Of a stretch of DNA of 64,000 nt, positions 1 through 64,000 are shown piece by piece; positions within the stretch are counted from its first letter, which is position 1; the number at the start of each line of letters is the position of its first letter. The notes under the pieces were generated by a model. That model saw only the letters and a program-made list of their open reading frames with translations, ran no database searches and was not told the DNA's origin. Location: the NCBI RefSeq assembly GCF_026421305.1, contig NZ_JAPJBQ010000001.1, positions 186,001 to 250,000 of the forward strand, written 5' to 3'. The DNA comes from Dyella silvae. Its GTDB lineage: Bacteria; Pseudomonadota; Gammaproteobacteria; Xanthomonadales; Rhodanobacteraceae. The position numbers were made by a program, and so were the translations under genes.

Positions 1-2
1 AG

Positions 3-350
3 CTGGTGGCTGCCGCGGGCAAGCCCGTGAAAGCCTATGACCTGCTGGATCAGTTGCGCGAACGCCACGGCAACGCCGCGCCGCCCACGGTTTACCGGGC
101 GCTGGATTTCCTGCTGGAGCACGGCTTCATCCACAAGCTGGAATCCATCAACGCTTTCGTCTCCTGCCACCATCCGGCCGAGGCGCACCAGGTGCCTTTC
201 CTCATCTGCGACAACTGCTCCAGCGCGCAGGAAGTGTGCGACGAGCGCGTGGCCGAGCTGATCGAGGCGCAGGCCAAGGCGTTTGGCTTCCGCCCGCAGG
301 CGCAGACGCTGGAAGTACACGGCCTCTGCAAGAACTGCCGCAAGGCCTGA
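3..350 (+). CDS. zur: Zinc uptake regulator Zur, Fur family (5' truncated by window edge)
   Basis: The reading frame is open to the left edge, so the true start lies outside the window; the GTG at base 6 is internal. The protein is a Fur-family metalloregulator: a winged-helix part (AYDLLDQL, TVYRALDFLLEHG) followed by a metal-binding dimerisation part with CHHPAEAHQ, CDNC and a terminal CKNC, the pattern of the structural zinc site. The His-His-Pro-Ala-Glu-Ala-His stretch and the two CxxC pairs fit Zur better than Fur or PerR. Zur binds DNA when zinc is plentiful and represses zinc uptake. A sequence closely resembling a Zur box begins 56 bp downstream, and the next two genes are metal-transport type, which supports the Zur call over other Fur paralogues. 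Confidence 0.88.
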   Translation: MVAAAGKPVKAYDLLDQLRERHGNAAPPTVYRALDFLLEHGFIHKLESINAFVSCHHPAEAHQVPFLICDNCSSAQEVCDERVAELIEAQAKAFGFRPQAQTLEVHGLCKNCRKA

Positions 351-406
351 TCCCCCGAGCCAATGCCGGTGGCCTGCGTGGCCCCGGGGCGGGGTGGTTT
401 GCGTTT

Positions 407-429
407 GAGACGTTATAATGTAACATGCG
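407..429 (+). promoter_or_regulatory. Putative Zur box overlapping a TATAAT promoter element
   Basis: A 23-bp element with core GTTATAATGTAAC (412-424), nearly palindromic and matching most positions of the enterobacterial Zur box (GAAATGTTATANTATAACATTTC type). A perfect TATAAT lies inside it at 414-419, about 60 bp before the MerC-like gene. Binding here would block RNA polymerase. The match is seen by eye; regulation is inferred. Confidence 0.65.
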
Positions 430-481
430 CATCGATGGGCCTCCCCTGGCCTGACTCGCGAAGTGCTCTGGCCCCGATCCG

Positions 482-907
482 ATGGATGCCCGACAAGAGA
501 ACAAGAGCCGTTGGTGGTCCCTGGCAGACAGGGTAGGCGCGACTGCGTCGTTCCTGTGCGCCATTCATTGCGCAGCGCTGCCGTTTGTCTTCGCGTTGCT
601 GCCGCTGCTGGGTCTGGGCTTTCTCGCCGATCACGCGTTCGAGCGCGGTTTCGTGATGTTCGCCTGCACGCTGGCGCTCATCAGCCTGATCAGTGGTTAT
701 CGCCATCACCACCGTCCGCTGCCGTTGCTGCTGGCGTTGCCGGGTCTGGCGCTGCTTGTCGTTGGCGTGACGTTTGCGGAAAGCTACTCCGTGGCGCTGC
801 ACAGCGTGCTGGTGACGTGCGGTGGCGTGCTGGTGGCCACGGCGCATTTCGTCAATCTGCGTACGCATCGCGCGCTGCACGTTCACGGGCCGCAGTGTGT
901 CCACTGA
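482..907 (+). CDS. MerC-like inner-membrane protein
   Basis: 141 aa with four predicted membrane helices. The first helix contains Cys26 and Cys30 in CAIHC followed by AALPF, the signature of MerC-domain proteins, where the paired cysteines bind a soft metal ion. The C-terminus is His/Cys rich (THRALHVHGPQCVH). MerC is known from mercury operons, but chromosomal MerC-like proteins occur next to zinc regulators, and here the gene follows zur and a candidate Zur box and precedes a zinc exporter gene by 61 bp. A role in zinc rather than mercury handling is therefore inferred. No merR, merT, merP or merA is nearby. Confidence 0.75.
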   Translation: MDARQENKSRWWSLADRVGATASFLCAIHCAALPFVFALLPLLGLGFLADHAFERGFVMFACTLALISLISGYRHHHRPLPLLLALPGLALLVVGVTFAESYSVALHSVLVTCGGVLVATAHFVNLRTHRALHVHGPQCVH

Positions 908-968
908 GGCCATCGGCGAAAGCCGCCGTGATTGTGTAACGGGGCAGGTGGTTCCTAGCATTTGCGCG

Positions 969-1946
969 ATGAACACCGCTCGCACGCATACCCACGACCA
1001 TCACGATCATGACCATGCCCATCATGGTCATGCGCACAGCCATGACCACGACCACGGCCAGATCAGCGGACGTGAGCGCAAGCTGATTTTTGCCTTCGTG
1101 CTCACCATGCTGATGATGATGGTGGAGGCGGTGGGCGGCTTCTGGTCCGGCTCGCTGGCACTGGTGGCAGACGCCGGCCACATGCTGATCGACGCGCTGG
1201 CGCTGCTGCTCGCCGTGGTCGGCGCCTGGTTTGCCCGGCGGCCTGCTGACGCCCGCCGCAGCTACGGCTACGGCCGTCTGGAAGTGCTGGCAGGTTTCGT
1301 CAATGCACTGACTCAGTTCGCGTTGGTGGGTTTTATTGCCTACGAGGCGGTGATGCGCCTGTTTGAGCCCACCCACATCCTGTCCGGCATGATGCTGGTG
1401 GTCGCGGTGATCGGCCTGCTGGTCAACCTGCTGGTGCTGCGCACGCTGCATGGGCATGCGCACGACGATGTGAATCTCGCTGGCGCCACTTTGCATGTAC
1501 TGGGCGATCTGCTGGGTTCGGTCGCTGCGGTAGTGGCTGCGTTGCTGGTGCGCTGGCAGGGCTGGAACTGGGCCGACCCGGTGCTTTCACTGCTGGTGTC
1601 GCTGCTTATTCTGAACAGCGCGTGGCGGCTGCTGCGCCGCTCGGCGCATATCCTGCTGGAAGGCGTGCCCGAAGGCATGAACACCGGCGACGTGGCTGAA
1701 TCGCTGCGGCATGCCCACGCGTCGATCCGTGACATCCATCATCTGCACGTGTGGCAGCTGGCCTCCGGCTCGCGTATGGCGACGCTGCACGCCGAGCTGT
1801 ACGACGACACGAGCAGCTCCGTGGCCATTACGGCGATCAATCACCTGCTGGCTGAACGCTTCGGCATTCAGCATGTCACCGTACAGATCGACGCGGAGCA
1901 GTGCCCTGATCACACCCGTGGCTGCGCCGGACACGGCCCGCGCTGA
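969..1946 (+). CDS. CDF family zinc/cobalt/cadmium efflux transporter (ZitB/CzcD type)
   Basis: 325 aa from ATG 969; the frame stays open further upstream, but this start begins the His-rich N-terminal tail (THTHDHHDHDHAHHGHAH) typical of the family. Six membrane helices follow, with the metal-site motifs ADAGHMLIDA in helix 2 and ATLHVLGDLLGS in helix 5, and a cytoplasmic C-terminal domain (HHLHVWQL) that dimerises on metal binding. It exchanges cytoplasmic Zn2+ for protons. It follows the MerC-like gene on the same strand, so co-transcription from the Zur-box promoter is plausible. An exporter under simple Zur repression would be unusual, so it may have its own promoter or be activated by Zur. 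Confidence 0.9.
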   Translation: MNTARTHTHDHHDHDHAHHGHAHSHDHDHGQISGRERKLIFAFVLTMLMMMVEAVGGFWSGSLALVADAGHMLIDALALLLAVVGAWFARRPADARRSYGYGRLEVLAGFVNALTQFALVGFIAYEAVMRLFEPTHILSGMMLVVAVIGLLVNLLVLRTLHGHAHDDVNLAGATLHVLGDLLGSVAAVVAALLVRWQGWNWADPVLSLLVSLLILNSAWRLLRRSAHILLEGVPEGMNTGDVAESLRHAHASIRDIHHLHVWQLASGSRMATLHAELYDDTSSSVAITAINHLLAERFGIQHVTVQIDAEQCPDHTRGCAGHGPR

Positions 1947-2016
1947 CTATTGCGCTTTGGGCCGTCGCTGATACGATGGTCGGCCGAGTTCACCCCAACG
2001 AATCAAGGAGTTCCCC

Positions 2017-2178
2017 ATGGGCAAGGGCGATCGCAAGACCCGTCGTGGCAAGACCTACCGTGGCAGCTACGGCAACAGCCGCCTGCACTCGCTGCAGCCG
2101 GCCGTGGCCGGTGCCAAGGCGACCGTGACCAAGCCGGCCGCCGCCAAGAAGGCCGCTCCGAAGAAGAAGTCGGCCTAA
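2017..2178 (+). CDS. 30S ribosomal protein bTHX (Thx)
   Basis: 53 aa, very basic: MGKGDRKTRRGKTYRGSYG is the hallmark start of bacterial THX, a small peptide that sits in the head of the 30S subunit. The Lys/Ala/Pro-rich tail (AAAKKAAPKKKSA) is also typical. A strong Shine-Dalgarno AAGGAG (2005-2010) lies 6 bases before the ATG, and a perfect intrinsic terminator follows 17 bases after the stop, so it looks monocistronic and highly expressed. Confidence 0.88.
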   Translation: MGKGDRKTRRGKTYRGSYGNSRLHSLQPAVAGAKATVTKPAAAKKAAPKKKSA

Positions 2179-2194
2179 GCCGCTTCGGACGCTA

Positions 2195-2222
2195 AAAAAC
2201 CCCGCCCCGGCGGGGTTTTTTT
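2195..2222. terminator. Bidirectional intrinsic terminator between bTHX and hutI
   Basis: A GC-rich hairpin (CCCCGCC / GGCGGGG) flanked by an A run on the left and a T run on the right. It can terminate the plus-strand bTHX transcript and the minus-strand operon ending with hutI. Confidence 0.9.
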
Positions 2223-2230
2223 ATGGGCGT

Positions 2231-3466
2231 TCACACTTCGCGCGATATGAGCTCGCCGCCCAGGAAGACCTCGCGCAGCACATTGCTGCCGCCGATCCAG
2301 TAGCAAAGTTCGGCTGGCGCGCGAACGTTCCATACGGCCAGATCGGCGCGCTGTCCCACTGCCAGCGTGCCCCGATCAGACAAGCCCAGCGCGCTGGCGG
2401 CATGAACCGTGACGCCACGCAGGGCCTCTTCTGGCGTCAGGCGAAACAACGTGCACGCCATGCCCGCGGCCAGGCGCAGCGAAAGCAGCGGCGAGGTGCC
2501 AGGATTGCAATCGGTCGCCACGGCCATGGGTACCCGGTGTTCACGCAGCCCGGCGATGGGCGGGAGTTTGGTCTCGCGCAGCGCATAGAACGCGCCGGGC
2601 AGTAACACTGCGACGGTGCCTGCCTTCGCCATCGCCTGGATACCACTGTCGCTGAGATGCTCGAGATGATCGGCAGACAGCCCCTGGAATGCCGCCACCA
2701 GTGCGGCGCCGTCGAGGTCGGAAAGCTGCTCCGCGTGCAACTTCACCGGCAGACCGAGCTGCGTGGCCCGTTCGAACACGCGGCGCGTCTCTTGCGGTGT
2801 AAAACCAATGGACTCGCAGAACGCATCGACGGCATCGACCAGTCCTTCGCTCGCCAGCGCCGGCAACATCTCGTTGCAAACAAGATCGACGTAGGTGTCG
2901 CGGTTGTCGCGATACTCCGGCGGCAACGCGTGCAGGCCAAGAAACGTCGTGCGTACGGTGATTCCCAGTGCCTTGCCGAGGCGGCGCGCGACACGCAACA
3001 TCCGTCGCTCGGTGTCGAGATCCAGGCCATAACCTGACTTGATCTCCAGCGTGGTGACGCCATCGGCCAGCAAGGCATGCGCACGCGGCAGCGCTTGCGC
3101 AAACAAGGCATCTTCGCTGGCTTCGCGCGTGGCTTTGACGGTGGAAACGATGCCGCCACCCGCGCGCGCGATTTCTTCGTAACTCGCACCGTTGAGGCGC
3201 AGATCGAACTCGTGCGCGCGGTTGCCGCCGAATACGAGGTGCGTGTGGCAGTCGATCAGCCCCGGTGTCACCAGCGCGCCATCGAGATGCTCGACGTGCG
3301 CAGCGAGATGTTCTGCGTCGACAGGCAGATCCTGTTGGCGCCCCACCCAGGCGATGCGCCCTTCATGCAGCGCAATGGCGCCGTTGGCGATCAGTCCGTA
3401 GGGTGCGTCGCCAGCAAAGGTCGCGAGCGTGGCATCGAGTAGCAGATGGTCCCAGCGTGTCGTCAT
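2231..3466 (-). CDS. hutI: Imidazolonepropionase
   Basis: 411 aa amidohydrolase-superfamily enzyme that hydrolyses 4-imidazolone-5-propanoate to N-formimidoyl-glutamate, step three of histidine degradation. Visible motifs: metal ligands in [12 protein letters not shown], the substrate region [40 protein letters not shown], and [10 protein letters not shown] carrying the metal-binding Asp. Length is standard. Its ATG overlaps the stop of the ClC channel gene by 4 bases (ATGA), so translation is coupled. hutF lies divergently 3 kb away and hutU about 24 kb away; hutH is not in the window. Confidence 0.96.
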
Positions 3467-4986
3467 GGCATAGGGCGGTCGTGTGGTGGCTCGTCGTCGT
3501 TGCGATCGTGCCTGGGTGGAATCGGCGTGGAAGGTTCTTCCACCATCGTTGGGTGTGGGTGTGCTTCTTCGTCGGCATGGTCGCGGGTGCTGAAGTCACC
3601 CTGATCATCAGCGGCTTCCTCGGCGGCGCGGCGCGCGAGTTCGTGCTCGTAACTTTCAATCAGCTTGTCAGCCAGTGCGCGATACACCGGCTTAGGCGAA
3701 AGCAGCGATGACGCTGCACGTGCGAGCAGGCAGGTAGCCATGATGGGCAGCACCATCTGCTGGTTTGCAGTGAGTTCCATGGAAATCACAGTGGCCGTCA
3801 GCGGTGCCTGCGTCACGCCGGACAGATAGGCCGCCATGCCCAGCAAAGCGACGGCCGACGGATCGACGTTGGGCAGAATGGTGCTCAGGTTGTTGCCCAG
3901 GCCCGCACCCACCGCAAGCGCGGGCGAAAAAATGCCGCCGGGAATGCCAGCCCAGTACGACGCGATGTTGCCCATGAACTTCAGTACGCCGAAGCTCATC
4001 ACCGTATCGGTGTGGTTTTCCAGAATCTCCTTGGCCTGCGCATAACCCGTACCGTAGAGGCCGGTATGCGTGAGCTGGCTCAACAGCACCAGTGCCAAGC
4101 CGCAGGCCGCTGCAAACACCACAGGTTGACGCGCACGCACGCGGCCCATCAGACCACGCATTCCATGGTCGCTCGGCTGGATCAGGCGTGCGAACAAGCC
4201 ACCGGCCAGACCGCAGGTGATGCCGGTGGCCAGCACGGCCCACCAAGCCTTGCCCAGTGGCAGGCCGATATCGAAGTGGCCGAAATACGCGTAATTGCCG
4301 AGGATGCCCAGCGACACGACGCCTGAGACGATCACCGCGGTGAGCAAGGTGCCGCTCATGCGGTGTTCGAATGCGCCACTCATTTCCTCAATGGCAAACA
4401 CCACACCGGCGAGCGGCGTGTTGAACGCTGCCGCGAGGCCAGCGGCGGATCCGGCGAGAATGAAGCGTCCGGCTGCAGCAGGCTCGGCAAAACCGAAGCG
4501 CCGCCCGAGCGAGTAGAGCAGGCCCGCGCCGACATGCACGGTGGGGCCCTCGCGGCCTACCGATGCACCCCCCATCAGTGCGGCAAGCGTCAGCGCCATC
4601 TTGCCAATCGCCACGCGCAACGACAGCAGGCTCTGGCGGAAATCCTCGTCTTCGACCTTCAGTGCCGCGATGGCTTGCGGAATGCCCGAGCCACGCGTGG
4701 GTTTGAGCACACCCTGCGTAAGCCAGGCCAGCAGCGCAAACGTAAGCGGCGTGATCAGGAAGGCCCAGTAGCGGTTGTGCGACACCACGCCACGAAACAC
4801 ACCGAAAGCCCAGTCGGCGGCTTGCGCAAAACCCACCGCGGCCAGACCCACCAGCACAGCGCCACTCCAGAACAACACGCGGCGGCGCCATTCAACCGGC
4901 GAAAACAGTTCCGAATCGGTCAGGCGCTTCAGGCGCCCCGGCACGTTGGAGCGAGCGCCGGTATCGTCGTCGCTGCGGTCCCTCAC
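3463..4986 (-). CDS. ClC-type chloride channel / H+-Cl- antiporter
   Basis: 507 aa polytopic membrane protein. Hallmarks of the ClC family are present: [19 protein letters not shown] and [16 protein letters not shown], the three loops that form the anion pathway; the Glu in GREGP is the gating glutamate. The C-terminal tail is hydrophilic and rich in acidic residues and His. It starts with GTG, overlapping the upstream GNAT-nitrilase stop by 4 bases (GTGA), and overlaps hutI downstream, so the three genes form one translationally coupled operon. ClcA proteins act in acid resistance in other bacteria; a role with histidine catabolism is not established. Confidence 0.92.
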
Positions 4987-6557
4987 GACTTCTTCTCCGA
5001 CTTGCGGGTCCAGCGGGTCTCGTAGAGATCGAAGCGGCGGTCCTTGAGGTTTTGCACGGCACCGGCGTTACGTGCACGGGCCAGACTTTCCAGGCGCAGG
5101 TCGGCAAACAGCACGGTTTCGATGTTCGGCGTGGAATCGGCTGCGATGCCGTCGCGCGCAAACGGGAAGTCGCTTGGCGTGAGGATGCAGCTCTGGCCGT
5201 ACTGAATGTCAAAGTTGTTCACGCCGGGCAGGTTGCCCACGTTGCCCGATAGCACCACGTAGCACTGGTTTTCGATGGCGCGGGCCTGCGAGCAATAGCG
5301 CACGCGCAAGTAGCCCTCGCGCACGTCAGTGCAGAACGGCACGAACAGGATCAGCGCCCCTTGGTCGGTGAGGTGACGCGCGACCTCGGGGAATTCCGAG
5401 TCGTAGCAGATCATCACGCCAATCGGGCCGCAGTCGGTCTGGATGGTGGCCGCGGTGTCGCCGCCGCTCACATTCCACACCGTGCGTTCGCTCGGTGTGG
5501 GATGAATTTTTTCCTGCTCGTGGATGGAACCATCTCGCAGGCACACGTAGCAGACATTGTGAATGTCGCCATTGGCCTGCTCAGTGGGGTGGGAGCCACC
5601 GATGATGTTGATGTTGTAGTGCACCGCCAGACGGCTGAAGAGTTCCTTCACCTGTGGCGTGTACTGACTGAGCTTGCGAATCGAGTCGACCGGCGACAGC
5701 TCCTCATTTTCGATCGACAGCAGCTGCAGCGTGATCAGTTCGGGGAACGTAACGAAGTCGGCGCTGTAGTCGGCCGCGATATCCGTGAAGTACTCCACCT
5801 GGGTGGCAAACTCCTCGAATGAACGGATGCGGCGCTGCTGATACTGCACCGTAGCCACGCGCACCGAATCCGGCAAACGCTGAGTGGAAGGTATCGACGG
5901 AATGTCCGGCTGATTGAGTAGCTGCGGATTGCGCCATACCAGATGCGCGGCATAACCAAGCGAGTCATAGTCGGAGGGCACGTAGCCGCGCAGCAGGCCG
6001 ATGACTTCGAAATCATTGCTCAGCTGAAAGCTGAGCGTGGGGTCGCGACGCCGGCCTTCCACCACGGCCTGCACGTAGCCGTCGGCGCTGCCATAGCGGT
6101 GAATGTTACGGGCAAGTCCAGGAATGCGTCCGCCAAACACGATGCCGCGCAGCTTGAGATCGGTACACACGCGCTTGCGCGCCTGATACAGGCGCTGACC
6201 GATGCGCATGTTGCGGTAATCGGGATGCACCACCACTTCCATGCCATACAGCCAGTTGCCGTCGCGGCGATGGCGCGAACCCATGCCACCACCGGTGATC
6301 TGCATCCAGGTATGCGGCGCCAGCGCAGTGGCTTCGTCGATACGGAAGGTGGCGCAGTAGCCCACAATCTTCCCCTCGTACTCGGCCACGAACTGGCCTT
6401 CGGGGAAGTGAGTCTGCTGGGAGCGCAGCATTTCGGCCGAGTGTCCCCACTCGGCCGTGTAAACGCGCGCGGTGAGCTCGACCAGCGCCGGTACGTCGGC
6501 AGGCTTCGCCTGGCGAAGCAGCAGTTTCGGGGCGTGTTCCTGGTTCTTCTTGGCCAT
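4983..6557 (-). CDS. GNAT acetyltransferase - carbon-nitrogen hydrolase (nitrilase) fusion
   Basis: 524 aa two-domain protein. Residues about 10-215 form a GNAT domain (acetyl-CoA site around HPDYRNMRIGQRLYQARK). Residues about 230-510 form a nitrilase-superfamily domain with all three catalytic residues: Glu in TFPELI (about 271), Lys in QEKIHPT (about 347) and Cys in MICYDSEFPE (about 383). This fusion is a recognised family of unknown substrate, often annotated as bifunctional GNAT/amidohydrolase. It is the first gene of an operon with a ClC channel and hutI, and is divergent from hutF. A link to formimidoyl or amide nitrogen metabolism is only suggested by this context. Confidence 0.9.
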   Translation of the reverse strand: MAKKNQEHAPKLLLRQAKPADVPALVELTARVYTAEWGHSAEMLRSQQTHFPEGQFVAEYEGKIVGYCATFRIDEATALAPHTWMQITGGGMGSRHRRDGNWLYGMEVVVHPDYRNMRIGQRLYQARKRVCTDLKLRGIVFGGRIPGLARNIHRYGSADGYVQAVVEGRRRDPTLSFQLSNDFEVIGLLRGYVPSDYDSLGYAAHLVWRNPQLLNQPDIPSIPSTQRLPDSVRVATVQYQQRRIRSFEEFATQVEYFTDIAADYSADFVTFPELITLQLLSIENEELSPVDSIRKLSQYTPQVKELFSRLAVHYNINIIGGSHPTEQANGDIHNVCYVCLRDGSIHEQEKIHPTPSERTVWNVSGGDTAATIQTDCGPIGVMICYDSEFPEVARHLTDQGALILFVPFCTDVREGYLRVRYCSQARAIENQCYVVLSGNVGNLPGVNNFDIQYGQSCILTPSDFPFARDGIAADSTPNIETVLFADLRLESLARARNAGAVQNLKDRRFDLYETRWTRKSEKKS

Positions 6558-6639
6558 CGGCGCATTATGCCGCAGCGGCGTGAACGAGATGACCTGATGA
6601 ACGGTTACACTCGCTATTCACGTCCCCAGGAGCCAGCCC

Positions 6640-8007
6640 ATGGCCGCCGCTATCCCGACCCATTACACCGCCGATCGATTGTGGACGCCGCATGGCTGGA
6701 CGCGTGACGCCGGCGTGCAGATCGACGACCGCGGGCAGGTAGTGGGTTTGTCGTCGGGTGAAGGCGAGCGGCTGGGACACTGGGTGCTGCCGGGCATGCC
6801 CAACCTGCATTCGCACGCGTTCCAGCGTGCCATGGCGGGATTGGCCGAACGCAAGGGCAAGAGCGACGACAGTTTCTGGACCTGGCGCGAAACCATGTAT
6901 GCGTTCGCTGCCACCATCGGTCCGGAAGAGTTGCAGGCAATCGCCGCGCAGCTCTACATGGAAATGCTCAAGAGTGGCTACACGCACGTGTGCGAGTTTC
7001 ACTATTTGCATCACCAGCCAGACGGCAAGCCGTATGCGCAGCCCGAGGCGATGTCACTGGCGTTGATCGAGGCGGCGCGCGAAACCGGCATCAACCTGAC
7101 CTTGTTGCCGGTGCTCTACATGACGGGTGGCTTCGACGGCCGGCCGCTCGCGCCGCGTCAATGCCGCTTCGGCCATGACGTACCGTCCTATCTGCGCTTG
7201 CTCGAATCGCTGCGCGCGCATGAGAACGATAAGCTTCGCGTCGGTATCGCGTTGCACTCTCTGCGCGCGGTGCCTGCGGAAGCCATGCGCCTCGTGCTGG
7301 CGGACGATACGAACCGGGATTGTCCCGTTCACATCCATATCGCCGAGCAGATCGGCGAGGTGCAGGATTGTCTGGCTACGCGCGGCGCACGCCCGGTCGA
7401 ATGGCTGTTCGAGCATGCCGAGATCAACGCGCGCTGGACGCTGGTGCACGCCACGCATCTGAGCGCACATGAAACGTCGATGTTGGCGGGCAGCGGCGCT
7501 GTGGCGGGTTTATGCCCGACCACCGAAGCAAACCTGGGCGATGGTCTGTTTCCGCTCGCCGATTACCTCGACGCGCACGGCACGCTGGGCATCGGTTCGG
7601 ACTCGCATATTTCAGTGTCGCCGGTCGAAGAACTGCGTTGGCTCGAGTACGGCCAGCGCTTGTCGACGCGGCATCGCAATATCGCCGCCCGCCGTCAGGG
7701 CGACAGCGTGGGCGATACGCTGTGGCCAGCGGCGTTGCGCGGTGGTGCCCTGGCATCGGGTATGCCGATTGGCGAATTGCGTGTCGGCGCGCGTGGCGAC
7801 CTGCTGGTGCTGGATGACCGTGCGCCGTTGCTTGCCGCGCGCGACGAAAGCTCGCTGATCGACAGTTTCCTGTTCGCCGGCAATGTGCCGCTGGTGCGCG
7901 ATGTGATGGTCGGTGGTGAGTGGGTGGTTCGTGGTTTTGTTCACCACGACGAAGATCGCATCGCCGCGCGTTATCGCACCGTCATGGCGCGGCTGGCGCA
8001 GCGCTGA
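6640..8007 (+). CDS. hutF: Formimidoylglutamate deiminase
   Basis: 455 aa amidohydrolase-superfamily enzyme that converts N-formimidoyl-L-glutamate to N-formyl-L-glutamate plus ammonia, defining the five-step histidine pathway. Motifs: metal ligands in NLHSHAFQRAMAG, VCEFHYLHH, HIHIAEQ, LVHATHL, and IGSDSHIS with the catalytic Asp. AGGAG at 6628-6632 supports the ATG. It is divergent from the hutI operon. The expected next enzyme, hutG deformylase, is not in this window. Confidence 0.95.
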   Translation: MAAAIPTHYTADRLWTPHGWTRDAGVQIDDRGQVVGLSSGEGERLGHWVLPGMPNLHSHAFQRAMAGLAERKGKSDDSFWTWRETMYAFAATIGPEELQAIAAQLYMEMLKSGYTHVCEFHYLHHQPDGKPYAQPEAMSLALIEAARETGINLTLLPVLYMTGGFDGRPLAPRQCRFGHDVPSYLRLLESLRAHENDKLRVGIALHSLRAVPAEAMRLVLADDTNRDCPVHIHIAEQIGEVQDCLATRGARPVEWLFEHAEINARWTLVHATHLSAHETSMLAGSGAVAGLCPTTEANLGDGLFPLADYLDAHGTLGIGSDSHISVSPVEELRWLEYGQRLSTRHRNIAARRQGDSVGDTLWPAALRGGALASGMPIGELRVGARGDLLVLDDRAPLLAARDESSLIDSFLFAGNVPLVRDVMVGGEWVVRGFVHHDEDRIAARYRTVMARLAQR

Positions 8008-8120
8008 GGCGAAAGCTTGGTGTCAGCATGAACGGCAGCCATCGGCATCGTTGCCATGGCGTCATCTCGCGCTTGGCGTGGGCGTTTTCCGATGCAAACC
8101 CCCTCACCAAGGAGAGCGTC

Positions 8121-8288
8121 ATGCGTCGACTCATGCTGATTGGTATCGGTCTCGCTGTCATGGCCGGTGCGAGTCTCTCGCTTACCGGTTGCGTCGTTGT
8201 GGCACCGCGCCCGCACTACGCTCGCGTGTGGGTGCCGGGTTACTACGCACCGGCTGGCGTGTACGTCTCGGGCCACTGGCGCGCTTAA
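8121..8288 (+). CDS. Very small secreted lipoprotein with aromatic GxW-type tail
   Basis: 55 aa. An N-terminal lipoprotein signal ends in a lipobox (LTGC), then comes a short mature part rich in Tyr, Trp, Pro and Gly (VWVPGYYAP, VSGHWRA) resembling one unit of the YXWXXGXW-type repeats seen in small outer-envelope proteins. AAGGAGAG sits 6 bases before the ATG, so the gene is well supported despite its size. Function unknown. Confidence 0.7.
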   Translation: MRRLMLIGIGLAVMAGASLSLTGCVVVAPRPHYARVWVPGYYAPAGVYVSGHWRA

Positions 8289-8331
8289 CCTCATGTTGTA
8301 AAGCGTCCGGCGCGCAGGCGTCTGGACGCTC

Positions 8332-9264
8332 TTACAGAGGGTACGCCGACTGCGTGGATTCGATGTATCTGCGCAGGTGCTCAATGAACACGCGCAATTT
8401 TGGCGGCACCTGCACGCGGCTCGGGTAATAGAGATAGAAACCGTCAAACGGCGGTAGCCAGTCGTCGAGCACGGTTTCAAGTCGGCCTGCGGCAATCTCG
8501 GCGTGCACGGAAGCTCGCACCATGTGCGTCAGCGCCAAACCGTCGAGCGCCGCGCGTATCGCCACGGCGGGCTCATTGGTGGTGATGGGGCCATCCACAT
8601 CCATCTCGAACCATTGCCCTTTCGAGGGCCCGGCGGGGTGTGCGAATTCCCACCGGTAGATGGCGTGGCTGCTGAAGCGGAAGCGCACGCAGGCGTGCGA
8701 TGCCAGATCACGCGGATGTTGGGGCCGCCCGTTGGCGGCGAAGTACGCCGGCGAGCCGACGACAACGGCGCGCTGCGGGCCCCCTAACGGTACGGCCACC
8801 ATGTCGCGCGCGAGTCGCTCGCCCAGACGGATGCCAGCGTCGAAACCTTCGGCGATAAGATCGGTCAGCCGGTTCTCTACCTGGATGTCCAGTTTCAGTT
8901 CCGGCCACGCTCGCATGAACGGCGCCATGACAGGGGCGATCAGGTGATCCAGGACCATCTGCGGTACGGCGATTCGCAGCGTGCCCGCCGGCCGGTCGCC
9001 GTGCTGGCGCAGGGCGTCGATGGCGGCATCGATTTCGCTCAGGGCAGGGGAGATCCGTTCCAGAAACGCCTGTCCCGCTTCGGTGAGGCCGACCCGGCGT
9101 GTGCTCCGGTGCAGCAGGCGCACGCCCACGTGGGTTTCCAGCTGGCGCAGGGTCTGGCTCAGGGCCGAGGCGGTGACCTCCATGTCCATGGCGGCACGCG
9201 TAAAGCTCCCGTGCTGGGCGATGAGCCGGAAAGCGCGCAAGGCGGTGGCGTGATCGTTGGCCAT
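8332..9264 (-). CDS. LysR family transcriptional regulator
   Basis: 310 aa. The N-terminal winged helix-turn-helix (FRLIAQHGSFTRAAMDMEVTA, SALSQTLRQLETHVGVRLLHRSTR) is classic LysR; the remaining 220 residues form the periplasmic-binding-like effector domain. It is of the CrgA/DmlR-like subgroup, which often controls a neighbouring oxidoreductase. It faces the aldo/keto reductase gene, and a 17-bp palindrome lies just before its start, so autoregulation and control of the reductase are likely. Confidence 0.92.
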   Translation of the reverse strand: MANDHATALRAFRLIAQHGSFTRAAMDMEVTASALSQTLRQLETHVGVRLLHRSTRRVGLTEAGQAFLERISPALSEIDAAIDALRQHGDRPAGTLRIAVPQMVLDHLIAPVMAPFMRAWPELKLDIQVENRLTDLIAEGFDAGIRLGERLARDMVAVPLGGPQRAVVVGSPAYFAANGRPQHPRDLASHACVRFRFSSHAIYRWEFAHPAGPSKGQWFEMDVDGPITTNEPAVAIRAALDGLALTHMVRASVHAEIAAGRLETVLDDWLPPFDGFYLYYPSRVQVPPKLRVFIEHLRRYIESTQSAYPL

Positions 9265-9270
9265 TGATTA

Positions 9271-9287
9271 GCTTTACTTAATAAAGC
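9271..9287. promoter_or_regulatory. Palindrome in LysR/aldo-keto reductase intergenic region, putative LysR operator
   Basis: GCTTTA-CTTAA-TAAAGC: 6-bp perfect arms around a 5-bp centre, 7 bases upstream of the LysR start codon and 81 bases before the reductase gene. It fits the T-N11-A style of LysR operators. Seen directly; binding is inferred. Confidence 0.55.
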
Positions 9288-9367
9288 ATGCACACGATCC
9301 GGGTTTTTCCACGCAATGGCAAGGTGCAGACTGCGCGCATCCCCCCACTGAGCAAAGGGAATTCGCC

Positions 9368-10483
9368 ATGTCGCTTGATGCCTACTACACCCTTGGCCGC
9401 TCTGGCCTCCGCGTAAGCCGTCTGGCCCTGGGCACGATGACCTTCGGCGAAAGCTGGGGGTGGGGCGCCGCCGAAGACACCGCCCGCGCCATGTTCGACC
9501 GCTATCTGGCGGCGGGCGGCAATTTCATCGACACCGCGGATCTGTACACGGAGGGTGCGAGCGAAGAGCTGCTGGGCCGTTTCATCGCCGAAACCGGCAC
9601 CCGCGACCGCGTGGTGGTGTCCACGAAGTTCAGCTACAACGCGCAGCCCGGCAACCCCAATGCAGGCGGCAATGGCCGCAAGAACATTCTGCGTGCGGTG
9701 GAGGGCTCGCTGCGCCGTCTGCGTACCGATTACATTGACCTCTATCTGCTGCATACCTGGGATCGCCTGACGCCCGCCGAGGAAGTGATGCGCACGCTCG
9801 ACGACCTCGTGCGCGCGGGCAAGATCCGTTACGCCGGTTTGTCCGACGTACCGGCCTGGTACGCCTCGCGCGCCCAGACCTATGCGGAAGCCCACGCGCT
9901 GACCCCGCTGGTCAACATGCAGCTGGAGTACTCGCTGATCGAGCGCCACATCGAACACGAATTCGTGCCGATGGCAGGCGAGCTGGGCATGGGCATCACC
10001 GCGTGGAGCCCGATGGGCATGGGCCTGCTGTCGGGCAAGTACAAGCCCAGCGAGGCGGGCGGAGCGGGCGAAGGGCGTCTGGCCAAAGTCTCTGGCGTGC
10101 CGGGGTTCGATCGTTTCACCGAGCGCAACTGGGCAATTGTGGCGACGCTGGAAGACGTTGCTAAGAAACTCGGCAAGCCGATGGCGCAAGTGGCGCTCAA
10201 CTGGGTGGCGACGCAGCCCGGCATCGCTTCGGTCATCGTCGGCGCGACCAAGCTGGCTCAGCTGGATGACAACCTGTCGGCGTTGTCCTTTGAGATTCCC
10301 GCGGAACTTCGCGCTCAACTGAATGCGGTCAGCGCGCTGGATGCCACCTTCCCCTACTGGTTCTTCGGCGACGTGCAGCAGTCGCGTCTGCATGGTGGTG
10401 TCGCCGTGGGCAGCAAGCCGGCCAGTTATGCGCCGCCGGTGTATGTGCCGGGCCAGCCGGCAGGCGCCTTCAAGGCCGACTGA
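9368..10483 (+). CDS. Aldo/keto reductase
   Basis: 371 aa NAD(P)H-dependent TIM-barrel oxidoreductase. The catalytic tetrad is visible: Asp and Tyr in [11 protein letters not shown], Lys in STKFSYN, His in YLLHTWDR. The C-terminal cofactor region [15 protein letters not shown] is standard. The tail after about residue 335 (PYWFFGD onward) is slightly longer than usual. AAGGGAA precedes the ATG. It is divergently paired with a LysR regulator. Substrate unknown; probably an aldehyde or sugar-like carbonyl. Confidence 0.92.
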
Positions 10484-10495
10484 TCAAAAGCGGGC

Positions 10496-10531
10496 AAAAA
10501 AAATCGGCGCCAGCATGCAGACTGGCGCCGA
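10496..10531 (-). terminator. Intrinsic terminator for the Spy-like gene
   Basis: On the minus strand a hairpin with 9-bp arms (CGGCGCCAG / CTGGCGCCG, plus a closing pair) is followed by eight T residues. It lies 68 bases beyond the stop of the minus-strand gene and just after the plus-strand reductase stop. Confidence 0.85.
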
Positions 10532-10598
10532 GGTTTATGTGGCGCCGGAGATGCGCCCATTTTGTTGTAGTTACGTAGTTGTAGTTACGCCGTTCCGA

Positions 10599-11093
10599 TT
10601 ACTGCGCCGTGGACGAACCCGGCGCCGGATGCGTGGCCTTGAACTGCTCCCACTGCTGGTGGCGAGCCATGCGCTCGGCCTTGAGGGAGGCCAGTTGCGA
10701 TTGCTGCGCCGGGGTCAGCAGGGTGTAGATCTGCGCACGGATCGCCGCACGCTGCTGCACGCGAGCCTGTGCGGCGGCGCCTTCAGCCTGCGCGAGGGCG
10801 GACGCGGCCGCCTGGTAGCCCGATGCGTTCGGGGCCATCTGCTCAAAGGCTTCGCGCTGCTGGCGCAGGTTCTGGCGCTGCGTCTTGGTCTGCGCAAAGG
10901 CGTTCTGCATGATCTGCTTGATGTTGGCCTTCTGGGCGTCGGTCAGGTTCAGCTTGCTGTACATGGCAAATGCGGCGCCGCCGTGACCGTGGCCATGACC
11001 CTGCCAGCCGCCGTCCTGCGCGGAGGCGATGGCGAATGGGGCGAGAGCGACAGCAGAAGCCAGTACCAGGGCGAGAGAAATGTTCTTACGCAT
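10599..11093 (-). CDS. Spy/CpxP-type periplasmic chaperone
   Basis: 164 aa. Start chosen at 11093, where a clear signal peptide begins (MRKNISLALVLASAVALAP, cleavage after ASA); the frame is open further upstream but overlaps the response regulator region. The mature protein is helical, Gln/Ala/Arg rich, with a His/Gly run (GHGHGHGG) and two LTxxQ-type motifs (LNLTDAQK and LLTPAQQ), the hallmark of Spy/CpxP. Such proteins bind unfolded periplasmic proteins or inhibit CpxA. It is divergent from a CpxRA-like pair with a CpxR-box sequence between, so induction by envelope stress is likely. Confidence 0.85.
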   Translation of the reverse strand: MRKNISLALVLASAVALAPFAIASAQDGGWQGHGHGHGGAAFAMYSKLNLTDAQKANIKQIMQNAFAQTKTQRQNLRQQREAFEQMAPNASGYQAAASALAQAEGAAAQARVQQRAAIRAQIYTLLTPAQQSQLASLKAERMARHQQWEQFKATHPAPGSSTAQ

Positions 11094-11201
11094 GGGGGAA
11101 GTACCTTTGTCGTTGGAATGGTCTTGCTCGGCGTCCACGGGGGAGTGAATCGCTTGGTGTCCATTTGACGACAGCGCTACGTGTATGTTCTTTGCGGGAA
11201 G

Positions 11202-11216
11202 GTAAAGAAGGGTAAA
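11202..11216. promoter_or_regulatory. CpxR box
   Basis: GTAAA-GAAGG-GTAAA, an exact match to the consensus GTAAA-N5-GTAAA known for CpxR. It sits in the shared promoter region of the Spy-like gene (109 bp away) and the response regulator (74 bp away), suggesting feedback control of both. Confidence 0.8.
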
Positions 11217-11289
11217 GCCGGTAGAGTTCGCCCTCCTGGCGCGGCTTGAATGGCTCCGAACCACAGAACCGAGCATCCCCGCATTCCCC

Positions 11290-11976
11290 ATGCCAAGAAT
11301 TCTCATCATCGACGACGACCGCGCGCTGGCCGCCCTGCTGGCGGAATACCTGCAGCGCGAGGGCTTTGTGGTGGACGTCGCCCACGACAGCGAAAGCGGC
11401 CTCGCCCAGCTGCACAACCAGGCAACGCGCCCGGACTTGCTGATCCTCGACGTGATGATGCCGGGACGCGACGGCCTGGATACCTTGCGCGAATTGCGGC
11501 TCAAGCACCGTCTGCCGGTCATCATGCTTTCCGCCAAGGGCGAGCCGGTGGACCGGGTGATCGGGCTGGAGCTAGGGGCCGACGACTACCTGACCAAACC
11601 CTGCCTGCCGCGTGAGCTGCTGGCCCGCGTGCGTGCGCAGTTACGGCGCAATACGCCCACCACCGCCGGACCCTTGCAGATCGGCAGCCTGCGGCTGGAG
11701 CCGGCGGAGCGGAGGGCCTTTGTGGATCAACAGGAGCTTTCCCTGACGGGCGCGGAGTTTCAGTTGCTGCTGGCGCTGGCCCAGCGCGCGGGCGAGCTGG
11801 TGGACAAGGCCACGCTGACGCGCATGGCGTTGGGACGCGAGCTTGAGCGATTCGATCGCAGCATCGATGTGCACGTCAGTCGGCTACGCCACAAGCTTAC
11901 GGAAGCCTCGGCGCAGGCGCCGCGCATCGAATCGGTGCGTGGAGCCGGTTACAGCCTGGTAGCGGGGGCTGCGTGA
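11290..11976 (+). CDS. CpxR-like OmpR-family response regulator
   Basis: 228 aa. Receiver domain with acidic pocket Asp8-10 (ILIIDDDRA), phosphoacceptor Asp54 (LILDVMMPG), Ser81 and Lys103 (LTKPC). The C-terminal winged helix (about 128-225) has LSLTGAEFQLLLAL and SIDVHVSRLRHKL. The kinase gene starts inside its stop codon (GTGA overlap), so the pair is translationally coupled. The CpxR assignment rests on the CpxR box upstream and the divergent Spy-like gene; RstA/OmpR-type naming is the alternative. Confidence 0.88.
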   Translation: MPRILIIDDDRALAALLAEYLQREGFVVDVAHDSESGLAQLHNQATRPDLLILDVMMPGRDGLDTLRELRLKHRLPVIMLSAKGEPVDRVIGLELGADDYLTKPCLPRELLARVRAQLRRNTPTTAGPLQIGSLRLEPAERRAFVDQQELSLTGAEFQLLLALAQRAGELVDKATLTRMALGRELERFDRSIDVHVSRLRHKLTEASAQAPRIESVRGAGYSLVAGAA

Positions 11977-13349
11977 GTCCATTCAAGAGTTCGCTCTACT
12001 GGCGCCTGCTGATCAGCTTTTGCGCCGCGAATCTGCTGGCGCTGATGTTCGGCGGATTTCTCACGCAGCGCTTCATCGAATACAGCACGGCCGTGGAGAT
12101 CAACTGGTCCGCGCTGGGGCAGAGTGCGGATCAGGTCTTTCAGAATGGCGGCGCGCGGGCGCTTGCCGAGTGGTCGGTGCAGCAGCGGCGCGAAGAAGGC
12201 ATCGAGGCCACCTTGTTCGAGGATGGGCAGCCGCTCGTGCCGATCCGCATACCGCCCTCGGTGCAGTCCTCGTTGCAGACATGGCTGGGCGAGAAGCGCG
12301 ACATGGTGCTGCAGCCCTGGCCAAACCTCTATCTCGCCATCCAGCAAGTGCAAGGCGAGGAAGGTCACACCCGTCAGTTGGTGGCTTTGAGCCGCACGCA
12401 TGCACGTATTCGCCCGCGCACGCGGCAATCCATTTTCCTGGTCGTTCAGGGCGTGCTGTCGCTGCTGTTCATCGGACTGGTGGGCTGGTGGGTAGCGCGC
12501 AGTGTGGCGAAGCCTGTAGAAGCGATTCGCACCGCGACGCGTCGTATGGCGTCGGGGGAGCTATCCGCTCGCGTCGAAGGCCAGCAAGGGCGTGCGCACG
12601 ATGAGCTGACACATCTCGCACGCGACTTCGACACCATGGCCGAGCGCATCGAGGCGCTGGTGGCACACGACCGCAGCGTGCTTCAGGACCTTTCGCATGA
12701 ATTGCGTTCCCCGTTGGCGCGCTTGCATCTGATTCTCGACCTGGCACGTCGCAGCAGCGATCCGGATGAGGCCGCACGGTATTTCCAACAGGCCGAACAG
12801 GAGATCAGCCGGCTGGACGACATGACCGGCGAAATGCTGGCGCTTTCGCGCCTTGAAGGCGGCATTCCCGGCGCCCATCGCGAAGCGGTGGATGTGACTG
12901 CACTGTTGGCCGAATGCGTGCGGCGATCGAGCCTGGAGGCACAGGCGCGCGAGATCACGCTCAGCCTGAGCACCGGGGGGCTCGCCATCGTGTCAGGTAA
13001 CGAGCTGCTGCTGGAGCGTGCGTTCGACAACCTGATCGCCAACGCCATCAAGTTCAGTCCGCCGGGCGGGCATGTCGAACTGGCTGTGCAGTCAGCCAAC
13101 GCGCAGGTGGACGTCACCATTCGCGATCGCGGCCCCGGAGTGCCGCCGGCCGAGCTGGATTCGCTGTTTCGTCCGCTGTTCCGTGGCAGCAATGCGGCAC
13201 GTGCGGAAGGACATGGTCTGGGGCTCGCCATTGTCCAGCGCGTGGTACGCGCGCACGGCGGCGATATCAAGGCCAGCAACGCGGAGGATGGTGGGCTCGA
13301 AGTGAGCCTGCATTTGCCGTTGGCTGAGGCGGCCGATCTGACGGCCTGA
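11973..13349 (+). CDS. CpxA-like sensor histidine kinase
   Basis: 458 aa starting with GTG. Two membrane helices (about 10-30 and 150-175) bracket a periplasmic sensor of roughly 115 residues. A HAMP segment (ARSVAKPVEAIRTATRRMASG) follows, then the H box (LQDLSHELRSPLARL) with the phosphorylated His, and the ATPase part with N box (NLIANAIKFS), G1 (RDRGPGVP) and G2 (GHGLGLAIV). Coupled to the response regulator by a 4-base overlap. It likely senses envelope protein stress. Confidence 0.9.
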   Translation: MSPFKSSLYWRLLISFCAANLLALMFGGFLTQRFIEYSTAVEINWSALGQSADQVFQNGGARALAEWSVQQRREEGIEATLFEDGQPLVPIRIPPSVQSSLQTWLGEKRDMVLQPWPNLYLAIQQVQGEEGHTRQLVALSRTHARIRPRTRQSIFLVVQGVLSLLFIGLVGWWVARSVAKPVEAIRTATRRMASGELSARVEGQQGRAHDELTHLARDFDTMAERIEALVAHDRSVLQDLSHELRSPLARLHLILDLARRSSDPDEAARYFQQAEQEISRLDDMTGEMLALSRLEGGIPGAHREAVDVTALLAECVRRSSLEAQAREITLSLSTGGLAIVSGNELLLERAFDNLIANAIKFSPPGGHVELAVQSANAQVDVTIRDRGPGVPPAELDSLFRPLFRGSNAARAEGHGLGLAIVQRVVRAHGGDIKASNAEDGGLEVSLHLPLAEAADLTA

Positions 13350-13433
13350 CGTTCGTCGCCGCTGGCGAAGCGGGCAGGACTTCGAAAACGCGTCCGCATT
13401 TGCCACACTCAAATTTTTGGCAGCGACCTCGCA

Positions 13434-14420
13434 ATGCGCTCTAACGCTTTTGCCGCGGTGGGTCTGGCGCTGTGCGCGGCGCTGTTCTTCACCATGACCT
13501 ATGTACTTAACCGCAGCCTGGTGGCGGGGGGCGGTCATTGGGCGTGGGCGGTGATCTTGCGATATCTGATCACGCTGCCGATGCTCGCGTTGGTGCTGCC
13601 ATGGCAGGGTGGGCTGGGTTCGTTGCCAAACGAGTTGCGCCGGTATCCACGCACCTGGTTGCTGTGGAGTGTGGTGGGCTTTGTGCTGTTTGGCCTTCCG
13701 CTGACATGGGCGGCGAACAGCGGGCCATCGTGGCTGGTGGCCGGCAGCTTTCAGACCACGGTACTGGCGGGCCCGTTGCTGGCGCCCTTCATCTATCGGG
13801 ACGAACGGCGGCACCTGGCCTTGCGCAGCGTTGGCATTGGGCTGCTTATCGTGATCGGCGTGTTCGCGTTGCAATGGGGCCACGCTCAGGGTGGCCTGAC
13901 GACCAGCGACTGGCTGGCGATAGCCGCCGTGGTGTTCTCCGCATTTGCCTATCCATTGGGCAATCGGATGATCCTGTTGCATCTGGAGCACAGCGGCACG
14001 CGCATCGGCGCGACGCAACGTGTGTTCGGCATGACGTTGTGCAGCTGGCCGTTGTGGCTGGTGCTTGCCGCGGTCACATGGTGTGTCGTCGGCCCGCCGG
14101 GATGGCGCGAGATCCTGCTTGCCGGTGGCGTGGCCTTGTCCTCGGGCGTCATTGCCACCGTGCTGTTTTTTCGCGCTACCGACATGGTGCGAAGCGAGCC
14201 CACCGCCCTGGCCGCGGTGGAGGCGATGCAGGCCGCCGAATTGCTGTTTGCCACCGTGATCGGCGCCACGTTTCTGGGTGAAGCATGGCCGCACGGCTAC
14301 TCCGCCTTTGGCGCGGTGATGATCGTGGTGGGGATTGCCTTGTTCGGCTGGGTGAGCGGACGCTCCGCCGCCGGGCATGAAGAAGAGGTACGCACGTTGC
14401 GCACGGATCGCGGGGCTTGA
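13434..14420 (+). CDS. EmrE-like multidrug/metabolite transporter (DMT superfamily)
   Basis: 328 aa with about ten membrane helices arranged as two five-helix halves, typical of the drug/metabolite transporter superfamily and in particular the multidrug-resistance efflux family (starts RSNAFAAVGLALCAALFFTMTYVLNRSL). The C-terminal half contains the conserved EPTALAAVEAMQAAELLFATV stretch only in part similar to EamA domains. The tail is short and hydrophilic. Substrate unknown. Confidence 0.8.
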   Translation: MRSNAFAAVGLALCAALFFTMTYVLNRSLVAGGGHWAWAVILRYLITLPMLALVLPWQGGLGSLPNELRRYPRTWLLWSVVGFVLFGLPLTWAANSGPSWLVAGSFQTTVLAGPLLAPFIYRDERRHLALRSVGIGLLIVIGVFALQWGHAQGGLTTSDWLAIAAVVFSAFAYPLGNRMILLHLEHSGTRIGATQRVFGMTLCSWPLWLVLAAVTWCVVGPPGWREILLAGGVALSSGVIATVLFFRATDMVRSEPTALAAVEAMQAAELLFATVIGATFLGEAWPHGYSAFGAVMIVVGIALFGWVSGRSAAGHEEEVRTLRTDRGA

Positions 14421-14434
14421 GAGCAGGAGAGAGA

Positions 14435-14502
14435 AGTGAGTAGTGAGAAGTGAGAGAAAGCGTGCCCTCTCCCTTGCTCTCTCTCACTTCTCACTACTCA
14501 CT
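14435..14502. repeat. 23-bp perfect inverted repeat built of AGTGAG units
   Basis: Arms at 14435-14457 and 14480-14502 are exact reverse complements, separated by 22 bases; each arm is made of AGTGAGTAGTGAG-like units. It can form a long hairpin just after the transporter gene. There is no T run, so it is more a palindromic repeat than a classic terminator. Confidence 0.85.
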
Positions 14503-14609
14503 CTTTACTTCTAGCTCTAACGGAACTTGCCCCTTGCCGCCTCGTCGGGTTAAACACCTCGTTCCGGCGCGCGTAAGTGCTCCCGGCTTTTTGGCTATCT
14601 GGGGTGAAC

Positions 14610-17600
14610 ATGGGGCATCGACGTAGTGCTTGGATCGTGGCGGGCGTATTGCTGGGCGCGGCGTGCGCAAGTGTTGCGCAGACGCCCGTGACGCAGCAGC
14701 CGCTGCGCTGGAATGCGGATGCGCTGGGCAATCATCGCTATCTGGTCCAGGTCGATGCGCCAGCGACAGCGGTGCGCGTGGTGATCCCGTGGCGCCGTCG
14801 AGATGCCCATCCAGAGCATGTGGCCGTCATCGTGACGGCACCGGATGGATCAACCGTCGCCAACGTGCGGCGCGGCCGCATCGATCAGGCCAGCGGCGAA
14901 CTCGCGTTTCAGGCAGCGCAGGCCGGCACCTATGCGGTTTACTACCAGCCCTATGTGAGCAAGGGGCGCAGCAACTATCCGACGGTGACCTATGCCGGGC
15001 CGAAAGATACGGCGGATGCCGCTTGGGCAGGCAAGGTGGGCGATGCGACGCGCTGGCCGCGCTTGCCGCAGGCGAAAGTGCTGCGTTACGAGGCTGTCGA
15101 TGATTTCGATGCCTACACCTCGATGGAGCGCACCGCGACACCGGGCGAGTTGCAGGCGTTGCTGGCGAAGCACGCTTCCGATCCCTTGCTGTTGTTTCCC
15201 GAAACGCGCGCCAACCCGATACGCATGTTTGACACGTTGCCGGAGAGCTGGGCGCAACGCGGTCCCGGCGGCAAGTTGAATGACAAGGTGCTGCGTGGCG
15301 AATACCTGAGTTTCCAGATCGGCGCGTGGGCGCCGCGCGAACGGGTCGACAACGTGCAAGTCACTTTCAGCGACTTGCACAGCGAGGATGGCGCCAGCAT
15401 TCCGGCGGCTGCATTCACCTGTTTCAACCTGGGTGGCGTCGATTACGCCGCCAAACCATTCACGGCTCGCGTCGATATCGCGAAAGGAGGTGTGCAACCA
15501 CTGTGGGTCGGGCTGGATGTGCCAGAGTCCGCCAGGCCAGGTGTGTATCGTGGCGAGGTCACTATCGTCGCGGATGGCGTGGCGCCGCAACGCGTGCCGC
15601 TGTCCATCACGGTGGGTGAGGCCACGGCGGTGGCCCATGGCGACAACGATCCATTCCAGCTCACACGTCTGCGCTGGCTCAACTCCACACTGGCGCAGGA
15701 CGATGCGCTGGTGAAACCGTTCACTGGGATTACGGTGAAGGGCGCTACGCTCGGCATTCTAGGCCGCGACCTGAGGCTGGGTGCCAGCGGCCTGCCGACG
15801 CAGATCACCAGCCGCTTCGATGAGCGCATGACCGGGTTTGCCCGGCAACCCAAATCATTGCTCGCGGCGCCCATGCGACTGATCGTGGAGGACACCACGG
15901 GCGCCCACGCGCTTGACGCGGCGGGACCGCCTCAGGTGCAAATAGACGGTCCGGGCAAAGTGCACTGGCAGGTCGCTGGCCACGTGGGTCCGCTACAAGG
16001 CGATGTAACGGCGAGTCTGGAAGCGGATGGCACGCTGGTTTATGCCATTGCATTGAAAGCAACCCAGCTTACCGAGTTGCGTGATATTCGACTGGAGATC
16101 CCGCTTCATCGCGACGCGGCGCAGTATCAGCTGGGTCTGGGGCGGCAGGGCGATCGCGCGCCGGACGATTTCAGCTGGAAATGGAATGTGCAGAACAACC
16201 AGGATGGCGCCTGGATCGGTGCAGTCAACGCGGGCCTCGAATTCCATCTGCGGGACGAGCATTACCAGCGCCCGTTGAATACCAACTTCTACCATCAGCA
16301 GCCACTGCGCATGCCGGTGTCGTGGGACAACGGCGGAAAGGGTGGTATTCGCTTGCACAGCGAACAGGCTGACTATCTTGCTGAAGCCTTCAGTGGTCCG
16401 CGCACCATGCAGGCGGGCGAAACGTTGCGCTACGACATCGTGATGCGCATCACGCCCTTCAAGACCATCAACCCCGCTGAGCATTTCGCTGAGCGCTTCT
16501 TTCACAAATACGGCGACCTGGACGCCATCAAGGCGGATGGTGCAAACGTGGTGAACATTCACCACGCCACGCCGATTAACCCATGGATCAACTACCCGTT
16601 CCTGGAACCCGACGCGATGCACGCGTACATCGGTGCCGCACACGAACGTGGCATGCGCGTGAAGATCTACGATACGGTGCGCGAGCTGACCGATCGCGCG
16701 CCGGAACTGCCCATGCTGGAGAGCCTGGGACACGAGGTGATCAGCAGCGGCAAGGGCGGCGGTTTCTCGTGGCTGCAGGAACATCTGGACGGCGACTACA
16801 TCGCGGCCTGGCACGTGCCGGAGAATCGCGATGCAGCGGTGATCAATGCGGGTCAGAGCCGTTGGCACAACTTTTACATCGAAGGCCTGGACTGGCTTGC
16901 CCGCAATGTGGGCATCGATGGCCTGTATCTGGATGACGTGGCTTACGATCGCACCACCATGAAACGCGTGCGCAAGGTGCTGCAGGCGCATCGCCCGCAG
17001 CCGCTGATCGATCTGCATTCGGCCAGCCAGTACAACCCGCGCGATGGCTATATCAACAGCGCATTGCTGTACATGGAGCTGTTCCCGTACATCGACCGGC
17101 TGTGGTTTGGCGAAGAGTTCGATTACGAAAAGACCTCGCCCGCGTACTGGCTCACCGAGATCTCCGGCATTCCCTATGGCCTGATGGGCGAAATGCTGCA
17201 GAACGACGGCAACATCTGGCGCGGCATGGTGTTTGGCATGACCAATCGCCTGGGTTGGTCGCCGGGAAGCGACCCGCGCGGTCTGTGGAAGCTATGGGAC
17301 ACGTTCGGTATCGAACAAGCAGACATGGTCGGCTGGTGGGTGCACGACACACCGGTAAAGACCAGTCGCGACGACGTGCTTGCGACCAGCTATGTGCGCA
17401 AGGGCCGCAAGACGATGATCGCGCTGGCCTCGTGGGCACCGCAGAAAGTCGGCGTGAAACTCATCATCGACTGGAAGGCCCTGGGCCTTTCGCCGGGCAA
17501 GGCGACGCTGACGGCATCCGCAGTCGATGGTTTTCAGCCGGCGGCCACGTTTAAACCCGGCGACGCGATTCCGCTGGAGCCCGGCAAGGGTTGGTTGATC

Positions 17601-17612
17601 GTGGTGGAATGA
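14610..17612 (+). CDS. Secreted glycoside-hydrolase-like protein (GH123/DUF6067-like)
   Basis: 1000 aa from ATG 14610 (GGGGTGA just upstream); the frame opens at 14577 but this ATG starts the signal peptide (RRSAWIVAGVLLGAACASVAQ). The N-terminal half is beta-rich, like the N-terminal sandwich of GH123/DUF6067 proteins. From about residue 620 a TIM-barrel-like part follows with NIHHATPINPWINYPF, EGLDWLARNVGIDGLYLDDVAYDR and LIDLHSASQYNP; the Asp-Asp in YLDDVA is a candidate catalytic site. A short beta domain ends the protein. An exported esterase gene follows after 25 bases, suggesting joint work on an acylated glycan. The exact substrate cannot be told. Confidence 0.65.
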   Translation: MGHRRSAWIVAGVLLGAACASVAQTPVTQQPLRWNADALGNHRYLVQVDAPATAVRVVIPWRRRDAHPEHVAVIVTAPDGSTVANVRRGRIDQASGELAFQAAQAGTYAVYYQPYVSKGRSNYPTVTYAGPKDTADAAWAGKVGDATRWPRLPQAKVLRYEAVDDFDAYTSMERTATPGELQALLAKHASDPLLLFPETRANPIRMFDTLPESWAQRGPGGKLNDKVLRGEYLSFQIGAWAPRERVDNVQVTFSDLHSEDGASIPAAAFTCFNLGGVDYAAKPFTARVDIAKGGVQPLWVGLDVPESARPGVYRGEVTIVADGVAPQRVPLSITVGEATAVAHGDNDPFQLTRLRWLNSTLAQDDALVKPFTGITVKGATLGILGRDLRLGASGLPTQITSRFDERMTGFARQPKSLLAAPMRLIVEDTTGAHALDAAGPPQVQIDGPGKVHWQVAGHVGPLQGDVTASLEADGTLVYAIALKATQLTELRDIRLEIPLHRDAAQYQLGLGRQGDRAPDDFSWKWNVQNNQDGAWIGAVNAGLEFHLRDEHYQRPLNTNFYHQQPLRMPVSWDNGGKGGIRLHSEQADYLAEAFSGPRTMQAGETLRYDIVMRITPFKTINPAEHFAERFFHKYGDLDAIKADGANVVNIHHATPINPWINYPFLEPDAMHAYIGAAHERGMRVKIYDTVRELTDRAPELPMLESLGHEVISSGKGGGFSWLQEHLDGDYIAAWHVPENRDAAVINAGQSRWHNFYIEGLDWLARNVGIDGLYLDDVAYDRTTMKRVRKVLQAHRPQPLIDLHSASQYNPRDGYINSALLYMELFPYIDRLWFGEEFDYEKTSPAYWLTEISGIPYGLMGEMLQNDGNIWRGMVFGMTNRLGWSPGSDPRGLWKLWDTFGIEQADMVGWWVHDTPVKTSRDDVLATSYVRKGRKTMIALASWAPQKVGVKLIIDWKALGLSPGKATLTASAVDGFQPAATFKPGDAIPLEPGKGWLIVVE

Positions 17613-17637
17613 GGTCGTGCGAGGGCAGGGGAATCGT

Positions 17638-18639
17638 ATGCAAGCAAAGCGGTGGCAGTTTGTGGCGCTGGTGGCAGCCATGGTGTTAGGCATGGGCACA
17701 ACGGCCCATGCGCAAAGTGCAGTAACGACGGATGACATGGTGGCGATCAAGCTGACACTGGATGCCGCAGCGTTCGCGCCGGAGCAGCTCAAGTTCACGG
17801 TCTATCTGCCACCCAGTTACGCCGAGAAAAGTGCTGCCGGCGTGCGATACCCCGTGCTGTATGCGAACGACGGCCAGGATATGGCGGCCGTAGGGCTGCA
17901 CGAGACGCTCGCGACGCTCTATGCCGATCACGCCATCGAGCCGGTGATCGTGGTTGCCGTCGACATGCTGGCCGACCGCGCTTCGGGTTACGGCCTTTCT
18001 GATCGGGCGAGAAAGCGCAGCGTGGTGGGCGGCTCGCGCATTGGCCCCATCGGCAGTCGCGCCTACGAGTACTCGGATTGGGTGGCGACGCAGCTGGTGC
18101 CGTATATCGATACGCACTATCGCACCAGGGCTTCGGCGGACGGACGCACGGTGCTCGGCTGGTCGCTGGGTGGTTTGAATGCCTTCAACCTCGGCTGGGA
18201 GTATCCCGATGTCTTCGGGCGCGTTGGCGCGTTTTCGCCTTCATTCTGGCTGGCCGCGGATCGCAGCAGTGCCCAGGCGGTCGAATCCACGCGACTCGCG
18301 CAGGCTATGGTGAGCCGTGCGGATGGCCGGAAGTCCGTGCGCTTCTGGTTTTCCGTCGGCGGGCGCGAAGAGACCAACGACCGCAACGGCAATGGCGTGA
18401 TCGACGCTGTCGAGGATGTGCAGGACCTGATCAACGGCTATCACGCCATAGATGGTTCGACGTGGCGCGGGCTGCACGATCTGGGCTACCGCATCGACAT
18501 GGATGGCACTCAACCCACTGCGCGAAACGCCGATGTCGCGTTCTATCTGTTGCCGGATGGCGAGCACAATCAGGCGACATGGAAACGCATGTTGCCGATA
18601 TTTTTGCGCTGGGCGTACGGCACAGACAGCGACAGGTGA
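17638..18639 (+). CDS. Secreted alpha/beta-hydrolase esterase (esterase D / Fes type)
   Basis: 333 aa. Signal peptide at 1-26 (ends TTAHAQ). The putative-esterase fold is shown by RYPVLYANDGQD, the nucleophile elbow GWSLGGLNA and the terminal His in LLPDGEHNQATWK; a structural loop reads DRNGNGVIDA, resembling a calcium-binding loop. Start chosen at ATG 17638, where the signal peptide begins. It directly follows the large glycoside-hydrolase-like gene and is probably co-transcribed, suggesting removal of acyl groups from the same polysaccharide. Lipid or siderophore esters are the alternatives. Confidence 0.78.
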   Translation: MQAKRWQFVALVAAMVLGMGTTAHAQSAVTTDDMVAIKLTLDAAAFAPEQLKFTVYLPPSYAEKSAAGVRYPVLYANDGQDMAAVGLHETLATLYADHAIEPVIVVAVDMLADRASGYGLSDRARKRSVVGGSRIGPIGSRAYEYSDWVATQLVPYIDTHYRTRASADGRTVLGWSLGGLNAFNLGWEYPDVFGRVGAFSPSFWLAADRSSAQAVESTRLAQAMVSRADGRKSVRFWFSVGGREETNDRNGNGVIDAVEDVQDLINGYHAIDGSTWRGLHDLGYRIDMDGTQPTARNADVAFYLLPDGEHNQATWKRMLPIFLRWAYGTDSDR

Positions 18640-18646
18640 AGCTTTT

Positions 18647-20386
18647 TCAGGCGGGAGATGCTGGCCGTGTCAATTGGTCGCCCGGTGCCTGCAGCTCGTG
18701 AGACACAATGCGATTGCGTCCTTCGGTCTTGGCGCGATACAGCGCGGCATCGGCGCGTGCGATAAGGTCGTCTGCCGTATCGGTGGGGCCGCCTAGATTG
18801 GCGATGCCGATGCTGATCGTGGTCTGAAAGGTGTTGCCGCGTGAATGCACCTGTAACGTCTCGATGCTATGCCGGATGCGCTCACCAACCGCCATCGCGT
18901 TGTCGCGGTTGGCGCCGGGCAACGCCACTACAAATTCTTCGCCGCCGTAACGGCCTAGCCAGTCGGCGGGGCGCAGCTCGTCCCCGATGGCTTCGACGAC
19001 GGCGCGCAGACAGGCGTCGCCTACCTGATGGCCATAGTGATCGTTGACGGATTTGAAGTGGTCCATGTCGAGGAACAACAATGCGAGAGGGGCGTGTTGT
19101 CTGCGTGCTTCGGCGATACCCGTGTGCAACCTGCGAACCAGTGCGCGGCGGTTGAGAGCGCCGGTAAGCGCATCGTGATCGGCCAGGTGATGCGCCACGT
19201 CGCGCTCACGGCGCGTGCGCAGTGACAGATCGGCCAGGCCGATCGTAACGACGATGCTGAAGAACGCGATGGAAAACGGAAAGCTGTATTCCAGCCAGCG
19301 TGGCAGGTCGAGTGAAAGCAGCACCTGGCTGACGCGCAGGCAGGTAAGCAGTACTTGCGGCGTCCATGCAATCAGGAAAAAGCGAGCCTGCCTGCCGCGG
19401 CGCATCACCGCGAGTATCACGGTGCCCAGTGCCCACAGCGACGTGAACATGAACCAGACGTTGTAAACGGACGCCAGCGCATGCACCCGTTCGGCGAAAG
19501 GAAAACAGAGCAGCGGCGCAAGCACCAGGTAAGGCCAGCGCATCAGGCCGAGCAGGCGCGCCGCCACCGGGGTGATGTCGCGCAGTTCGCAGAACTCGAT
19601 GATGAAGGAGATGGACAGCGGCGCACTCAGCGCGGCGAAGAGCCATGGCGCATGGGTGCCCAATGGCACCAGCAGCTGGCCGACGGGCAGTTCGTAGATC
19701 TCGCCGCTCGTCAGCATCAGATACACCAGCATGAAACTGGAGTAGCCGATGAAATACGCCAGCACGCGGTCGCGCAGTACCACCCACAAGCACAGCGCGG
19801 CCAGAATCATGGTGACCTGCACGCTGGAGAACAGCGTGGTCAGCCGCACATGGGTGAGATCCTGCGCCTGGTAGGTGGCCATGTCGGTGATCCCCGCCCT
19901 GATCTGCCGCGTGAAGCTGTCGGCAGCAATGCGCACGTAGACCGGCTGGCCGGCGCGAAGGTCGTGCGGCAGCTCCATGGCAAGTTGATGGCGCGAGAAG
20001 CGTGCGGAGCTGTCGGTCTGGGCAAACCAGAGTTCCTGCCGCCGGTAGTCCGGCGGGGCAAACACCGAGATCCGTATGTAGGTGGCGCCGCTGAAGTGGA
20101 GTACCGGCGAGCTGCTTTCCTTCCAGTCGGAGGACAGGGTCAGCCGGTACCAGCGCTGCGTCTCCACCGCGTTGGGCGTGTAGGCAGAGCCGGTGGGGGC
20201 AAACCCGGCGTCCATCCCGCCATGCACGACCTGGTCGGGCAGCGGGGCCGGGGTGATGGCGGGCAAGGCGGCTATTTGCAGGACAGGTCGTTGGCTTGGC
20301 GCCACAGAAGCAGCATGCGCGACAAACGCATACAGCGCCGCGAGCACACATGCGACGAAGACCACGACGGGTGCGCGATACACCAT
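18647..20386 (-). CDS. Membrane diguanylate cyclase with 7TMR-DISM sensor
   Basis: 579 aa. Signal peptide, then a periplasmic DISM extracellular domain (about 30-175), seven membrane helices of the 7TM-DISM type (about 180-395) and a C-terminal GGDEF domain (about 410-565). The active-site signature is intact as GGEEF (RYGGEEFVVALPG), with DHDALTGALNRRALVRRL and FLDMDHFKSVNDHYGHQVGD nearby, so it should make cyclic di-GMP. No RxxD inhibitory site is seen at the usual place. It is convergent with the esterase gene. Confidence 0.92.
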   Translation of the reverse strand: MVYRAPVVVFVACVLAALYAFVAHAASVAPSQRPVLQIAALPAITPAPLPDQVVHGGMDAGFAPTGSAYTPNAVETQRWYRLTLSSDWKESSSPVLHFSGATYIRISVFAPPDYRRQELWFAQTDSSARFSRHQLAMELPHDLRAGQPVYVRIAADSFTRQIRAGITDMATYQAQDLTHVRLTTLFSSVQVTMILAALCLWVVLRDRVLAYFIGYSSFMLVYLMLTSGEIYELPVGQLLVPLGTHAPWLFAALSAPLSISFIIEFCELRDITPVAARLLGLMRWPYLVLAPLLCFPFAERVHALASVYNVWFMFTSLWALGTVILAVMRRGRQARFFLIAWTPQVLLTCLRVSQVLLSLDLPRWLEYSFPFSIAFFSIVVTIGLADLSLRTRRERDVAHHLADHDALTGALNRRALVRRLHTGIAEARRQHAPLALLFLDMDHFKSVNDHYGHQVGDACLRAVVEAIGDELRPADWLGRYGGEEFVVALPGANRDNAMAVGERIRHSIETLQVHSRGNTFQTTISIGIANLGGPTDTADDLIARADAALYRAKTEGRNRIVSHELQAPGDQLTRPASPA

Positions 20387-20607
20387 GTTCCCCCTCTTTG
20401 TCCCGGCCCCTGGCGCCGGTTCTTGAGTCCGGCCGTTCCCGCGGCTGAAGACTCAATGCGCACTATGTATCACGTTCTCTGGGCGAGATGTGTCCCTCGT
20501 ATCGCGTCCCGCGGCGTAGGGAATGGCTTTCCAAACAGACGTTTGAGACATGGGTCGAACGCGCTGGCGGCAGGCCCTATGCTTGTCGCCTTGGGTGCTC
20601 CAGGGCA

Positions 20608-21915
20608 ATGAAAAACATGGCAAGACGGGAAGGCGAGGAAGCGGTGTCTCACGGAGAACATCGGCCGCAAACGCGCGAACTTGAGTCACCGGACTTCATC
20701 CGGCACGGCACACCGGTATTCCGCCAGACCAACCTCGCCCTGTTCGCAGCCGGTGTGGCGACCTTTGGCCTGCTGTATTGCACCCAGCCGCTGATGCCCG
20801 AGTTCAGCAAAGACTATGGCGTGAGCGCCGCCACCGCGTCGTTGTCGCTGTCGCTCACCACGGGCGTGCTGGCCTTTGCCATGCTGTTTGCCGGCGGCGT
20901 CTCCGATGCCTGGGGGCGCAAATCGGTGATGACGCTTTCGCTGCTGTCATCTGCCGTGCTGGTACTGCTGACAGCGATGGTGCCCGACTGGCACATGCTG
21001 CTGATACTGCGCGCACTGCTGGGCCTCACCCTGAGCGGGTTGCCGGCGGTGGCGATGACCTATCTCAGCGAAGAGATGCACCCGGAGTCGATCGGCCTGG
21101 GGATGGGGCTCTATATCAGCGGCAATGCGATTGGCGGCATGGGTGGCCGGTTGGTGGCCGGCGTGCTGACCGATTTCGTGGGCTGGCGCTGGGGCGTAGC
21201 GGCCGTCGGCATGATCGGCCTGGTCGCCGGTCTGCTCTTCTGGCGCAGCCTGCCGCCGTCCCGGCATCACGTGCGACAGCCGCTGCACCCTGGCCAGTTG
21301 CTGGGACGTTTTGCGCTCGCGTTTCGCGACGCGGGCTTGCCGTGGCTGTTCGCCGAGGGCTTTCTGCTGCTGGGGGCTTTTGTCACCGTCTACAACTACA
21401 TTGGCTATCGCCTGCTGGCGCCACCGTACAGCGTGAGTCAGGCCGCGGTAGGCGGCATTTTCAGCGTCTATCTGATCGGCACGTTCAGCTCAGCCTGGAT
21501 GGGGCACCTTGCCGGGCGGCTGGGACGCCGCAAAGTGCTATGGACCGCGTTCGCACTGATGCTGCTGGGAGTGGGCCTCACCATGACGCAGCCACTGGTG
21601 TTGATTGTGCTGGGCATTGTCGCAGTGACGTTCGGTTTCTTCGGCGGGCATTCCATTGCCAGTAGTTGGGTTGGGCGTCGCGCAGGCAGCGCGAAGGCGC
21701 AGGCTTCGTCCATGTACCTGTTTTCGTATTACATGGGCTCCAGTATCGCGGGTGCCAGCGGCGGCCTGTTTTACGCGTCGCATGGGTGGAATGGTGTCGC
21801 GTTGTTTGTGGCGGCACTGGTGCTGGCTGGCCTGCTGATCGCGTGGCGCCTGTACCGCCTGCCTCCGTTGCCGGGGCCACCGTCGCCGGGTACCGAGCCG
21901 CCGATTCCGCAGTGA
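20608..21915 (+). CDS. MFS transporter (YnfM/arabinose-efflux-like)
   Basis: 435 aa from ATG 20608; ATG 20617 and GTG 20644 are possible alternatives because no strong Shine-Dalgarno decides. Twelve membrane helices, with the MFS loop signature FAGGVSDAWGRKSVM between helices 2 and 3 and its second-half counterpart MGHLAGRLGRRKVL. The opening TNLALFAAGVATFGLLYCTQPLMPEFS is typical of YnfM-like exporters. Substrate unknown. Confidence 0.88.
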   Translation: MKNMARREGEEAVSHGEHRPQTRELESPDFIRHGTPVFRQTNLALFAAGVATFGLLYCTQPLMPEFSKDYGVSAATASLSLSLTTGVLAFAMLFAGGVSDAWGRKSVMTLSLLSSAVLVLLTAMVPDWHMLLILRALLGLTLSGLPAVAMTYLSEEMHPESIGLGMGLYISGNAIGGMGGRLVAGVLTDFVGWRWGVAAVGMIGLVAGLLFWRSLPPSRHHVRQPLHPGQLLGRFALAFRDAGLPWLFAEGFLLLGAFVTVYNYIGYRLLAPPYSVSQAAVGGIFSVYLIGTFSSAWMGHLAGRLGRRKVLWTAFALMLLGVGLTMTQPLVLIVLGIVAVTFGFFGGHSIASSWVGRRAGSAKAQASSMYLFSYYMGSSIAGASGGLFYASHGWNGVALFVAALVLAGLLIAWRLYRLPPLPGPPSPGTEPPIPQ

Positions 21916-21948
21916 GGTATGGGGTGGCTGCGAGCTGGCGGCGCTTTT

Positions 21949-22031
21949 AGCTCCCTCTCCCCTCCGGGGAGAGGGCTGGGGTGAGGGGCGGGTGCTCGCG
22001 GTAACGTTCATTCCCCTCACCGTCATCCCGG
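21949..22031 (+). repeat. CTCCCTCTCC / GGGGAGAGGG repeat, copy 1
   Basis: About 83 bp that recurs almost unchanged at 38776-38857 and inverted at 39761-39841. It begins with a short palindrome (CTCCCCTCCGGGGAG) and ends at CTCACCGTCATCCC. These sequences translate to spurious SPQPSPRRGEG peptides and are not coding. Confidence 0.88.
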
Positions 22032-22200
22032 CGCAGGCCGGGATCCAGAGCCTCGGTGTCTGGTTTTAGCGATACGGCCAGCGTGCCGCCTACGCAGCGG
22101 GCGTTTCGACCTCCTGCCGGAGGCCGAGTCACTTTTCTTTTGCTGGCCCAAAAGAAAAGTAACCCAAAGAAAATGGCCTGAAGAGCTGGCAGCATTGCGC
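22016..22200 (-). repeat. Partial, inverted copy of the multi-hairpin dispersed repeat (copy A-left)
   Basis: Carries the last hairpin of the repeat family: ACTTTTCTTTTG (22131-22142) pairing with CAAAAGAAAAGT (22149-22160), followed on the minus strand by the GCCTCCGGCAGGAGG-type segment and the GGATCCCGGCCTGCGCCGGG tail. Its orientation is opposite to the full copy that begins 240 bp to the right. Confidence 0.75.
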
Positions 22201-22442
22201 AGGGATAAGCCCGAACGCTCGAGGTGCGTTGTTGCTTGGCAACCTTCGCCGCTACACAGCGGGTACTTCCAAGCGCTTCGCAACGCGCCATCGCGGAGAG
22301 GGCTTAAAGCGGGTGGTCGCTACGCTTCCCGACCGCTGAGGCAAGGTAAAGAGGACGCTACGCTTCCCGACCGTCGTGGAGAACTCGCTGCATAACGGCA
22401 TAGCCTTCCGGCATTCAGGCACGAACAACGTGACCCAACAAC

Positions 22443-22815
22443 GCGATGTGCAGCGCAGCTGCACGAGCCGTCGGCTTGGCGCTTTTGATCTTCCGGGTCC
22501 CCGTATGAGGCGGCGGGCGGGTGGAGGAATAGCCCGCAGGGTGGCCGGCATGGATGTCGGCCAGTTTGGCGTCAGGGCAGGATGCCCTGTCGACAAACCC
22601 CGCAACCCGACCGCGTACCTGGAGGGCGAAGCCCGGAAGGCGCCTCATCCGGGGTGCCCTTCTCTTTGGTTACTTTCTCTTGGGCAAGCAAGAGAAAGTG
22701 ACCCGGCCTCCGGCAGGAGGTCGGAAGCCCGCGGCAGGCGAGCCAGATCGCCGTATCGCGACAACCAAGTGCAAAGTCACTGGACCCCGGCCTGCGCCGG
22801 GGTGACGGCAAAGAT
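22443..22815 (+). repeat. Full copy of the multi-hairpin dispersed repeat (copy A-right)
   Basis: A chain of hairpins: 22448-22464 (GTGCAGC/GCTGCAC), 22542-22563 (TGGCCGGCAT/ATGTCGGCCA, one wobble pair), 22574-22588 (AGGGC/GCCCT), 22672-22699 (ACTTTCTCTTG/CAAGAGAAAGT) and a final CCCCGGCCTGCGCCGGGG. The same order is found in two copies near 39 kb, with different stem sequences that still pair. It lies between convergent genes. The ORFs here are low-complexity shadows. Confidence 0.8.
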
Positions 22816-22865
22816 GAAGCGGTGAGGCTAGTTTGAGCCCCACCATTGCGACTTTTCAGCGCTGC

Positions 22866-24149
22866 TTACTGCGCCTCAGGCTTAAGCATCTCCTTCACCG
22901 CCTGATAGTCGCCATCATTGGCGGCAGGCGGCAGGTCGAGCAGGTGGGTCATCAGCGGATAGACGTCCACGTTCGGGAACGCCGGCACCGCGGCGCCCTG
23001 GCGAAACGCCGGGCCGTGCGCCACAAACAGCGCCTGCATCTGCGGCGCTTCATTGTCGTAACCGTGTTCGCCGAGACTTAGCTTGCCTTTCTTCTTGGCC
23101 AGCGAGTCGGTAGTGGCAATACGCCAGCCCACATCCGCCAGACACAGCAGCTGCGGCACGCGCGGGTTGCTGCCATAAGCGAGTCGTGCGGGCACGCGCG
23201 ATTTGTCCCAGCACGTCATGTGCTTCTGCGGCTTTTCCAGCTGCGCTTCGATCTTGGAAAAGTCATGGCCCGGCGTCGGGTTGAGGCCGGCGAGCACGCC
23301 AAGGCTCACTACCTCCGCGCGATGCAGCGGAATGACTTTGTCCAGCAGCACGCTGTTCTTGGCCGGCACCGACGCCATGCCGTGATCGGCGAGGATGATG
23401 ATGTTGATGCGATCGAGCAGGCCGCGCTTCTTCAGCCCCTCCACCAGGTAAGCGAATGCGGCATCGGTCTTGCGCAGCGCGTCGTCGACCTGCGGCGTAT
23501 CCGGGCCGTAGGTATGGCCGGCGTGGTCCACGTCATCGAAGTACAAGGTGATAAACGTGGGGCGTTCGCCTGCCGGCATGTCCAGCCACGACAGCACCTG
23601 ATCCACGCGCTGTTCCGGCGTGATGTTGCCGTCGTAGGTACGCCAGTAATCCGGATGCCTGCCATGAATATCCGCTTCGGAACCCGGCCAGAACATCGTG
23701 CCGCTCTTGAGGCCGTGTTTCGAGGCGGTCTCCCATAGCGGCGTGCCTTCGTCCCACCAGCGTCCGTTGCCCACCGCGTCGCGATTGCTCAACGAGAATT
23801 TACCAAGCTCAGGATCCATCATCGTGTTGTTGACGATGCCGTGGTGATCCGGGCGCAGGCCGGTGACGATCGTGTAGTGGTTCGGAAACGTCAGCGACGG
23901 AAACGATGGCTGCATGCTGGCAGCACGTACGCCGTCCTTGGCCAGCAGGGTCAGGTTGGGGCTGAGACCGCGCTCAAGGTAGTCAGCGCGAAAACCGTCA
24001 ATGGAGATCAACAGCAGTGGCGCAGGGGCCGGTTTCGCGGCAACGGCGGTGGGCGCGGAAGACCCTGAGGACGGCGACGTGGATGGCGTTGCGCAACCGG
24101 CACTAAGGGCAATCAGCGAACAGAGCAGCAGGCGAAACGGGATTTTCAT
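22866..24149 (-). CDS. Ectonucleotide pyrophosphatase/phosphodiesterase-like lipoprotein
   Basis: 427 aa. Lipoprotein signal with lipobox LSAGC, then a Ser/Pro/Ala linker and an alkaline-phosphatase-superfamily domain. Metal and catalytic motifs of the NPP family are visible: ISIDGFR (metal Asp), FPSLTFPNHYTIVTG (Thr nucleophile), YFDDVDHAGHTYGPD, ILADHGM and the C-terminal GEHGYDN His. It should cleave phosphodiester or pyrophosphate bonds of nucleotides outside the inner membrane. Monocistronic by position, convergent with the MFS gene and divergent from a small secreted protein. Confidence 0.9.
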   Translation of the reverse strand: MKIPFRLLLCSLIALSAGCATPSTSPSSGSSAPTAVAAKPAPAPLLLISIDGFRADYLERGLSPNLTLLAKDGVRAASMQPSFPSLTFPNHYTIVTGLRPDHHGIVNNTMMDPELGKFSLSNRDAVGNGRWWDEGTPLWETASKHGLKSGTMFWPGSEADIHGRHPDYWRTYDGNITPEQRVDQVLSWLDMPAGERPTFITLYFDDVDHAGHTYGPDTPQVDDALRKTDAAFAYLVEGLKKRGLLDRINIIILADHGMASVPAKNSVLLDKVIPLHRAEVVSLGVLAGLNPTPGHDFSKIEAQLEKPQKHMTCWDKSRVPARLAYGSNPRVPQLLCLADVGWRIATTDSLAKKKGKLSLGEHGYDNEAPQMQALFVAHGPAFRQGAAVPAFPNVDVYPLMTHLLDLPPAANDGDYQAVKEMLKPEAQ

Positions 24150-24197
24150 ACGTCAGTCCGTACCATCGATACAAACCCCGTATCATTACCCAGCCGT

Positions 24198-24533
24198 ATG
24201 ACCAATACACGTCCTTTCTTTTACGCGATGTCGATGGCCTTGCTTGGCGCAGTCGGTACGGCGATAGCCACGCCGGTACCAACACAGGCTTCGGCCGATG
24301 CGCCAACGACCACTGCGCCGATCACCGCATCGCAGACCAGGCATGCGCAAAAGCCTATGTTGCACACGCACACGCCGGTGGTTAAGGAGCATCGTCAGTC
24401 ACAGGCCTTGAACCGTACCGCGAAGGCCGGCAAGCCCGTGGTTGATCATCATCTCTATGCGCCGCAAGTTGGCCGTCCGATGGCCGCCTACCAGAACGCG
24501 GTGACGCCGCCGCCGGTGGGCGCGGGGCGCTGA
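24198..24533 (+). CDS. Small secreted protein of unknown function
   Basis: 111 aa. An N-terminal signal-like helix (FYAMSMALLGAVGTAIATP) is followed by a low-complexity, Thr/Ala/Pro/His-rich mature part without recognisable domain. Codon use matches its neighbours. It is divergent from the nucleotide pyrophosphatase gene, with a 48-bp gap. No family recognised; it could be a periplasmic linker or surface peptide. Confidence 0.5.
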   Translation: MTNTRPFFYAMSMALLGAVGTAIATPVPTQASADAPTTTAPITASQTRHAQKPMLHTHTPVVKEHRQSQALNRTAKAGKPVVDHHLYAPQVGRPMAAYQNAVTPPPVGAGR

Positions 24534-24543
24534 GTGTTTCTAT

Positions 24544-24811
24544 TAGGGCCTGTTCACACTATCCGTGTGGCTCGCGCCGGGAGCTTTTTGCCCGCCAGAC
24601 AAGGAAGAGTGAGGAAGTGTATGTCGATACACGCCCGAGCGATGACGCAGGATGGCGGGCAAAAAGACCCGGCCCTACGGGTTGCTTGTGCGTGGCCGCC
24701 ATGCGGCAGCGCGCGGCTTGACCTGGCAGCCGCCAGGCCTGTGCCACGCACTACCACCTGACGGCCACGCACAAGCAACGCGGGCTACACGGATAGTGTG
24801 AACAGGCCCTA
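24544..24811. mobile_element. 268-bp MITE-like element with 25-bp perfect terminal inverted repeats
   Basis: Terminal repeats at 24544-24568 and 24787-24811 are exact reverse complements (start TAGGGCCTGTTCACACTATC). Two further perfect inverted repeats are nested inside: 24584-24597 with 24653-24666 (14 bp) and 24682-24698 with 24762-24778 (17 bp). There is no transposase gene. The right end coincides with the stop codon of ogt. A non-autonomous transposon or a structured repeat are both possible. Confidence 0.8.
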
Positions 24812-25351
24812 GTTCTGCACGGCCGCTACGTCGCGTAGCGACATGCCAAATAAATCACCGTGCGCGATGCGCTCTTCCAGCGATAGCAGGAAGCGCTTGG
24901 TAGGCAGGCCGCCGCCGAATCCGGTGAGACTGCCGTTCGCGCCAATCACGCGATGGCAGGGCAGGACAATCGGCAGCGGATTGCGACCGTTCGCGGCCCC
25001 CACCGCTCGCACCGCCAGCGGCTGACCGATGCGACGCGCCAGCTCTCCGTAGCTGATGGTAGCGCCGTAGGGAATACGCGCGAGCTCCCACCAAACGTCG
25101 CGCTGGAACGATGTGCCGAGCGGATGCAGCACCAGATCGAACTGCTGACGCGTGCCGGCAAAATACTCTTCCAATTGCTGCCGCGCCTGCGCCAGGGGTT
25201 CTGCGGCTCGCCGCCAGTGCGGCTGGGGTGATTTCTGGTGGCGTCCGGTTTCAAACCAGATCTCGCGCAATCCCTGATCGTCAGCAACCAGCCGCAGCAT
25301 GCCGACAGGGCTCGGCAAGTTGTCGTACCAGATGGTGGCGCTATCGGACAT
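24809..25351 (-). CDS. ogt: Methylated-DNA-protein-cysteine S-methyltransferase
   Basis: 180 aa. It removes methyl groups from O6-methylguanine by suicide transfer to the Cys of the PCHRVIG motif, which is intact ([23 protein letters not shown]). The DNA-binding helix-turn-helix part [13 protein letters not shown] is also clear. The ATG shares its A with the stop of the upstream ada-alkA gene (TGATG), so the two are coupled. The TAG stop codon (24811-24809) is formed by the last three bases of the MITE-like element, so the C-terminal end may have been altered by its insertion; the conserved core is complete. Confidence 0.93.
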
Positions 25352-26844
25352 CACGCCACCTTCTTCGCGGCTGCGCTGCCGGTGTCGCTGGTGCTTCGCC
25401 AGAGATGCATCACTGCATAGGCTCGCCACGGGCGCCATGCTTCGGCCAGCGACGTGAGTGCTTTCGTGGACAATTCGGGGCCATCGCCCGCGGCAGCACG
25501 GCGAAGAATCAGGTCGGCCGCGGGGAATGCGTCTGGATGACTCAGTGCACGCATCGCCATGTAGTGCGCGGTCCATTCACCAATGCCGGGTAGTTCGACC
25601 CAGCGTTCGACAAATTCATCCAACGGTTGCTCGCTGCGGAAATCGATCCTGCCGTCCAGCAACGCCTGCGCTACGCCGCGAACCGTCGCCGCGCGTGCGG
25701 TGGTCAGACCCACTTCACGCAGGTCGACATCCACCAGTGCTTCCGGTCCGGGAAACAGGCGTTCGAGACCAGCTACGGGCGACGTTACCGGCGTGCCAAA
25801 ACGTTGCACGATACGCGTGGCCAGCGTGCGTGCAGCAGCAACGCTTACTTGCTGGCCGAGAATCGCACGTACGGCAATTTCAAAGCCGTCCCAGCCGCCG
25901 GGCAAGCGCAATCCCGGACGTTTGCGCAGCATCGGGCGGAGCACCGTGCTCTGCTTCAGGGCTTCGCCAATGGATTGCGGGTTGGCATCCAGGTCGAACA
26001 TGCGACGCAGCTTCGTCACCACGCCGAGCATCTGTGCCGGTTGCGGACAATGCAGTTGTAACTGCAACGCGTGGACATCACCGGGCCATGCACTCAGACG
26101 CAGCCAGCCCGGCGCATCGGCAGGACCGAATACGCGTGAATAACTGTGTTCGTCCACCGCTTCCACGCCGGGCAGCGCACGTCCGCGCAGAAATGCGAGG
26201 ATGGCGGGGAAGTCATACGGCGGACGAAAACCGAGCCGCAACGTCAATGCATCACCGTTAGTCGCCGTCGGATGGCGCCGCAACTCGCGCGGCGGCACGC
26301 GGTTGGCCTGCAGGAATGCGGCATGGAACCGGCGCAGGCTGCGAAAGCCAGAGGCGAGCGCAACTTCTGTCACCGGCAGTGTCGTTTCCGTCAGCAGCTG
26401 TTTGGCGAACAGCAGGCGGCGCGTGGTGTGGACACTGATCGGCGGCGCGCCGAGCCGCTCGACAAACAAGCGGCGTAATTGACGTGCACCCACGCCCACG
26501 CGTTCGGCCATCGCCTCAGCCGATAACTCGTCGAATACACCGCTATCCATCAACTTCAGCGTGCGCGCGATGACATGATCGCCGCGTTGCCACGCATCGT
26601 TGCCTGGCGCGAGCTCGGGGCGGCAGCGCAGGCAGGGCCGGAAACCAGCGGCCTCCGCAGCAGCCGCGCTGGCGTAATACCGGATGTTTTCCGGCTTCGG
26701 CGACGGGGCAGGGCACACCGGGCGGCAATAGATGCGCGTGCTGGTGACGGCAGTGAAGAACAGTCCGTCGAAACGTGCGTCACGGCTCAGGCGTGCCTGT
26801 TCGCAGGTGCGCACATCGAGAAGTGGGTCGTGGGTGGTAGGCAT
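25351..26844 (-). CDS. alkA: Ada-AlkA fusion: methyl-sensing activator and DNA-3-methyladenine glycosylase II
   Basis: 497 aa with four parts in order: an Ada metal-binding domain with four Cys (YCRPVCPAP and [10 protein letters not shown]), an AraC-type helix-turn-helix (about 95-195), an AlkA N-terminal domain (about 205-290), and a HhH-GPD glycosylase ([19 protein letters not shown] with catalytic Asp in FPAADLIL). It excises alkylated bases and probably activates its own operon when methylated. It lacks the Ada C-terminal methyltransferase, which is encoded separately by the coupled downstream gene, so the operon together covers all Ada functions. Confidence 0.93.
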
Positions 26845-26919
26845 GTGCTCAGGCTAGCACCACCGGCACGACCCGACTCGCCGTTTTCGGACATCAATGC
26901 CTCAGCCCCAACGCGCCTG

Positions 26920-27480
26920 TTATTTGATGGGGGCCATCAGATGCTGGTAGGGCGTGCCCGACCACATCACGTAGGGCGCGCTGGTATCCGGATCCGCGCT
27001 CTTGGGGTAGCTGTCATAGAACGCCGGCTCCGCGCCAACGATCATCACGTGCGCGCCCGTCTTGATCCAATGATTACCCGCCGTGGGTTGTTTTGCGTAG
27101 GGATCGGTATTGCTTGCATCGGTGCCGCCTTCCAGCATGTACATCAACCCGATCTTGCCCGCCGGCGGCGGTTTATGGGCCATATACGCGTTGACCCACT
27201 CCATGGCGTTCTTGTCCATGCACATCGAGTCGGGGCCCGGCGTCGCCGGATTGTCGGGCATGCAGGTAAAGCCATTGGTGCCCTTGCGGAGCGTGCGCAT
27301 ATTGCCCTGCTTATCCACGGTGATGATGGTGGCGTCCTTCGCAACGCCGGGCGGCGCGGCGCGCATCGCGCTGGCGATCAGCTCCTGGTCGGAAGGCACG
27401 CTCTTGTCCGCCGCCTGCGCGGCGGCACAGGTGCCCAGCACGGTAAGCAACAGCAAGGCAACAGGGTATTTCGGGGTCAT
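26920..27480 (-). CDS. Secreted hypothetical protein
   Basis: 186 aa from ATG 27480, chosen because GGAGAA lies 6 bases upstream and a signal peptide begins there (LLLLTVLGTCAAAQA). The mature part has two Cys (FTCMPDNP and SMCMDKN), an HKPPPAGKIGLMYMLEGG segment and a conserved-looking end (APYVMWSGTPYQHLMAPIK). I do not recognise a named domain. It is exported and probably monomeric or periplasmic; function unknown. It is divergent from hutU. Confidence 0.7.
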   Translation of the reverse strand: MTPKYPVALLLLTVLGTCAAAQAADKSVPSDQELIASAMRAAPPGVAKDATIITVDKQGNMRTLRKGTNGFTCMPDNPATPGPDSMCMDKNAMEWVNAYMAHKPPPAGKIGLMYMLEGGTDASNTDPYAKQPTAGNHWIKTGAHVMIVGAEPAFYDSYPKSADPDTSAPYVMWSGTPYQHLMAPIK

Positions 27481-27674
27481 GGTGGTTCTCCCACGCGTCG
27501 CCGTGACAGCCATGCCTGGATACCCCCATTGGCAGTCTGGATGTGCGAAATCTCACGATCAATCAGCCGGAAGGCGGAGATTTGCGCTTGTTGGGGGCTT
27601 TTGCCGCAGTGCGGTTTGCGGGCGTGGCCCTGGCTCGCCACAATCAGTGTTTTCCACTGGCTGTGACGCTCCCC

Positions 27675-29345
27675 ATGAACGCTCCCACCCGTATCGATAC
27701 CACCCGTACCATCCGCGCGCCGCGCGGCAACGAGCTGAGCTGCAAGAGCTGGCTCACCGAAGCGCCGTTTCGCATGCTGCAGAACAACCTCGACCCGGAA
27801 GTGGCCGAGAACCCGGCAGAGCTGGTCGTTTATGGCGGTATCGGCCGCGCCGCGCGCAACTGGGAGTGTTTCGATGCGATCCTGCGGGCGCTGCGTGAGC
27901 TCAACGACAACGAGACGCTGCTGATTCAGTCCGGTAAGCCCGTGGGTGTGTTCCCGACCCACCCGGATGCGCCGCGCGTGCTGCTTGCCAACTCGAATCT
28001 GGTGCCGGCCTGGGCCAATTGGGAGCACTTCAACGAGCTCGATAAGAAGGGCTTGATGATGTACGGCCAGATGACGGCCGGTTCGTGGATCTACATCGGC
28101 TCGCAGGGCATCGTGCAGGGCACCTACGAGACGTTTGTCGAAATGGGCCGCCAGCATTACAACGGCAGCCTCACCGGCAAGTGGATTCTCACCGCGGGTC
28201 TCGGCGGCATGGGTGGCGCGCAGCCGCTGGCTGCCACGTTGGCCGGTGCCTGCTCGCTGAATATCGAATGCCAGCAGAAGAGCATCGATTTCCGCCTCAA
28301 AACGCGCTATGTGGACGAGCAGGCTACCGATCTCGACGACGCGCTCGCGCGCATTGCCAAGTACACCGCCGCAGGCGAGGCGAAATCGATTGCATTGCTC
28401 GGCAATGCGGCCGACGTGCTGCCGGAACTGGTGCGCCGTGGCGTGCGCCCCGATGCGGTGACTGACCAGACGAGTGCGCACGATCCGGTCAACGGCTATC
28501 TGCCGCAGGGCTGGACCGTCGAGCAATGGTTCGAGCGCCGCAAGAGCGACCCGGCCGGTACGGCGAAAGCTGCGAAGCAGTCGATGAAGAAGCATGTGGA
28601 AGCCATGCTCGCGTTCCATCGCCAGGGCGTTCCCACGTTCGACTACGGCAACAATATTCGCCAGATGGCGAAGGACGAAGGTTGCGCGGACGCGTTCGCG
28701 TTCCCGGGTTTCGTGCCGGCGTTTGTCCGTCCGCTGTTCTGCCGCGGCGTGGGTCCGTTCCGCTGGGTGGCGCTGTCGGGTGACCCCGAGGACATCTACA
28801 AGACCGACCAGAAGGTGAAGGAGCTGATCCCGGACGATCCGCACCTGCATCGCTGGCTCGACATGGCCAAGGATCGCATCAGCTTCCAGGGCCTGCCGGC
28901 ACGTATCTGCTGGGTCGGTCTGGGGTTGCGCCACAAGCTGGGCCTCGCGTTCAACGAGATGGTGCGCAAGGGCGAGCTGAAGGCACCGGTGGTGATCGGC
29001 CGCGATCATCTCGACTCCGGTTCGGTGGCTAGCCCGAATCGCGAAACCGAAGCGATGCGCGACGGTTCCGATGCTGTCAGCGACTGGCCGCTGCTCAACG
29101 CCATGCTCAACGTGGCTGGTGGCGCTACGTGGGTGTCGCTGCACCATGGTGGTGGCGTGGGCATGGGGTATTCGCAGCATTCGGGCGTGGTGATCGTCTG
29201 TGACGGTACCGAAGCGGCCGACAAGCGCATTGCGCGCGTGCTGTGGAACGATCCGGGCACGGGCGTGATGCGTCATGCCGATGCCGGCTACGACATCGCC
29301 ATTGAATGCGCGAAAGAGCAGGGCCTGAACTTGCCGATGCTCTGA
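27675..29345 (+). CDS. hutU: Urocanate hydratase
   Basis: 556 aa, the standard length; ATG 27675 was chosen because the longer open frame adds non-conserved residues. It converts urocanate to 4-imidazolone-5-propanoate using tightly bound NAD+, step two of histidine degradation. Typical motifs: [83 protein letters not shown] and [15 protein letters not shown]. It stands about 24 kb from hutI and 20 kb from hutF, and hutH is not seen, so the pathway is dispersed. Confidence 0.97.
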
Positions 29346-29470
29346 TGGGGATGGTGTCTCGCGCCGCGCACGAGGCACCGCCAGCCAGTTTTGGCCAGAT
29401 GCGCGCCATGGGTTTGCCATGGCGCGCTGGCATAGTGCGCGGACTTTCGCCTTCGGCAAGGACCCGCCTC

Positions 29471-30487
29471 ATGTCTCTTTCTTGCGCGCGCCGCGCCGTT
29501 ATGGCGGCTGCCATGATGTTCGCCATTGCCATGCCACTGGCGGCATCGGCCCAATCGCCGGCGACAACCGCAAGGTCCGCGACACTTCAATCAACGCTGG
29601 ACACCTTGGCGCAACGTGCGCGCCCCGGCTTGCTCGGCGTGGCCGTGCTGGATGTGCAAAGTGGCGCGATGGCAGGGGTGAACGCAGGTCAGGCGTTCCC
29701 GATGATGAGCGTGTTCAAGGCGCCGGTTGCCGCTGCCGTGCTGTCCCGTGTCGACGACGGTTCGTTGTCGCTGCAACAACAGGTCACCATTACGCGCGAC
29801 CAGGTGCTGGGTGGCTCGGCCGTGCCGTCCATCGGTGCTCGCTTTCATGGCGACCGCATGACGTTTACGGTCGAGCGGCTGCTTCAGGCAGCCGTCAGCG
29901 AGAGCGACAACACCGCCGTCGACGCGTTGATTAGGGTGGTGGGCGGGCCAGAGGTGGTGACGGGGTTTCTGACAGCACACGGCATCGATGGCATGCGGGT
30001 CGACATGGACGAGGCCGGTGTGGCGCAGGTGTTCAACGGCCTCAAGCCGGGGGAGAAGGCGCCTCATGGTGAGAGTTCGCAGGCGCAGGCGCAGCGTTAC
30101 AAGCGCGGCTATGACGCGTTCCTGGCCGATCCACGCAATCGAAGCACGCCTGAGGCCGCGGTCGCGTTTCTCCGCAAGCTCAGCAACAACGCATTGTTGT
30201 CATCCGCTTCCACCCAACACCTGTTGCGTCTGATGGAAGCGCAGACCATCCCCAATCGTTTGCGTGCCGGCGTACCGCAAGGCATACGTCTGGCTGACAA
30301 AACCGGAACCTCCGGTTCGTTCGAGGGCAGAACGGCGGCTTATAACGACATCGGCCTGCTCACCTGGCCGGATGGTCATACGGTGATCGTGGCGGCGTTC
30401 CTGTCCGATTCGCCCGCGTCGGATGAAGAGCGGGGCCGCTTGTTCGCGGACCTGGCAAAAGACATCGACAAGGCCGTCCGTCCCTGA
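29471..30487 (+). CDS. Class A beta-lactamase (extended, PER/CfxA-like subgroup)
   Basis: 338 aa from ATG 29471 with AAGGA (29458-29462) upstream; signal peptide ends near ASA. Serine beta-lactamase motifs: SxxK in MMSVFKAPVA, SDN in SESDNTA, and KTGTSG near the C-terminus. The omega-loop Glu is probably that in RVDMDEAG; the position matching Asn170 of TEM looks like Ala, and this subgroup is known to vary there. An insertion around YKRGYDAFLAD makes it longer than TEM-type enzymes. It should hydrolyse penicillins or cephalosporins in the periplasm; the spectrum cannot be judged. No ampR-like regulator is adjacent. Confidence 0.88.
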   Translation: MSLSCARRAVMAAAMMFAIAMPLAASAQSPATTARSATLQSTLDTLAQRARPGLLGVAVLDVQSGAMAGVNAGQAFPMMSVFKAPVAAAVLSRVDDGSLSLQQQVTITRDQVLGGSAVPSIGARFHGDRMTFTVERLLQAAVSESDNTAVDALIRVVGGPEVVTGFLTAHGIDGMRVDMDEAGVAQVFNGLKPGEKAPHGESSQAQAQRYKRGYDAFLADPRNRSTPEAAVAFLRKLSNNALLSSASTQHLLRLMEAQTIPNRLRAGVPQGIRLADKTGTSGSFEGRTAAYNDIGLLTWPDGHTVIVAAFLSDSPASDEERGRLFADLAKDIDKAVRP

Positions 30488-30558
30488 GTGCGGCTGGCGC
30501 TGGTGCCGTCCTGTGCCGGGGCGCATCATGTCGCCACATCCAAACGGGGAGGTGCGAC

Positions 30559-30948
30559 ATGCCGGTCGAACTGAAGATGTTGGCGTGGTCGGTGGCGCTG
30601 GGCGTGGTGTACATGGTGCTGCCTATGACGATGTCGCTGATCCATCGCGGCATCGCGTGGAACGCAAGCAACCGCGATGTAGAACCCAGGCCATTCACTG
30701 GGGTCGCCGCGCGCATTGATCGTGCGAACCGCAATTTCCTCGAGACCTTTGCTCTCTTTGCCGCTGCCGTCATCGCCGTAGTGGTGGCCCAGCGCGCCAA
30801 CGCAACGACCGCGCTGGGCGTGCAACTCTATTTTTGGGCACGCGTGGTGTATCTGCCGGTATATGCCATCGGCATTCCCTATCTGCGTACGCTGGTCTGG
30901 GCCGCTTCGGTGGTGGGTATCGTGATGGTGCTGGGCGCGTTGTTCTGA
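30559..30948 (+). CDS. MAPEG family membrane protein
   Basis: 129 aa with four membrane helices, the size and topology of MAPEG proteins. The family motif region RIDRANRNFLETFALFAAAV (Arg/Asn/Glu of the glutathione-binding loop) is well conserved. GGGGAGG lies just upstream. Bacterial members are thought to be glutathione-dependent but their substrates are largely unknown. It follows the beta-lactamase gene by 71 bp. Confidence 0.85.
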   Translation: MPVELKMLAWSVALGVVYMVLPMTMSLIHRGIAWNASNRDVEPRPFTGVAARIDRANRNFLETFALFAAAVIAVVVAQRANATTALGVQLYFWARVVYLPVYAIGIPYLRTLVWAASVVGIVMVLGALF

Positions 30949-30970
30949 CGCGCGCGCATCGCACTTGAGG

Positions 30971-31002
30971 CTCCACCGCACCGGCCTTCAGGGGCGGTGG
31001 AG
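30971..31002. terminator. Weak hairpin after the MAPEG gene
   Basis: CTCCACCGC (30971-30979) pairs with GCGGTGGAG (30994-31002), 22 bases after the stop codon. No T run follows, so it is at best a weak or factor-assisted terminator. The rest of the 320-bp gap to 31269 shows no gene. Confidence 0.45.
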
Positions 31003-31268
31003 GCACACTTCTTGCTGCCAATAAATTGTCGATCGTCAAAAGTTTGGCGGCCGATGTTTGACGGCGGGCGCCGTATGAGACCGTGTGCCTTCAGGTTGCT
31101 TCGGCGCCATTTCTCATAATTTTCATCGGGTTGAAGGTAATTCCTGCGCTGCAGCGGCAACTGAGAGTTCGCAAGCGCTTCCATGCATCACCACACTGAG
31201 GTTCCGGCGTGTCACGCCGGGCTGCCGGCCAGGGGCCGGTGGTTACTAACCGACGACTGGAGATTTGC

Positions 31269-32042
31269 ATGAAAGCCAACTTTGAACTCACCGGCCCGCT
31301 GACCGAACTTTCCAGCTACCCGACATGGGCTCAGGAAATGATCGAGGCTTGCGAACCCGCCCGCCGGAGTGTCCGGGACCACGCGATGTGGGACCTGATG
31401 CGCGAGGGCACCATGGACCTGTCCACCATGCGTAACTTCATGGTTGGCACGTGGTCGCTGATTGAACGCTTTCCTTCGTTCATGGCGCAGAACCTGTTGA
31501 AGACCCAGTACGGCCGCAGTGCTGGTGATAACCTTGCCCGCCGCTGGCTGGTGCGCAACATCCGCGTGGAGCAAAACCACGCCGAGTACTGGCTCGACTG
31601 GGCCGATGGGGCTGGCGTGCCGCGTGAAGAGGTTCTTGACGGCCGCCCTCCGCGCGGTACACAGACGGCGGCAGAGTGGTGTCACGAGGTCTGCGGAAAA
31701 GACACGCTCGCCGCGGGCATGGCCGCGACCAACTACGCTATTGAGGGTGTGACCGGCGAGTGGTCGCAGAAGGTTTACGATAGCGCCGTTTACGCAGAGA
31801 GCCTGCCGGCGGCCGGCCGCAAGGCCACGTTGCGTTGGCTACAGCTTCATGCCGCCTATGACGATACCCATCCATGGGAGGCGCTGGAAATTATCTGTAC
31901 CCTGATGGGGAACCGGCCAACACCCGAGGAAGTGGATCACCTGCGGGAATGCATCGAGCGTAGCTACATAAGTCTGCATTACGGACTTGAGCGTTGCCTG
32001 GTGCGGCAGCCGGTGAACCACGTGGAAGAGCAAGCGGCGTAA
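31269..32042 (+). CDS. TenA/PqqC-fold protein (iron-containing redox enzyme family)
   Basis: 257 aa from ATG 31269 with GGAGA 6 bases upstream. All-helical protein of the haem-oxygenase-like fold, similar to TenA and PqqC relatives annotated as iron-containing redox enzymes. Candidate metal or cofactor residues: Glu and His in VRNIRVEQNHAEYW, and His/Asp/Glu in LHAAYDDTHPWEALE. No thiamine or PQQ genes are near, so the product is unknown. The PAS-GGDEF-EAL gene follows on the same strand after 73 bp and may be co-transcribed. Confidence 0.7.
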   Translation: MKANFELTGPLTELSSYPTWAQEMIEACEPARRSVRDHAMWDLMREGTMDLSTMRNFMVGTWSLIERFPSFMAQNLLKTQYGRSAGDNLARRWLVRNIRVEQNHAEYWLDWADGAGVPREEVLDGRPPRGTQTAAEWCHEVCGKDTLAAGMAATNYAIEGVTGEWSQKVYDSAVYAESLPAAGRKATLRWLQLHAAYDDTHPWEALEIICTLMGNRPTPEEVDHLRECIERSYISLHYGLERCLVRQPVNHVEEQAA

Positions 32043-32115
32043 CGAGGCATCTCGTGGTCGACAGTGTGACGGGACGAGATGCAGGCTTATGAAGTGGTCG
32101 TGTACAAGGGACGCC

Positions 32116-34866
32116 ATGGATTCCGTCCGTAGCAGCTCACTAAGACCGCTGTCCCGACGCTTGAGGCCGCTGGCCTACGGGCTGGTGGCCGTTATCGGCC
32201 TGATCCTCGTGTTTACCTGGAGCGCCCTCCAGGTTCAGGTCACTCTCGCCGGTTTCCTTAACGGCGAGAGTGTCTGGAGCAAGGCGCAGAAGCAGGTGGT
32301 GATTGATCTCTCCGCTTATGTCGAGTCGGGCGATGCCCAGCGGCTCGCCGCCTTCAATGAAAACTACGGACTATTGATTTCCGACGGGTGGGCGCGCGAT
32401 GCGATTGCCTCCGGCGTGTACGACCGCGCCCGCGTCGACGAGGCGTTTACGCGGGGGAAGATTCTCCCGCAGGCCAAGCCAGGCATGATCTTCATGCTCC
32501 GCTGTTGCACCAACACCCCGCACATGCACGAAGCCGTGTCGGTATGGCGTGCGGCGGACGGTCCGTTGCATCAACTCGGCCTGATTGCCAAGGAAGTGGC
32601 ACAGGCTTACGCGCGAGGCAGACCGGATCAGGCATGGATCGAGGCGCAACAGGAGCGCATCAACTCGCTCAACAATGAGCTGGAACCGCTGACCAAGCGC
32701 TTCTCGTTGGAAGTGGCGCAGGGTGCCATCTGGCTCGGGCGCGTACTGTTTGCCAGCGTGTTCTCTGCGGCATTGGTGGCGTCGCTGCTGTGGTTGCGCA
32801 TGGCGCGGCGCATTCTCATGCGTATCCGCGGCACGGAAGAGCGCTACAGCTTGCTGTTTGACAGCGCCGCCGATGCCATCGTGATGGTCGATGACGCTAG
32901 CGGTCGCATCCTGGGCGCGAATCGCACCGCGCTGCAATGGACAGGAAAGACCATGGAGTCGCTGATCGGCGTGAATCTCTCCATGCTGTTCGTGCCGCTG
33001 TTGCATCGCGCCGATGGGGCAGTCACCGGCGAACTGCAAGGCCCCAATGGTGACGTGCGGCCGGTGGAAATGCGCAGCAGCGTGACGCACTGGGGTACCC
33101 AGCTGGTGCGCCAGTCGATTCTGCGCGACATCACCGAGCGGGTGAACCTTGAACAGCAGCGGCGCATCGCCTCCGAAGCACTGGCCGGCATTGCCGAAGG
33201 CGTGATCATCGCCGACGCGAGCCGGCGCGTCACGCGGGTCAATGCGGCCCATATCCGCATGACGGGGTTCACCGCCCAGGCGTTGCGGGACGTTCGCTTC
33301 GACGATCTGCGCAGCCTGCCCGACGGCTTGCCGCTGCCGGCGTCCGTCTGGGAGGTGATCGATGCCGAAGGCAATTGGGTCGGCGAAGTGCGCAGCCGCC
33401 GCCATGATGGTTCGATCTACCCGGAATTGCTCAGCATCAGCGCCATACGCGATCCGGAAGGGCAGGTGCAGCACTATGTGGCCGTCATCAACAACATCAG
33501 CACGGCGAAGGCGAACGAGCAGCGCCTGCAGTACATGGCCGCCCATGATCCGCTCACCAGTCTGGCCAATCGCGCCGAGTTCGAGCGCCGCTGCGTGCAA
33601 GCGGTGGCCGCGGCTGAGCGGCAGCGCGGCATGGTGGCGGTGCTGTTCATCGATCTCGACGCGTTCAAGGCGGTGAACGACAGCTACACGCATGCGATTG
33701 GCGATCATCTGCTGGTGAAGGTGGCCGAACGTATTGCCTATGAGCTGGGTGACCGGGGCGTGGCTGGCCGCATCGGCGGCGATGAATTCACCGTGTTGTT
33801 GCCCGACCTGCATTCGCGCGAACAGGCAAGTGCGCTGGCTGGCCGCTTGCTGACCACGCTGGCTGCGCCCGTCGTGGTGGGTGAATATGAATTGGCGCTC
33901 AGTGCCAGTATCGGCATCGCCTGCTTCCCGTTGGACGGCGCGGACGTACCGACGCTGATCACCAACGCGGACGCCGCGATGTATGCCGCCAAGACGGAAG
34001 AGCGCAACGCGTTCCGGTTTTACTCGCCGCGTATGCAAGCCGATGCGCGGCGCCGTATCGCGCTTGCCTCGGAGCTGCGTACGGCGCTGGCGGAGAACCA
34101 GTTCCATCTCGTCTTTCAGCCGACGGTGGAATTACGTAGCGGCCGCATCGTGGCGGTGGAGGCCTTGCTGCGCTGGCATCACCCCCGCCGTGGCCTGATT
34201 CAGCCCGGCGAGTTCATCCCCATGGCGGAAAAGCTCGGGCTCATCCGGCGCATCGACCAATGGGTGCTGCAGGCGGCGTGCACCCAGATGTATCTGTGGG
34301 ATCGCGACGGGCTGCCGCCGTTGCGCATGGCGGTCAATGTGTCCGCCAACTGGTTTGGTCAGGCCAATTTTGTCGATGACATTCGCACGCTGCTGGAGTC
34401 GCGCCGCCTTGCGCCTGACCGTTTGATGCTGGAAATCACCGAGGGCGCGATCCTGCGCCTCGGCGAGGAAATGGAGCGCGTGCTGCATTCGCTGCATGCA
34501 CTGGGCGTCGGCGTGGCCATCGATGACTTTGGCACCGGTTATTCGTCGATGAGCTACCTCAAGCTGCGCGCCATCGCGTACCTCAAGATCGATCAGAGCT
34601 TCGTCGCCGGTCTGCCCGAAGATGGCAGCGATGGCGCCATTGTCGAAGCCATGCTTACGCTATGCCGCAAGCTGGACATCAGCCCTATCGCCGAAGGCAT
34701 CGAAACGGAAGAACAACACCGTTTCCTGTTGCGCGCCGGGTGTGCCGAAGGGCAGGGCTTCCTTTACTCCCGTCCGGTTGAGCCGGAGGTGATCGCGCAG
34801 TTGCTCACCTCCAGCCGTCGCGCGGGCGGTTCGCATCTGCGCCTGGTGCCGCCCGAAGCGGGTTGA
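32116..34866 (+). CDS. Membrane PAS-GGDEF-EAL cyclic di-GMP enzyme
   Basis: 916 aa from ATG 32116 (AAGGGA just before); ATG 32089 is the alternative. Order: membrane helix (about 15-40), periplasmic sensor of about 170 residues containing a conspicuous RCCTNTPHMHE stretch, second helix (about 210-230), two PAS domains (about 240-470), GGDEF (about 475-640) with intact GGDEF (RIGGDEFTVLLPD), and EAL (about 650-900) with intact VEALLRWHHP, NVSANWF and DDFGTGYSS. Both catalytic sites look complete, so it may make and break cyclic di-GMP. The Cys-Cys-His cluster in the sensor suggests metal or redox sensing (inference). Confidence 0.92.
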   Translation: MDSVRSSSLRPLSRRLRPLAYGLVAVIGLILVFTWSALQVQVTLAGFLNGESVWSKAQKQVVIDLSAYVESGDAQRLAAFNENYGLLISDGWARDAIASGVYDRARVDEAFTRGKILPQAKPGMIFMLRCCTNTPHMHEAVSVWRAADGPLHQLGLIAKEVAQAYARGRPDQAWIEAQQERINSLNNELEPLTKRFSLEVAQGAIWLGRVLFASVFSAALVASLLWLRMARRILMRIRGTEERYSLLFDSAADAIVMVDDASGRILGANRTALQWTGKTMESLIGVNLSMLFVPLLHRADGAVTGELQGPNGDVRPVEMRSSVTHWGTQLVRQSILRDITERVNLEQQRRIASEALAGIAEGVIIADASRRVTRVNAAHIRMTGFTAQALRDVRFDDLRSLPDGLPLPASVWEVIDAEGNWVGEVRSRRHDGSIYPELLSISAIRDPEGQVQHYVAVINNISTAKANEQRLQYMAAHDPLTSLANRAEFERRCVQAVAAAERQRGMVAVLFIDLDAFKAVNDSYTHAIGDHLLVKVAERIAYELGDRGVAGRIGGDEFTVLLPDLHSREQASALAGRLLTTLAAPVVVGEYELALSASIGIACFPLDGADVPTLITNADAAMYAAKTEERNAFRFYSPRMQADARRRIALASELRTALAENQFHLVFQPTVELRSGRIVAVEALLRWHHPRRGLIQPGEFIPMAEKLGLIRRIDQWVLQAACTQMYLWDRDGLPPLRMAVNVSANWFGQANFVDDIRTLLESRRLAPDRLMLEITEGAILRLGEEMERVLHSLHALGVGVAIDDFGTGYSSMSYLKLRAIAYLKIDQSFVAGLPEDGSDGAIVEAMLTLCRKLDISPIAEGIETEEQHRFLLRAGCAEGQGFLYSRPVEPEVIAQLLTSSRRAGGSHLRLVPPEAG

Positions 34867-34872
34867 GCATGT

Positions 34873-35580
34873 TCAATGCAGTTCTACACTGACCACGTCG
34901 CGTTCTGGCTGATATAGCGCCGGAAACTGAGCCTTGAGATGCGCCACCTTCGGCGCGTCGTTGAACACGATGTACGGCTCGTCGGGATGACGCTTCGCGT
35001 AATCCTGGTGATAGGACTCCGCCGCGTAGAACCCCTTGAGCGGCGCTACCTGCGTCACGATGGGATCAGAGAAGGTGTGCGCGGCGCTGAGCTGTGCGAT
35101 GTACGCGCTGGCGACGCGCTTCTGCTCATCGTTGCCGTAGAAGATCACCGAGCGGTACTGCGTGCCTACATCCGGCCCCTGCCGGTTGAGTTCGGTGGGG
35201 TCCGTAGCCACGGAGAAGAACACCTTCAGCAACTGGCCATAACTGACCTTGGCGGGGTCATAGAGAATTTTCACGGATTCGGCGTGACCGGTATCGCCGT
35301 CGCTGACACGTTCGTACTGGGCGGTGCGGGCGTCGCCACCGGCGTAACCGGCCCACACCTTCTTCACTCCCTTCACGTGTTCGAACACCGACTGCACACC
35401 CCAGAAACAACCACCTGCCAGAACAGCCACCTGGTCGCCCTGATCATGCGTAGCATCCACGGTGGGATCGGGCAGGTTGGTTGCGCCGCTGCCCGCGGTG
35501 GCCAACGTACACGCGCCCAGGCCCATCATGGCCAACAGGCCTGCCATGCCGGGAAACAGTTTGAATCGGCGGACGCTCAT
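34873..35580 (-). CDS. msrA: Peptide methionine sulfoxide reductase MsrA, exported form
   Basis: 235 aa. Start 35580 is preferred because GGAG lies 6 bases before it; the upstream ATG at 35592 overlaps that site. A signal with possible lipobox (LGACT) precedes the MsrA domain. Catalytic Cys is in AGGCFWGVQ; other family motifs are GYAGGDA, YERVSDGDTGHAESV, DPTELNRQGPDVGTQYRS and ESYHQDYAKRHPDEPY. It reduces methionine-S-sulfoxide in envelope proteins. Convergent with the PAS-GGDEF-EAL gene with a 6-bp gap. Confidence 0.94.
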   Translation of the reverse strand: MSVRRFKLFPGMAGLLAMMGLGACTLATAGSGATNLPDPTVDATHDQGDQVAVLAGGCFWGVQSVFEHVKGVKKVWAGYAGGDARTAQYERVSDGDTGHAESVKILYDPAKVSYGQLLKVFFSVATDPTELNRQGPDVGTQYRSVIFYGNDEQKRVASAYIAQLSAAHTFSDPIVTQVAPLKGFYAAESYHQDYAKRHPDEPYIVFNDAPKVAHLKAQFPALYQPERDVVSVELH

Positions 35581-35759
35581 GGTGAACTCCATCTACGGAT
35601 CGGACCATGGCCCACCACCAACGTAGCGGGCCGTCTCAGACACGTATTCGCCGCCGGGCGGCGCCCGGTTACCTCCATGCTGGCACTTCATGACTATCGG
35701 CGCGCGAAGGCCGCGCCAACGCAGTGTTATGGTGCGCTTCCCCAGCCATGGAGGCGTTC

Positions 35760-36593
35760 ATGAATCACGCGGTTGACCTCGACGCATACCTGCAGCGCAT
35801 TGGTTACGGTGGCCCGGTGGCGGCCGATCTGCGTACGCTCAAAGCGCTCACCACGGCCCATGTCGCTGCCATCCCGTTCGAGAACATCGATCCTCTGCTG
35901 GGTATTCCGGTGTCGCTCGAACTCGATGCGATCGAGCGCAAACTGGTAAAGAGTGGCCGAGGCGGTTACTGCTTCGAACAGAACGGGTTGCTCATGGCTG
36001 TACTGAAGGCCATCGGCTTTGATGTATCCGGCCTTATCGCCCGCGTCCTGTGGAACAAACCCGAGGACGCCATCGTTGCGCAGACGCACATGGTGTTGCG
36101 CGTGGAGCTGGACGGTGAAAGTTGGCTGGCGGATGTCGGCTTCGGCAGTATGGCGTTGGGCGGCGCACTGCGTCTGCAGCCGGATGTGGCGCAAGCCACC
36201 TCGCTGGAACCGTTCCGTCTGATCACCAACGGCACAGCGTGGCGCATGCAGGCCAACGTACGTGACGAGTGGAAAACGCTATACCGGTTCGATCTGCAGC
36301 CGCGCGAGGCCATCGACTATGTCGTGGCCAACCACTTCACCTCGACCTACCCCGAATCGCACTTTCTGCATGGGCTGATCGTGGCGCGTGCGCTGGCAGA
36401 TCGCCGTCTTGGTTTGCGCGATCGCGAGTATGTGGAGCACCGGTTCGGCGCTGAATCCGTACGGCGCACGCTGCGCGATGCCGGTGAAATCATGCAGGTA
36501 TTGCGGGAGCAGTTTGGTATCAGGCTACCCGCCCATCCGGAGTTGGAACGCCGCCTGGACAGCTTGCCGATGTCGGCCCGAGCGGCGCTGTGA
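35760..36593 (+). CDS. nat: Arylamine N-acetyltransferase
   Basis: 277 aa; ATG 35760 is chosen because GGAGG (35750-35754) sits 5 bases upstream. The catalytic triad is visible: Cys in GRGGYCFEQNGL, His in QTHMVLRV, Asp in LADVGFGS. The family signature AIPFENID is present near residue 40. It acetylates arylamines and hydrazines with acetyl-CoA. Its stop abuts the stop of the convergent S4-domain gene with no spacer. Confidence 0.94.
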   Translation: MNHAVDLDAYLQRIGYGGPVAADLRTLKALTTAHVAAIPFENIDPLLGIPVSLELDAIERKLVKSGRGGYCFEQNGLLMAVLKAIGFDVSGLIARVLWNKPEDAIVAQTHMVLRVELDGESWLADVGFGSMALGGALRLQPDVAQATSLEPFRLITNGTAWRMQANVRDEWKTLYRFDLQPREAIDYVVANHFTSTYPESHFLHGLIVARALADRRLGLRDREYVEHRFGAESVRRTLRDAGEIMQVLREQFGIRLPAHPELERRLDSLPMSARAAL

Positions 36594-36821
36594 TTACTCT
36601 GCGGCGTGCACGTGGATGACGATGTCTTCCACCTGCACGACCTGGCCCGCATGGATCTTGCAGGTCTTGCGTAACTCCTGCTCGCCGTCCACGGACACCG
36701 CGCCACTGGCCACGATGGCCTTGCCCGCGCCGCCGCTGTCGCAAAGGCCGACCAGCTTCAGCAACTGGTTGAGTTCGACGTAGTCGCGGTCGGGTTCAAG
36801 TTCAAATTCGAGATCATGCAT
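36594..36821 (-). CDS. S4-domain RNA-binding protein, YbcJ-like
   Basis: 75 aa made of a single S4 fold: LNQLLKLVGLCDSGGAGKAIVASG, VSVDGEQELRKTCKI and VVQVEDIVIHV. It matches the YbcJ family of small RNA-binding proteins in length and motif spacing. Target RNA unknown; probably linked to ribosomes. It lies just downstream of the barnase/barstar pair (8-bp gap) and may be co-transcribed with it. Confidence 0.88.
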   Translation of the reverse strand: MHDLEFELEPDRDYVELNQLLKLVGLCDSGGAGKAIVASGAVSVDGEQELRKTCKIHAGQVVQVEDIVIHVHAAE

Positions 36822-36829
36822 AGGTGGTG

Positions 36830-37264
36830 TCAGGCGTCGGTGTCGTCAAAGGCGCTTTCAGGCAGCGCGAAGAATACGAAAAAGGGGCTCTCGGCTTCCT
36901 GCCAGTAGTCCACGGATTCTTCGAGGATGTCGAGCAAGGTGTCGAAGTCGTCTTCATTGGCATCGCGCATGGCCTCCGCGCGATCGAACAGCAGGATATA
37001 GCCGGTGGCCTTCAACCACGAGAGATCACGCATGCTGTCGGCCAGCGCATCCCAATTGCGGCCGAAATCGGCCGGCAGGCGCAGCGCCTGGGTAAGCCGG
37101 TCAAACAGCGCTTCGCGGTCGGTGTAGTCAGCCAGACTGATCCGGCAAACGCGCAGGCCCTGCATGCCGGCGGCTTCGCCCAGCGGCTCCAGATCCTCGC
37201 TGGTGACGAAGAAAATGCCGCCGTGCGATGCGTCGCCAAAATCGAGATCAAACTGCGCATTCAT
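36830..37264 (-). CDS. Barstar-type ribonuclease inhibitor
   Basis: 144 aa. The barstar core is seen in DREALFDRLTQALRLPADFGRNWDALADSMRDLSW, with the typical FGxNWDAL helix that plugs the barnase active site. It is longer than classic barstar (about 90 aa) by N- and C-terminal extensions. The ATG overlaps the ribonuclease stop (ATGA), so inhibitor synthesis is coupled to the toxin. It protects the cytoplasm from the neighbouring ribonuclease. Confidence 0.88.
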   Translation of the reverse strand: MNAQFDLDFGDASHGGIFFVTSEDLEPLGEAAGMQGLRVCRISLADYTDREALFDRLTQALRLPADFGRNWDALADSMRDLSWLKATGYILLFDRAEAMRDANEDDFDTLLDILEESVDYWQEAESPFFVFFALPESAFDDTDA

Positions 37265-37662
37265 CGGGATACCTCGAACTGGCGAAAGGTGCGGTAGTGG
37301 TCGTCGGTGTAGTAATAGACCTGCGGTGGCGTACCGCCGGTGATGATGCGCCGGGCGCCGCGATAGTCGAGGCCCGGCGTATCCACGGTGAACTCGTGAT
37401 AGTAACCCTGCGGCTTCGGAGGCAGGCGCGATTCGCGATTCTGGAACACCACGCCATCCTGCTGATGCTCGAACGGGCCGCCATGGGCGATGCGTGCCAG
37501 TGTATCGGCAGCCTCCGGCGGCAGAAACGACGGCAGGCCCTGGCTGGCGTGGGACGTGGTTTCGCCCGCGCCGGGCGGCGAGGGCTCGGGCGTGTGACGC
37601 CCCCACAGCAGCGCAGCCATCGCCAGCACGGCAATCAGAAGCAAGGGTTTCAATGCGCGCAT
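37261..37662 (-). CDS. Barnase-type secreted ribonuclease
   Basis: 133 aa. An N-terminal membrane/signal helix (LKPLLLIAVLAMAALLWG) precedes a Pro-rich linker and a microbial RNase (N1/T1/barnase) domain. Catalytic residues: Glu in YYHEFTVDTPG, Arg in RGARRIITGG and His in YYTDDHYRTF; also GPFEHQQDGVVFQNRE and LPPKP. It should cleave RNA, preferentially after guanine. Coupled to a barstar gene. Export suggests use outside the cell or competition; a housekeeping RNA-scavenging role is also possible. Confidence 0.9.
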   Translation of the reverse strand: MRALKPLLLIAVLAMAALLWGRHTPEPSPPGAGETTSHASQGLPSFLPPEAADTLARIAHGGPFEHQQDGVVFQNRESRLPPKPQGYYHEFTVDTPGLDYRGARRIITGGTPPQVYYYTDDHYRTFRQFEVSR

Positions 37663-37726
37663 GAGCGTACGCCTCCGTAAAGTGGCGCGAGTGTAGAGCC
37701 TCGGCGCGCGTCAGGCACTCACGGCA

Positions 37727-38569
37727 TCAGCGGCGTGCATCGACGCGTTGCTGCAAGGCCATGGCTGCCGCCGGGTTGCGCTCTTTCGCGCTGCTGATGA
37801 AATAGATGAAAACATCCCGCGGGCCCTGCGCTCCGAGTGGCGGCGCAACATGCGGCAGCCCGGACAGATCATGACCCTGAGCCCAGTCGTGGGCGCGTGT
37901 GGTCCAGGCATCCAGTTCGGCGGGCGCATAGCCGGTATCGATATGCGACTCGCTGCGCATCAGCCGCGCATACGCAAAGTCGCCGGTGAGGTCGGCCATC
38001 GAGGGGTACTGCGGCGAATCCGTGAACACGGTGGGAATGCGATAGCGGCGAGCCAGCTCGACATAGCCCGCATCGAGAAAGCTGGGATGACGCACTTCAA
38101 GCACGTGCCGCATCGGTTGCCCGTTGAGTTCGCGCGGCAGCAATTCGAGGAATGCAGCCAAATCGCCGGCATCGAACGGCCGCGACGTTGGCAGCTGCCA
38201 TAGCACCGGTCCGAGCCTGTTACCGAATTCGGCCAGCCCGCCAAACACAAAGCCATCGATGCCGCGCGCGGTGTCCGCCAGCCGTTTGCCTTCGGTGATA
38301 TAGCGCGGGGCCTTCAGCGAAAACACGAAGCCCTCCGGCGTTTCGGCCGCCCATTTCGCGTATGTCGCGGGTTTCTGCGCGCCGTAGAACGTGCCGTTGA
38401 TTTCGATGGCACGCAGGTGGTGGCTGGCGAACTCAAGCTCGCGCCGTTGCACCAGCCCGGCGGGATAGAAGTTGTTGCGCCATGGCGCGAAATTCCAGCC
38501 GCCGATGCCGGTGCGGATGCGCGAGGAGGGGCCGTTGCCGGGGGCTTGGGAGAACAGGTCGCTGGGCAT
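37727..38569 (-). CDS. DUF72 family protein
   Basis: 280 aa TIM-barrel-like protein of the DUF72 family, shown by RIRTGIGGWNFAPWRNNFYP, AIEINGTFYGAQKP, FVFSLKAPRYITEGKRL, GPVLWQLP, HVLEVRHPSF and YARLMRSE. Length is usual. Biochemical function is not established; structural similarity to UV-endonuclease/xylose-isomerase-like barrels is known for the family. No operon partner; a large repeat region begins just upstream of its start. Confidence 0.9.
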   Translation of the reverse strand: MPSDLFSQAPGNGPSSRIRTGIGGWNFAPWRNNFYPAGLVQRRELEFASHHLRAIEINGTFYGAQKPATYAKWAAETPEGFVFSLKAPRYITEGKRLADTARGIDGFVFGGLAEFGNRLGPVLWQLPTSRPFDAGDLAAFLELLPRELNGQPMRHVLEVRHPSFLDAGYVELARRYRIPTVFTDSPQYPSMADLTGDFAYARLMRSESHIDTGYAPAELDAWTTRAHDWAQGHDLSGLPHVAPPLGAQGPRDVFIYFISSAKERNPAAAMALQQRVDARR

Positions 38570-38717
38570 CGGAGGGTGGGGGATGGGTGGGGAGGGGATG
38601 ATGCCATGGGGGAGGGGGTGGGTGTTTCTACGCCTGGGCGCGGTGAGGTGGCTTGCGGCGTATGTGGCTCGGTGCCCAAGTTCAATGAGGTGTGTGTTTG
38701 CGATGCGCTCACGCTCC

Positions 38718-38765
38718 TGGCTCCCTGTCCCCAGAGGGGACAGGGTTGGGGCAGGCGTGAGGCTT
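38718..38765 (+). repeat. Diverged CTCCCTGTCCCC / GGGGACAGGG repeat
   Basis: A degenerate relative of the 83-bp repeat that follows at 38776; the palindromic heart pairs as CCCTGTCCCC with GGGGACAGGG. Confidence 0.65.
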
Positions 38766-38775
38766 GCACGCTCTT

Positions 38776-38857
38776 AGCTCCCTCTCCCCTCCGGGGAGAG
38801 GGTTGGGGTGAGGGGCGGGTGCTCGCGGTAGCCTTCATTCCCCTCACCGTCATCCCA
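38776..38857 (+). repeat. CTCCCTCTCC / GGGGAGAGGG repeat, copy 2
   Basis: Nearly identical to 21949-22031 and, inverted, to 39761-39841. Together with the latter it brackets the roughly 1-kb repeat island as outer inverted arms. Confidence 0.88.
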
Positions 38858-39251
38858 GCGAAGGCTGGAAGCGCTTCACAACAGCCGAAGGCTGGTCATC
38901 CAGTGACTTTGCTCTTTCGCCATAACGTAGCGTTCCCGCGACTTGGCTCGCCTGCGGCGGGCTTCCGCTGTCCTGCCGGACAGTGGGTCACTTCTCTTTG
39001 CGTGGCCAAAGAGAAGTAACCAAGAGAAAGGCCACCCCGATGGCGCGCCTTCCGGGCTGATAGCCCGGAAGGTACGCGGGCGGGTTACGGGGTTTTTCGA
39101 CAGGGCTTCCTGCCCTGACGAAAAACTGGCCGGCATCCCTGCCGGCCACCCTGCGGGCTGTTCCTCCACCCGCCCGCCGCGCCATAGGGGCCCGGAGGTC
39201 AAGAGCGAGAGCCAGAGCCAGAGCGGCGCGCGAAGCGCGCCAGAAGCAGCG
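38846..39251 (-). repeat. Full inverted copy of the multi-hairpin dispersed repeat (copy B-left)
   Basis: Read on the minus strand the hairpins appear in the family order: 39225-39241 (GGCGCGC/GCGCGCC), 39127-39148 (TGGCCGGCA/TGCCGGCCA), 39101-39117 (CAGGGC/GCCCTG), 39048-39072 (CCTTCCGGGCT/AGCCCGGAAGG) and 38990-39017 (ACTTCTCTTTG/CAAAGAGAAGT). No gene is visible here; low-complexity ORFs are shadows. Confidence 0.8.
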
Positions 39252-39390
39252 TCCGCGATCTCTTTGCGGCCACGGTGCCCCTGTAGGAGCGCACTCGTGC
39301 GCCACCGCAGCGTCACATAGTTGCTGCTCCGTAGGCTGGTCGCGTACAAGTGTGCTCCTACAGAAAATCCGCCAGACGAACGGCGATGCG

Positions 39391-39775
39391 ATGTGCCGCG
39401 CCAGCGGCACGAGCCTGACGCTTTTGATCTGAGGGGCCCCTGTGCGGCGGTGAGGGTTGGACGATCAGGCCCGCAGGGGGATCGGCATGGATGCCGATCC
39501 CTTTTCGTCAGGGCAGGAAGCCCTGTCGAAAAGCCCGGCCAACCCTCACGGACTTGCCGGGCCATAAGGCCCGGCAAGCGCCAAGCGGGGTGCCTTTTCT
39601 TTTGGTTACTTTTCTTTGGGCAAGCAAAGAAAAGTGACCCGGCGATCGGCAGATCGTCGGAAGCCCGCCGCAGGCGAGCCAGATCGCCGGAACGCACACA
39701 AGAGCGAAAGTCACTTGATGACCAGCCTTCGGCTGTTGTGAAGCGCTTCCTGCCTTCGCAGGGATGACGGTGAGG
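39391..39775 (+). repeat. Full copy of the multi-hairpin dispersed repeat (copy B-right)
   Basis: Hairpins: 39393-39410 (GTGCCGC/GCGGCAC), 39478-39501 (GGGATCGGCAT/ATGCCGATCCC), 39502-39532 (TTTTCG and CAGGGC pairing with GCCCTG and CGAAAA), 39553-39578 (CTTGCCGGGCC/GGCCCGGCAAG) and 39608-39635 (ACTTTTCTTTG/CAAAGAAAAGT). It is in the opposite orientation to B-left, making the whole island a very large imperfect palindrome. Confidence 0.82.
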
Positions 39776-39841
39776 GCGATCAACGATACCGCGAGCACCC
39801 GCCCCTCACCCCAACCCTCTCCCCGGAGGGGAGAGGGAGTT
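39761..39841 (-). repeat. CTCCCTCTCC / GGGGAGAGGG repeat, copy 3 (inverted)
   Basis: Inverted copy of 38776-38857; forms the right outer arm of the repeat island, 70 bp before the stop of the AraC-type regulator. Confidence 0.87.
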
Positions 39842-39910
39842 AAAAGCGCGGACCTCGCGTTCGCCGAAATAACGAACAAAGGCAATCGATTCGCGCCACA
39901 ACAAAAAACC

Positions 39911-40726
39911 TCACTCCAACGGCAAATGATTCAAATACGGCCCCCGCGCCGCCATAAACGCCGTCGGCGTCATCCCCGCAAACTCACGAAACTCATGCAC
40001 CAGATGCGCCTGGTCGCCATAGCCGCCGTCCACCGCCACACCACTCCAGTCCACCGCAGCACACCGATAAACAGCATCCACCACGCCACGAAACCGCATC
40101 AACCGCGCGTAGCGTTTCGTCCCCATGCCAACTTGCCGGCGAAATAGCCGTCCAAACCGGTACTCGGACAAGCCGGTGTCGCGCACCAGCGCACCAATAC
40201 GGGCCACTTGCGGCTGCCGGCCGATCTCACCCAGCGCATACAACACCTCAGGGGCCAGCTGCGGCATGCGCATGTGAGCGAGCAGCCATTGCTCCAGTAC
40301 GTCCAGCCGCACCTGTGCACTGGGCGTGTTGAGCAGACGCTCGCGAAGCTGGTGCGCACTGCTGCCGAAAAGGTCTTCCAGCCCGATGTCCTGTGTCACC
40401 AGCACTTCATGGTGCTCGCCGGTAAATGCGTGGGCGCCGCCGGGGCGGAATACCACGCCCATCACCCGCACCTGTTCGGCCGTGTCGATGATCTGGCTGC
40501 GCAGGCAGGGGCCACCGATCACCGAGGCGGCCGCGCGTGTGCAACGGCGCAGCCCGTCATCGCTGTAGACGCGGGTTTCGTTCTCGTGAAGGTTGATGAT
40601 GAGCGCAGCGCCAGGCACTGGCAGCACGCGCTCGTAGTGATGACCAGCTTGCGGCATGTCCCAGTCCCACAGGCGGGACACCAGCGCGTCGAGCGGCGGT
40701 GCGGGTACGACGACGTGGTGTCCCAT
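39911..40726 (-). CDS. AraC family transcriptional regulator
   Basis: 271 aa. The C-terminal part (about 165-260) carries the two helix-turn-helix units of AraC proteins: RIGALVRDTGLSEYRFGRLFRRQVGMGTKRYARLMRF in outline, and VAVDGGYGDQAHLVHEFREFAGMTPTAF as the second. The N-terminal part has a cupin-like effector domain with HENETRVYSDDG and VVFRPGGAHAF. Effector and targets unknown; no divergent gene gives a clue because repeats flank it on one side and the mechanosensitive channel gene is upstream on the same strand. Confidence 0.87.
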   Translation of the reverse strand: MGHHVVVPAPPLDALVSRLWDWDMPQAGHHYERVLPVPGAALIINLHENETRVYSDDGLRRCTRAAASVIGGPCLRSQIIDTAEQVRVMGVVFRPGGAHAFTGEHHEVLVTQDIGLEDLFGSSAHQLRERLLNTPSAQVRLDVLEQWLLAHMRMPQLAPEVLYALGEIGRQPQVARIGALVRDTGLSEYRFGRLFRRQVGMGTKRYARLMRFRGVVDAVYRCAAVDWSGVAVDGGYGDQAHLVHEFREFAGMTPTAFMAARGPYLNHLPLE

Positions 40727-40775
40727 CGGCTGGCTCCAGGCGATAGCCCGAGTTTAGGCCGATGGGCCGGCGATG

Positions 40776-43220
40776 TCAGGCCTTGTTGCCAGGTGTAACC
40801 GTGGGCGAGGGGCTGACCGGCGAGTTGCCTTCAGGCGGCATGGTGCGCACCACCATGTCCTGGGGTGTCGTCAGTGGCAGGTCGGCCTGACGCAGGCGGT
40901 CGATGATCTCGAAAAGCAGGTCGCTTTTCACGGTGCTGGCTTCGCGCGGATTGCTCACGTAGGCCGTGCACACGAACATCATCGAGCCGGAGTCGACGCT
41001 GTCCAGTTGCACATTAGGCGAAGGCGTATTGAGCGTCACGGAATGGTTGCGCAGGATGTCGAAGATGATATGCCGCGCCTTGCTGGCGTCGCTGCTCAAC
41101 GGCATGGGCAGGCGAATCTGCACGCGGCCCAGTGCGTTGGCCAGTGTCACGTTGCGCACGTTCTGGGTGATCAGCTGCGAGTTGGGCACGATCATGGTGG
41201 ACCTGTCGCCCAGCTGGATCTCGGTAGCGCGCACGTTGATGCGGCGAATATCGCCCTCTACGCCGGCGATGCTGACCCAGTCGCCGACTTTGACCGGGCG
41301 TTCCGCCAGCAGGATCAGGCCGGAGATGAAGTTCTGCACAATCGCCTGCAGGCCGAAACCGATACCGACGGATAGCGCGCTGGCGATCCAGGCGATGCTT
41401 TGCACATCGACTTTCAGCGAGCTCAGCACCAGCACGAATACCAGGATGGCGCCGACATAGCCGAGCAGGGTGACAATGGACATCTGCATGCCCACGTCCA
41501 GCGAGGTCTTGGGCAGTAGCTGCTTGCTGAGCCAGCGCTTGAGCAGACGCAGCACAATGGCGCCGACCAGCAACACCACCAGAGCGTTGAAGATGTTGGT
41601 CGGGTTGACGGTGAGTGTGCCGAATGACCAGCCGGCGAAAAGCTTGGTGCTGCGATCCATCAGCTCATTCGGGCCTGCACCGTAGGGCGCCAGAATCGCC
41701 GGCACGGCAAGCAACAGCAGGAAGGCGCGGAGCACGCCCGACAGAATGACCGCGCTCTGTTCAAGGCGCGCCGGCGCAAAGCCGAAGGTTTCCTGCAAGC
41801 GTGCGCCCGAGCGTGATTCAGGCGAGAGCAGCGACTCGCACAGGTCGTTGATCAGGTGCATGAACAGGTACAGCACGCCGATCAGGAATGCTGCGCTCAA
41901 CATCTGTCGCGCAAAGAAGAAACCGAGTGCGATGTAGCCGGTGACAACAGCGAGCAGCGTGGTGACACAACCCACAAAAGCGCCCGCGATGATCAGCCCC
42001 ACCCACGCTGGCCGCGCCTGAGGTTTCCCGCCACTGGTAATCAGCGCGCGGCGAGCACGGCCCATGCGAATCAGAGCCGCTACGGTCAGGCCGCCGATCA
42101 GCGTTGCGCTGAACGCGTTGGCCGTCATCGTGGTGGCAAGGCTTGCGCCGATGTCGCTCGTTATCCGTTCGAACAGGGCGAGCACAAACGTGCTGTAAGC
42201 GAACAAAGCCGGGAACGGTGCCAGGCGCCTGGCGAGATCATCCGAAATCGGCGGGAGGCGCCACGAGGGGCGCTTTGCGCTGAGCAGTGCGCGTCCAAGG
42301 CCGGCGAGGGTGGCCATGAAGAACATGACGCCGACGAACGGGCGCACCAGATCATCCAGATCCTGGTCATACACGCCGTTCCAGTTGAACGCGCGATAGA
42401 CCAGCCAGGCGGCTATGCCGTAAGTGAGCGTGGTGCCCAGCGTAATCAGCGCGGCCATAGCGCTGCGGCGAAGATGGCCAGAAGGCAGATATTTGCTGGC
42501 CATATCCAGCATCTGGTGTTCGAGCAGCCGGCGCCCGACGGCGAGCAACGCTACGGCGGCAAGCAGGCACAAGATGAGAGGAACGCGGCCGGGTGGTTGC
42601 CATGCCTTCTCTACAGCAGCCCCGAACGTTTTGCCGAGCGTAGCGAAGCCTGCACTGTCATCCGGCATGGCCTGCGAGAGGCGCTGCCAGAACGCGATGC
42701 TCAATGGTGTCTCGGTCCGTTGCAGGATCTGGGCCTGGAACAGTTCACGGCGCAGCGAGGCAATCTGCGTGATCAACTGCTGGCTTTCCAGACTCAGCGA
42801 CTTGGACTGGGTCACTTGCCCGGCGAGATCGGTCTTGTCCTTGGTGAGTTGCTTGCGCTGGCTGGCGACTTCCGGCGCTTCCGGTGGCGCGCCTTTTTCC
42901 GGCGCGGTCCCGAGTACGTCGAGCTTCGCCTGCAGGGCATCAACCTGTGGCGTCAGGCTGGCCGTGAGCTGATCGGCCCGTTGCTGCACCGTTTGTGCTT
43001 TCGTGCGCGCGTCCGTCAGCAGGCTATCGGTGAGCTTGGTCTTGTCGGTAATGGCCTGCTTGATCTGATCGAGCTGGGCGCTTAGCTGATCGGGGCTTGC
43101 AATCGTCGTTTGCGGAATCTGTGCCGGAGCCTGGGGGCTCTGGGCGCTTTGCGCGAGCACAGGAGTGGTGCCGGAAACGGCGAGAAAAAGGGTCAGCAGC
43201 AGGCGGGGAAGGATACGCAT
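40776..43220 (-). CDS. MscS-family mechanosensitive channel with N-terminal DUF3772-like region
   Basis: 814 aa from 43220, where a signal peptide begins (MRILPRLLLTLFLAVSG). Residues about 25-200 form a periplasmic coiled-coil region rich in Gln, Lys and Leu (DUF3772-like). About ten membrane helices follow, ending with the MscS pore helix and beta domain: GIGFGLQAIVQNFISGLILLAERP in part, VKVGDWVSIAGVEGDIRRI and MIVPNSQLIT. It opens under membrane tension to release solutes during osmotic downshock. The large extension is like MscK/YbiO rather than MscS. Confidence 0.9.
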   Translation of the reverse strand: MRILPRLLLTLFLAVSGTTPVLAQSAQSPQAPAQIPQTTIASPDQLSAQLDQIKQAITDKTKLTDSLLTDARTKAQTVQQRADQLTASLTPQVDALQAKLDVLGTAPEKGAPPEAPEVASQRKQLTKDKTDLAGQVTQSKSLSLESQQLITQIASLRRELFQAQILQRTETPLSIAFWQRLSQAMPDDSAGFATLGKTFGAAVEKAWQPPGRVPLILCLLAAVALLAVGRRLLEHQMLDMASKYLPSGHLRRSAMAALITLGTTLTYGIAAWLVYRAFNWNGVYDQDLDDLVRPFVGVMFFMATLAGLGRALLSAKRPSWRLPPISDDLARRLAPFPALFAYSTFVLALFERITSDIGASLATTMTANAFSATLIGGLTVAALIRMGRARRALITSGGKPQARPAWVGLIIAGAFVGCVTTLLAVVTGYIALGFFFARQMLSAAFLIGVLYLFMHLINDLCESLLSPESRSGARLQETFGFAPARLEQSAVILSGVLRAFLLLLAVPAILAPYGAGPNELMDRSTKLFAGWSFGTLTVNPTNIFNALVVLLVGAIVLRLLKRWLSKQLLPKTSLDVGMQMSIVTLLGYVGAILVFVLVLSSLKVDVQSIAWIASALSVGIGFGLQAIVQNFISGLILLAERPVKVGDWVSIAGVEGDIRRINVRATEIQLGDRSTMIVPNSQLITQNVRNVTLANALGRVQIRLPMPLSSDASKARHIIFDILRNHSVTLNTPSPNVQLDSVDSGSMMFVCTAYVSNPREASTVKSDLLFEIIDRLRQADLPLTTPQDMVVRTMPPEGNSPVSPSPTVTPGNKA

Positions 43221-43307
43221 GGCGGCATGATCCCGGTCAGGCGCTGAACTGGTCAATGAATAAATGCCTTGACGATTTATTCAGATCGCTGCCTTCACGC
43301 TGTCGCG

Positions 43308-44006
43308 ATGAATCAGGGACAGGCGCATTACACCGCTCCGCCATGGGATGGCGACGTGGCCGGGGCACGGGCTCTTCAGACGACATTGGCTGCCGAGGTG
43401 CGGTTGGTGGACGATCATCCGCCGTTGCGGCGGGTCGCCGGCGTCGATGTAGGTTTTGAAGAGGGAGGCGCGGTCACTCGTGCCGCTGCCGTGCTGCTTG
43501 ACGCGCAGACGCTGACGCCGCTGGCGGAAGTGGTCGCGCGTTTGCCTACGCGGATGCCTTATATCCCCGGGCTACTTTCATTTCGCGAGTTGCCGGCGGT
43601 ACTGCAGGCGCTGGAGCAACTGCCGGAAGCGCCAGATCTGGTATTCGTCGACGGTCACGGTATAGCGCACCCGCGCGGGTTGGGCATTGCCGCGCATCTG
43701 GGCGTGGTGACCGGGCTGCCTGCCATCGGCGTCGCCAAATCGATACTCGTGGGCACGCATGACGAACTCGGCATGCAGCGTGGCGACCGCGTGCCGTTGC
43801 ACCACAAAGACAAGATGATTGGCTGGGTTTTGCGCAGCAAGGACAAGATCCGGCCCTTGATCGTGTCGCCGGGTCACCGCATCAGCATGGCGGCCGCGCC
43901 GGAACTGGTGCTGGCGTACTGCACGCGCTATCGCCTGCCGGAACCGACGCGATTGGCAGATCGGCTGGCGTCGCGCAGGGATCGCACGCGGAAGGACAAC
44001 CCTTAG
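43308..44006 (+). CDS. nfi: Endonuclease V (deoxyinosine 3' endonuclease)
   Basis: 232 aa from ATG 43308. Family motifs: metal-binding Asp in [24 protein letters not shown], and [23 protein letters not shown] with the second Asp; GVAKSILVG follows. It nicks DNA near deaminated adenine (hypoxanthine). The canonical Gln in DGQGIAHP is His here, a mild variant. It is divergent from the channel gene and stands alone. Confidence 0.93.
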
Positions 44007-44067
44007 AAACCTGTTCAAAACTTCCGTGCGGCCGCATATCGCTCGCACCGTCATCCCCGCGAATCAC

Positions 44068-44094
44068 GCCGGCAGCGGGTGAATGGCTGCCGGC
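44068..44094. terminator. Hairpin between nfi and the PadR gene
   Basis: GCCGGCAGC (44068-44076) pairs perfectly with GCTGCCGGC (44086-44094) in the gap between the convergent genes. There is no T run; it may act as a weak bidirectional terminator. Confidence 0.5.
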
Positions 44095-44109
44095 ATGGCG
44101 AGTGACTTC

Positions 44110-44745
44110 TCAGGCGCCCTTGCTGCCCTTGGCAATCTCATCCGCAGCCTTCTGGATGATGTCGCGGATGCGCTTCACCTCGGCGGCATTCCATGGGCCG
44201 CCATGCATGAACAGTGCGCGCTTGAGGTTATGCATCGCTTCGCGCAATGCCATCGGGGCGGCAGCGCGCGCATACATCTTCGCGGTGTGCTCCATGCGCG
44301 ACATCACCGTGTCGACAGCGTCCTGATTTTCCGCGAGAAACGCTTTGCCTTCGCCAGTGATGGTGTACAGCTTCTTGCCGTCACCGGATTCCACGCTTGC
44401 ATGGCCCAGTTCCTCGAGCAGGGTGAGCGTGGGGTACACCGCGCCGGGGCTGGGTGCGTAGGCGCCACCGAACATTTCCTCGATGGTGCGGATCAGCTCG
44501 TAGCCATGGCGCGGTTGCTCGGCGATGAGCGCGAGCAGAATCAGTTTCAGGTCACCCGGCCCGAACATGCGGCCACTGCGGAAACGCCCGCCCATGCCGC
44601 CCCAGCCGCCCTGGCCTTCGTCGTCGCCGAAACCGCGGCCAAAGCCGCGCCCCCGACCGATGCCCATGGCCTCGCGGATCCAGGCTTCACGGCCTTCCTG
44701 ATAGAGATGGTACGGCGTTGAATCAAAGCAATGATGGAATCGCAT
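44110..44745 (-). CDS. PadR family transcriptional regulator with Gly-rich N-terminus
   Basis: 211 aa from 44745. A Gly/Arg-rich stretch (IGRGRGFGRGFGDDEGQGG) precedes the PadR winged helix: LILLALIAEQPRHGYELIRTIEEMFGG, SPGAVYPTLTLLEELGHASVE and KLYTITGEGKAFL. A C-terminal helical part (about 135-205) mediates dimerisation. It is divergent from an ABC exporter gene and has a repeated GATATATCG motif directly upstream; control of itself and the exporter is likely. PadR proteins often respond to toxic small molecules. Confidence 0.9.
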   Translation of the reverse strand: MRFHHCFDSTPYHLYQEGREAWIREAMGIGRGRGFGRGFGDDEGQGGWGGMGGRFRSGRMFGPGDLKLILLALIAEQPRHGYELIRTIEEMFGGAYAPSPGAVYPTLTLLEELGHASVESGDGKKLYTITGEGKAFLAENQDAVDTVMSRMEHTAKMYARAAAPMALREAMHNLKRALFMHGGPWNAAEVKRIRDIIQKAADEIAKGSKGA

Positions 44746-44754
44746 GACACACTC

Positions 44755-44790
44755 CGATATATCGTAAGTAACAGTCTTAAGATATATCGT
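44755..44790. promoter_or_regulatory. Double GATATATCG motif, putative PadR operator
   Basis: CGATATATCG, a perfect 10-bp palindrome (44755-44764), and a second GATATATCG (44781-44789) spaced 25 bp apart, so on almost the same face of the helix at about 2.4 turns. The site begins 10 bases before the PadR start codon, in the shared promoter region with the ABC exporter. Confidence 0.6.
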
Positions 44791-44932
44791 AGAATTTGCG
44801 GGATGCAAGTGCCCCGGGGCGTCGGGTCGTTCTCTTCTGTGGGAGCGCCAGAAGCCAGTGCGACTTGAAACTCTCCCTCCGTGCCTTCACCCAACAGTTG
44901 CCACGCGCCCGTTTCCCCCAAGGACGATCCCC

Positions 44933-46792
44933 ATGCTGTTCCGTTGGTTCGAGTCGCTGATCGACGCCTTCAAGGAGCCCGTCGACGGCATGCCGCCACA
45001 GTCGGTGTGGCGCTTCTATGTGTTCTATCTGCGCCAGGTGTGGCCGGTGTTCGCCGCCGCATTGGTGGTCGGCTTTGGCGTGGCCATTGTCGAGGTGTCG
45101 CTGTTCGGCTTCATCGGCAGCATCGTGGACATGACCAAGGGTGCGCCTGCCGCCGACTTCTTCCGGCAGCATGGGCGTGAGCTGCTGTGGATGGGGTTCG
45201 TGGCGCTGATCGCGCGTCCGGTGCTGATCGGCCTGCACGACTTGCTGGTGAACCAGGCCATCGTACCCAACCTCACTAACCGCATCCGCTGGCAGAATCA
45301 TCGGTATGTGATACGGCAGAGTCTGGGCTTCTTCCAGAACGATTACGCCGGCCGCATCGCCAACCGCATCATGCAGACGTCCGGTGCGTTGCGCGAATCG
45401 GCGGTGCAAATCGTCGACGCCATCTGGTACGTGGCGATCTACACCGGTAGCGCCATCGTGATGTTTGCCAAGGCGGACTACTGGCTGGCCGCGCCGCTGG
45501 TGGTGTGGCTGGTGGCCTATGTGGCCACGTTGCGGTATTTCGTGCCACGCACCAAGGAGCGTTCGTGGCGGCAGTCGGAAGCGCGCTCACGGCTGATGGG
45601 CCGTATCGTGGATGGCTACAGCAACATCCTCACGCTGAAACTGTTCGCCCACACGCAGCGTGAAGAAGCCTATGTGGCCGACGCCATGGGCGAACAGATC
45701 AAGCGCATGCGTGCCATGACGCGTCTGACCACCGCCATGGATGCCACCATCACCACGCTCAATGGCTTCCTGATCGTGGGCACCTCGGCGCTGGCGGTGT
45801 GGTTGTGGAGTCAGGGCAAAGTGACGGTGGGCGCCATCGCGCTGAGCACCGGCCTGGTGATCCGCATCAACAACATGTCCGGCTGGATCATGTGGGTGAT
45901 CAACGGCATCTTTGAGAATGTCGGCACCGTGCAGGACGGCATCGAGACGATTTCCAAGCCGCGCACCGTGCAGGACCACGAGGGTGCCTTGCCGCTGGAA
46001 GTGACCGAAGGCGGCGTGCGTTTCGACGACATCCATTTCCACTACGGCAAAAAGGGCGGCGTGATCTCCGGCCTCAAGCTCGCCGTACGTGGCGGCGAGA
46101 AAATCGGCGTGGTGGGCCCATCGGGCGCGGGCAAGTCGACGCTGGTGAACGTGCTGCTGCGGCTGTACGACCTGGAGGGTGGGCACATCCTTATCGACGG
46201 GCAGGATATTGCCAACGTGACTCAGGAGAGCCTGCGCGCGCAGATCGGTGTGGTCACGCAGGACACCTCGCTGCTGCACCGCTCGATCCGCGACAACTTG
46301 TTGTATGGCCGCCCGGATGCGACCGAAGCGCAGGTGATCGACGCGGTGCGCAAAGCGCGCGCCGAGGAGTTCATTCCGCAACTGGTCGATGGCGAGGGTC
46401 GCGTCGGTTATGACGCGCATGTGGGCGAGCGTGGCGTGAAACTCAGCGGTGGCCAGCGCCAGCGTATTGCCATCGCGCGCGTGCTGCTGAAAGACGCGCC
46501 CATTCTCATCCTCGACGAAGCTACCTCGGCGTTGGACTCGGAAGCAGAAGCCGCCATTCAGGACAGCCTGGAACTGCTGATGCGCGGCAAGACCGTGATC
46601 GCCATCGCCCATCGACTCTCCACCATTGCGCGGATGGATCGCCTGGTGGTGATGGACAAGGGCCATATCGTCGAAAGCGGCACACATGCCGAGCTGATTG
46701 CGCAGGGTGGCTTGTACGCACGGCTGTGGCGGCGCCAGACCGGTGGGTTCGTGGCAGCGGAAGACCCGGCGGAGGACAACGTGGTGGCCTGA
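44933..46792 (+). CDS. ABC exporter (fused permease and ATPase)
   Basis: 619 aa from ATG 44933 with AAGGA at 44920-44924. Six membrane helices in the first 330 residues, then a nucleotide-binding domain with Walker A GPSGAGKST, Q loop VTQDTSL, signature LSGGQRQR, Walker B ILILDEATSALD and His in IAHRLST, all intact. It is a homodimeric half-transporter of the multidrug/lipid exporter type. Divergent PadR regulation suggests drug or metabolite efflux. Substrate unknown. Confidence 0.92.
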   Translation: MLFRWFESLIDAFKEPVDGMPPQSVWRFYVFYLRQVWPVFAAALVVGFGVAIVEVSLFGFIGSIVDMTKGAPAADFFRQHGRELLWMGFVALIARPVLIGLHDLLVNQAIVPNLTNRIRWQNHRYVIRQSLGFFQNDYAGRIANRIMQTSGALRESAVQIVDAIWYVAIYTGSAIVMFAKADYWLAAPLVVWLVAYVATLRYFVPRTKERSWRQSEARSRLMGRIVDGYSNILTLKLFAHTQREEAYVADAMGEQIKRMRAMTRLTTAMDATITTLNGFLIVGTSALAVWLWSQGKVTVGAIALSTGLVIRINNMSGWIMWVINGIFENVGTVQDGIETISKPRTVQDHEGALPLEVTEGGVRFDDIHFHYGKKGGVISGLKLAVRGGEKIGVVGPSGAGKSTLVNVLLRLYDLEGGHILIDGQDIANVTQESLRAQIGVVTQDTSLLHRSIRDNLLYGRPDATEAQVIDAVRKARAEEFIPQLVDGEGRVGYDAHVGERGVKLSGGQRQRIAIARVLLKDAPILILDEATSALDSEAEAAIQDSLELLMRGKTVIAIAHRLSTIARMDRLVVMDKGHIVESGTHAELIAQGGLYARLWRRQTGGFVAAEDPAEDNVVA

Positions 46793-46951
46793 GCCGTGGA
46801 GTGCCAAGGCAGCGCGCGCGACGCGAAGCACATCTGCTGTCGCACCGGGCATGCGCCTCCGGCGCTCCTACAACGGTTTGAGCTTTCCTTGCCTCGTGCT
46901 TCACGGGGTTCGCGGCAGCATCACGCCTCCTTCCGTTACCGGAGCAGCGTG

Positions 46952-47254
46952 ATGCCGACAGCAAAAGCCCTGGCACGTGCGCGAAAGGACATGCGTGAAG
47001 GCAAGTCGGCCAGTACGCAGGCCGGCGAATTCGTGCGCGAGGAAATCGATCGCATGGGCGAGGGCGGGCATCACGCGCACTCGATCAAACAGGCGATTGC
47101 CATCGGTCTGGCCGAGGCACGCGAGGCGGGCATCGACGTGCCGGCCCAAAAGAGTGCAACGTCCAAGAAGACGGCAGGTGCCAGCACTGCCAGCCGAGCC
47201 GCGGGCGCCAAGCGGGCTGCGCGTCAACGCGCGATGAGATCGCGCGAGCGTTGA
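46952..47254 (+). CDS. DUF6496 family protein
   Basis: 100 aa. The first 65 residues (KALARARKDMREGKSASTQAGEFVREEIDRM and IKQAIAIGLAEAREAG in parts) match DUF6496, a small conserved family. The tail is Lys/Ala/Arg rich (TSKKTAGAS, GAKRAARQR), like a nucleic-acid-binding extension. GGAG lies 7 bases before the ATG. Function unknown; DNA association is a guess from charge. Confidence 0.78.
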   Translation: MPTAKALARARKDMREGKSASTQAGEFVREEIDRMGEGGHHAHSIKQAIAIGLAEAREAGIDVPAQKSATSKKTAGASTASRAAGAKRAARQRAMRSRER

Positions 47255-47295
47255 GCTCAGCAGTCGTCAGAATCTCTACGCGACTTCGTCATCGC

Positions 47296-47423
47296 CTCAT
47301 CGTCATCCCAGCGAGGCGCTTTTCAACAGCCGAAGGCTGGTCAAGCTGGGATCCAGCGACTTTCGACTTCACCTAGCGCTTAAAGGCACTGGATCCCAGC
47401 TTTCGCTGGGATGACGGTGAGGT
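47296..47423. repeat. Paired inverted tails of the dispersed repeat
   Basis: Two nested perfect inverted repeats: CGTCATCCCAGCG (47301-47313) with CGCTGGGATGACG (47404-47416), and CTGGGATCCAG (47346-47356) with CTGGATCCCAG (47389-47399). The sequence matches the last segment of the repeat units near 22.8 and 39.7 kb. It lies between convergent genes. Confidence 0.8.
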
Positions 47424-47520
47424 ATGGGTGACGGTGCGGCACGAATCCCGATGTGGTGCGGAAGCGAAGACTTCGAGCAGCCTCTCGGATATCACGACAT
47501 GCGAACGTCCGAAGGCGACG

Positions 47521-49185
47521 TTACAGCCGCTCTTCCGGCAATGCCTGCACGAGCTCCGGCGCAGGCCATATCGCCAGCCAGACACCACGGAACGGTTGCG
47601 TATAGACCGCATGCGCGTGGTCCGCTTCGCTCAATCGCTTCGGGTAAACGATGATCAGGCCATTGGGGTGGTCTTCCGCCCACTGTTTGAGCGCCTCGGT
47701 GCCGTGCAGTTGCTCGACGGGGCGTTGCAGGCGTCCGAGAAAGGTGTACTGGCCATCGTTGGATTCGAGATTGGCCACTGGCTGTCCGCGCGCTTCTGCC
47801 TTGGCCAGCAGCGACGCCACTGGAGTGAAGTCGTAGGCCGGCCACAACGACATGGTGAAGAGGCCATTGGCGGCGACGGTAGCGATCAGGCCGACCAACG
47901 CCACGCGGTAGAGCTCGCCCTTGCGTATCACCACCAGGCTCAACGCCAGCAGCAGGAATAGCGTGCCAAACGGCACGCTGACCATGGCCAGTGAGGCGAA
48001 CTGCGGGTCGACCAGCTTGCCGTGCGTCACCTGATGTTCCAGCACGATCAGCGCCACGCCCAGAACGCCCATCGCCAGCGCCATGGGCCACGGCGAAAGC
48101 CAGCGGCGGCCATTGGGCTGTCGCTCATGCATACGCCAGAGCGCTACTGCCATCACCATGGCAAAGCCTGTGTATTCCGGCAGCAGGTAATAAGGCTGCT
48201 TGCCGCTCACCAGCGAGAAGCCCAGCAACACGGGCCCCAGCCATGCGAACAGAAAGCGCATGCCGGGCTCGAATGGCCGGCGCAAACTGCCCACGGCCAC
48301 CCATACGCGTGGCCACAGCGAGAACGGCAGCACCAGCACGGGAATCGCCGGGATGTACCACCAGAAGGGTTCGGCATGCGCGAAGGCGTCGACGACGCGC
48401 CCCGCCGTCTGATGCACCAGCAACTTGTGCCGGTACGCCTCGCCGCCCGCCCACGCAGCGAGCAGCGCCCACGCCAGCAACACCGCGCAGCCAACCAGCA
48501 CTGCAAGCACGCCGCGCCCGTACCAGCGCCGGCGTTCGCGCTTTGCCCAGTCGTTCCACAGCGGACCCAGCAGCCACGGGAACGCGACGTGCAGCAGCAT
48601 CACCGGTCCCTTGGTCAGCAGACCAAGGCTGACGGCGAGTGCGAACAAAGCGAAGCGTGGTGCCTCGCGTTTCGGCGTGGGCACCAGGCAGAGCAGGGCG
48701 GCCAGCACGCATACGGCCAGCAGCACTTCGTACATCACCTGCAGACCGAAAAAGAATCCGTAGGTAAACGCCATCAGGATCCATGGCGTGAGGTGGCCGA
48801 TGACCGGTTTGTCAGGAAACAACCGCTTCGCCAGCTGCGCAGCCAGCACCAGTTCGGTCGCACCAAGCATCACTTCCAGCAGGCGCGGCCACACATCGCC
48901 GACACCGCCCACGGCCCATCCCAGATGAATCAGCCACAGCAGCAGGGGCGGCTTGTCGCTATAGGGCAGACCGTTGAGGTATGGCACCAGAAAGCTGTGC
49001 CGCGTCCACATTTCCCAAGCCACGGACAGCGTGCGCGTGGAAAACATCGGCATGGGGCCATGCTGAAAAATGGCGACCAGCGCGGCGGTGATCCACAACA
49101 GCAGCCATGACCATCGTGCGCCCCACGAGAGCCACGGGTGCAACGTGGAACGAGTGGGCTGGCCGGTCGTATCGAAAAGGATCAC
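47521..49185 (-). CDS. ArnT-like membrane glycosyltransferase (family 39/83)
   Basis: 554 aa with about twelve membrane helices and the N-terminal periplasmic loop typical of GT-C enzymes; SVAWEMWTRHSFLVPYLNG followed by YSDKPPLLLW is the conserved ArnT/PMT substrate loop. The C-terminal soluble part (SLWPAYDFTPVASLLAKAEA onward in part) is short. It transfers a sugar from a polyprenyl-phosphate donor to lipid A, an O-antigen or a protein. Last gene of a three-gene operon with a GT9 enzyme and another ArnT-like protein. Confidence 0.85.
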   Translation of the reverse strand: MILFDTTGQPTRSTLHPWLSWGARWSWLLLWITAALVAIFQHGPMPMFSTRTLSVAWEMWTRHSFLVPYLNGLPYSDKPPLLLWLIHLGWAVGGVGDVWPRLLEVMLGATELVLAAQLAKRLFPDKPVIGHLTPWILMAFTYGFFFGLQVMYEVLLAVCVLAALLCLVPTPKREAPRFALFALAVSLGLLTKGPVMLLHVAFPWLLGPLWNDWAKRERRRWYGRGVLAVLVGCAVLLAWALLAAWAGGEAYRHKLLVHQTAGRVVDAFAHAEPFWWYIPAIPVLVLPFSLWPRVWVAVGSLRRPFEPGMRFLFAWLGPVLLGFSLVSGKQPYYLLPEYTGFAMVMAVALWRMHERQPNGRRWLSPWPMALAMGVLGVALIVLEHQVTHGKLVDPQFASLAMVSVPFGTLFLLLALSLVVIRKGELYRVALVGLIATVAANGLFTMSLWPAYDFTPVASLLAKAEARGQPVANLESNDGQYTFLGRLQRPVEQLHGTEALKQWAEDHPNGLIIVYPKRLSEADHAHAVYTQPFRGVWLAIWPAPELVQALPEERL

Positions 49186-49249
49186 GTGGTGGACTCAAAA
49201 CAAAAAGTAGTAAAAGCGGCGATGCGGGGGTAGCACCCGCACCGGCAAA

Positions 49250-51091
49250 TCAACGGCGGATATCGATGCCGCCCCAGTCCTCAACCCCGCCGGTCGGCAC
49301 ATGGCCGTCGCGGCAGGCAGGCGCCACGGCATCGAACCGGTACAGCCGCCAGTCGCGGCCGCTGGTGACACCCATGTCCTTGGTGGCGGCAGGATCGATA
49401 CACGGTGGCGTCACATCGGCGAGCACCAGCACCCAGCGCTGCTCAGGGGCTTCTTTCTGCCAGAGGATCGCGTCGCTCAGCTGGGTGTGCCACGGCGTGA
49501 CAAAACCGAAGTCGGTGAGCTTGCGCGTGAACACCGGCGGAAGTTCTTCCTTCCACGCCACCAGGGCCAGTTCGGCTTGGGGGCCGATGGTCTGCTCCAC
49601 GCGTGCGGCCAGCGCCGCCGGCGAACTCGCGCGTGCCAGCATCGGCGCAATGCCGAGTCCCCATATCAGCCACACGCCGGCAAGACCGGCGAGCATCGCC
49701 AACCCAGCGCGACGCAAACGAAACACCAGTGCAGCGCACAGCAGCCACGCACCCATGGCGATAAACATGCTCCACAGCCACGCGGCCTGGTCACCCAGCT
49801 GGCGTGCCGCAACGAAACGCTCGGCAGCTGGCGGGTGGGCGATCCACGCGGCAGCACCCGCGCCCAGCGTGGCGACACCGAGCACCAGCAAAAAGCCGAT
49901 GGCCGTCCACTGCGCCCAACGCCGCTGCATGATGTTTTCAAGGAACGGCGCTGCGCTCAGCGCCAGCAGCGGCAACGCCGGCATGATGTACACGTCACGC
50001 TTGGCGCGGGTCAGGCTGAAAAACACGATCAGCATCACCACCCACGCCAACGGCAGCAGCAGGCGTGCATCGCGCGAGCGCAGCCGCTCCCACCATGCGG
50101 GCAGCAGGCCTGGCACGGCGAGCGTAAGCGGCAGCCACGACGTGAAGATCACTTCGAGGTAGAACCACGGCGGCTGAATGCTGTTCCACGGATGGACGTA
50201 GCGATTCACCGTCTGGTTGAAAAAGATGTCATGCACATACGCGCGCGCAGTCTGGCTGTCGTGCGTATGCACGTAGAGCAACAGTGGCACCAGCCACAGC
50301 GCGATGGCGGCGGCGAAGGCGGCGATACCGCCCAGCCAGTGCAGCGGACGGAATGCTATGGGCGACAAACCATGCCACGCCTGATGGCGTGCCACCAGCC
50401 ACGGCACCAGCATGAGAAATGCCAAAACGCCCACGCCTTTGGTGATCACACCCAGTCCCGCTGCGAAACAGCCGAACCAGAACGCTCGCCAATCCGGCCC
50501 CAACAGGAAGTGGCGCAACAGGCCCACGTTCGCTGCGGTGAGAAAGAACGTCACCGTGGGGTCGATCTGCCCGCGCTTGGCCTGAAACACAAACTGGATG
50601 GTGCACAGCAGGGCGCCTCCCGCCCACAGACCCACGCGATGCCCCCACAGGCGCCGCGCAAGGTCGTAGATCAGCCACAGCGTGCCGATGGAAGCGAGCA
50701 GCGACGGCAGCAGGAAGGCGACCCACCAATGGCCGGTAACCACATAGGACAAGGCCTGCAGCGCCATGAAGGTGGGCGGCTTGTCTGAGTACCAGTCGGT
50801 GCCGCGATGCGGAATCAGCCAGTTGCCCGACTCCACCATCTGGCGAGCCACCAGCGCGAAGCGTGGCTCGTCCGACGGGGTGGGGCCGCGCATGCCGATA
50901 CCGGCCGCGAGCACCAGCAAGGCGCCCAGCATCAGCCACCAGCGCTGCAGGCGCTCCCGTGGCGACAGCGGTGCTGTGGCGGCGGGTCCACCCGCGCCGC
51001 CGCGGGCATCGTCAGGGCGATAAGCATCCATCCCGCTGACATCGGCGTGGTTCGACGCGATGTCGCGCGGCTTCCTGCGGTGTTCACTCAT
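49250..51091 (-). CDS. ArnT-like membrane glycosyltransferase (family 39/83), paralogue
   Basis: 613 aa, about twelve membrane helices. Conserved GT-C loop: MRGPTPSDEPRFALVARQMVESG in part, then GTDWYSDKPPTFMALQ. It resembles its downstream neighbour in layout and probably arose by duplication. The ATG shares its A with the stop of the GT9 gene (TAATG), so translation is coupled; 64 bp separate it from the second ArnT-like gene. Likely acts at the periplasmic face on lipopolysaccharide using a polyprenyl-linked sugar. Confidence 0.85.
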   Translation of the reverse strand: MSEHRRKPRDIASNHADVSGMDAYRPDDARGGAGGPAATAPLSPRERLQRWWLMLGALLVLAAGIGMRGPTPSDEPRFALVARQMVESGNWLIPHRGTDWYSDKPPTFMALQALSYVVTGHWWVAFLLPSLLASIGTLWLIYDLARRLWGHRVGLWAGGALLCTIQFVFQAKRGQIDPTVTFFLTAANVGLLRHFLLGPDWRAFWFGCFAAGLGVITKGVGVLAFLMLVPWLVARHQAWHGLSPIAFRPLHWLGGIAAFAAAIALWLVPLLLYVHTHDSQTARAYVHDIFFNQTVNRYVHPWNSIQPPWFYLEVIFTSWLPLTLAVPGLLPAWWERLRSRDARLLLPLAWVVMLIVFFSLTRAKRDVYIMPALPLLALSAAPFLENIMQRRWAQWTAIGFLLVLGVATLGAGAAAWIAHPPAAERFVAARQLGDQAAWLWSMFIAMGAWLLCAALVFRLRRAGLAMLAGLAGVWLIWGLGIAPMLARASSPAALAARVEQTIGPQAELALVAWKEELPPVFTRKLTDFGFVTPWHTQLSDAILWQKEAPEQRWVLVLADVTPPCIDPAATKDMGVTSGRDWRLYRFDAVAPACRDGHVPTGGVEDWGGIDIRR

Positions 51092-52257
51092 TACATCCGA
51101 ACCTGCTGCTCAAGCGTAGGAGGATTTTGCCAGGGCACGCCTGCGGGTGCCTTATGCTCGAGCAGCTGCGCATAGTTGGCGACGATACGGCTGGCCACCT
51201 CCTGCGCGGTCAGTCCCTTGGTCACCAACGCACAACTGCCCATGCCATAGGGCTCATACACCGTGGCGTCTGTCACGGAGAACATGCCGACGGTGGGCAC
51301 TTTGGAAGCCACCGCGAGATGCATGACGCCGCAATCGGCCGTAATCATCAGGTCCATGCCCGCCATGACCGCGCCCATCCGGCGGATATCCGTCGAATAA
51401 TAGCCTGGCCACTCGGCGCCAAACATGGAGTGCCCATGCATCGGGACCACTTCGATGAGACGGGCCTGGGGGCACTGCGCCCGGAACGTGTCGAGAAATT
51501 CGCGCCACCATTCCGAGGGATAGCGCTTGGCGCGCGTGGCGTTGCCAAAGATGCCCACCACCAGCGGCATCGATGTTTCCGTTGGCACGTCCAGCAGTTC
51601 GTGGATGACCTGACGCCCCTGCGCGAGCTCCACATCGGTCAGCCGGATATCCAGCATAGGGTACTGCTGATCGTCGACGTGTTCCGGCGACGGCACCCAG
51701 CGCACCAGATTCACTGGCCGATGAGCCATATGACGCAGCGCTGCGTCTTCTGGTACAGCATGGGTCAAGCCTGAGCCGGCCCACTTGTCGTCGAAGCCGA
51801 GCTTATAGGTGCCGTTGAGCGCACGCGTCAGCGCGCGGCTGAAACCCGAGCCGATGCACGGATCCACAATAAGGTCATAGCGCGTCTTGCGCACTTTGCT
51901 CAGCAGGCGCAGAAACGACCACGGATGCTTGAAGCCACGCTTGGGCAGGCAATAGATGTTCTTCACGCTGAAGAAGGTGGAGAACACTTCTTTGCCGATA
52001 TCGCCCTCGGCGATGATGTCGATCTCCGCGCCCTTATATAGGCGCTCCAGCTCCGTGATAAGCGGCGTAATCAAAAGCATGTTGCCCAGCCGATGATTTG
52101 GCCGGCAAACGAGGATGCGAAAAATTCCCTTTCGCGGAAGCGGCTCCTGCCTGGAATGCGCAATAGATGGGTTCAAGCGACACCGGTGGTAAGTGTGGGT
52201 TGGAAAAGGTCGATGGGTAATGCCACGGTGTGGGGGGCAGGGCCGTGCGGAGCGCAC
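51091..52257 (-). CDS. Glycosyltransferase family 9 (heptosyltransferase-like)
   Basis: 388 aa as drawn; the true start is uncertain because the first 35 residues are not conserved and a TTG near 52180 could serve. The GT9 fold is shown by ILVCRPNHRLGNMLLITPLI, DLIVDPCIGSGFS, LVVGIFGNATRAKRYP and the donor-site motif ADCGVMHLAVASKVPTVGMF. Such enzymes add heptose or related sugars to the lipopolysaccharide core in the cytoplasm. First gene of the operon with two ArnT-like transferases. Confidence 0.85.
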   Translation of the reverse strand: MRSARPCPPHRGITHRPFPTHTYHRCRLNPSIAHSRQEPLPRKGIFRILVCRPNHRLGNMLLITPLITELERLYKGAEIDIIAEGDIGKEVFSTFFSVKNIYCLPKRGFKHPWSFLRLLSKVRKTRYDLIVDPCIGSGFSRALTRALNGTYKLGFDDKWAGSGLTHAVPEDAALRHMAHRPVNLVRWVPSPEHVDDQQYPMLDIRLTDVELAQGRQVIHELLDVPTETSMPLVVGIFGNATRAKRYPSEWWREFLDTFRAQCPQARLIEVVPMHGHSMFGAEWPGYYSTDIRRMGAVMAGMDLMITADCGVMHLAVASKVPTVGMFSVTDATVYEPYGMGSCALVTKGLTAQEVASRIVANYAQLLEHKAPAGVPWQNPPTLEQQVRM

Positions 52258-52989
52258 GTGGGGATAGGGTGGTTTGTCCGCGTCATCGCAGTCGCCTCGT
52301 CAAGACCGCGAGCGGCACATCGACGTTCGCGGCGAAACGTCGAACGGGCGCGGCGGCCGCGCGTTGACGCGGGCAGACAACTATTCTGGGAGAGGGCCGG
52401 GGCCCGGTCGTGATGGGTCGCTCGTATCGGCGGTGGGACGTAAGCGAACACGCCACCGTCGCCGGGCTGCCGAGGGCAGATTGTGTCGAGCGAGGAAGCC
52501 ATCGGTGCGCCGTAAGAGCGGGAACCGGGCTAAGGTACGGCAAATTCGTGGGGTTGATCCAAGTCCTTGATTTATATTTGTTGTCAGCGGTTTGGTCGTG
52601 GTGCTTTTGCTGCGGGGTGCCGCGATTTCTTGCGGCGTTGTGATGCTGCGCTGATCTATGGGGCGCGATGCGTTTTGGGCTCCTGGACGTCTGGTTGGTG
52701 ATCTCCCCCGCCAGAGCAGCGCAGTTGTTGTGAAGCACGCTAGGCCGTGCCTACAGCAATTCCCGCGAGCGCCTACGCCTCAACACAGGTCACCGTAGTT
52801 CTACGGTTGTGGTGGTGCTGCCTATCATCGACATTTCCCAAGCGCATGGTGATTGCAATCGCTCGATCGCATCGAGCCGGCAATCACATCGACTCGCACG
52901 AAACACCTGTTCCGCTGGCCGCTCACGAATTCATGCGCATGGCAGCCCTGGCGGGCACCGGTGAAGCCAACCATCTCAGGAGTGAGAGC
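52258..52989. other. Gene-poor 730-bp stretch upstream of the GT9 operon
   Basis: No open frame here looks like a real protein on either strand; the longest ones are Arg/Pro-rich shadows. It must contain the divergent promoters of the minus-strand glycosyltransferase operon and the plus-strand membrane protein, but I see no element I can name with confidence. Confidence 0.5.
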
Positions 52990-53517
52990 ATGAGCCAGCT
53001 GACCGCCAAGATTAAGCATGAATTTCTGGAGTTGTTGCCGCCGACGATCTTTTTCTTTGTGGCCTTGCATATCGTGGCTATCGTTCGCGCGCTGATGACG
53101 AAAGGCACGGGAATTGCGCTGCCTACGACGGCCGCTGTCACCATTGCCGCGCTTATCCTTGGCAAGTCGGTGCTGTTGGCCAACATGCTGCCATTCATCA
53201 ACCGGTTTCCCGAAAAACCGCTGATATGGAACGCGGCGTGGAAAACGGTGATCTACACCATCGTGGCAACCATCATTCATTTCCTTGAAAAGCTCTACGA
53301 CTTCTGGAAGGAAACGCACGACATCGGTGCGGCCTATCGCGAGTTGCTCGCCAACATCAATTGGGCACACTTTGTGGCCATCCAGATCCTGCTGTTGGTG
53401 CTGATCGGCAACTACTGTGTTTTCGAAGAGTTCGCGCGTGCCGTCGGTCGCGACAAGATCAGGCGCATGTTTTTCGGCCCCTTGCCCGCGCATATGCCGC
53501 AGCCTGCTACTGAGTAA
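52990..53517 (+). CDS. Small membrane protein of unknown function
   Basis: 175 aa from ATG 52990, chosen because AGGAG (52979-52983) sits 6 bases upstream; the open frame begins 240 bases earlier without coding character. Four membrane helices (LPPTIFFFVALHIVAIVRALM, ALPTTAAVTIAALILGKSV, AAWKTVIYTIVATIIHF, WAHFVAIQILLLVLIGNY each shown in part), with a charged segment KLYDFWKETHDIG between helices 3 and 4. No named domain recognised. It stands alone upstream of the lanthipeptide locus. Confidence 0.75.
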   Translation: MSQLTAKIKHEFLELLPPTIFFFVALHIVAIVRALMTKGTGIALPTTAAVTIAALILGKSVLLANMLPFINRFPEKPLIWNAAWKTVIYTIVATIIHFLEKLYDFWKETHDIGAAYRELLANINWAHFVAIQILLLVLIGNYCVFEEFARAVGRDKIRRMFFGPLPAHMPQPATE

Positions 53518-54299
53518 AGCGATCCTTGGCACGCGGCACCAGGTTGCGTGCATGATCTTATTGCCGATCAAGACGCGTCTCACCGGCGCTGCCGCATGGA
53601 AGTGCCGCGCGTCCTGGCCTGTTCTTCTGGCTAGCTGAGAGCTGTCGCGTTCTTCGCGTTTTGACACATGTGAAGAGCGCCACATGCAACGGTGAAGCAG
53701 GGCGCGTTGTGCAAAAGCTTGCGACGCTGCTGCTCAATCATCGCGATGAACTGTGATGTAACGCACAACACTCATGTGCGCGAGCTCTCAATGTCTTGGC
53801 CTTCCAGGATTCTGACGATGAGTTGCAGGCAACCCTTGCGTCGCGCTCGTTCTCCAGAGGTCACGAGCTCTTCACGCCAGTGGATGTTTGACTAGAAGCT
53901 TGGGCATACGGGGCGCGCCTGCCGAGGCGTGCCAGGGACCAGGTCACAACAGTGACCCAGACGCATGCAAGGGGGCACAACCGGATGGATCAGGCAGTAC
54001 GGAGCAGGGATGCTGTGGAAGCGAAGCGTCATCGCTCACCCCGGTCTTTGTGCAGCGCTTTCGATGCCTCTCCACGACATCGGCCATGTGTGCGCTTCGC
54101 GAATGCTTCGCGGGCCCGTACGGCAACAGAAAGCCGTCCCATTCTGCTCCCCATGTTTTCGCGCCGTCGTGAGATGAGCGCCAGCTCCACGTGAGCATCC
54201 CACCATCACAGACTTCATCGCAGCAGCGCTCACTGCGATAAAGGCACGTGCGATTTTCATGAGCGCTTAGTCCAAACCACCATCTAAGGAGTGCAACAT
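53518..54299. other. Gene-poor 780-bp stretch before the lanthipeptide precursor
   Basis: No convincing protein-coding frame on either strand. Composition is less GC-biased than the flanking genes. It must hold the promoter of the lanthipeptide operon. One clear palindrome is listed separately. No additional Cys-rich precursor peptide was found here. Confidence 0.5.
53942..53957. promoter_or_regulatory. Palindrome GGTCAC-AACA-GTGACC upstream of the lanthipeptide operon
   Basis: Perfect 6-bp arms around a 4-bp centre, about 340 bp before the precursor start. It could be a regulator binding site; no regulator gene is linked, so this is tentative. Confidence 0.35.
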
Positions 54300-54488
54300 A
54301 TGCAAACCGATAACATCGTGGAAGGTTGGCTGAACGGTTCTGACAGCGTCAACGGCTACGCCAATCCGGCGGGCCCGCTCTACACCGAAGGTCATGCAGT
54401 GACGATCGCTGCTATTACCAATACCGATATCGCCCTGGTATCGCACTGCAGTTCCTGTACGGCCTCCCGGCCGGGTCTCTGCTGCTGA
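54300..54488 (+). CDS. lanA: Class II lanthipeptide precursor with NPAG-type leader
   Basis: 62 aa. ATG 54300 is the start: AAGGAG (54286-54291) is 8 bases upstream, whereas the in-frame GTG at 54291 overlaps that site. The leader has a Trp (EGWLNG) and ANPAGPLYTEG, matching the W...NPAG/HPAG pattern of haloduracin and lichenicidin alpha leaders. The C-terminus is the likely core: Cys50, Cys53, Cys61 and Cys62 with Ser/Thr at 42, 48, 51, 52, 54 and 56, ending RPGLCC, enough for up to four thioether rings. No GG or GA cleavage site is seen; the nearest small-residue pair is Ala37-Ala38. A LanM gene follows 92 bases after the stop. Confidence 0.85.
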   Translation: MQTDNIVEGWLNGSDSVNGYANPAGPLYTEGHAVTIAAITNTDIALVSHCSSCTASRPGLCC

Positions 54489-54505
54489 TAGCAGGCCTTC
54501 ATAGC

Positions 54506-54533
54506 AGCCGTGGCTTTGGCCACGGCTGTTTTT
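54506..54533 (+). terminator. Terminator-like attenuator between lanA and lanM
   Basis: AGCCGTGGC (54506-54514), loop TTTG, GCCACGGCT (54519-54527), then G and five T residues. A perfect 9-bp stem and U run make a strong intrinsic terminator 17 bases after the precursor stop. It would yield abundant precursor mRNA with partial read-through to lanM, the usual stoichiometry for ribosomal peptides. Confidence 0.9.
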
Positions 54534-54580
54534 ATCGCGCCTTGCGCACAAGTCTTTCCCTTGCTTGACAGGTGTTGACC

Positions 54581-57451
54581 ATGGGTGACGTGCCTTCGAT
54601 TGAAACGTTTGCTGTCATCATCGACTTCCTGACGGCTGATATCAGGCGGTCGGTGGTCAACAGGCTCTTGTCCGTTCCTGATCTGAGCGCCGATGAAGCG
54701 GCCGTTCTCGCCAGGGAAGCCGACAGGGCATTGCGCGACAGTGGCGAGCGAAAGCTCAATCGCGTACTTCTGCTCGAGCTGCATGCAGCCAAGCTCTCCG
54801 GGCAACTCACTGCACCGGATGAGAGCGGAAAGTTCGCTCAGTTTCTGGATCTCGCAACACGCGAGGACTTCAAGGCGGCGCTAAGGCGGCGCTACCCGGT
54901 GCTCCAGGATCGCCTGAACGCGACACTCGGACAACAGGGCGCCGCCATCGTCGACCTGGCCGAGCGCATCGCATCCGATCGCCATCAGCTTTCCAGCTTG
55001 CTGGGTGCGCCAGCCGGCGTGCTTCGTGCCGTCAGGCTTGGCGAAGGCGATGTGCACGATGGCGGCCATACCGTGGCGCAGATTGAGTTCAGCGGCGGCA
55101 CGGTCATGTACAAGCCGCGCTCTCTGCGAATTGACGCAGCGCTCGCCGGTTTTCTGGACGATCTTTTTCAGGGGCAAGAGAACCACATCAAGGTTCCCGA
55201 GGTGCTTGATCGAGGCCCGTACGGCTGGACCGCATTTGCGGAACACCGGTACTGCACCAGCCAGAATGAACTGGCGACCTTTTATCGCAACATCGGCCAT
55301 TGGCTCGCCGTCATGCGGCTCCTGGGTGGCACTGATATCCATCATGAAAACCTGATCGCGTCCGGTCCGGTGCCTTATGTGGTGGACGTGGAAAGTCTTT
55401 TCGTGCCCGATCCGTTGCTAGCGCCTTCTGACCTCGGGCAAGCCGTGGATCTCGCCGAGGCAATGATTCGCTCGTCAGTGCTCCGCACGGGCCTGGTGCC
55501 GTTCCGCGCACCGGTGCTCGGGCTCGATGGCGTGGATATTTCTGGCATCGGCGCGTTGCCGGGGCAGCAACCTAAGATTCGCGTTCCTGAAATCGTTCAG
55601 CACGGCACCACCGATGCCCATGTTGGGCTGGTGAGCGTGGATCTGGACATGGCGAAGAATCACCCCTGCGCCAATCCGGATATCTCCCACTTCTGGGCCG
55701 ACATCGTTGCGGGATTCAAAGAGCTCACCGGCCGATTCATGGCACTTCACGACGAAGGGGCTCTTGCGTCAAAACTCACCGTGTTTCGTGGTTGCCGTAT
55801 CCGGCACATTCAACGGCCGACGCAAGTCTACGTTGAGGTCATGCGCATGCTATGGCACCCCGCGTCATTGCATGACGAACCCGCCGCTATCGAGCGAGCG
55901 CGCGATCTCCTGACGCAGCAAGCGGCCGCCGGCAAAATCGCATCGTCCGAGCGGGCGGTGATCGATGACGAAATCGATGACATGCGTTACGGCGATGTCC
56001 CGGTATTTGCCAACGAGCTTGACCAGAACCAGCTCGATGAGGTCTTCAACGGTTGGCAGGCGATGCGCGTCGACCTTGAAGAGCTGACCATACGTGGCGC
56101 GCTCGTCACGCTGCATCTCAACGCACGACTGAACGACGACAAGCGCGCCCCCTACGACCTCAAGGCCAGGCATCCCAGTGCAAGCAACCTCGATCGCCGC
56201 CGCCGCTCCATGGCGGCGCTCACGCTGAAAGAGTTGCTTGAGCTTTCCGTGCGGGGAAGCGATGGAACGATGACCTGGATAAGCCCCGTTCTCGGGCGTA
56301 GCGGATGGGCGATGCGCAGCCTTCAGTCCGACCTTTACGTTGGTTTATGTGGTGTTGCCATTGCATTGGCAGGTTATCTCGCGGAGATGCGGCAGGGCAG
56401 GGCCGACGAAGTCGAAGGCGTAGAGCAGGCCCTGGATGGCGTGCTCCAGGTGCTGCGCAACACCGAACGGGTACGTGAAGCCGAGGCGGTAGGCGCGTTC
56501 ATCGGTCTGGGCTCGCAGATCATTGCCTGGCTCACGCTGCACGGCATGCAGCCTCAATCGGACTTTCTCGCCATGGCGAGAAAGCAGGGCGAATCCCTGG
56601 AACAATGGGATTTCGAGAACGAGCGTGTATTCGACATCCTGGAAGGTGTGTCTGGCGCCATCGTGCCGTTGCTCCAGCTTGCAGAGGCGACGGGCGAATC
56701 ACGCTGGCTCGATCTGGCGGCCAAAGCGGGCCGGCGGCTGGAACAGGCGGCGATCATCGACTGGCGCGGCGCGCGATGGCCTGCCTCGATTTTCGATGAG
56801 CCCATCGGCGGATTTGCTCATGGCGCCACTGGCACTGGCTGGGCGCTGACCCGTCTTGGATTGAGCGAGGCGGGCAGTGAAGACGATCGCAAGCGATGGC
56901 TTGCGCTGGGTGATCGCGCATTCGATTTCGAAGAATCGCTTTACGACGCCAGTGCCGGCAACTGGATCGATGTGCGCAAGCCGGAGAGCAAGGACTTCCC
57001 CAATACCTGGTGTCACGGCAGCGTCGGCATCGGTCTGGCGGCGTGCGATCTCTATGCGCGAACAGGTGACGCGCGACACCTGAGCACGTTGCGCCGTGCC
57101 GTGCTGGCAGCACGTAGTGGCGGCTGGGGATACAGTCACACGTTGTGCCATGGCGACCTCAGCATGTGGGAGCTGATGATGCGTGCCAGCAAACTGGTGC
57201 CGGATCTCGTGCCGCCTGAAGCGATGCCGGGAGCCGCGGTGATCCTGTCCAGCATCGAAGAGCATGGCATTGTCGGTGGCCTCGCGCGCGATGCCTTCTC
57301 GCCGGGCCTGATGAGCGGCATCTCCGGATCGATCCACCAGCTCATTCGCATGCATCCGGAGTGTGCTATCCCGTCGCCCTTGCTGATGGAGTGCCGCACA
57401 GGCGAGTACGTCAGAAGCCAATCCTTTGAACAAGAACTCCTGACGGCTTAG
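54581..57451 (+). CDS. lanM: Class II lanthipeptide synthetase LanM
   Basis: 956 aa from ATG 54581 (GTG 54572 is the alternative). The N-terminal two-thirds is the kinase-like dehydratase: VMYKPRSL with the ATP-binding Lys near 177, GGTDIHHENLI near 250 and VVDVESLF near 267. It phosphorylates and eliminates Ser/Thr of the precursor. The C-terminal LanC-like cyclase has GFAHGATGTGWAL (about 745) and the zinc ligands in WCHGSVGIG (Cys about 811) and LCHGDLSMWE (Cys-His about 856-857), all present. The zinc set is the common Cys-Cys-His, not CCG-type Cys-Cys-Cys. The exporter gene follows after 26 bases. Length is within the family range. Confidence 0.95.
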   Translation: MGDVPSIETFAVIIDFLTADIRRSVVNRLLSVPDLSADEAAVLAREADRALRDSGERKLNRVLLLELHAAKLSGQLTAPDESGKFAQFLDLATREDFKAALRRRYPVLQDRLNATLGQQGAAIVDLAERIASDRHQLSSLLGAPAGVLRAVRLGEGDVHDGGHTVAQIEFSGGTVMYKPRSLRIDAALAGFLDDLFQGQENHIKVPEVLDRGPYGWTAFAEHRYCTSQNELATFYRNIGHWLAVMRLLGGTDIHHENLIASGPVPYVVDVESLFVPDPLLAPSDLGQAVDLAEAMIRSSVLRTGLVPFRAPVLGLDGVDISGIGALPGQQPKIRVPEIVQHGTTDAHVGLVSVDLDMAKNHPCANPDISHFWADIVAGFKELTGRFMALHDEGALASKLTVFRGCRIRHIQRPTQVYVEVMRMLWHPASLHDEPAAIERARDLLTQQAAAGKIASSERAVIDDEIDDMRYGDVPVFANELDQNQLDEVFNGWQAMRVDLEELTIRGALVTLHLNARLNDDKRAPYDLKARHPSASNLDRRRRSMAALTLKELLELSVRGSDGTMTWISPVLGRSGWAMRSLQSDLYVGLCGVAIALAGYLAEMRQGRADEVEGVEQALDGVLQVLRNTERVREAEAVGAFIGLGSQIIAWLTLHGMQPQSDFLAMARKQGESLEQWDFENERVFDILEGVSGAIVPLLQLAEATGESRWLDLAAKAGRRLEQAAIIDWRGARWPASIFDEPIGGFAHGATGTGWALTRLGLSEAGSEDDRKRWLALGDRAFDFEESLYDASAGNWIDVRKPESKDFPNTWCHGSVGIGLAACDLYARTGDARHLSTLRRAVLAARSGGWGYSHTLCHGDLSMWELMMRASKLVPDLVPPEAMPGAAVILSSIEEHGIVGGLARDAFSPGLMSGISGSIHQLIRMHPECAIPSPLLMECRTGEYVRSQSFEQELLTA

Positions 57452-57477
57452 TCAAAGGCAAAGGGAGTGGGCGGCCG

Positions 57478-59136
57478 ATGATCCTGAAGCGCTTTCTACG
57501 TCGATTCTACCGGCCGCTCGCTGGCGCAGCGCTGCTGTCGTGTGCCAGCGCGGCATCCACGGTTGCGCTGCTCTCGCATATCAATCGACTTGCATCCGAG
57601 GGGATCCATGGCCAGGCGATGCGCCCGCTTTTGACGGGCGTCCTGTGGCTGGTGGCCTTGTTTGCGACCAATGCCTTATCGCAGGTGCTGCTCGCCCGGC
57701 TGGGCGGCAACCTGGTGGCGCAGCTTCGCATGGAGTTATCGAAGCGCTTTATTGAGCTTGAGTACGAGAAACTGGCGGACCAGAAGCATTCCGTATTCGG
57801 TTCGCTCATCGAGGACGTTGCAAACATAGCGCCCATGGCGCTGGTGGCCCCTCTGCTGGCGTACAACCTGCTGCTTGCTTCGTTGTATGCGGGTTACCTC
57901 GCCACCGTGTCGCTGGCGCTACTGGGCATTCTCGCCATCTTCCTGTGTGCCACGTTGGCCGCGTCGTTACGGCTTGAACGCGTCCTGCGGGAGAAGCTCG
58001 ACGAACTTCGTCAGGCTAACGAGAAGGTGTTCGAGTACTTCCGCTTTATCAGCGATGGCAAGAAGGAGATGACGCTGAATGCACAGCGCGCCGTGCATTT
58101 CACCCAGGAGCTGATGAATCCCGCCATTCTTCGCGCGCGAGGCATCATGGTGCGGGCCTACGCCGGTCTTGGTCTTAACGAGGCCTGGTCGATGGCCGTT
58201 ATGTACGGCGCGATCTTTCTTATCGTCTACCTGGGGTACGCCTTTTTGGCGTTGACGCAGGACACGATCATCCACTTCGTGATTGGTGCGGTGTTTCTCA
58301 GCGGCCCGGTGAACTTTATTGTGAGCGCGGGCAGGCAGGTTGCCGTAGGGGCTGCCAGCTTGCGTCACCTCGAGCGCGTGGGCATGAATCTGGGCGTCGA
58401 GCTCAACGAAGATCAGCAGCGCCAGACCGAACGGCATTCGTTCGGCAGGTGGAGCCAGATAAGAATGGAGGGGGTTTGCTACAGCTATCCGGGCAACGCC
58501 ACTTCGAAACCCATCGTCGGCCCGATCGATCTCACGGTTTCCCGTGGCGAGATGCTGTTCATTGTCGGTGGAAACGGTAGCGGTAAGTCGACGTTGTTGC
58601 TTCTGTTGAGCTCGCTGATAGCGCCAGACAAAGGGCGCATCTACATCGATGACTTGCCGGTCGATGCGGACATCCGTTCGTACCGCGAACGGTTCACCGG
58701 GGTGTTTGGCGACTTCTTTCTATTCCCTCATGTCCTCGGCGCCACGGGAAGTCCGCTTTCGGATGAGCGCATCGAACACCTGCTTGATGTGCTTGACCTT
58801 GGCACGCAGGTGCAAACGGCGAAAGGTGAGCTATCCCGCCTGACCTTGTCCACGGGGCAGAGGAAGCGGCTCGCCTTGCTCCAGTGTTATGCGGAGGATC
58901 GGGATATCTTCTTTTTCGATGAGTGGGCCGCGGATCAGGATATTCATTTCCGGGACTACTTCTATTGCACGCTCTTGCCGGCGCTGAAAGCCAACGGCAA
59001 AACCATCATCGCGATCAGCCATGATGACCGTTACTTCGCTATGGCCGATCGCGTGATTGCGCTCGACTCCGGATCCATCGTTTCAGACACGCGGCCAGGG
59101 ACGCAGTCTCAATCGCGCAAAAGCGAAGCCGTTTAG
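57478..59136 (+). CDS. SyrD/PvdE-type cyclic-peptide ABC exporter without C39 peptidase
   Basis: 552 aa. Six membrane helices (about 10-300), then a nucleotide-binding domain with Walker A GGNGSGKST (about 364-372), an atypical signature LSTGQRKRLAL and Walker B IFFFDEWAADQD; the DEWAADQD string is characteristic of the SyrD/PvdE/YojI cyclic-peptide exporter family rather than of LanT. The protein begins directly with the first membrane helix, so the N-terminal C39 leader protease found in LanT is missing. It follows lanM by 26 bases and should export the finished peptide. Leader removal must be done elsewhere. Confidence 0.9.
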   Translation: MILKRFLRRFYRPLAGAALLSCASAASTVALLSHINRLASEGIHGQAMRPLLTGVLWLVALFATNALSQVLLARLGGNLVAQLRMELSKRFIELEYEKLADQKHSVFGSLIEDVANIAPMALVAPLLAYNLLLASLYAGYLATVSLALLGILAIFLCATLAASLRLERVLREKLDELRQANEKVFEYFRFISDGKKEMTLNAQRAVHFTQELMNPAILRARGIMVRAYAGLGLNEAWSMAVMYGAIFLIVYLGYAFLALTQDTIIHFVIGAVFLSGPVNFIVSAGRQVAVGAASLRHLERVGMNLGVELNEDQQRQTERHSFGRWSQIRMEGVCYSYPGNATSKPIVGPIDLTVSRGEMLFIVGGNGSGKSTLLLLLSSLIAPDKGRIYIDDLPVDADIRSYRERFTGVFGDFFLFPHVLGATGSPLSDERIEHLLDVLDLGTQVQTAKGELSRLTLSTGQRKRLALLQCYAEDRDIFFFDEWAADQDIHFRDYFYCTLLPALKANGKTIIAISHDDRYFAMADRVIALDSGSIVSDTRPGTQSQSRKSEAV

Positions 59137-59180
59137 CCGGGTTGTCATCCGGCGAAAACCAGGCGCGAGTGTCATCGCAG

Positions 59181-60302
59181 TCAGGTGATGTCCATCGATT
59201 GCAAGCCGCTGACGACGGCATCGATATCGTCCCGCGTCGTGCCGCGCCCAAGGCTGAAGCGAATGGCGCCCATGCCAACGCGTTCGCTCACACCCATGGC
59301 CGCCAGCACCGGCGATAACTCGACGGAGCCCGCATGACAGGCGGAGCCGGTAGAGGCAGCGACACCTTCGAGCCTCGCAAGTATGTCGGCGCCAATCTGG
59401 CCAACGAATCCAACGTTGAGTGTATTGGGTAGCCGCTGCGTGGCGTGACCGTTGAGCACCACCCGGTCGCCAAACTGACTTTGCAGCGACTGCCAGAAAT
59501 GATCGCGCAGCGTGCGAATAGTTGCGACCTGGCCGACGTCCTGCGCCAATGCGCATGCCTCGCCCAGCGCTACGGTGAGCAGCGCGCTTTCAGTGCCAGC
59601 GCGTAGTCCGTGTTCATGTCCGGCGCCGTGGATCAGTGGCTCCAGCGTCGTGCCGCGACGGACATACAGCGCCCCAACGCCCTTGGGCGCATACAGTTTG
59701 TGCCCCGCCACGCTGAGCAGGTCGACGCCGAGTTTCTCGACGTGTGTCGCCACTTTGCCCACGGACTGTGCGGCATCGGTGTGAAAGCGGATGCCGCGCT
59801 CACGCGCGACGGCGGCAATAGCCTCAATGGGCTGAAGCGTGCCGGTCTCATTGTTCGCGTGCATGATGCTGATGAGCACCGTGCGCGGCGTGATGGCCCG
59901 ACGCACCGCTTCGGGATCGACCTGTCCCGACGAATCCACAGGCAGATAGGTGACTGAAGCCCCGAGGCGTTCCAGGAACGCGAGAGGCTTCAGCACGGAA
60001 GGGTGCTCCGTTACCTGCGTAATGATGTGATCGCCTTTATCCCGCAACGCGAAGAAACTGCCCTTGAGGGCCAGGTTGTTCGCTTCGCTGCCGCCGCTGG
60101 TAAAGACCACTTCGTCCGGCTGAGCGCCGAGCAGCGAGGCGACCTGTTGGCGTGCACGGTCCAACGCCGCCTTCGCTGGACGGCTGGCCCAATGCCCACT
60201 CGACGGATTGCCGAACGCGTCAGGCAGATAAGGCCGCATCGCAGCTTGCACCGCAGGATCGATCGGCGTGCTGGCGTTGTAGTCCAGATAGACGTGCTTC
60301 AT
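59181..60302 (-). CDS. Cysteine desulfurase (NifS/IscS class)
   Basis: 373 aa PLP enzyme. Motifs: YLDYNASTPIDP, SGGSEANN, HANNETGTLQPIE, HTDAAQSVGK, the PLP-Lys in SVAGHKLYAPKG, and the mobile loop ASTGSACHAGS with the catalytic Cys. It transfers sulfur from cysteine as a persulfide. Shorter than IscS (about 404 aa) and not accompanied by iscR, iscU or sufBCD, so not the main Fe-S enzyme by context. It is convergent with the lanthipeptide exporter gene (44-bp gap), and any role with that pathway is speculative. Confidence 0.9.
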   Translation of the reverse strand: MKHVYLDYNASTPIDPAVQAAMRPYLPDAFGNPSSGHWASRPAKAALDRARQQVASLLGAQPDEVVFTSGGSEANNLALKGSFFALRDKGDHIITQVTEHPSVLKPLAFLERLGASVTYLPVDSSGQVDPEAVRRAITPRTVLISIMHANNETGTLQPIEAIAAVARERGIRFHTDAAQSVGKVATHVEKLGVDLLSVAGHKLYAPKGVGALYVRRGTTLEPLIHGAGHEHGLRAGTESALLTVALGEACALAQDVGQVATIRTLRDHFWQSLQSQFGDRVVLNGHATQRLPNTLNVGFVGQIGADILARLEGVAASTGSACHAGSVELSPVLAAMGVSERVGMGAIRFSLGRGTTRDDIDAVVSGLQSMDIT

Positions 60303-60363
60303 CTCAGAACCCCAGCTCTTTGTACCTATGCTTGATCAAACCCCGTGATGCGAGAGCGCGAAC

Positions 60364-60522
60364 TCAGGCCGATACGGAGCGGTGGCTTCTCTTGGCGACA
60401 GCAACGATAACGTCGAAAAGGAAGGTAAGACCACCCATAGCGTCGATCGCATAAGCAAATGGATAGCGGCGAGCTTCGAGGTTGCTGTCGAGGTCGGGTA
60501 AGGTCGCCGATGCTCGATGTCG
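60364..60522 (-). pseudogene. Possible C-terminal remnant of a small membrane or lipoprotein gene
   Basis: In the 720-bp gap after the desulfurase one minus-strand frame reads like a protein end (NLEARRYPFAYAIDAMGG, then a hydrophobic LTFLFDVIVAVAKRS) before a stop, but it has no start codon; a stop closes the frame at 60523-60525, while an overlapping frame upstream is open. This looks like a frameshifted remnant. The rest of the gap to 61024 shows no gene. Confidence 0.3.
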
Positions 60523-61024
60523 CTAACGAAGCCGGCCTTGTGGTTAGCGTGCTTTGCCGCCCGCTCGCCATCTCCCTCCACGCATAACTGAAAGTCTCCC
60601 GGCAAATCAGCGCCAGCGAGAACCACGGTGCGTAAGCGCTAAATCATCGAAAGCCTGTTTGGCGCAGATTCCTGCGTTCTTAGCCCGAGCATTCAACGCT
60701 TGCGGATCACCGCGTCGATTATTGACCTGGGGAAACGATGAAATCGCGAAGAGGCAGGTAATGGCCGGAGCGCCGCGGGACTAGCATGCCAGCCGTCTCT
60801 CGAAAGGAATTCGGCATGCGCCGCACGGCCATTCTGAGCATCGTGTTGACGCTGATCACATGAAGATCGATAGGGGCAATCCTCTTCGCACTGTGCAAGA
60901 TCGTATGAAGTTGCGCTGTGGCGTGCGAGCCCTGTTTTGAAGGCACTTGACGCAATCATGGGATATGTCAATTTGGTGACGGTTGCGTAAACGCGATCTG
61001 ATCGTTCACAGGAAGTGGAGCCAT

Positions 61025-62671
61025 ATGGATATGGGGCACGATGGAAGGCCGTCTTTAAAAGTTCAGCAAGCGCAGGCCATCGCCGTGCAGGCCCTGGGCT
61101 TGGCTGCAAGAGGATTTTTAGCTGAAGCGGAAAGCGAATTGCGGCGGGCGCTTGTCATGCTTCCCGGCGACCCTGCCATCAGCTTCAATCTCGCGCGCGT
61201 GTTGATGACCAGTCACCGCCCGGGTGAAGCGCTTCATCTGGTGAATCAAACACTCGCTGGCGAAGCGAATCGGTCAGCCAATCTTCTACTTCTTCGCGCG
61301 CAAATCCTGTTGGCCATGGCGCGGCATGCAGAAGCGATCATCGCGTTTAAAGAAGCCATAGAAGCCGACCCACATAACGGCCTCGCAGAACTGGGTCTCG
61401 CCACCGCCTTGGGAGAGTCCAGACAGCCGCTCGCAACCGCGGAAGCCGCACAGCGCGCCATTCACAAAGGTGCGGATCGGCCAAGCGCGCGATACATTCT
61501 CGGGCGCTCTCTCAACGAGTGCGGTCGATTCCAGGAAGCCGAATCGGAGCTTCGTCGTGCGGTGCAATTGAACCCAGACCATGAGCCGTCGCAGGTCATG
61601 CTCGCCGAACTGATCTGGATGCAAACCAGTGATGTGACATTGGCAACTCACGAGCTTGACCGCAGCCTGCAAAGACAGCCACACGCCACCGGCCTTCGCG
61701 TTACGAAAGCGAAACTTCTCGAGAGCGCTGGCCACACGGCAGCTGCTGTGGCTGAACTGGAAGCAGGGCTGGAACGCGATCCCAACAACCTGCAGTTGCG
61801 ATTGGCAGCAGCTCAGGCGCTGGTCGCGGAGCAGCCTCTTCGCGCGCTCTTTCATGCCGAATGCGCTTTTCGTCTTGCACCAAGAGATCTGGCCGTCGTG
61901 GCTATCTACGGAGACACCCTTTTTGCCGCCGGGCGTGTCGCCGATGCCGAAAAGGTCGCAATGCACGGCCTGCAGATTCATCCGAACAACAACCATTCCA
62001 TCGCCCTCCTGGGGAACGTATGGCGATGGAAAGGGGATTCGCGTTATCAGGAGTTGTTCGACTACAACGCCTTAGTAAGGGCTTCGCCGCTGGAAACGCC
62101 CGCCGGGTGGTCGACGCTTGCCGCTTACCTCGCGGATCTCGCTCGGAGCCTTCATGAGCTTCATCAGCTCAATGCGCATCCCGTGAATCAGACGCTACGC
62201 CGGGGTTCTCAGATTGGCATCGAATTAGAAGCGTTGAAGGATTCCGCGCTTCATGCATTCCCTCAAGCCATCGATGGGCTTATTCGTAAATACATGGCTG
62301 CCATTGGGCATGGCATGGATGTATTCCGTCGCCGTAACACGATGCGCTACAAGCTCAATGGCATGTGGACCGTTCGATTGCGGCCTCAAGGTCATCACGT
62401 CAACCATTTTCATGGCCAGGGATGGTTGTCTTCCGTTTGCTACATCGAACTGCCGGAGACGTTGGGCAAGCAAGGCGGTGAGGGGTGGCTGAAATTAGGT
62501 GAACCCTTGCTTGGGCCCTCCGATCGCAAACTCGACCCGGAATTTTTTCTTAAACCCGAGCCGGGACTTCTGGCGCTGTTTCCTTCCTGGATGTGGCACG
62601 GCACCGTTCCATTCTCTGGTAGCGAGAAGGATCGGCGCCTGACCATTGCGTTTGACGTCGTTCCTGCCTGA
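61025..62671 (+). CDS. TPR protein with C-terminal 2OG-Fe(II) oxygenase domain
   Basis: 548 aa from ATG 61025 (GGAG four bases upstream; ATG 61031 possible; a TTG at 60983 extends the frame). Residues about 15-340 are tetratricopeptide-like repeats (AEAESELRRALVMLPGDP, FQEAESELRRAVQLNPDH, AAVAELEAGLERDPNN). Residues about 345-548 form a 2-oxoglutarate/Fe(II) oxygenase of the PF13759 type: iron ligand region HHVNHFHGQGWLSSVCYIELPE, second His in FPSWMWHGTVPF and the 2OG-binding Arg in DRRLTIAFDV. It should hydroxylate a protein or peptide bound by the repeats. It lies 1.9 kb past the lanthipeptide exporter on the same strand; a tailoring role is only an inference. Confidence 0.88.
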   Translation: MDMGHDGRPSLKVQQAQAIAVQALGLAARGFLAEAESELRRALVMLPGDPAISFNLARVLMTSHRPGEALHLVNQTLAGEANRSANLLLLRAQILLAMARHAEAIIAFKEAIEADPHNGLAELGLATALGESRQPLATAEAAQRAIHKGADRPSARYILGRSLNECGRFQEAESELRRAVQLNPDHEPSQVMLAELIWMQTSDVTLATHELDRSLQRQPHATGLRVTKAKLLESAGHTAAAVAELEAGLERDPNNLQLRLAAAQALVAEQPLRALFHAECAFRLAPRDLAVVAIYGDTLFAAGRVADAEKVAMHGLQIHPNNNHSIALLGNVWRWKGDSRYQELFDYNALVRASPLETPAGWSTLAAYLADLARSLHELHQLNAHPVNQTLRRGSQIGIELEALKDSALHAFPQAIDGLIRKYMAAIGHGMDVFRRRNTMRYKLNGMWTVRLRPQGHHVNHFHGQGWLSSVCYIELPETLGKQGGEGWLKLGEPLLGPSDRKLDPEFFLKPEPGLLALFPSWMWHGTVPFSGSEKDRRLTIAFDVVPA

Positions 62672-62702
62672 TCGATCGGCTCAAACACGGCGTAAAGGAA
62701 CG

Positions 62703-62870
62703 GTGCCGGAAAATGCGCACCATACGATTCAAATCGGCCTGGCGCTCGAAGGTCGTTTTCATATCCAGACTGGGGCGCGGTCAGCGTCGAGAGCGACGGC
62801 TGATGCGGTGGTGACCCCGGGCGTCGAGCTCATACGTCGTGAATGGGCGCCTGTCCAACGACGAAGATAA
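62703..62870 (+). pseudogene. Remnant of an AraC-type regulator cupin domain
   Basis: A 55-residue stretch (ENAHHTIQIGLALEGRFHI, then TADAVVTPGVEL) resembles the N-terminal cupin of AraC regulators (HAHH...I.IALEG...VVTP.V). It ends quickly and has no helix-turn-helix part, so it appears to be a truncated fragment. The open frame starts inside the upstream oxygenase gene. Confidence 0.4.
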
Positions 62871-63012
62871 TCATGACCATTGCGCACTCTGCCGGGCCAA
62901 GTTCTCGGATCTTGGTCGTCCCGGTAAGCTAAACATCGGGTTCTGTACGTTGGATGGCCGGCACTGGGTCTGCTAACAGTGCGTGGACGATTTCAAGGCT
63001 CGCTTGCAGTGA
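62839..63012 (+). pseudogene. Small zinc-binding (CxxC) protein gene broken by an in-frame TAA
   Basis: Starting near GTG 62839 the frame reads NDEDNHDHCALCRAKFSD, then GFCTLDGRHWVC, a TAA at 62974-62976, and QCVDDFKARLQ before a TGA at 63010-63012. This matches a widespread small family with the pattern DHCxxCWAKF...G....HWVCxxCFxDF. The second CxxC is split by the stop, probably by one base change from a codon such as GAA or CAA. It therefore looks like a recently inactivated gene, unless the stop is a sequencing error. Confidence 0.6.
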
Positions 63013-63051
63013 TTATTGATCGACGACCCGAATATGCGGACTCCTTATACT

Positions 63052-63075
63052 GTCCGCTTCCGACCCGAAGCAGAC
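63052..63075. repeat. Short hairpin repeat TCCGCTTCCGACCC, copy 1
   Basis: GTCCGCTTC pairs with GAAGCAGAC (one mismatch) around CGACCC. The same motif recurs at 63401-63420 and 63819-63842. It lies between a broken gene and a small hypothetical gene. Confidence 0.75.
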
Positions 63076-63080
63076 CTTAA

Positions 63081-63398
63081 ATGGAACCGTGTAGAGGGAC
63101 AATCTTGGCAGAGTTCGTGAAAGTCAAAGTCGAATGGTCGGGAGAGAAGTTGGCGAGACTGCCAACTTTGGGAACCTACTCAACGGTCGCTCGATTTGCA
63201 GATGACCACGATTGGCCTAACGGCGATACGTGGAGCATCGTTCTGCTTCTACCTTCGGTGGACAAAATGCGAGGCGGACCTTTTGAGGCGGAAGCACGGT
63301 TTCTGGCCCCCGACGCCCCAATAGGCCGCCTAAGCCATGGGTCCGTATTCGAGCTGTTTGAAGGCCGGGTCAGGACGGCTACTGTACTGGTTTTATGA
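63081..63398 (+). CDS. Small hypothetical protein
   Basis: 105 aa from ATG 63081; a TTG at 63105 is a plausible later start because the conserved-looking part begins there (AEFVKVKVEWSGEKLARLP). Contains TYSTVARFADDHDWPNGDTWSIVL and FEAEARFLAPDAPIGRL in part, suggesting a small beta-rich soluble domain. No family recognised. It is bounded on both sides by the short hairpin repeat, so it forms a one-gene module. Codon use is less GC-biased than in the core of the window. Confidence 0.6.
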   Translation: MEPCRGTILAEFVKVKVEWSGEKLARLPTLGTYSTVARFADDHDWPNGDTWSIVLLLPSVDKMRGGPFEAEARFLAPDAPIGRLSHGSVFELFEGRVRTATVLVL

Positions 63399-63400
63399 CT

Positions 63401-63420
63401 GCTTCCGACCCGGAGCGGAC
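63401..63420. repeat. Short hairpin repeat TTCCGACCC, copy 2
   Basis: GCTTCCGACCCGGAGCGGAC: the left arm TGCTTCCG pairs imperfectly with CGGAGCGGA. Second member of the family, three bases after the small hypothetical gene's stop. Confidence 0.7.
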
Positions 63421-63486
63421 GTTGCGGCTTTGGTGGATTTGTCCAAAGTAAGGGCATGGGGGAAACATGATCGGCGCCACATCGCT

Positions 63487-63774
63487 ATGAATACTTGTCC
63501 GCACTGTGGGGCTCGCGCGAGCGCGATTCGCCTACTCTCAGCTACGAGGAGGTGGCCTTACCGGTGCAGTGGCTGCGGAAAGCAGTCGCGCTTGCTTGCG
63601 GAACAAAACACACTTGCCGTGTTGGTCGTTGTCGCTGGCGTGATTGTATGTGCCTCAGTCATTTACCCAACCTGGGGTTTTGCAGTTGCGCTCGCTGCTT
63701 TCTTGGCTGTGTACGCTGTCCTCGGCATCGTTATGTTGTTTTATATGCGTCTCGAAAAGTTGCCGCTGACGTAG
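63487..63774 (+). CDS. Small zinc-ribbon membrane protein
   Basis: 95 aa from ATG 63487. An N-terminal zinc ribbon (MNTCPHCGARASA and YRCSGCGKQ, two CxxC pairs) is followed by two membrane helices (TLAVLVVVAGVIVCASVIYP and FAVALAAFLAVYAVLGIVML in part). Such small proteins are common and mostly unnamed. It lies between hairpin copies 2 and 3, again a one-gene module. Confidence 0.7.
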   Translation: MNTCPHCGARASAIRLLSATRRWPYRCSGCGKQSRLLAEQNTLAVLVVVAGVIVCASVIYPTWGFAVALAAFLAVYAVLGIVMLFYMRLEKLPLT

Positions 63775-63818
63775 CCGGCGAAAGAGCGTAGATATCGTTC
63801 GCGGCGCAAAATTGAAAC

Positions 63819-63842
63819 GTCCGCTTCCGACCCATAGCGGAC
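63819..63842. repeat. Short hairpin repeat TCCGCTTCCGACCC, copy 3
   Basis: GTCCGCT pairs perfectly with AGCGGAC around TCCGACCCAT. Third member of the family, 44 bases after the zinc-ribbon gene and 53 bases before the next start. Confidence 0.78.
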
Positions 63843-63895
63843 GCTTTCAGTGGGTTGGCCGCTAAGGCACTATTGGAGTCAGGGGCTAGTTGGGG

Positions 63896-64000
63896 ATGGG
63901 TATGGAGAAGCTATTCAAGGCTGTCGCCTTTGGGGCATGCGCGTTTGGCTTGATGGCTGTGTTTGTGCTTCTCGTAGTTTTCATCAAGTGCATGGTTCTG
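63896..64000 (+). CDS. Membrane protein, N-terminal fragment (cut by window end)
   Basis: An open frame from ATG 63896 (or 63902) runs off the right edge. The visible 35 residues form a short charged start (MGMEKLFK) and one strongly hydrophobic helix (LMAVFVLLVVFIKCMVL). It follows hairpin copy 3, so it may be the next one-gene module. Nothing more can be said. Confidence 0.45.
   Translation, partial: MGMEKLFKAVAFGACAFGLMAVFVLLVVFIKCMVL

Follow-up and report, generated by a model that had tools for sequence, protein, structure and literature searches.

Lanthipeptides with a DUF6229 precursor are known substrates of class II LanM synthetases. In work that refactored RiPP clusters at high throughput, the DUF6229 peptide from Dyella sp. 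333MFSha, a strain elsewhere classed among the Luteibacter mycovicinus strains (PMC11165876), was made in E. coli with its LanM, and the name rhodanocins was proposed (PMC9576775). According to that paper, NMR placed methyllanthionines at residues 6-11 and 12-23, a lanthionine at 8-14 and Dhb at 18; the MIC against Klebsiella pneumoniae was 126 µM; the C39 protease LahT150 failed to cut the peptide; the authors recognize orthologues in several Rhodanobacteraceae genera; and one DUF6229 class II lanthipeptide adjoins the lysobactin genes (PMC9576775). A Lysobacter preprint reports 72 class II clusters; of the 27 unique precursors, 21 bear the DUF6229 annotation, and the precursors fall into six families (PMC11451712). 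A first-pass annotation of the present locus suggested that it could be an undescribed subtype; that the group itself has gone undescribed is not supported, given a LanM substrate with solved rings (PMC9576775) and the many Lysobacter precursors (PMC11451712). In the literature found, one DUF6229 lanthipeptide has a solved structure, and the accessible parts of these sources give a leader protease or an exporter for none. Two further kinds of system bear on export, namely (i) class II clusters with a LanT/PCAT, a C39 peptidase-ABC transporter, and (ii) the exporters of the SyrD/PvdE type together with YojI, which may take part in the export of microcin J25 (PMC8277102).

Here, we analyzed a lanthipeptide locus in a stretch of 64,000 nucleotides from Dyella silvae (G000:C11:186001-250000), hereafter called the window. 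Its features are listed below.

54286..54291, + strand: AAGGAG, ribosome-binding-like, upstream of the precursor (sequence)
54300..54488, + strand: precursor ORF of 62 aa, from ATG at 54300 to TGA at 54488, DUF6229 (PF19740) (ORF list, Pfam)
54505..54533, + strand: RNA hairpin with TTTTT behind it, in the gap that separates precursor and lanM (sequence, folding, stem control)
54581..57451, + strand: LanM, class II lanthipeptide synthetase of 956 aa (TIGR03897, PF13575, PF05147, motifs)
57478..59136, + strand: ABC exporter of 552 aa with fused membrane and ATPase parts, without C39, YojI/SyrD-like (NCBIfam, Pfam, motifs)

The three reading frames are open and co-directional, and the hairpin separates the precursor from lanM, which bears out the single-strand block of precursor, attenuator, LanM and exporter claimed in the first-pass annotation. 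The precursor matches PF19740 with an E value of 1.2e-22 and 80 bits (cut-off 25) and adjoins the LanM gene, the combination by which a DUF6229 lanthipeptide is defined. Its leader contains NPAGPLYTEG, and its C-terminal core, DIALVSHCSSCTASRPGLCC, comprises residues 43-62. Of the 14 related loci, 12 have GGAG directly before the precursor start, a comparison in which the rows for L044 and L047 are possibly anchored on a false upstream start. The synthetase matches TIGR03897 with an E value of 5.6e-163 and 544 bits (cut-off 304) and has both the DUF4135 dehydratase (PF13575) and the LanC-like cyclase (PF05147) over cut-off, as expected for the bifunctional LanM of a class II system; its motifs GGFAHG, WCHG and CHGD are intact, and we take WCHG and CHG to be the zinc site of the cyclase. 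It is the sole PF13575 match in the host genome, has an alternative start at GTG 54572, and a sequence search for solved LanM relatives returned LicM2 (6st5) and CylM (5dzt) as the nearest and no others. Across the DUF6229 regions examined, a LanM adjoins the precursor in 54 of 54, with the LanM of L081 cut by the contig end. The LanM of L063:9582-12508 lies in two frames (9582-11018 and 11015-12508), which is unique among the 54 regions. The class II lanthipeptide locus of the window is real and intact, and from its sequence the cluster is probably functional.

Like rhodanocin (LanII of Dyella sp. 333MFSha), the window combines a DUF6229 precursor and a class II LanM with the core pattern S/T6-x-C8-xx-C11-T12-x-S14 (rhodanocin residues as given in the accessible text of PMC9576775). 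Numbered so that its first Cys is position 8, the window core contains S6, C8, S9, S10, C11, T12, S14, C19 and C20. Five of the seven modified positions of rhodanocin proper (T6, C8, C11, T12, S14, T18 and C23, with three Cys) are kept as S6, C8, C11, T12 and S14, and two are absent: Leu takes position 18, and the four-Cys core stops at C19-C20. In rhodanocin, by contrast, the three rings use all of the Cys, with Dhb18 and C23 (PMC9576775). Because two rhodanocin positions are absent and the end carries two Cys, the window product should differ from rhodanocin. That the cluster simply makes rhodanocin, with the same product type and the same ring pattern, would agree with the DUF6229 precursor, with the (inferred) same bacterial family and the orthologues that the rhodanocin authors report from several of its genera (PMC9576775), and with the common positions 6, 8, 11, 12 and 14. 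We nevertheless regard this as quite improbable, given that the published peptide is modified at T18 and closes a ring to C23 (PMC9576775), against Leu18 and a four-Cys, C19-C20 core here, and given the position of the matching synthetases. The published rhodanocin numbering fits the cores of loci L078-L084 if the count starts at the residue following their GG, so the characterized rhodanocin probably belongs to that group; identity to the window LanM is 38% and 40% for two synthetases of these loci, and in the LanM tree the L078-L084 LanMs fall in the other of the main branches.

A published characterization of this exact cluster, which the first-pass annotation had named as a result that would tell against it, was not found in the literature searched, and the rhodanocin core pattern differs by its published residue positions. 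Searches of open-licence main texts with short core and leader strings returned no lanthipeptide paper, and the exporter-linked subgroup was not described among the matches listed from such texts; the accessible parts of PMC7268733, PMC8939145 and PMC10885120 held nothing decisive. The Lysobacter DUF6229 lanthipeptides (PMC11451712) and the lysobactin-adjacent one (PMC9576775) share the leader family and the LanM class with the window according to the parts of these papers available. Among the sampled Lysobacter loci, a CSSCSAS..CC core occurs only in Lysobacter antibioticus (L091), without the window-type exporter.

From the rhodanocin pattern, we infer rings at Ser6-Cys11, Cys8-Ser14 and Thr12-Cys19 or 20 for the window product, a transfer that rests on pattern matching to the published positions of the characterized rhodanocin precursor, WP_043693394.1. 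Since the core has four Cys, a fourth ring is allowed, and the extra C-terminal Cys is predicted to be (i) part of such a ring, with Ser9, which is invariant in all 14 exporter-linked cores, as the candidate partner, (ii) free or (iii) engaged in a disulfide. Among 30 distinct cores chosen for Cys or Pro at position 11, S/T6 and C11 occur together in 22, neither occurs in 8, and none is mixed. Such a co-loss is what a 6-11 ring predicts; the joint absence amounts to 2 independent losses on the LanM tree (sign test p 0.5), which are too few events for significance. In the actinobacterial cores of L132 and L134-L159 (CSSP..SWCC or SYCC), Cys11, replaced by Pro, and Ser/Thr6 are lost together, a naturally occurring variant of the core with three Cys. 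Two odd DUF6229 precursors (L065:9412-9609 and L082:9462-9719) end in CFG, following the pattern YGVLNTGxxRCDT...CFG, and adjoin a long-branch LanM; type II secretion-like genes follow the locus in L065.

We surveyed 233 genomes of the host's family, 42 of which have a DUF6229 match over the cut-off; the 53 regions fetched and the window gave 54 regions with 61 precursor ORFs, the below-cut-off match G083:C157 being left out. An exporter like that of the window (at least 680 bits) is adjacent in 14 of the 54 regions, and the other 40 have no ABC match above about 50 bits, so the DUF6229 family as such does not need this exporter. Other ABC exporters lie near the DUF6229 loci L052 and L060; their best model is MsbA, below cut-off, and they have no C39. 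A search for the exporter itself in the 233 genomes (E<=1e-40) gave matches in 29, and exporters of at least 60% identity in 14, exactly those genomes with the CSxCTASRPxxCC core and always adjacent to it; the next-best matches are 47-48% identical (3 genomes), and the rest are at 33% or below. Three exporter relatives at 40% came from a wider sample, 398 genomes of the order that overlap in part with the first set, and two more at 34-35% from 369 genomes of the class. The exporter matches in G100, G450 and G460 each have one in-frame TGA within the matched stretch. Named genomes were also searched with a LanM profile, and the best 80 of 178 loci were kept: 77 of those 80 have a DUF6229 precursor within the fetched stretch and 7 have the exporter adjacent, all of these 7 in Dyella or Luteibacter. 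The LanM-exporter pair, which the first-pass annotation had proposed to look for in related genomes, is thus conserved, in 14 of the 54 DUF6229 regions.

The exporter and the core travel together in further respects. The core [ST]xCS[SG]CTASRP[GV]xCC is present in 14/14 exporter-linked precursors and 0/47 others, and the exporter-linked core is conserved across three genus codes. The exporter lies 3' of lanM and co-directional with it in the window, L043, L046 and L047 and is divergent in the other ten loci, so that the link is kept despite a change of gene order (two orders). On a LanM tree of 112 rows, which left out 17 named loci as probable repeats, L063 and L081 (LanM <800 aa) and L120-L122 (no precursor), the exporter link requires one change. 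LanM and exporter identities are correlated (Mantel r 0.93, 0/5000 permutations), where relatedness alone would raise r. The wider core CSSC[TS]xS...CC is also present in Luteimonas, Lysobacter antibioticus, Corallococcus, Streptomyces and Kitasatospora, and on this sequence distribution the core therefore looks older than its link to the exporter.

The best NCBIfam model for the exporter is NF007813/PRK10522, which we take to be YojI, at 365.6 bits, below the cut-off of 604; against the cyclic peptide export model TIGR01194, which covers the SyrD/PvdE type, it scores 283.3 bits, narrowly under the cut-off of 286.2, and its nearest relative, L165, is over that cut-off with 316 bits. Its motifs are Walker A GGNGSGKS, LSTGQ and IFFFDEWAAD, and the DEWAADQD motif presumably links it to the SyrD/PvdE-YojI family. 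It resembles these transporters in being a full-length ABC exporter and in its best-scoring models, but differs from them in that it partners a lanthipeptide locus rather than an NRPS or a lasso peptide. Its non-lanthipeptide relatives (23 of 25 matches fetched) have an adenylation-domain motif in 18 of 23 contexts and a LanM or DUF6229 in 0 of 23, and the same adenylation motif occurs in 0/14 cluster regions, 0/40 other DUF6229 regions and 0/80 named loci; the cluster regions extend some 5-10 kb on each side, which leaves room for a more distant NRPS. Looser NRPS patterns fire in 19 of the 23 contexts but also in 3/14, 8/40 and 16/80 controls, and the adenylation motif alone is therefore the sound count. 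The NRPS of L166 is confirmed by Pfam matches to condensation, adenylation and carrier domains. In L165 and L166, an NRPS-plus-exporter stretch with an identical exporter occurs in genomes of different genera (g7 and g22), which points to recent transfer or contamination.

In a quick, midpoint-rooted exporter tree with long branches, the 14 lanthipeptide-linked exporters form one clade (SH-aLRT 100), and together with the NRPS-linked L165-L167 they form a group of 17 rows (SH-aLRT 97), which places them within an NRPS lineage; the next rows, L168-L170, carry NRPS motifs too. With one clade and NRPS-linked nearest relatives, a single recruitment of the exporter from an NRPS-type line is the simplest reading of the sequences. 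The earlier view of the exporter as being of the SyrD/cyclic-peptide, NRPS-associated kind is supported, as its nearest non-lanthipeptide relatives are NRPS-linked. The same lineage, and the absence of the exporter from 40 of 54 DUF6229 regions, could also mean that it serves another substrate, such as a drug or an NRPS product, and that adjacency arose by chance or shared mobility. This appears very unlikely: exporter and core coincide exactly in the survey (14 of 233 genomes), they are adjacent in two gene orders, LanM and exporter diverge in a correlated way, and all 14 cluster regions lack the adenylation motif within about 5-10 kb either side.

The claim that no C39 peptidase lies near the cluster held for window positions 44001-64000, where none was found in the exporter or elsewhere, so the locus is not a PCAT-type cluster. 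It shares a LanM-type synthetase with LanT/PCAT clusters and differs from them in having no C39 in the exporter or nearby and a precursor leader with TEG instead of GG. The further idea that the missing C39 is a swap special to this locus did not survive comparison: at E<=1, a C39 profile matched 0 of 134 DUF6229/LanM regions (54 including the window and 80 named, of which at least 17 repeat the same genomes) and 0 of 23 exporter contexts. The profile was built from two sequences and recovered all four control loci, two of which were those training sequences. The lack of a linked C39 is a family-wide state of DUF6229 loci. A C39-LanT encoded elsewhere was considered as the partner and dropped, with 0 of 61 over-cut-off DUF6229 hits having a C39 within 20 kb on the same contig (nearest 28 kb).

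Unlinked C39 matches are common: they occur in 41 of the 42 family genomes with DUF6229, 34 of which have a match in a frame <450 aa, and in 37 of 46 named relatives, counted without matching contigs to loci in a search that covered 50 of 61 intended loci. The host assembly has one C39 match, in a protein that stands alone about 190 kb from the cluster. This protein, L190 (G000:C11:50560-50958), has a signal-peptide-like start by eye. Among the 14 cluster genomes, 6, including that of the window, have no C39 in an open frame of at least 700 aa, and the other 8 have a long-frame C39 protein that is unlinked; a C39-LanT is accordingly not always co-conserved with the precursor, the outcome that the first-pass annotation had set against its own proposal. 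An unlinked long C39 protein could act in trans in those 8 genomes, and trans-processing by such a protein can be ruled out for no more than the other six.

Genes that accompany the cluster gave no further constant partner. Six flanking ORFs of the window had 0 peptidase matches, and in a search for a third conserved gene, such as a protease, the exporter was the sole neighbor family present in more than 3 of the 14 loci (crude gene calling). A TPR protein with a C-terminal 2OG-Fe(II) oxygenase domain (PF13759) is encoded near the cluster at window positions 60983-62668, with a TTG start in the ORF list, and is not recurrent across the 14 loci. A PF00144 serine hydrolase adjoins lanM in L039 and L040 (Luteibacter-type), stands farther off in L036, and also adjoins the NRPS-linked exporter at L166:1480-2925 (Pfam run on L039 and L166). 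It is a possible accessory or leader-processing enzyme.

The hairpin CAGCCGTGGC-TTTG-GCCACGGCTG has a perfect 10-bp stem (54505-54514 / 54519-54528) followed by TTTTT and folds at -38.5 kcal/mol with a z-score of -3.51, confirming a conserved hairpin with T5 where an attenuator had been claimed. Its stem is kept in 14/14 related loci, 13 of them perfect and L047 with one G-U; 100% of 140 alignment cells are paired (0/500 shuffles), and 3 pairs have changed on both sides (16/500 shuffles). The number of pair types is unremarkable (295/500 shuffles), and the changes mainly separate two lineages and thus represent few events. A perfect stem of at least 9 bp occurs in 13/14 of these loci, 12/47 other DUF6229 precursors and 13/1000 random stretches, and some hairpin-plus-T in 20/47 other precursors and 165/1000 random stretches. 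Five or more T's stand behind the conserved stem in 8/14 loci, so a terminator role is not general, and a partial terminator or mRNA-end stabilizer is likelier than a full stop. An Rfam scan of 52000-61000 gave no match, and a general terminator scan missed the hairpin and found terminator-like sites no more numerous than in shuffles.

On this comparative sequence evidence, the hairpin is more likely a leaky terminator/attenuator or mRNA-end stabilizer by which the precursor would be favored over LanM. The strong stem and T5 of the window would also suit an ordinary terminator, with lanM and the exporter under a promoter of their own. We consider that unlikely, because the gap between precursor and lanM is just 92 nt, several relatives have a weak T-run, and 0 sigma-70-like promoters were found in 54100-59400 where shuffles gave an expectation of 1.7, the last of these being weak evidence.

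The cluster occurs in 1 of 20 genomes of the host's genus, a patchy distribution attributable to transfer or loss. Such patchiness might be expected of a decaying cluster that makes nothing, which is extremely unlikely for a locus with three open frames, intact catalytic and ATPase motifs and a core conserved across three genus codes. Rather, we consider it likely that the three genes are a complete set for making a rhodanocin-like class II lanthipeptide with four Cys, with a once-recruited exporter of NRPS lineage and a leader protease outside the cluster. The biological role of such a cluster, from ring formation and exporter substrate to immunity, stoichiometry and leader removal, may be sketched as follows. 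The hairpin 3' of the precursor would lead to more precursor than LanM being made; LanM would dehydrate Ser/Thr of the core and close the thioether rings; the modified peptide would exit the cytoplasm via the adjacent exporter, which may also protect the producer; and the leader would be removed by a protease encoded outside the cluster.

A more specific version, which we put forward only tentatively, is a single-origin class II branch of Dyella-/Luteibacter-type bacteria with a four-Cys, probably four-ring product, in which the NRPS-derived, peptidase-free exporter both exports and protects; as it would have been taken over from NRPS pathways without a peptidase, export and leader removal would be uncoupled. 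That the product of this branch combines an interlocked C8-S14 ring with a CC terminus is, as part of the same joint reading, possible but somewhat doubtful.

The window cluster belongs to a distinct exporter-linked subgroup of an already characterized lanthipeptide family. What is new here is the exact exporter partnership, the NRPS-side origin of the exporter and the four-Cys core with its testable ring prediction. DUF6229 lanthipeptides are widespread, in Pseudomonadota, Myxococcota and Actinomycetota, and this subgroup supplies a candidate exporter for them that is clearly testable. The four-Cys core extends the one solved DUF6229 ring pattern, and the subgroup seems to be a case in which the pathway of a ribosomal peptide adopted an exporter from the non-ribosomal side.
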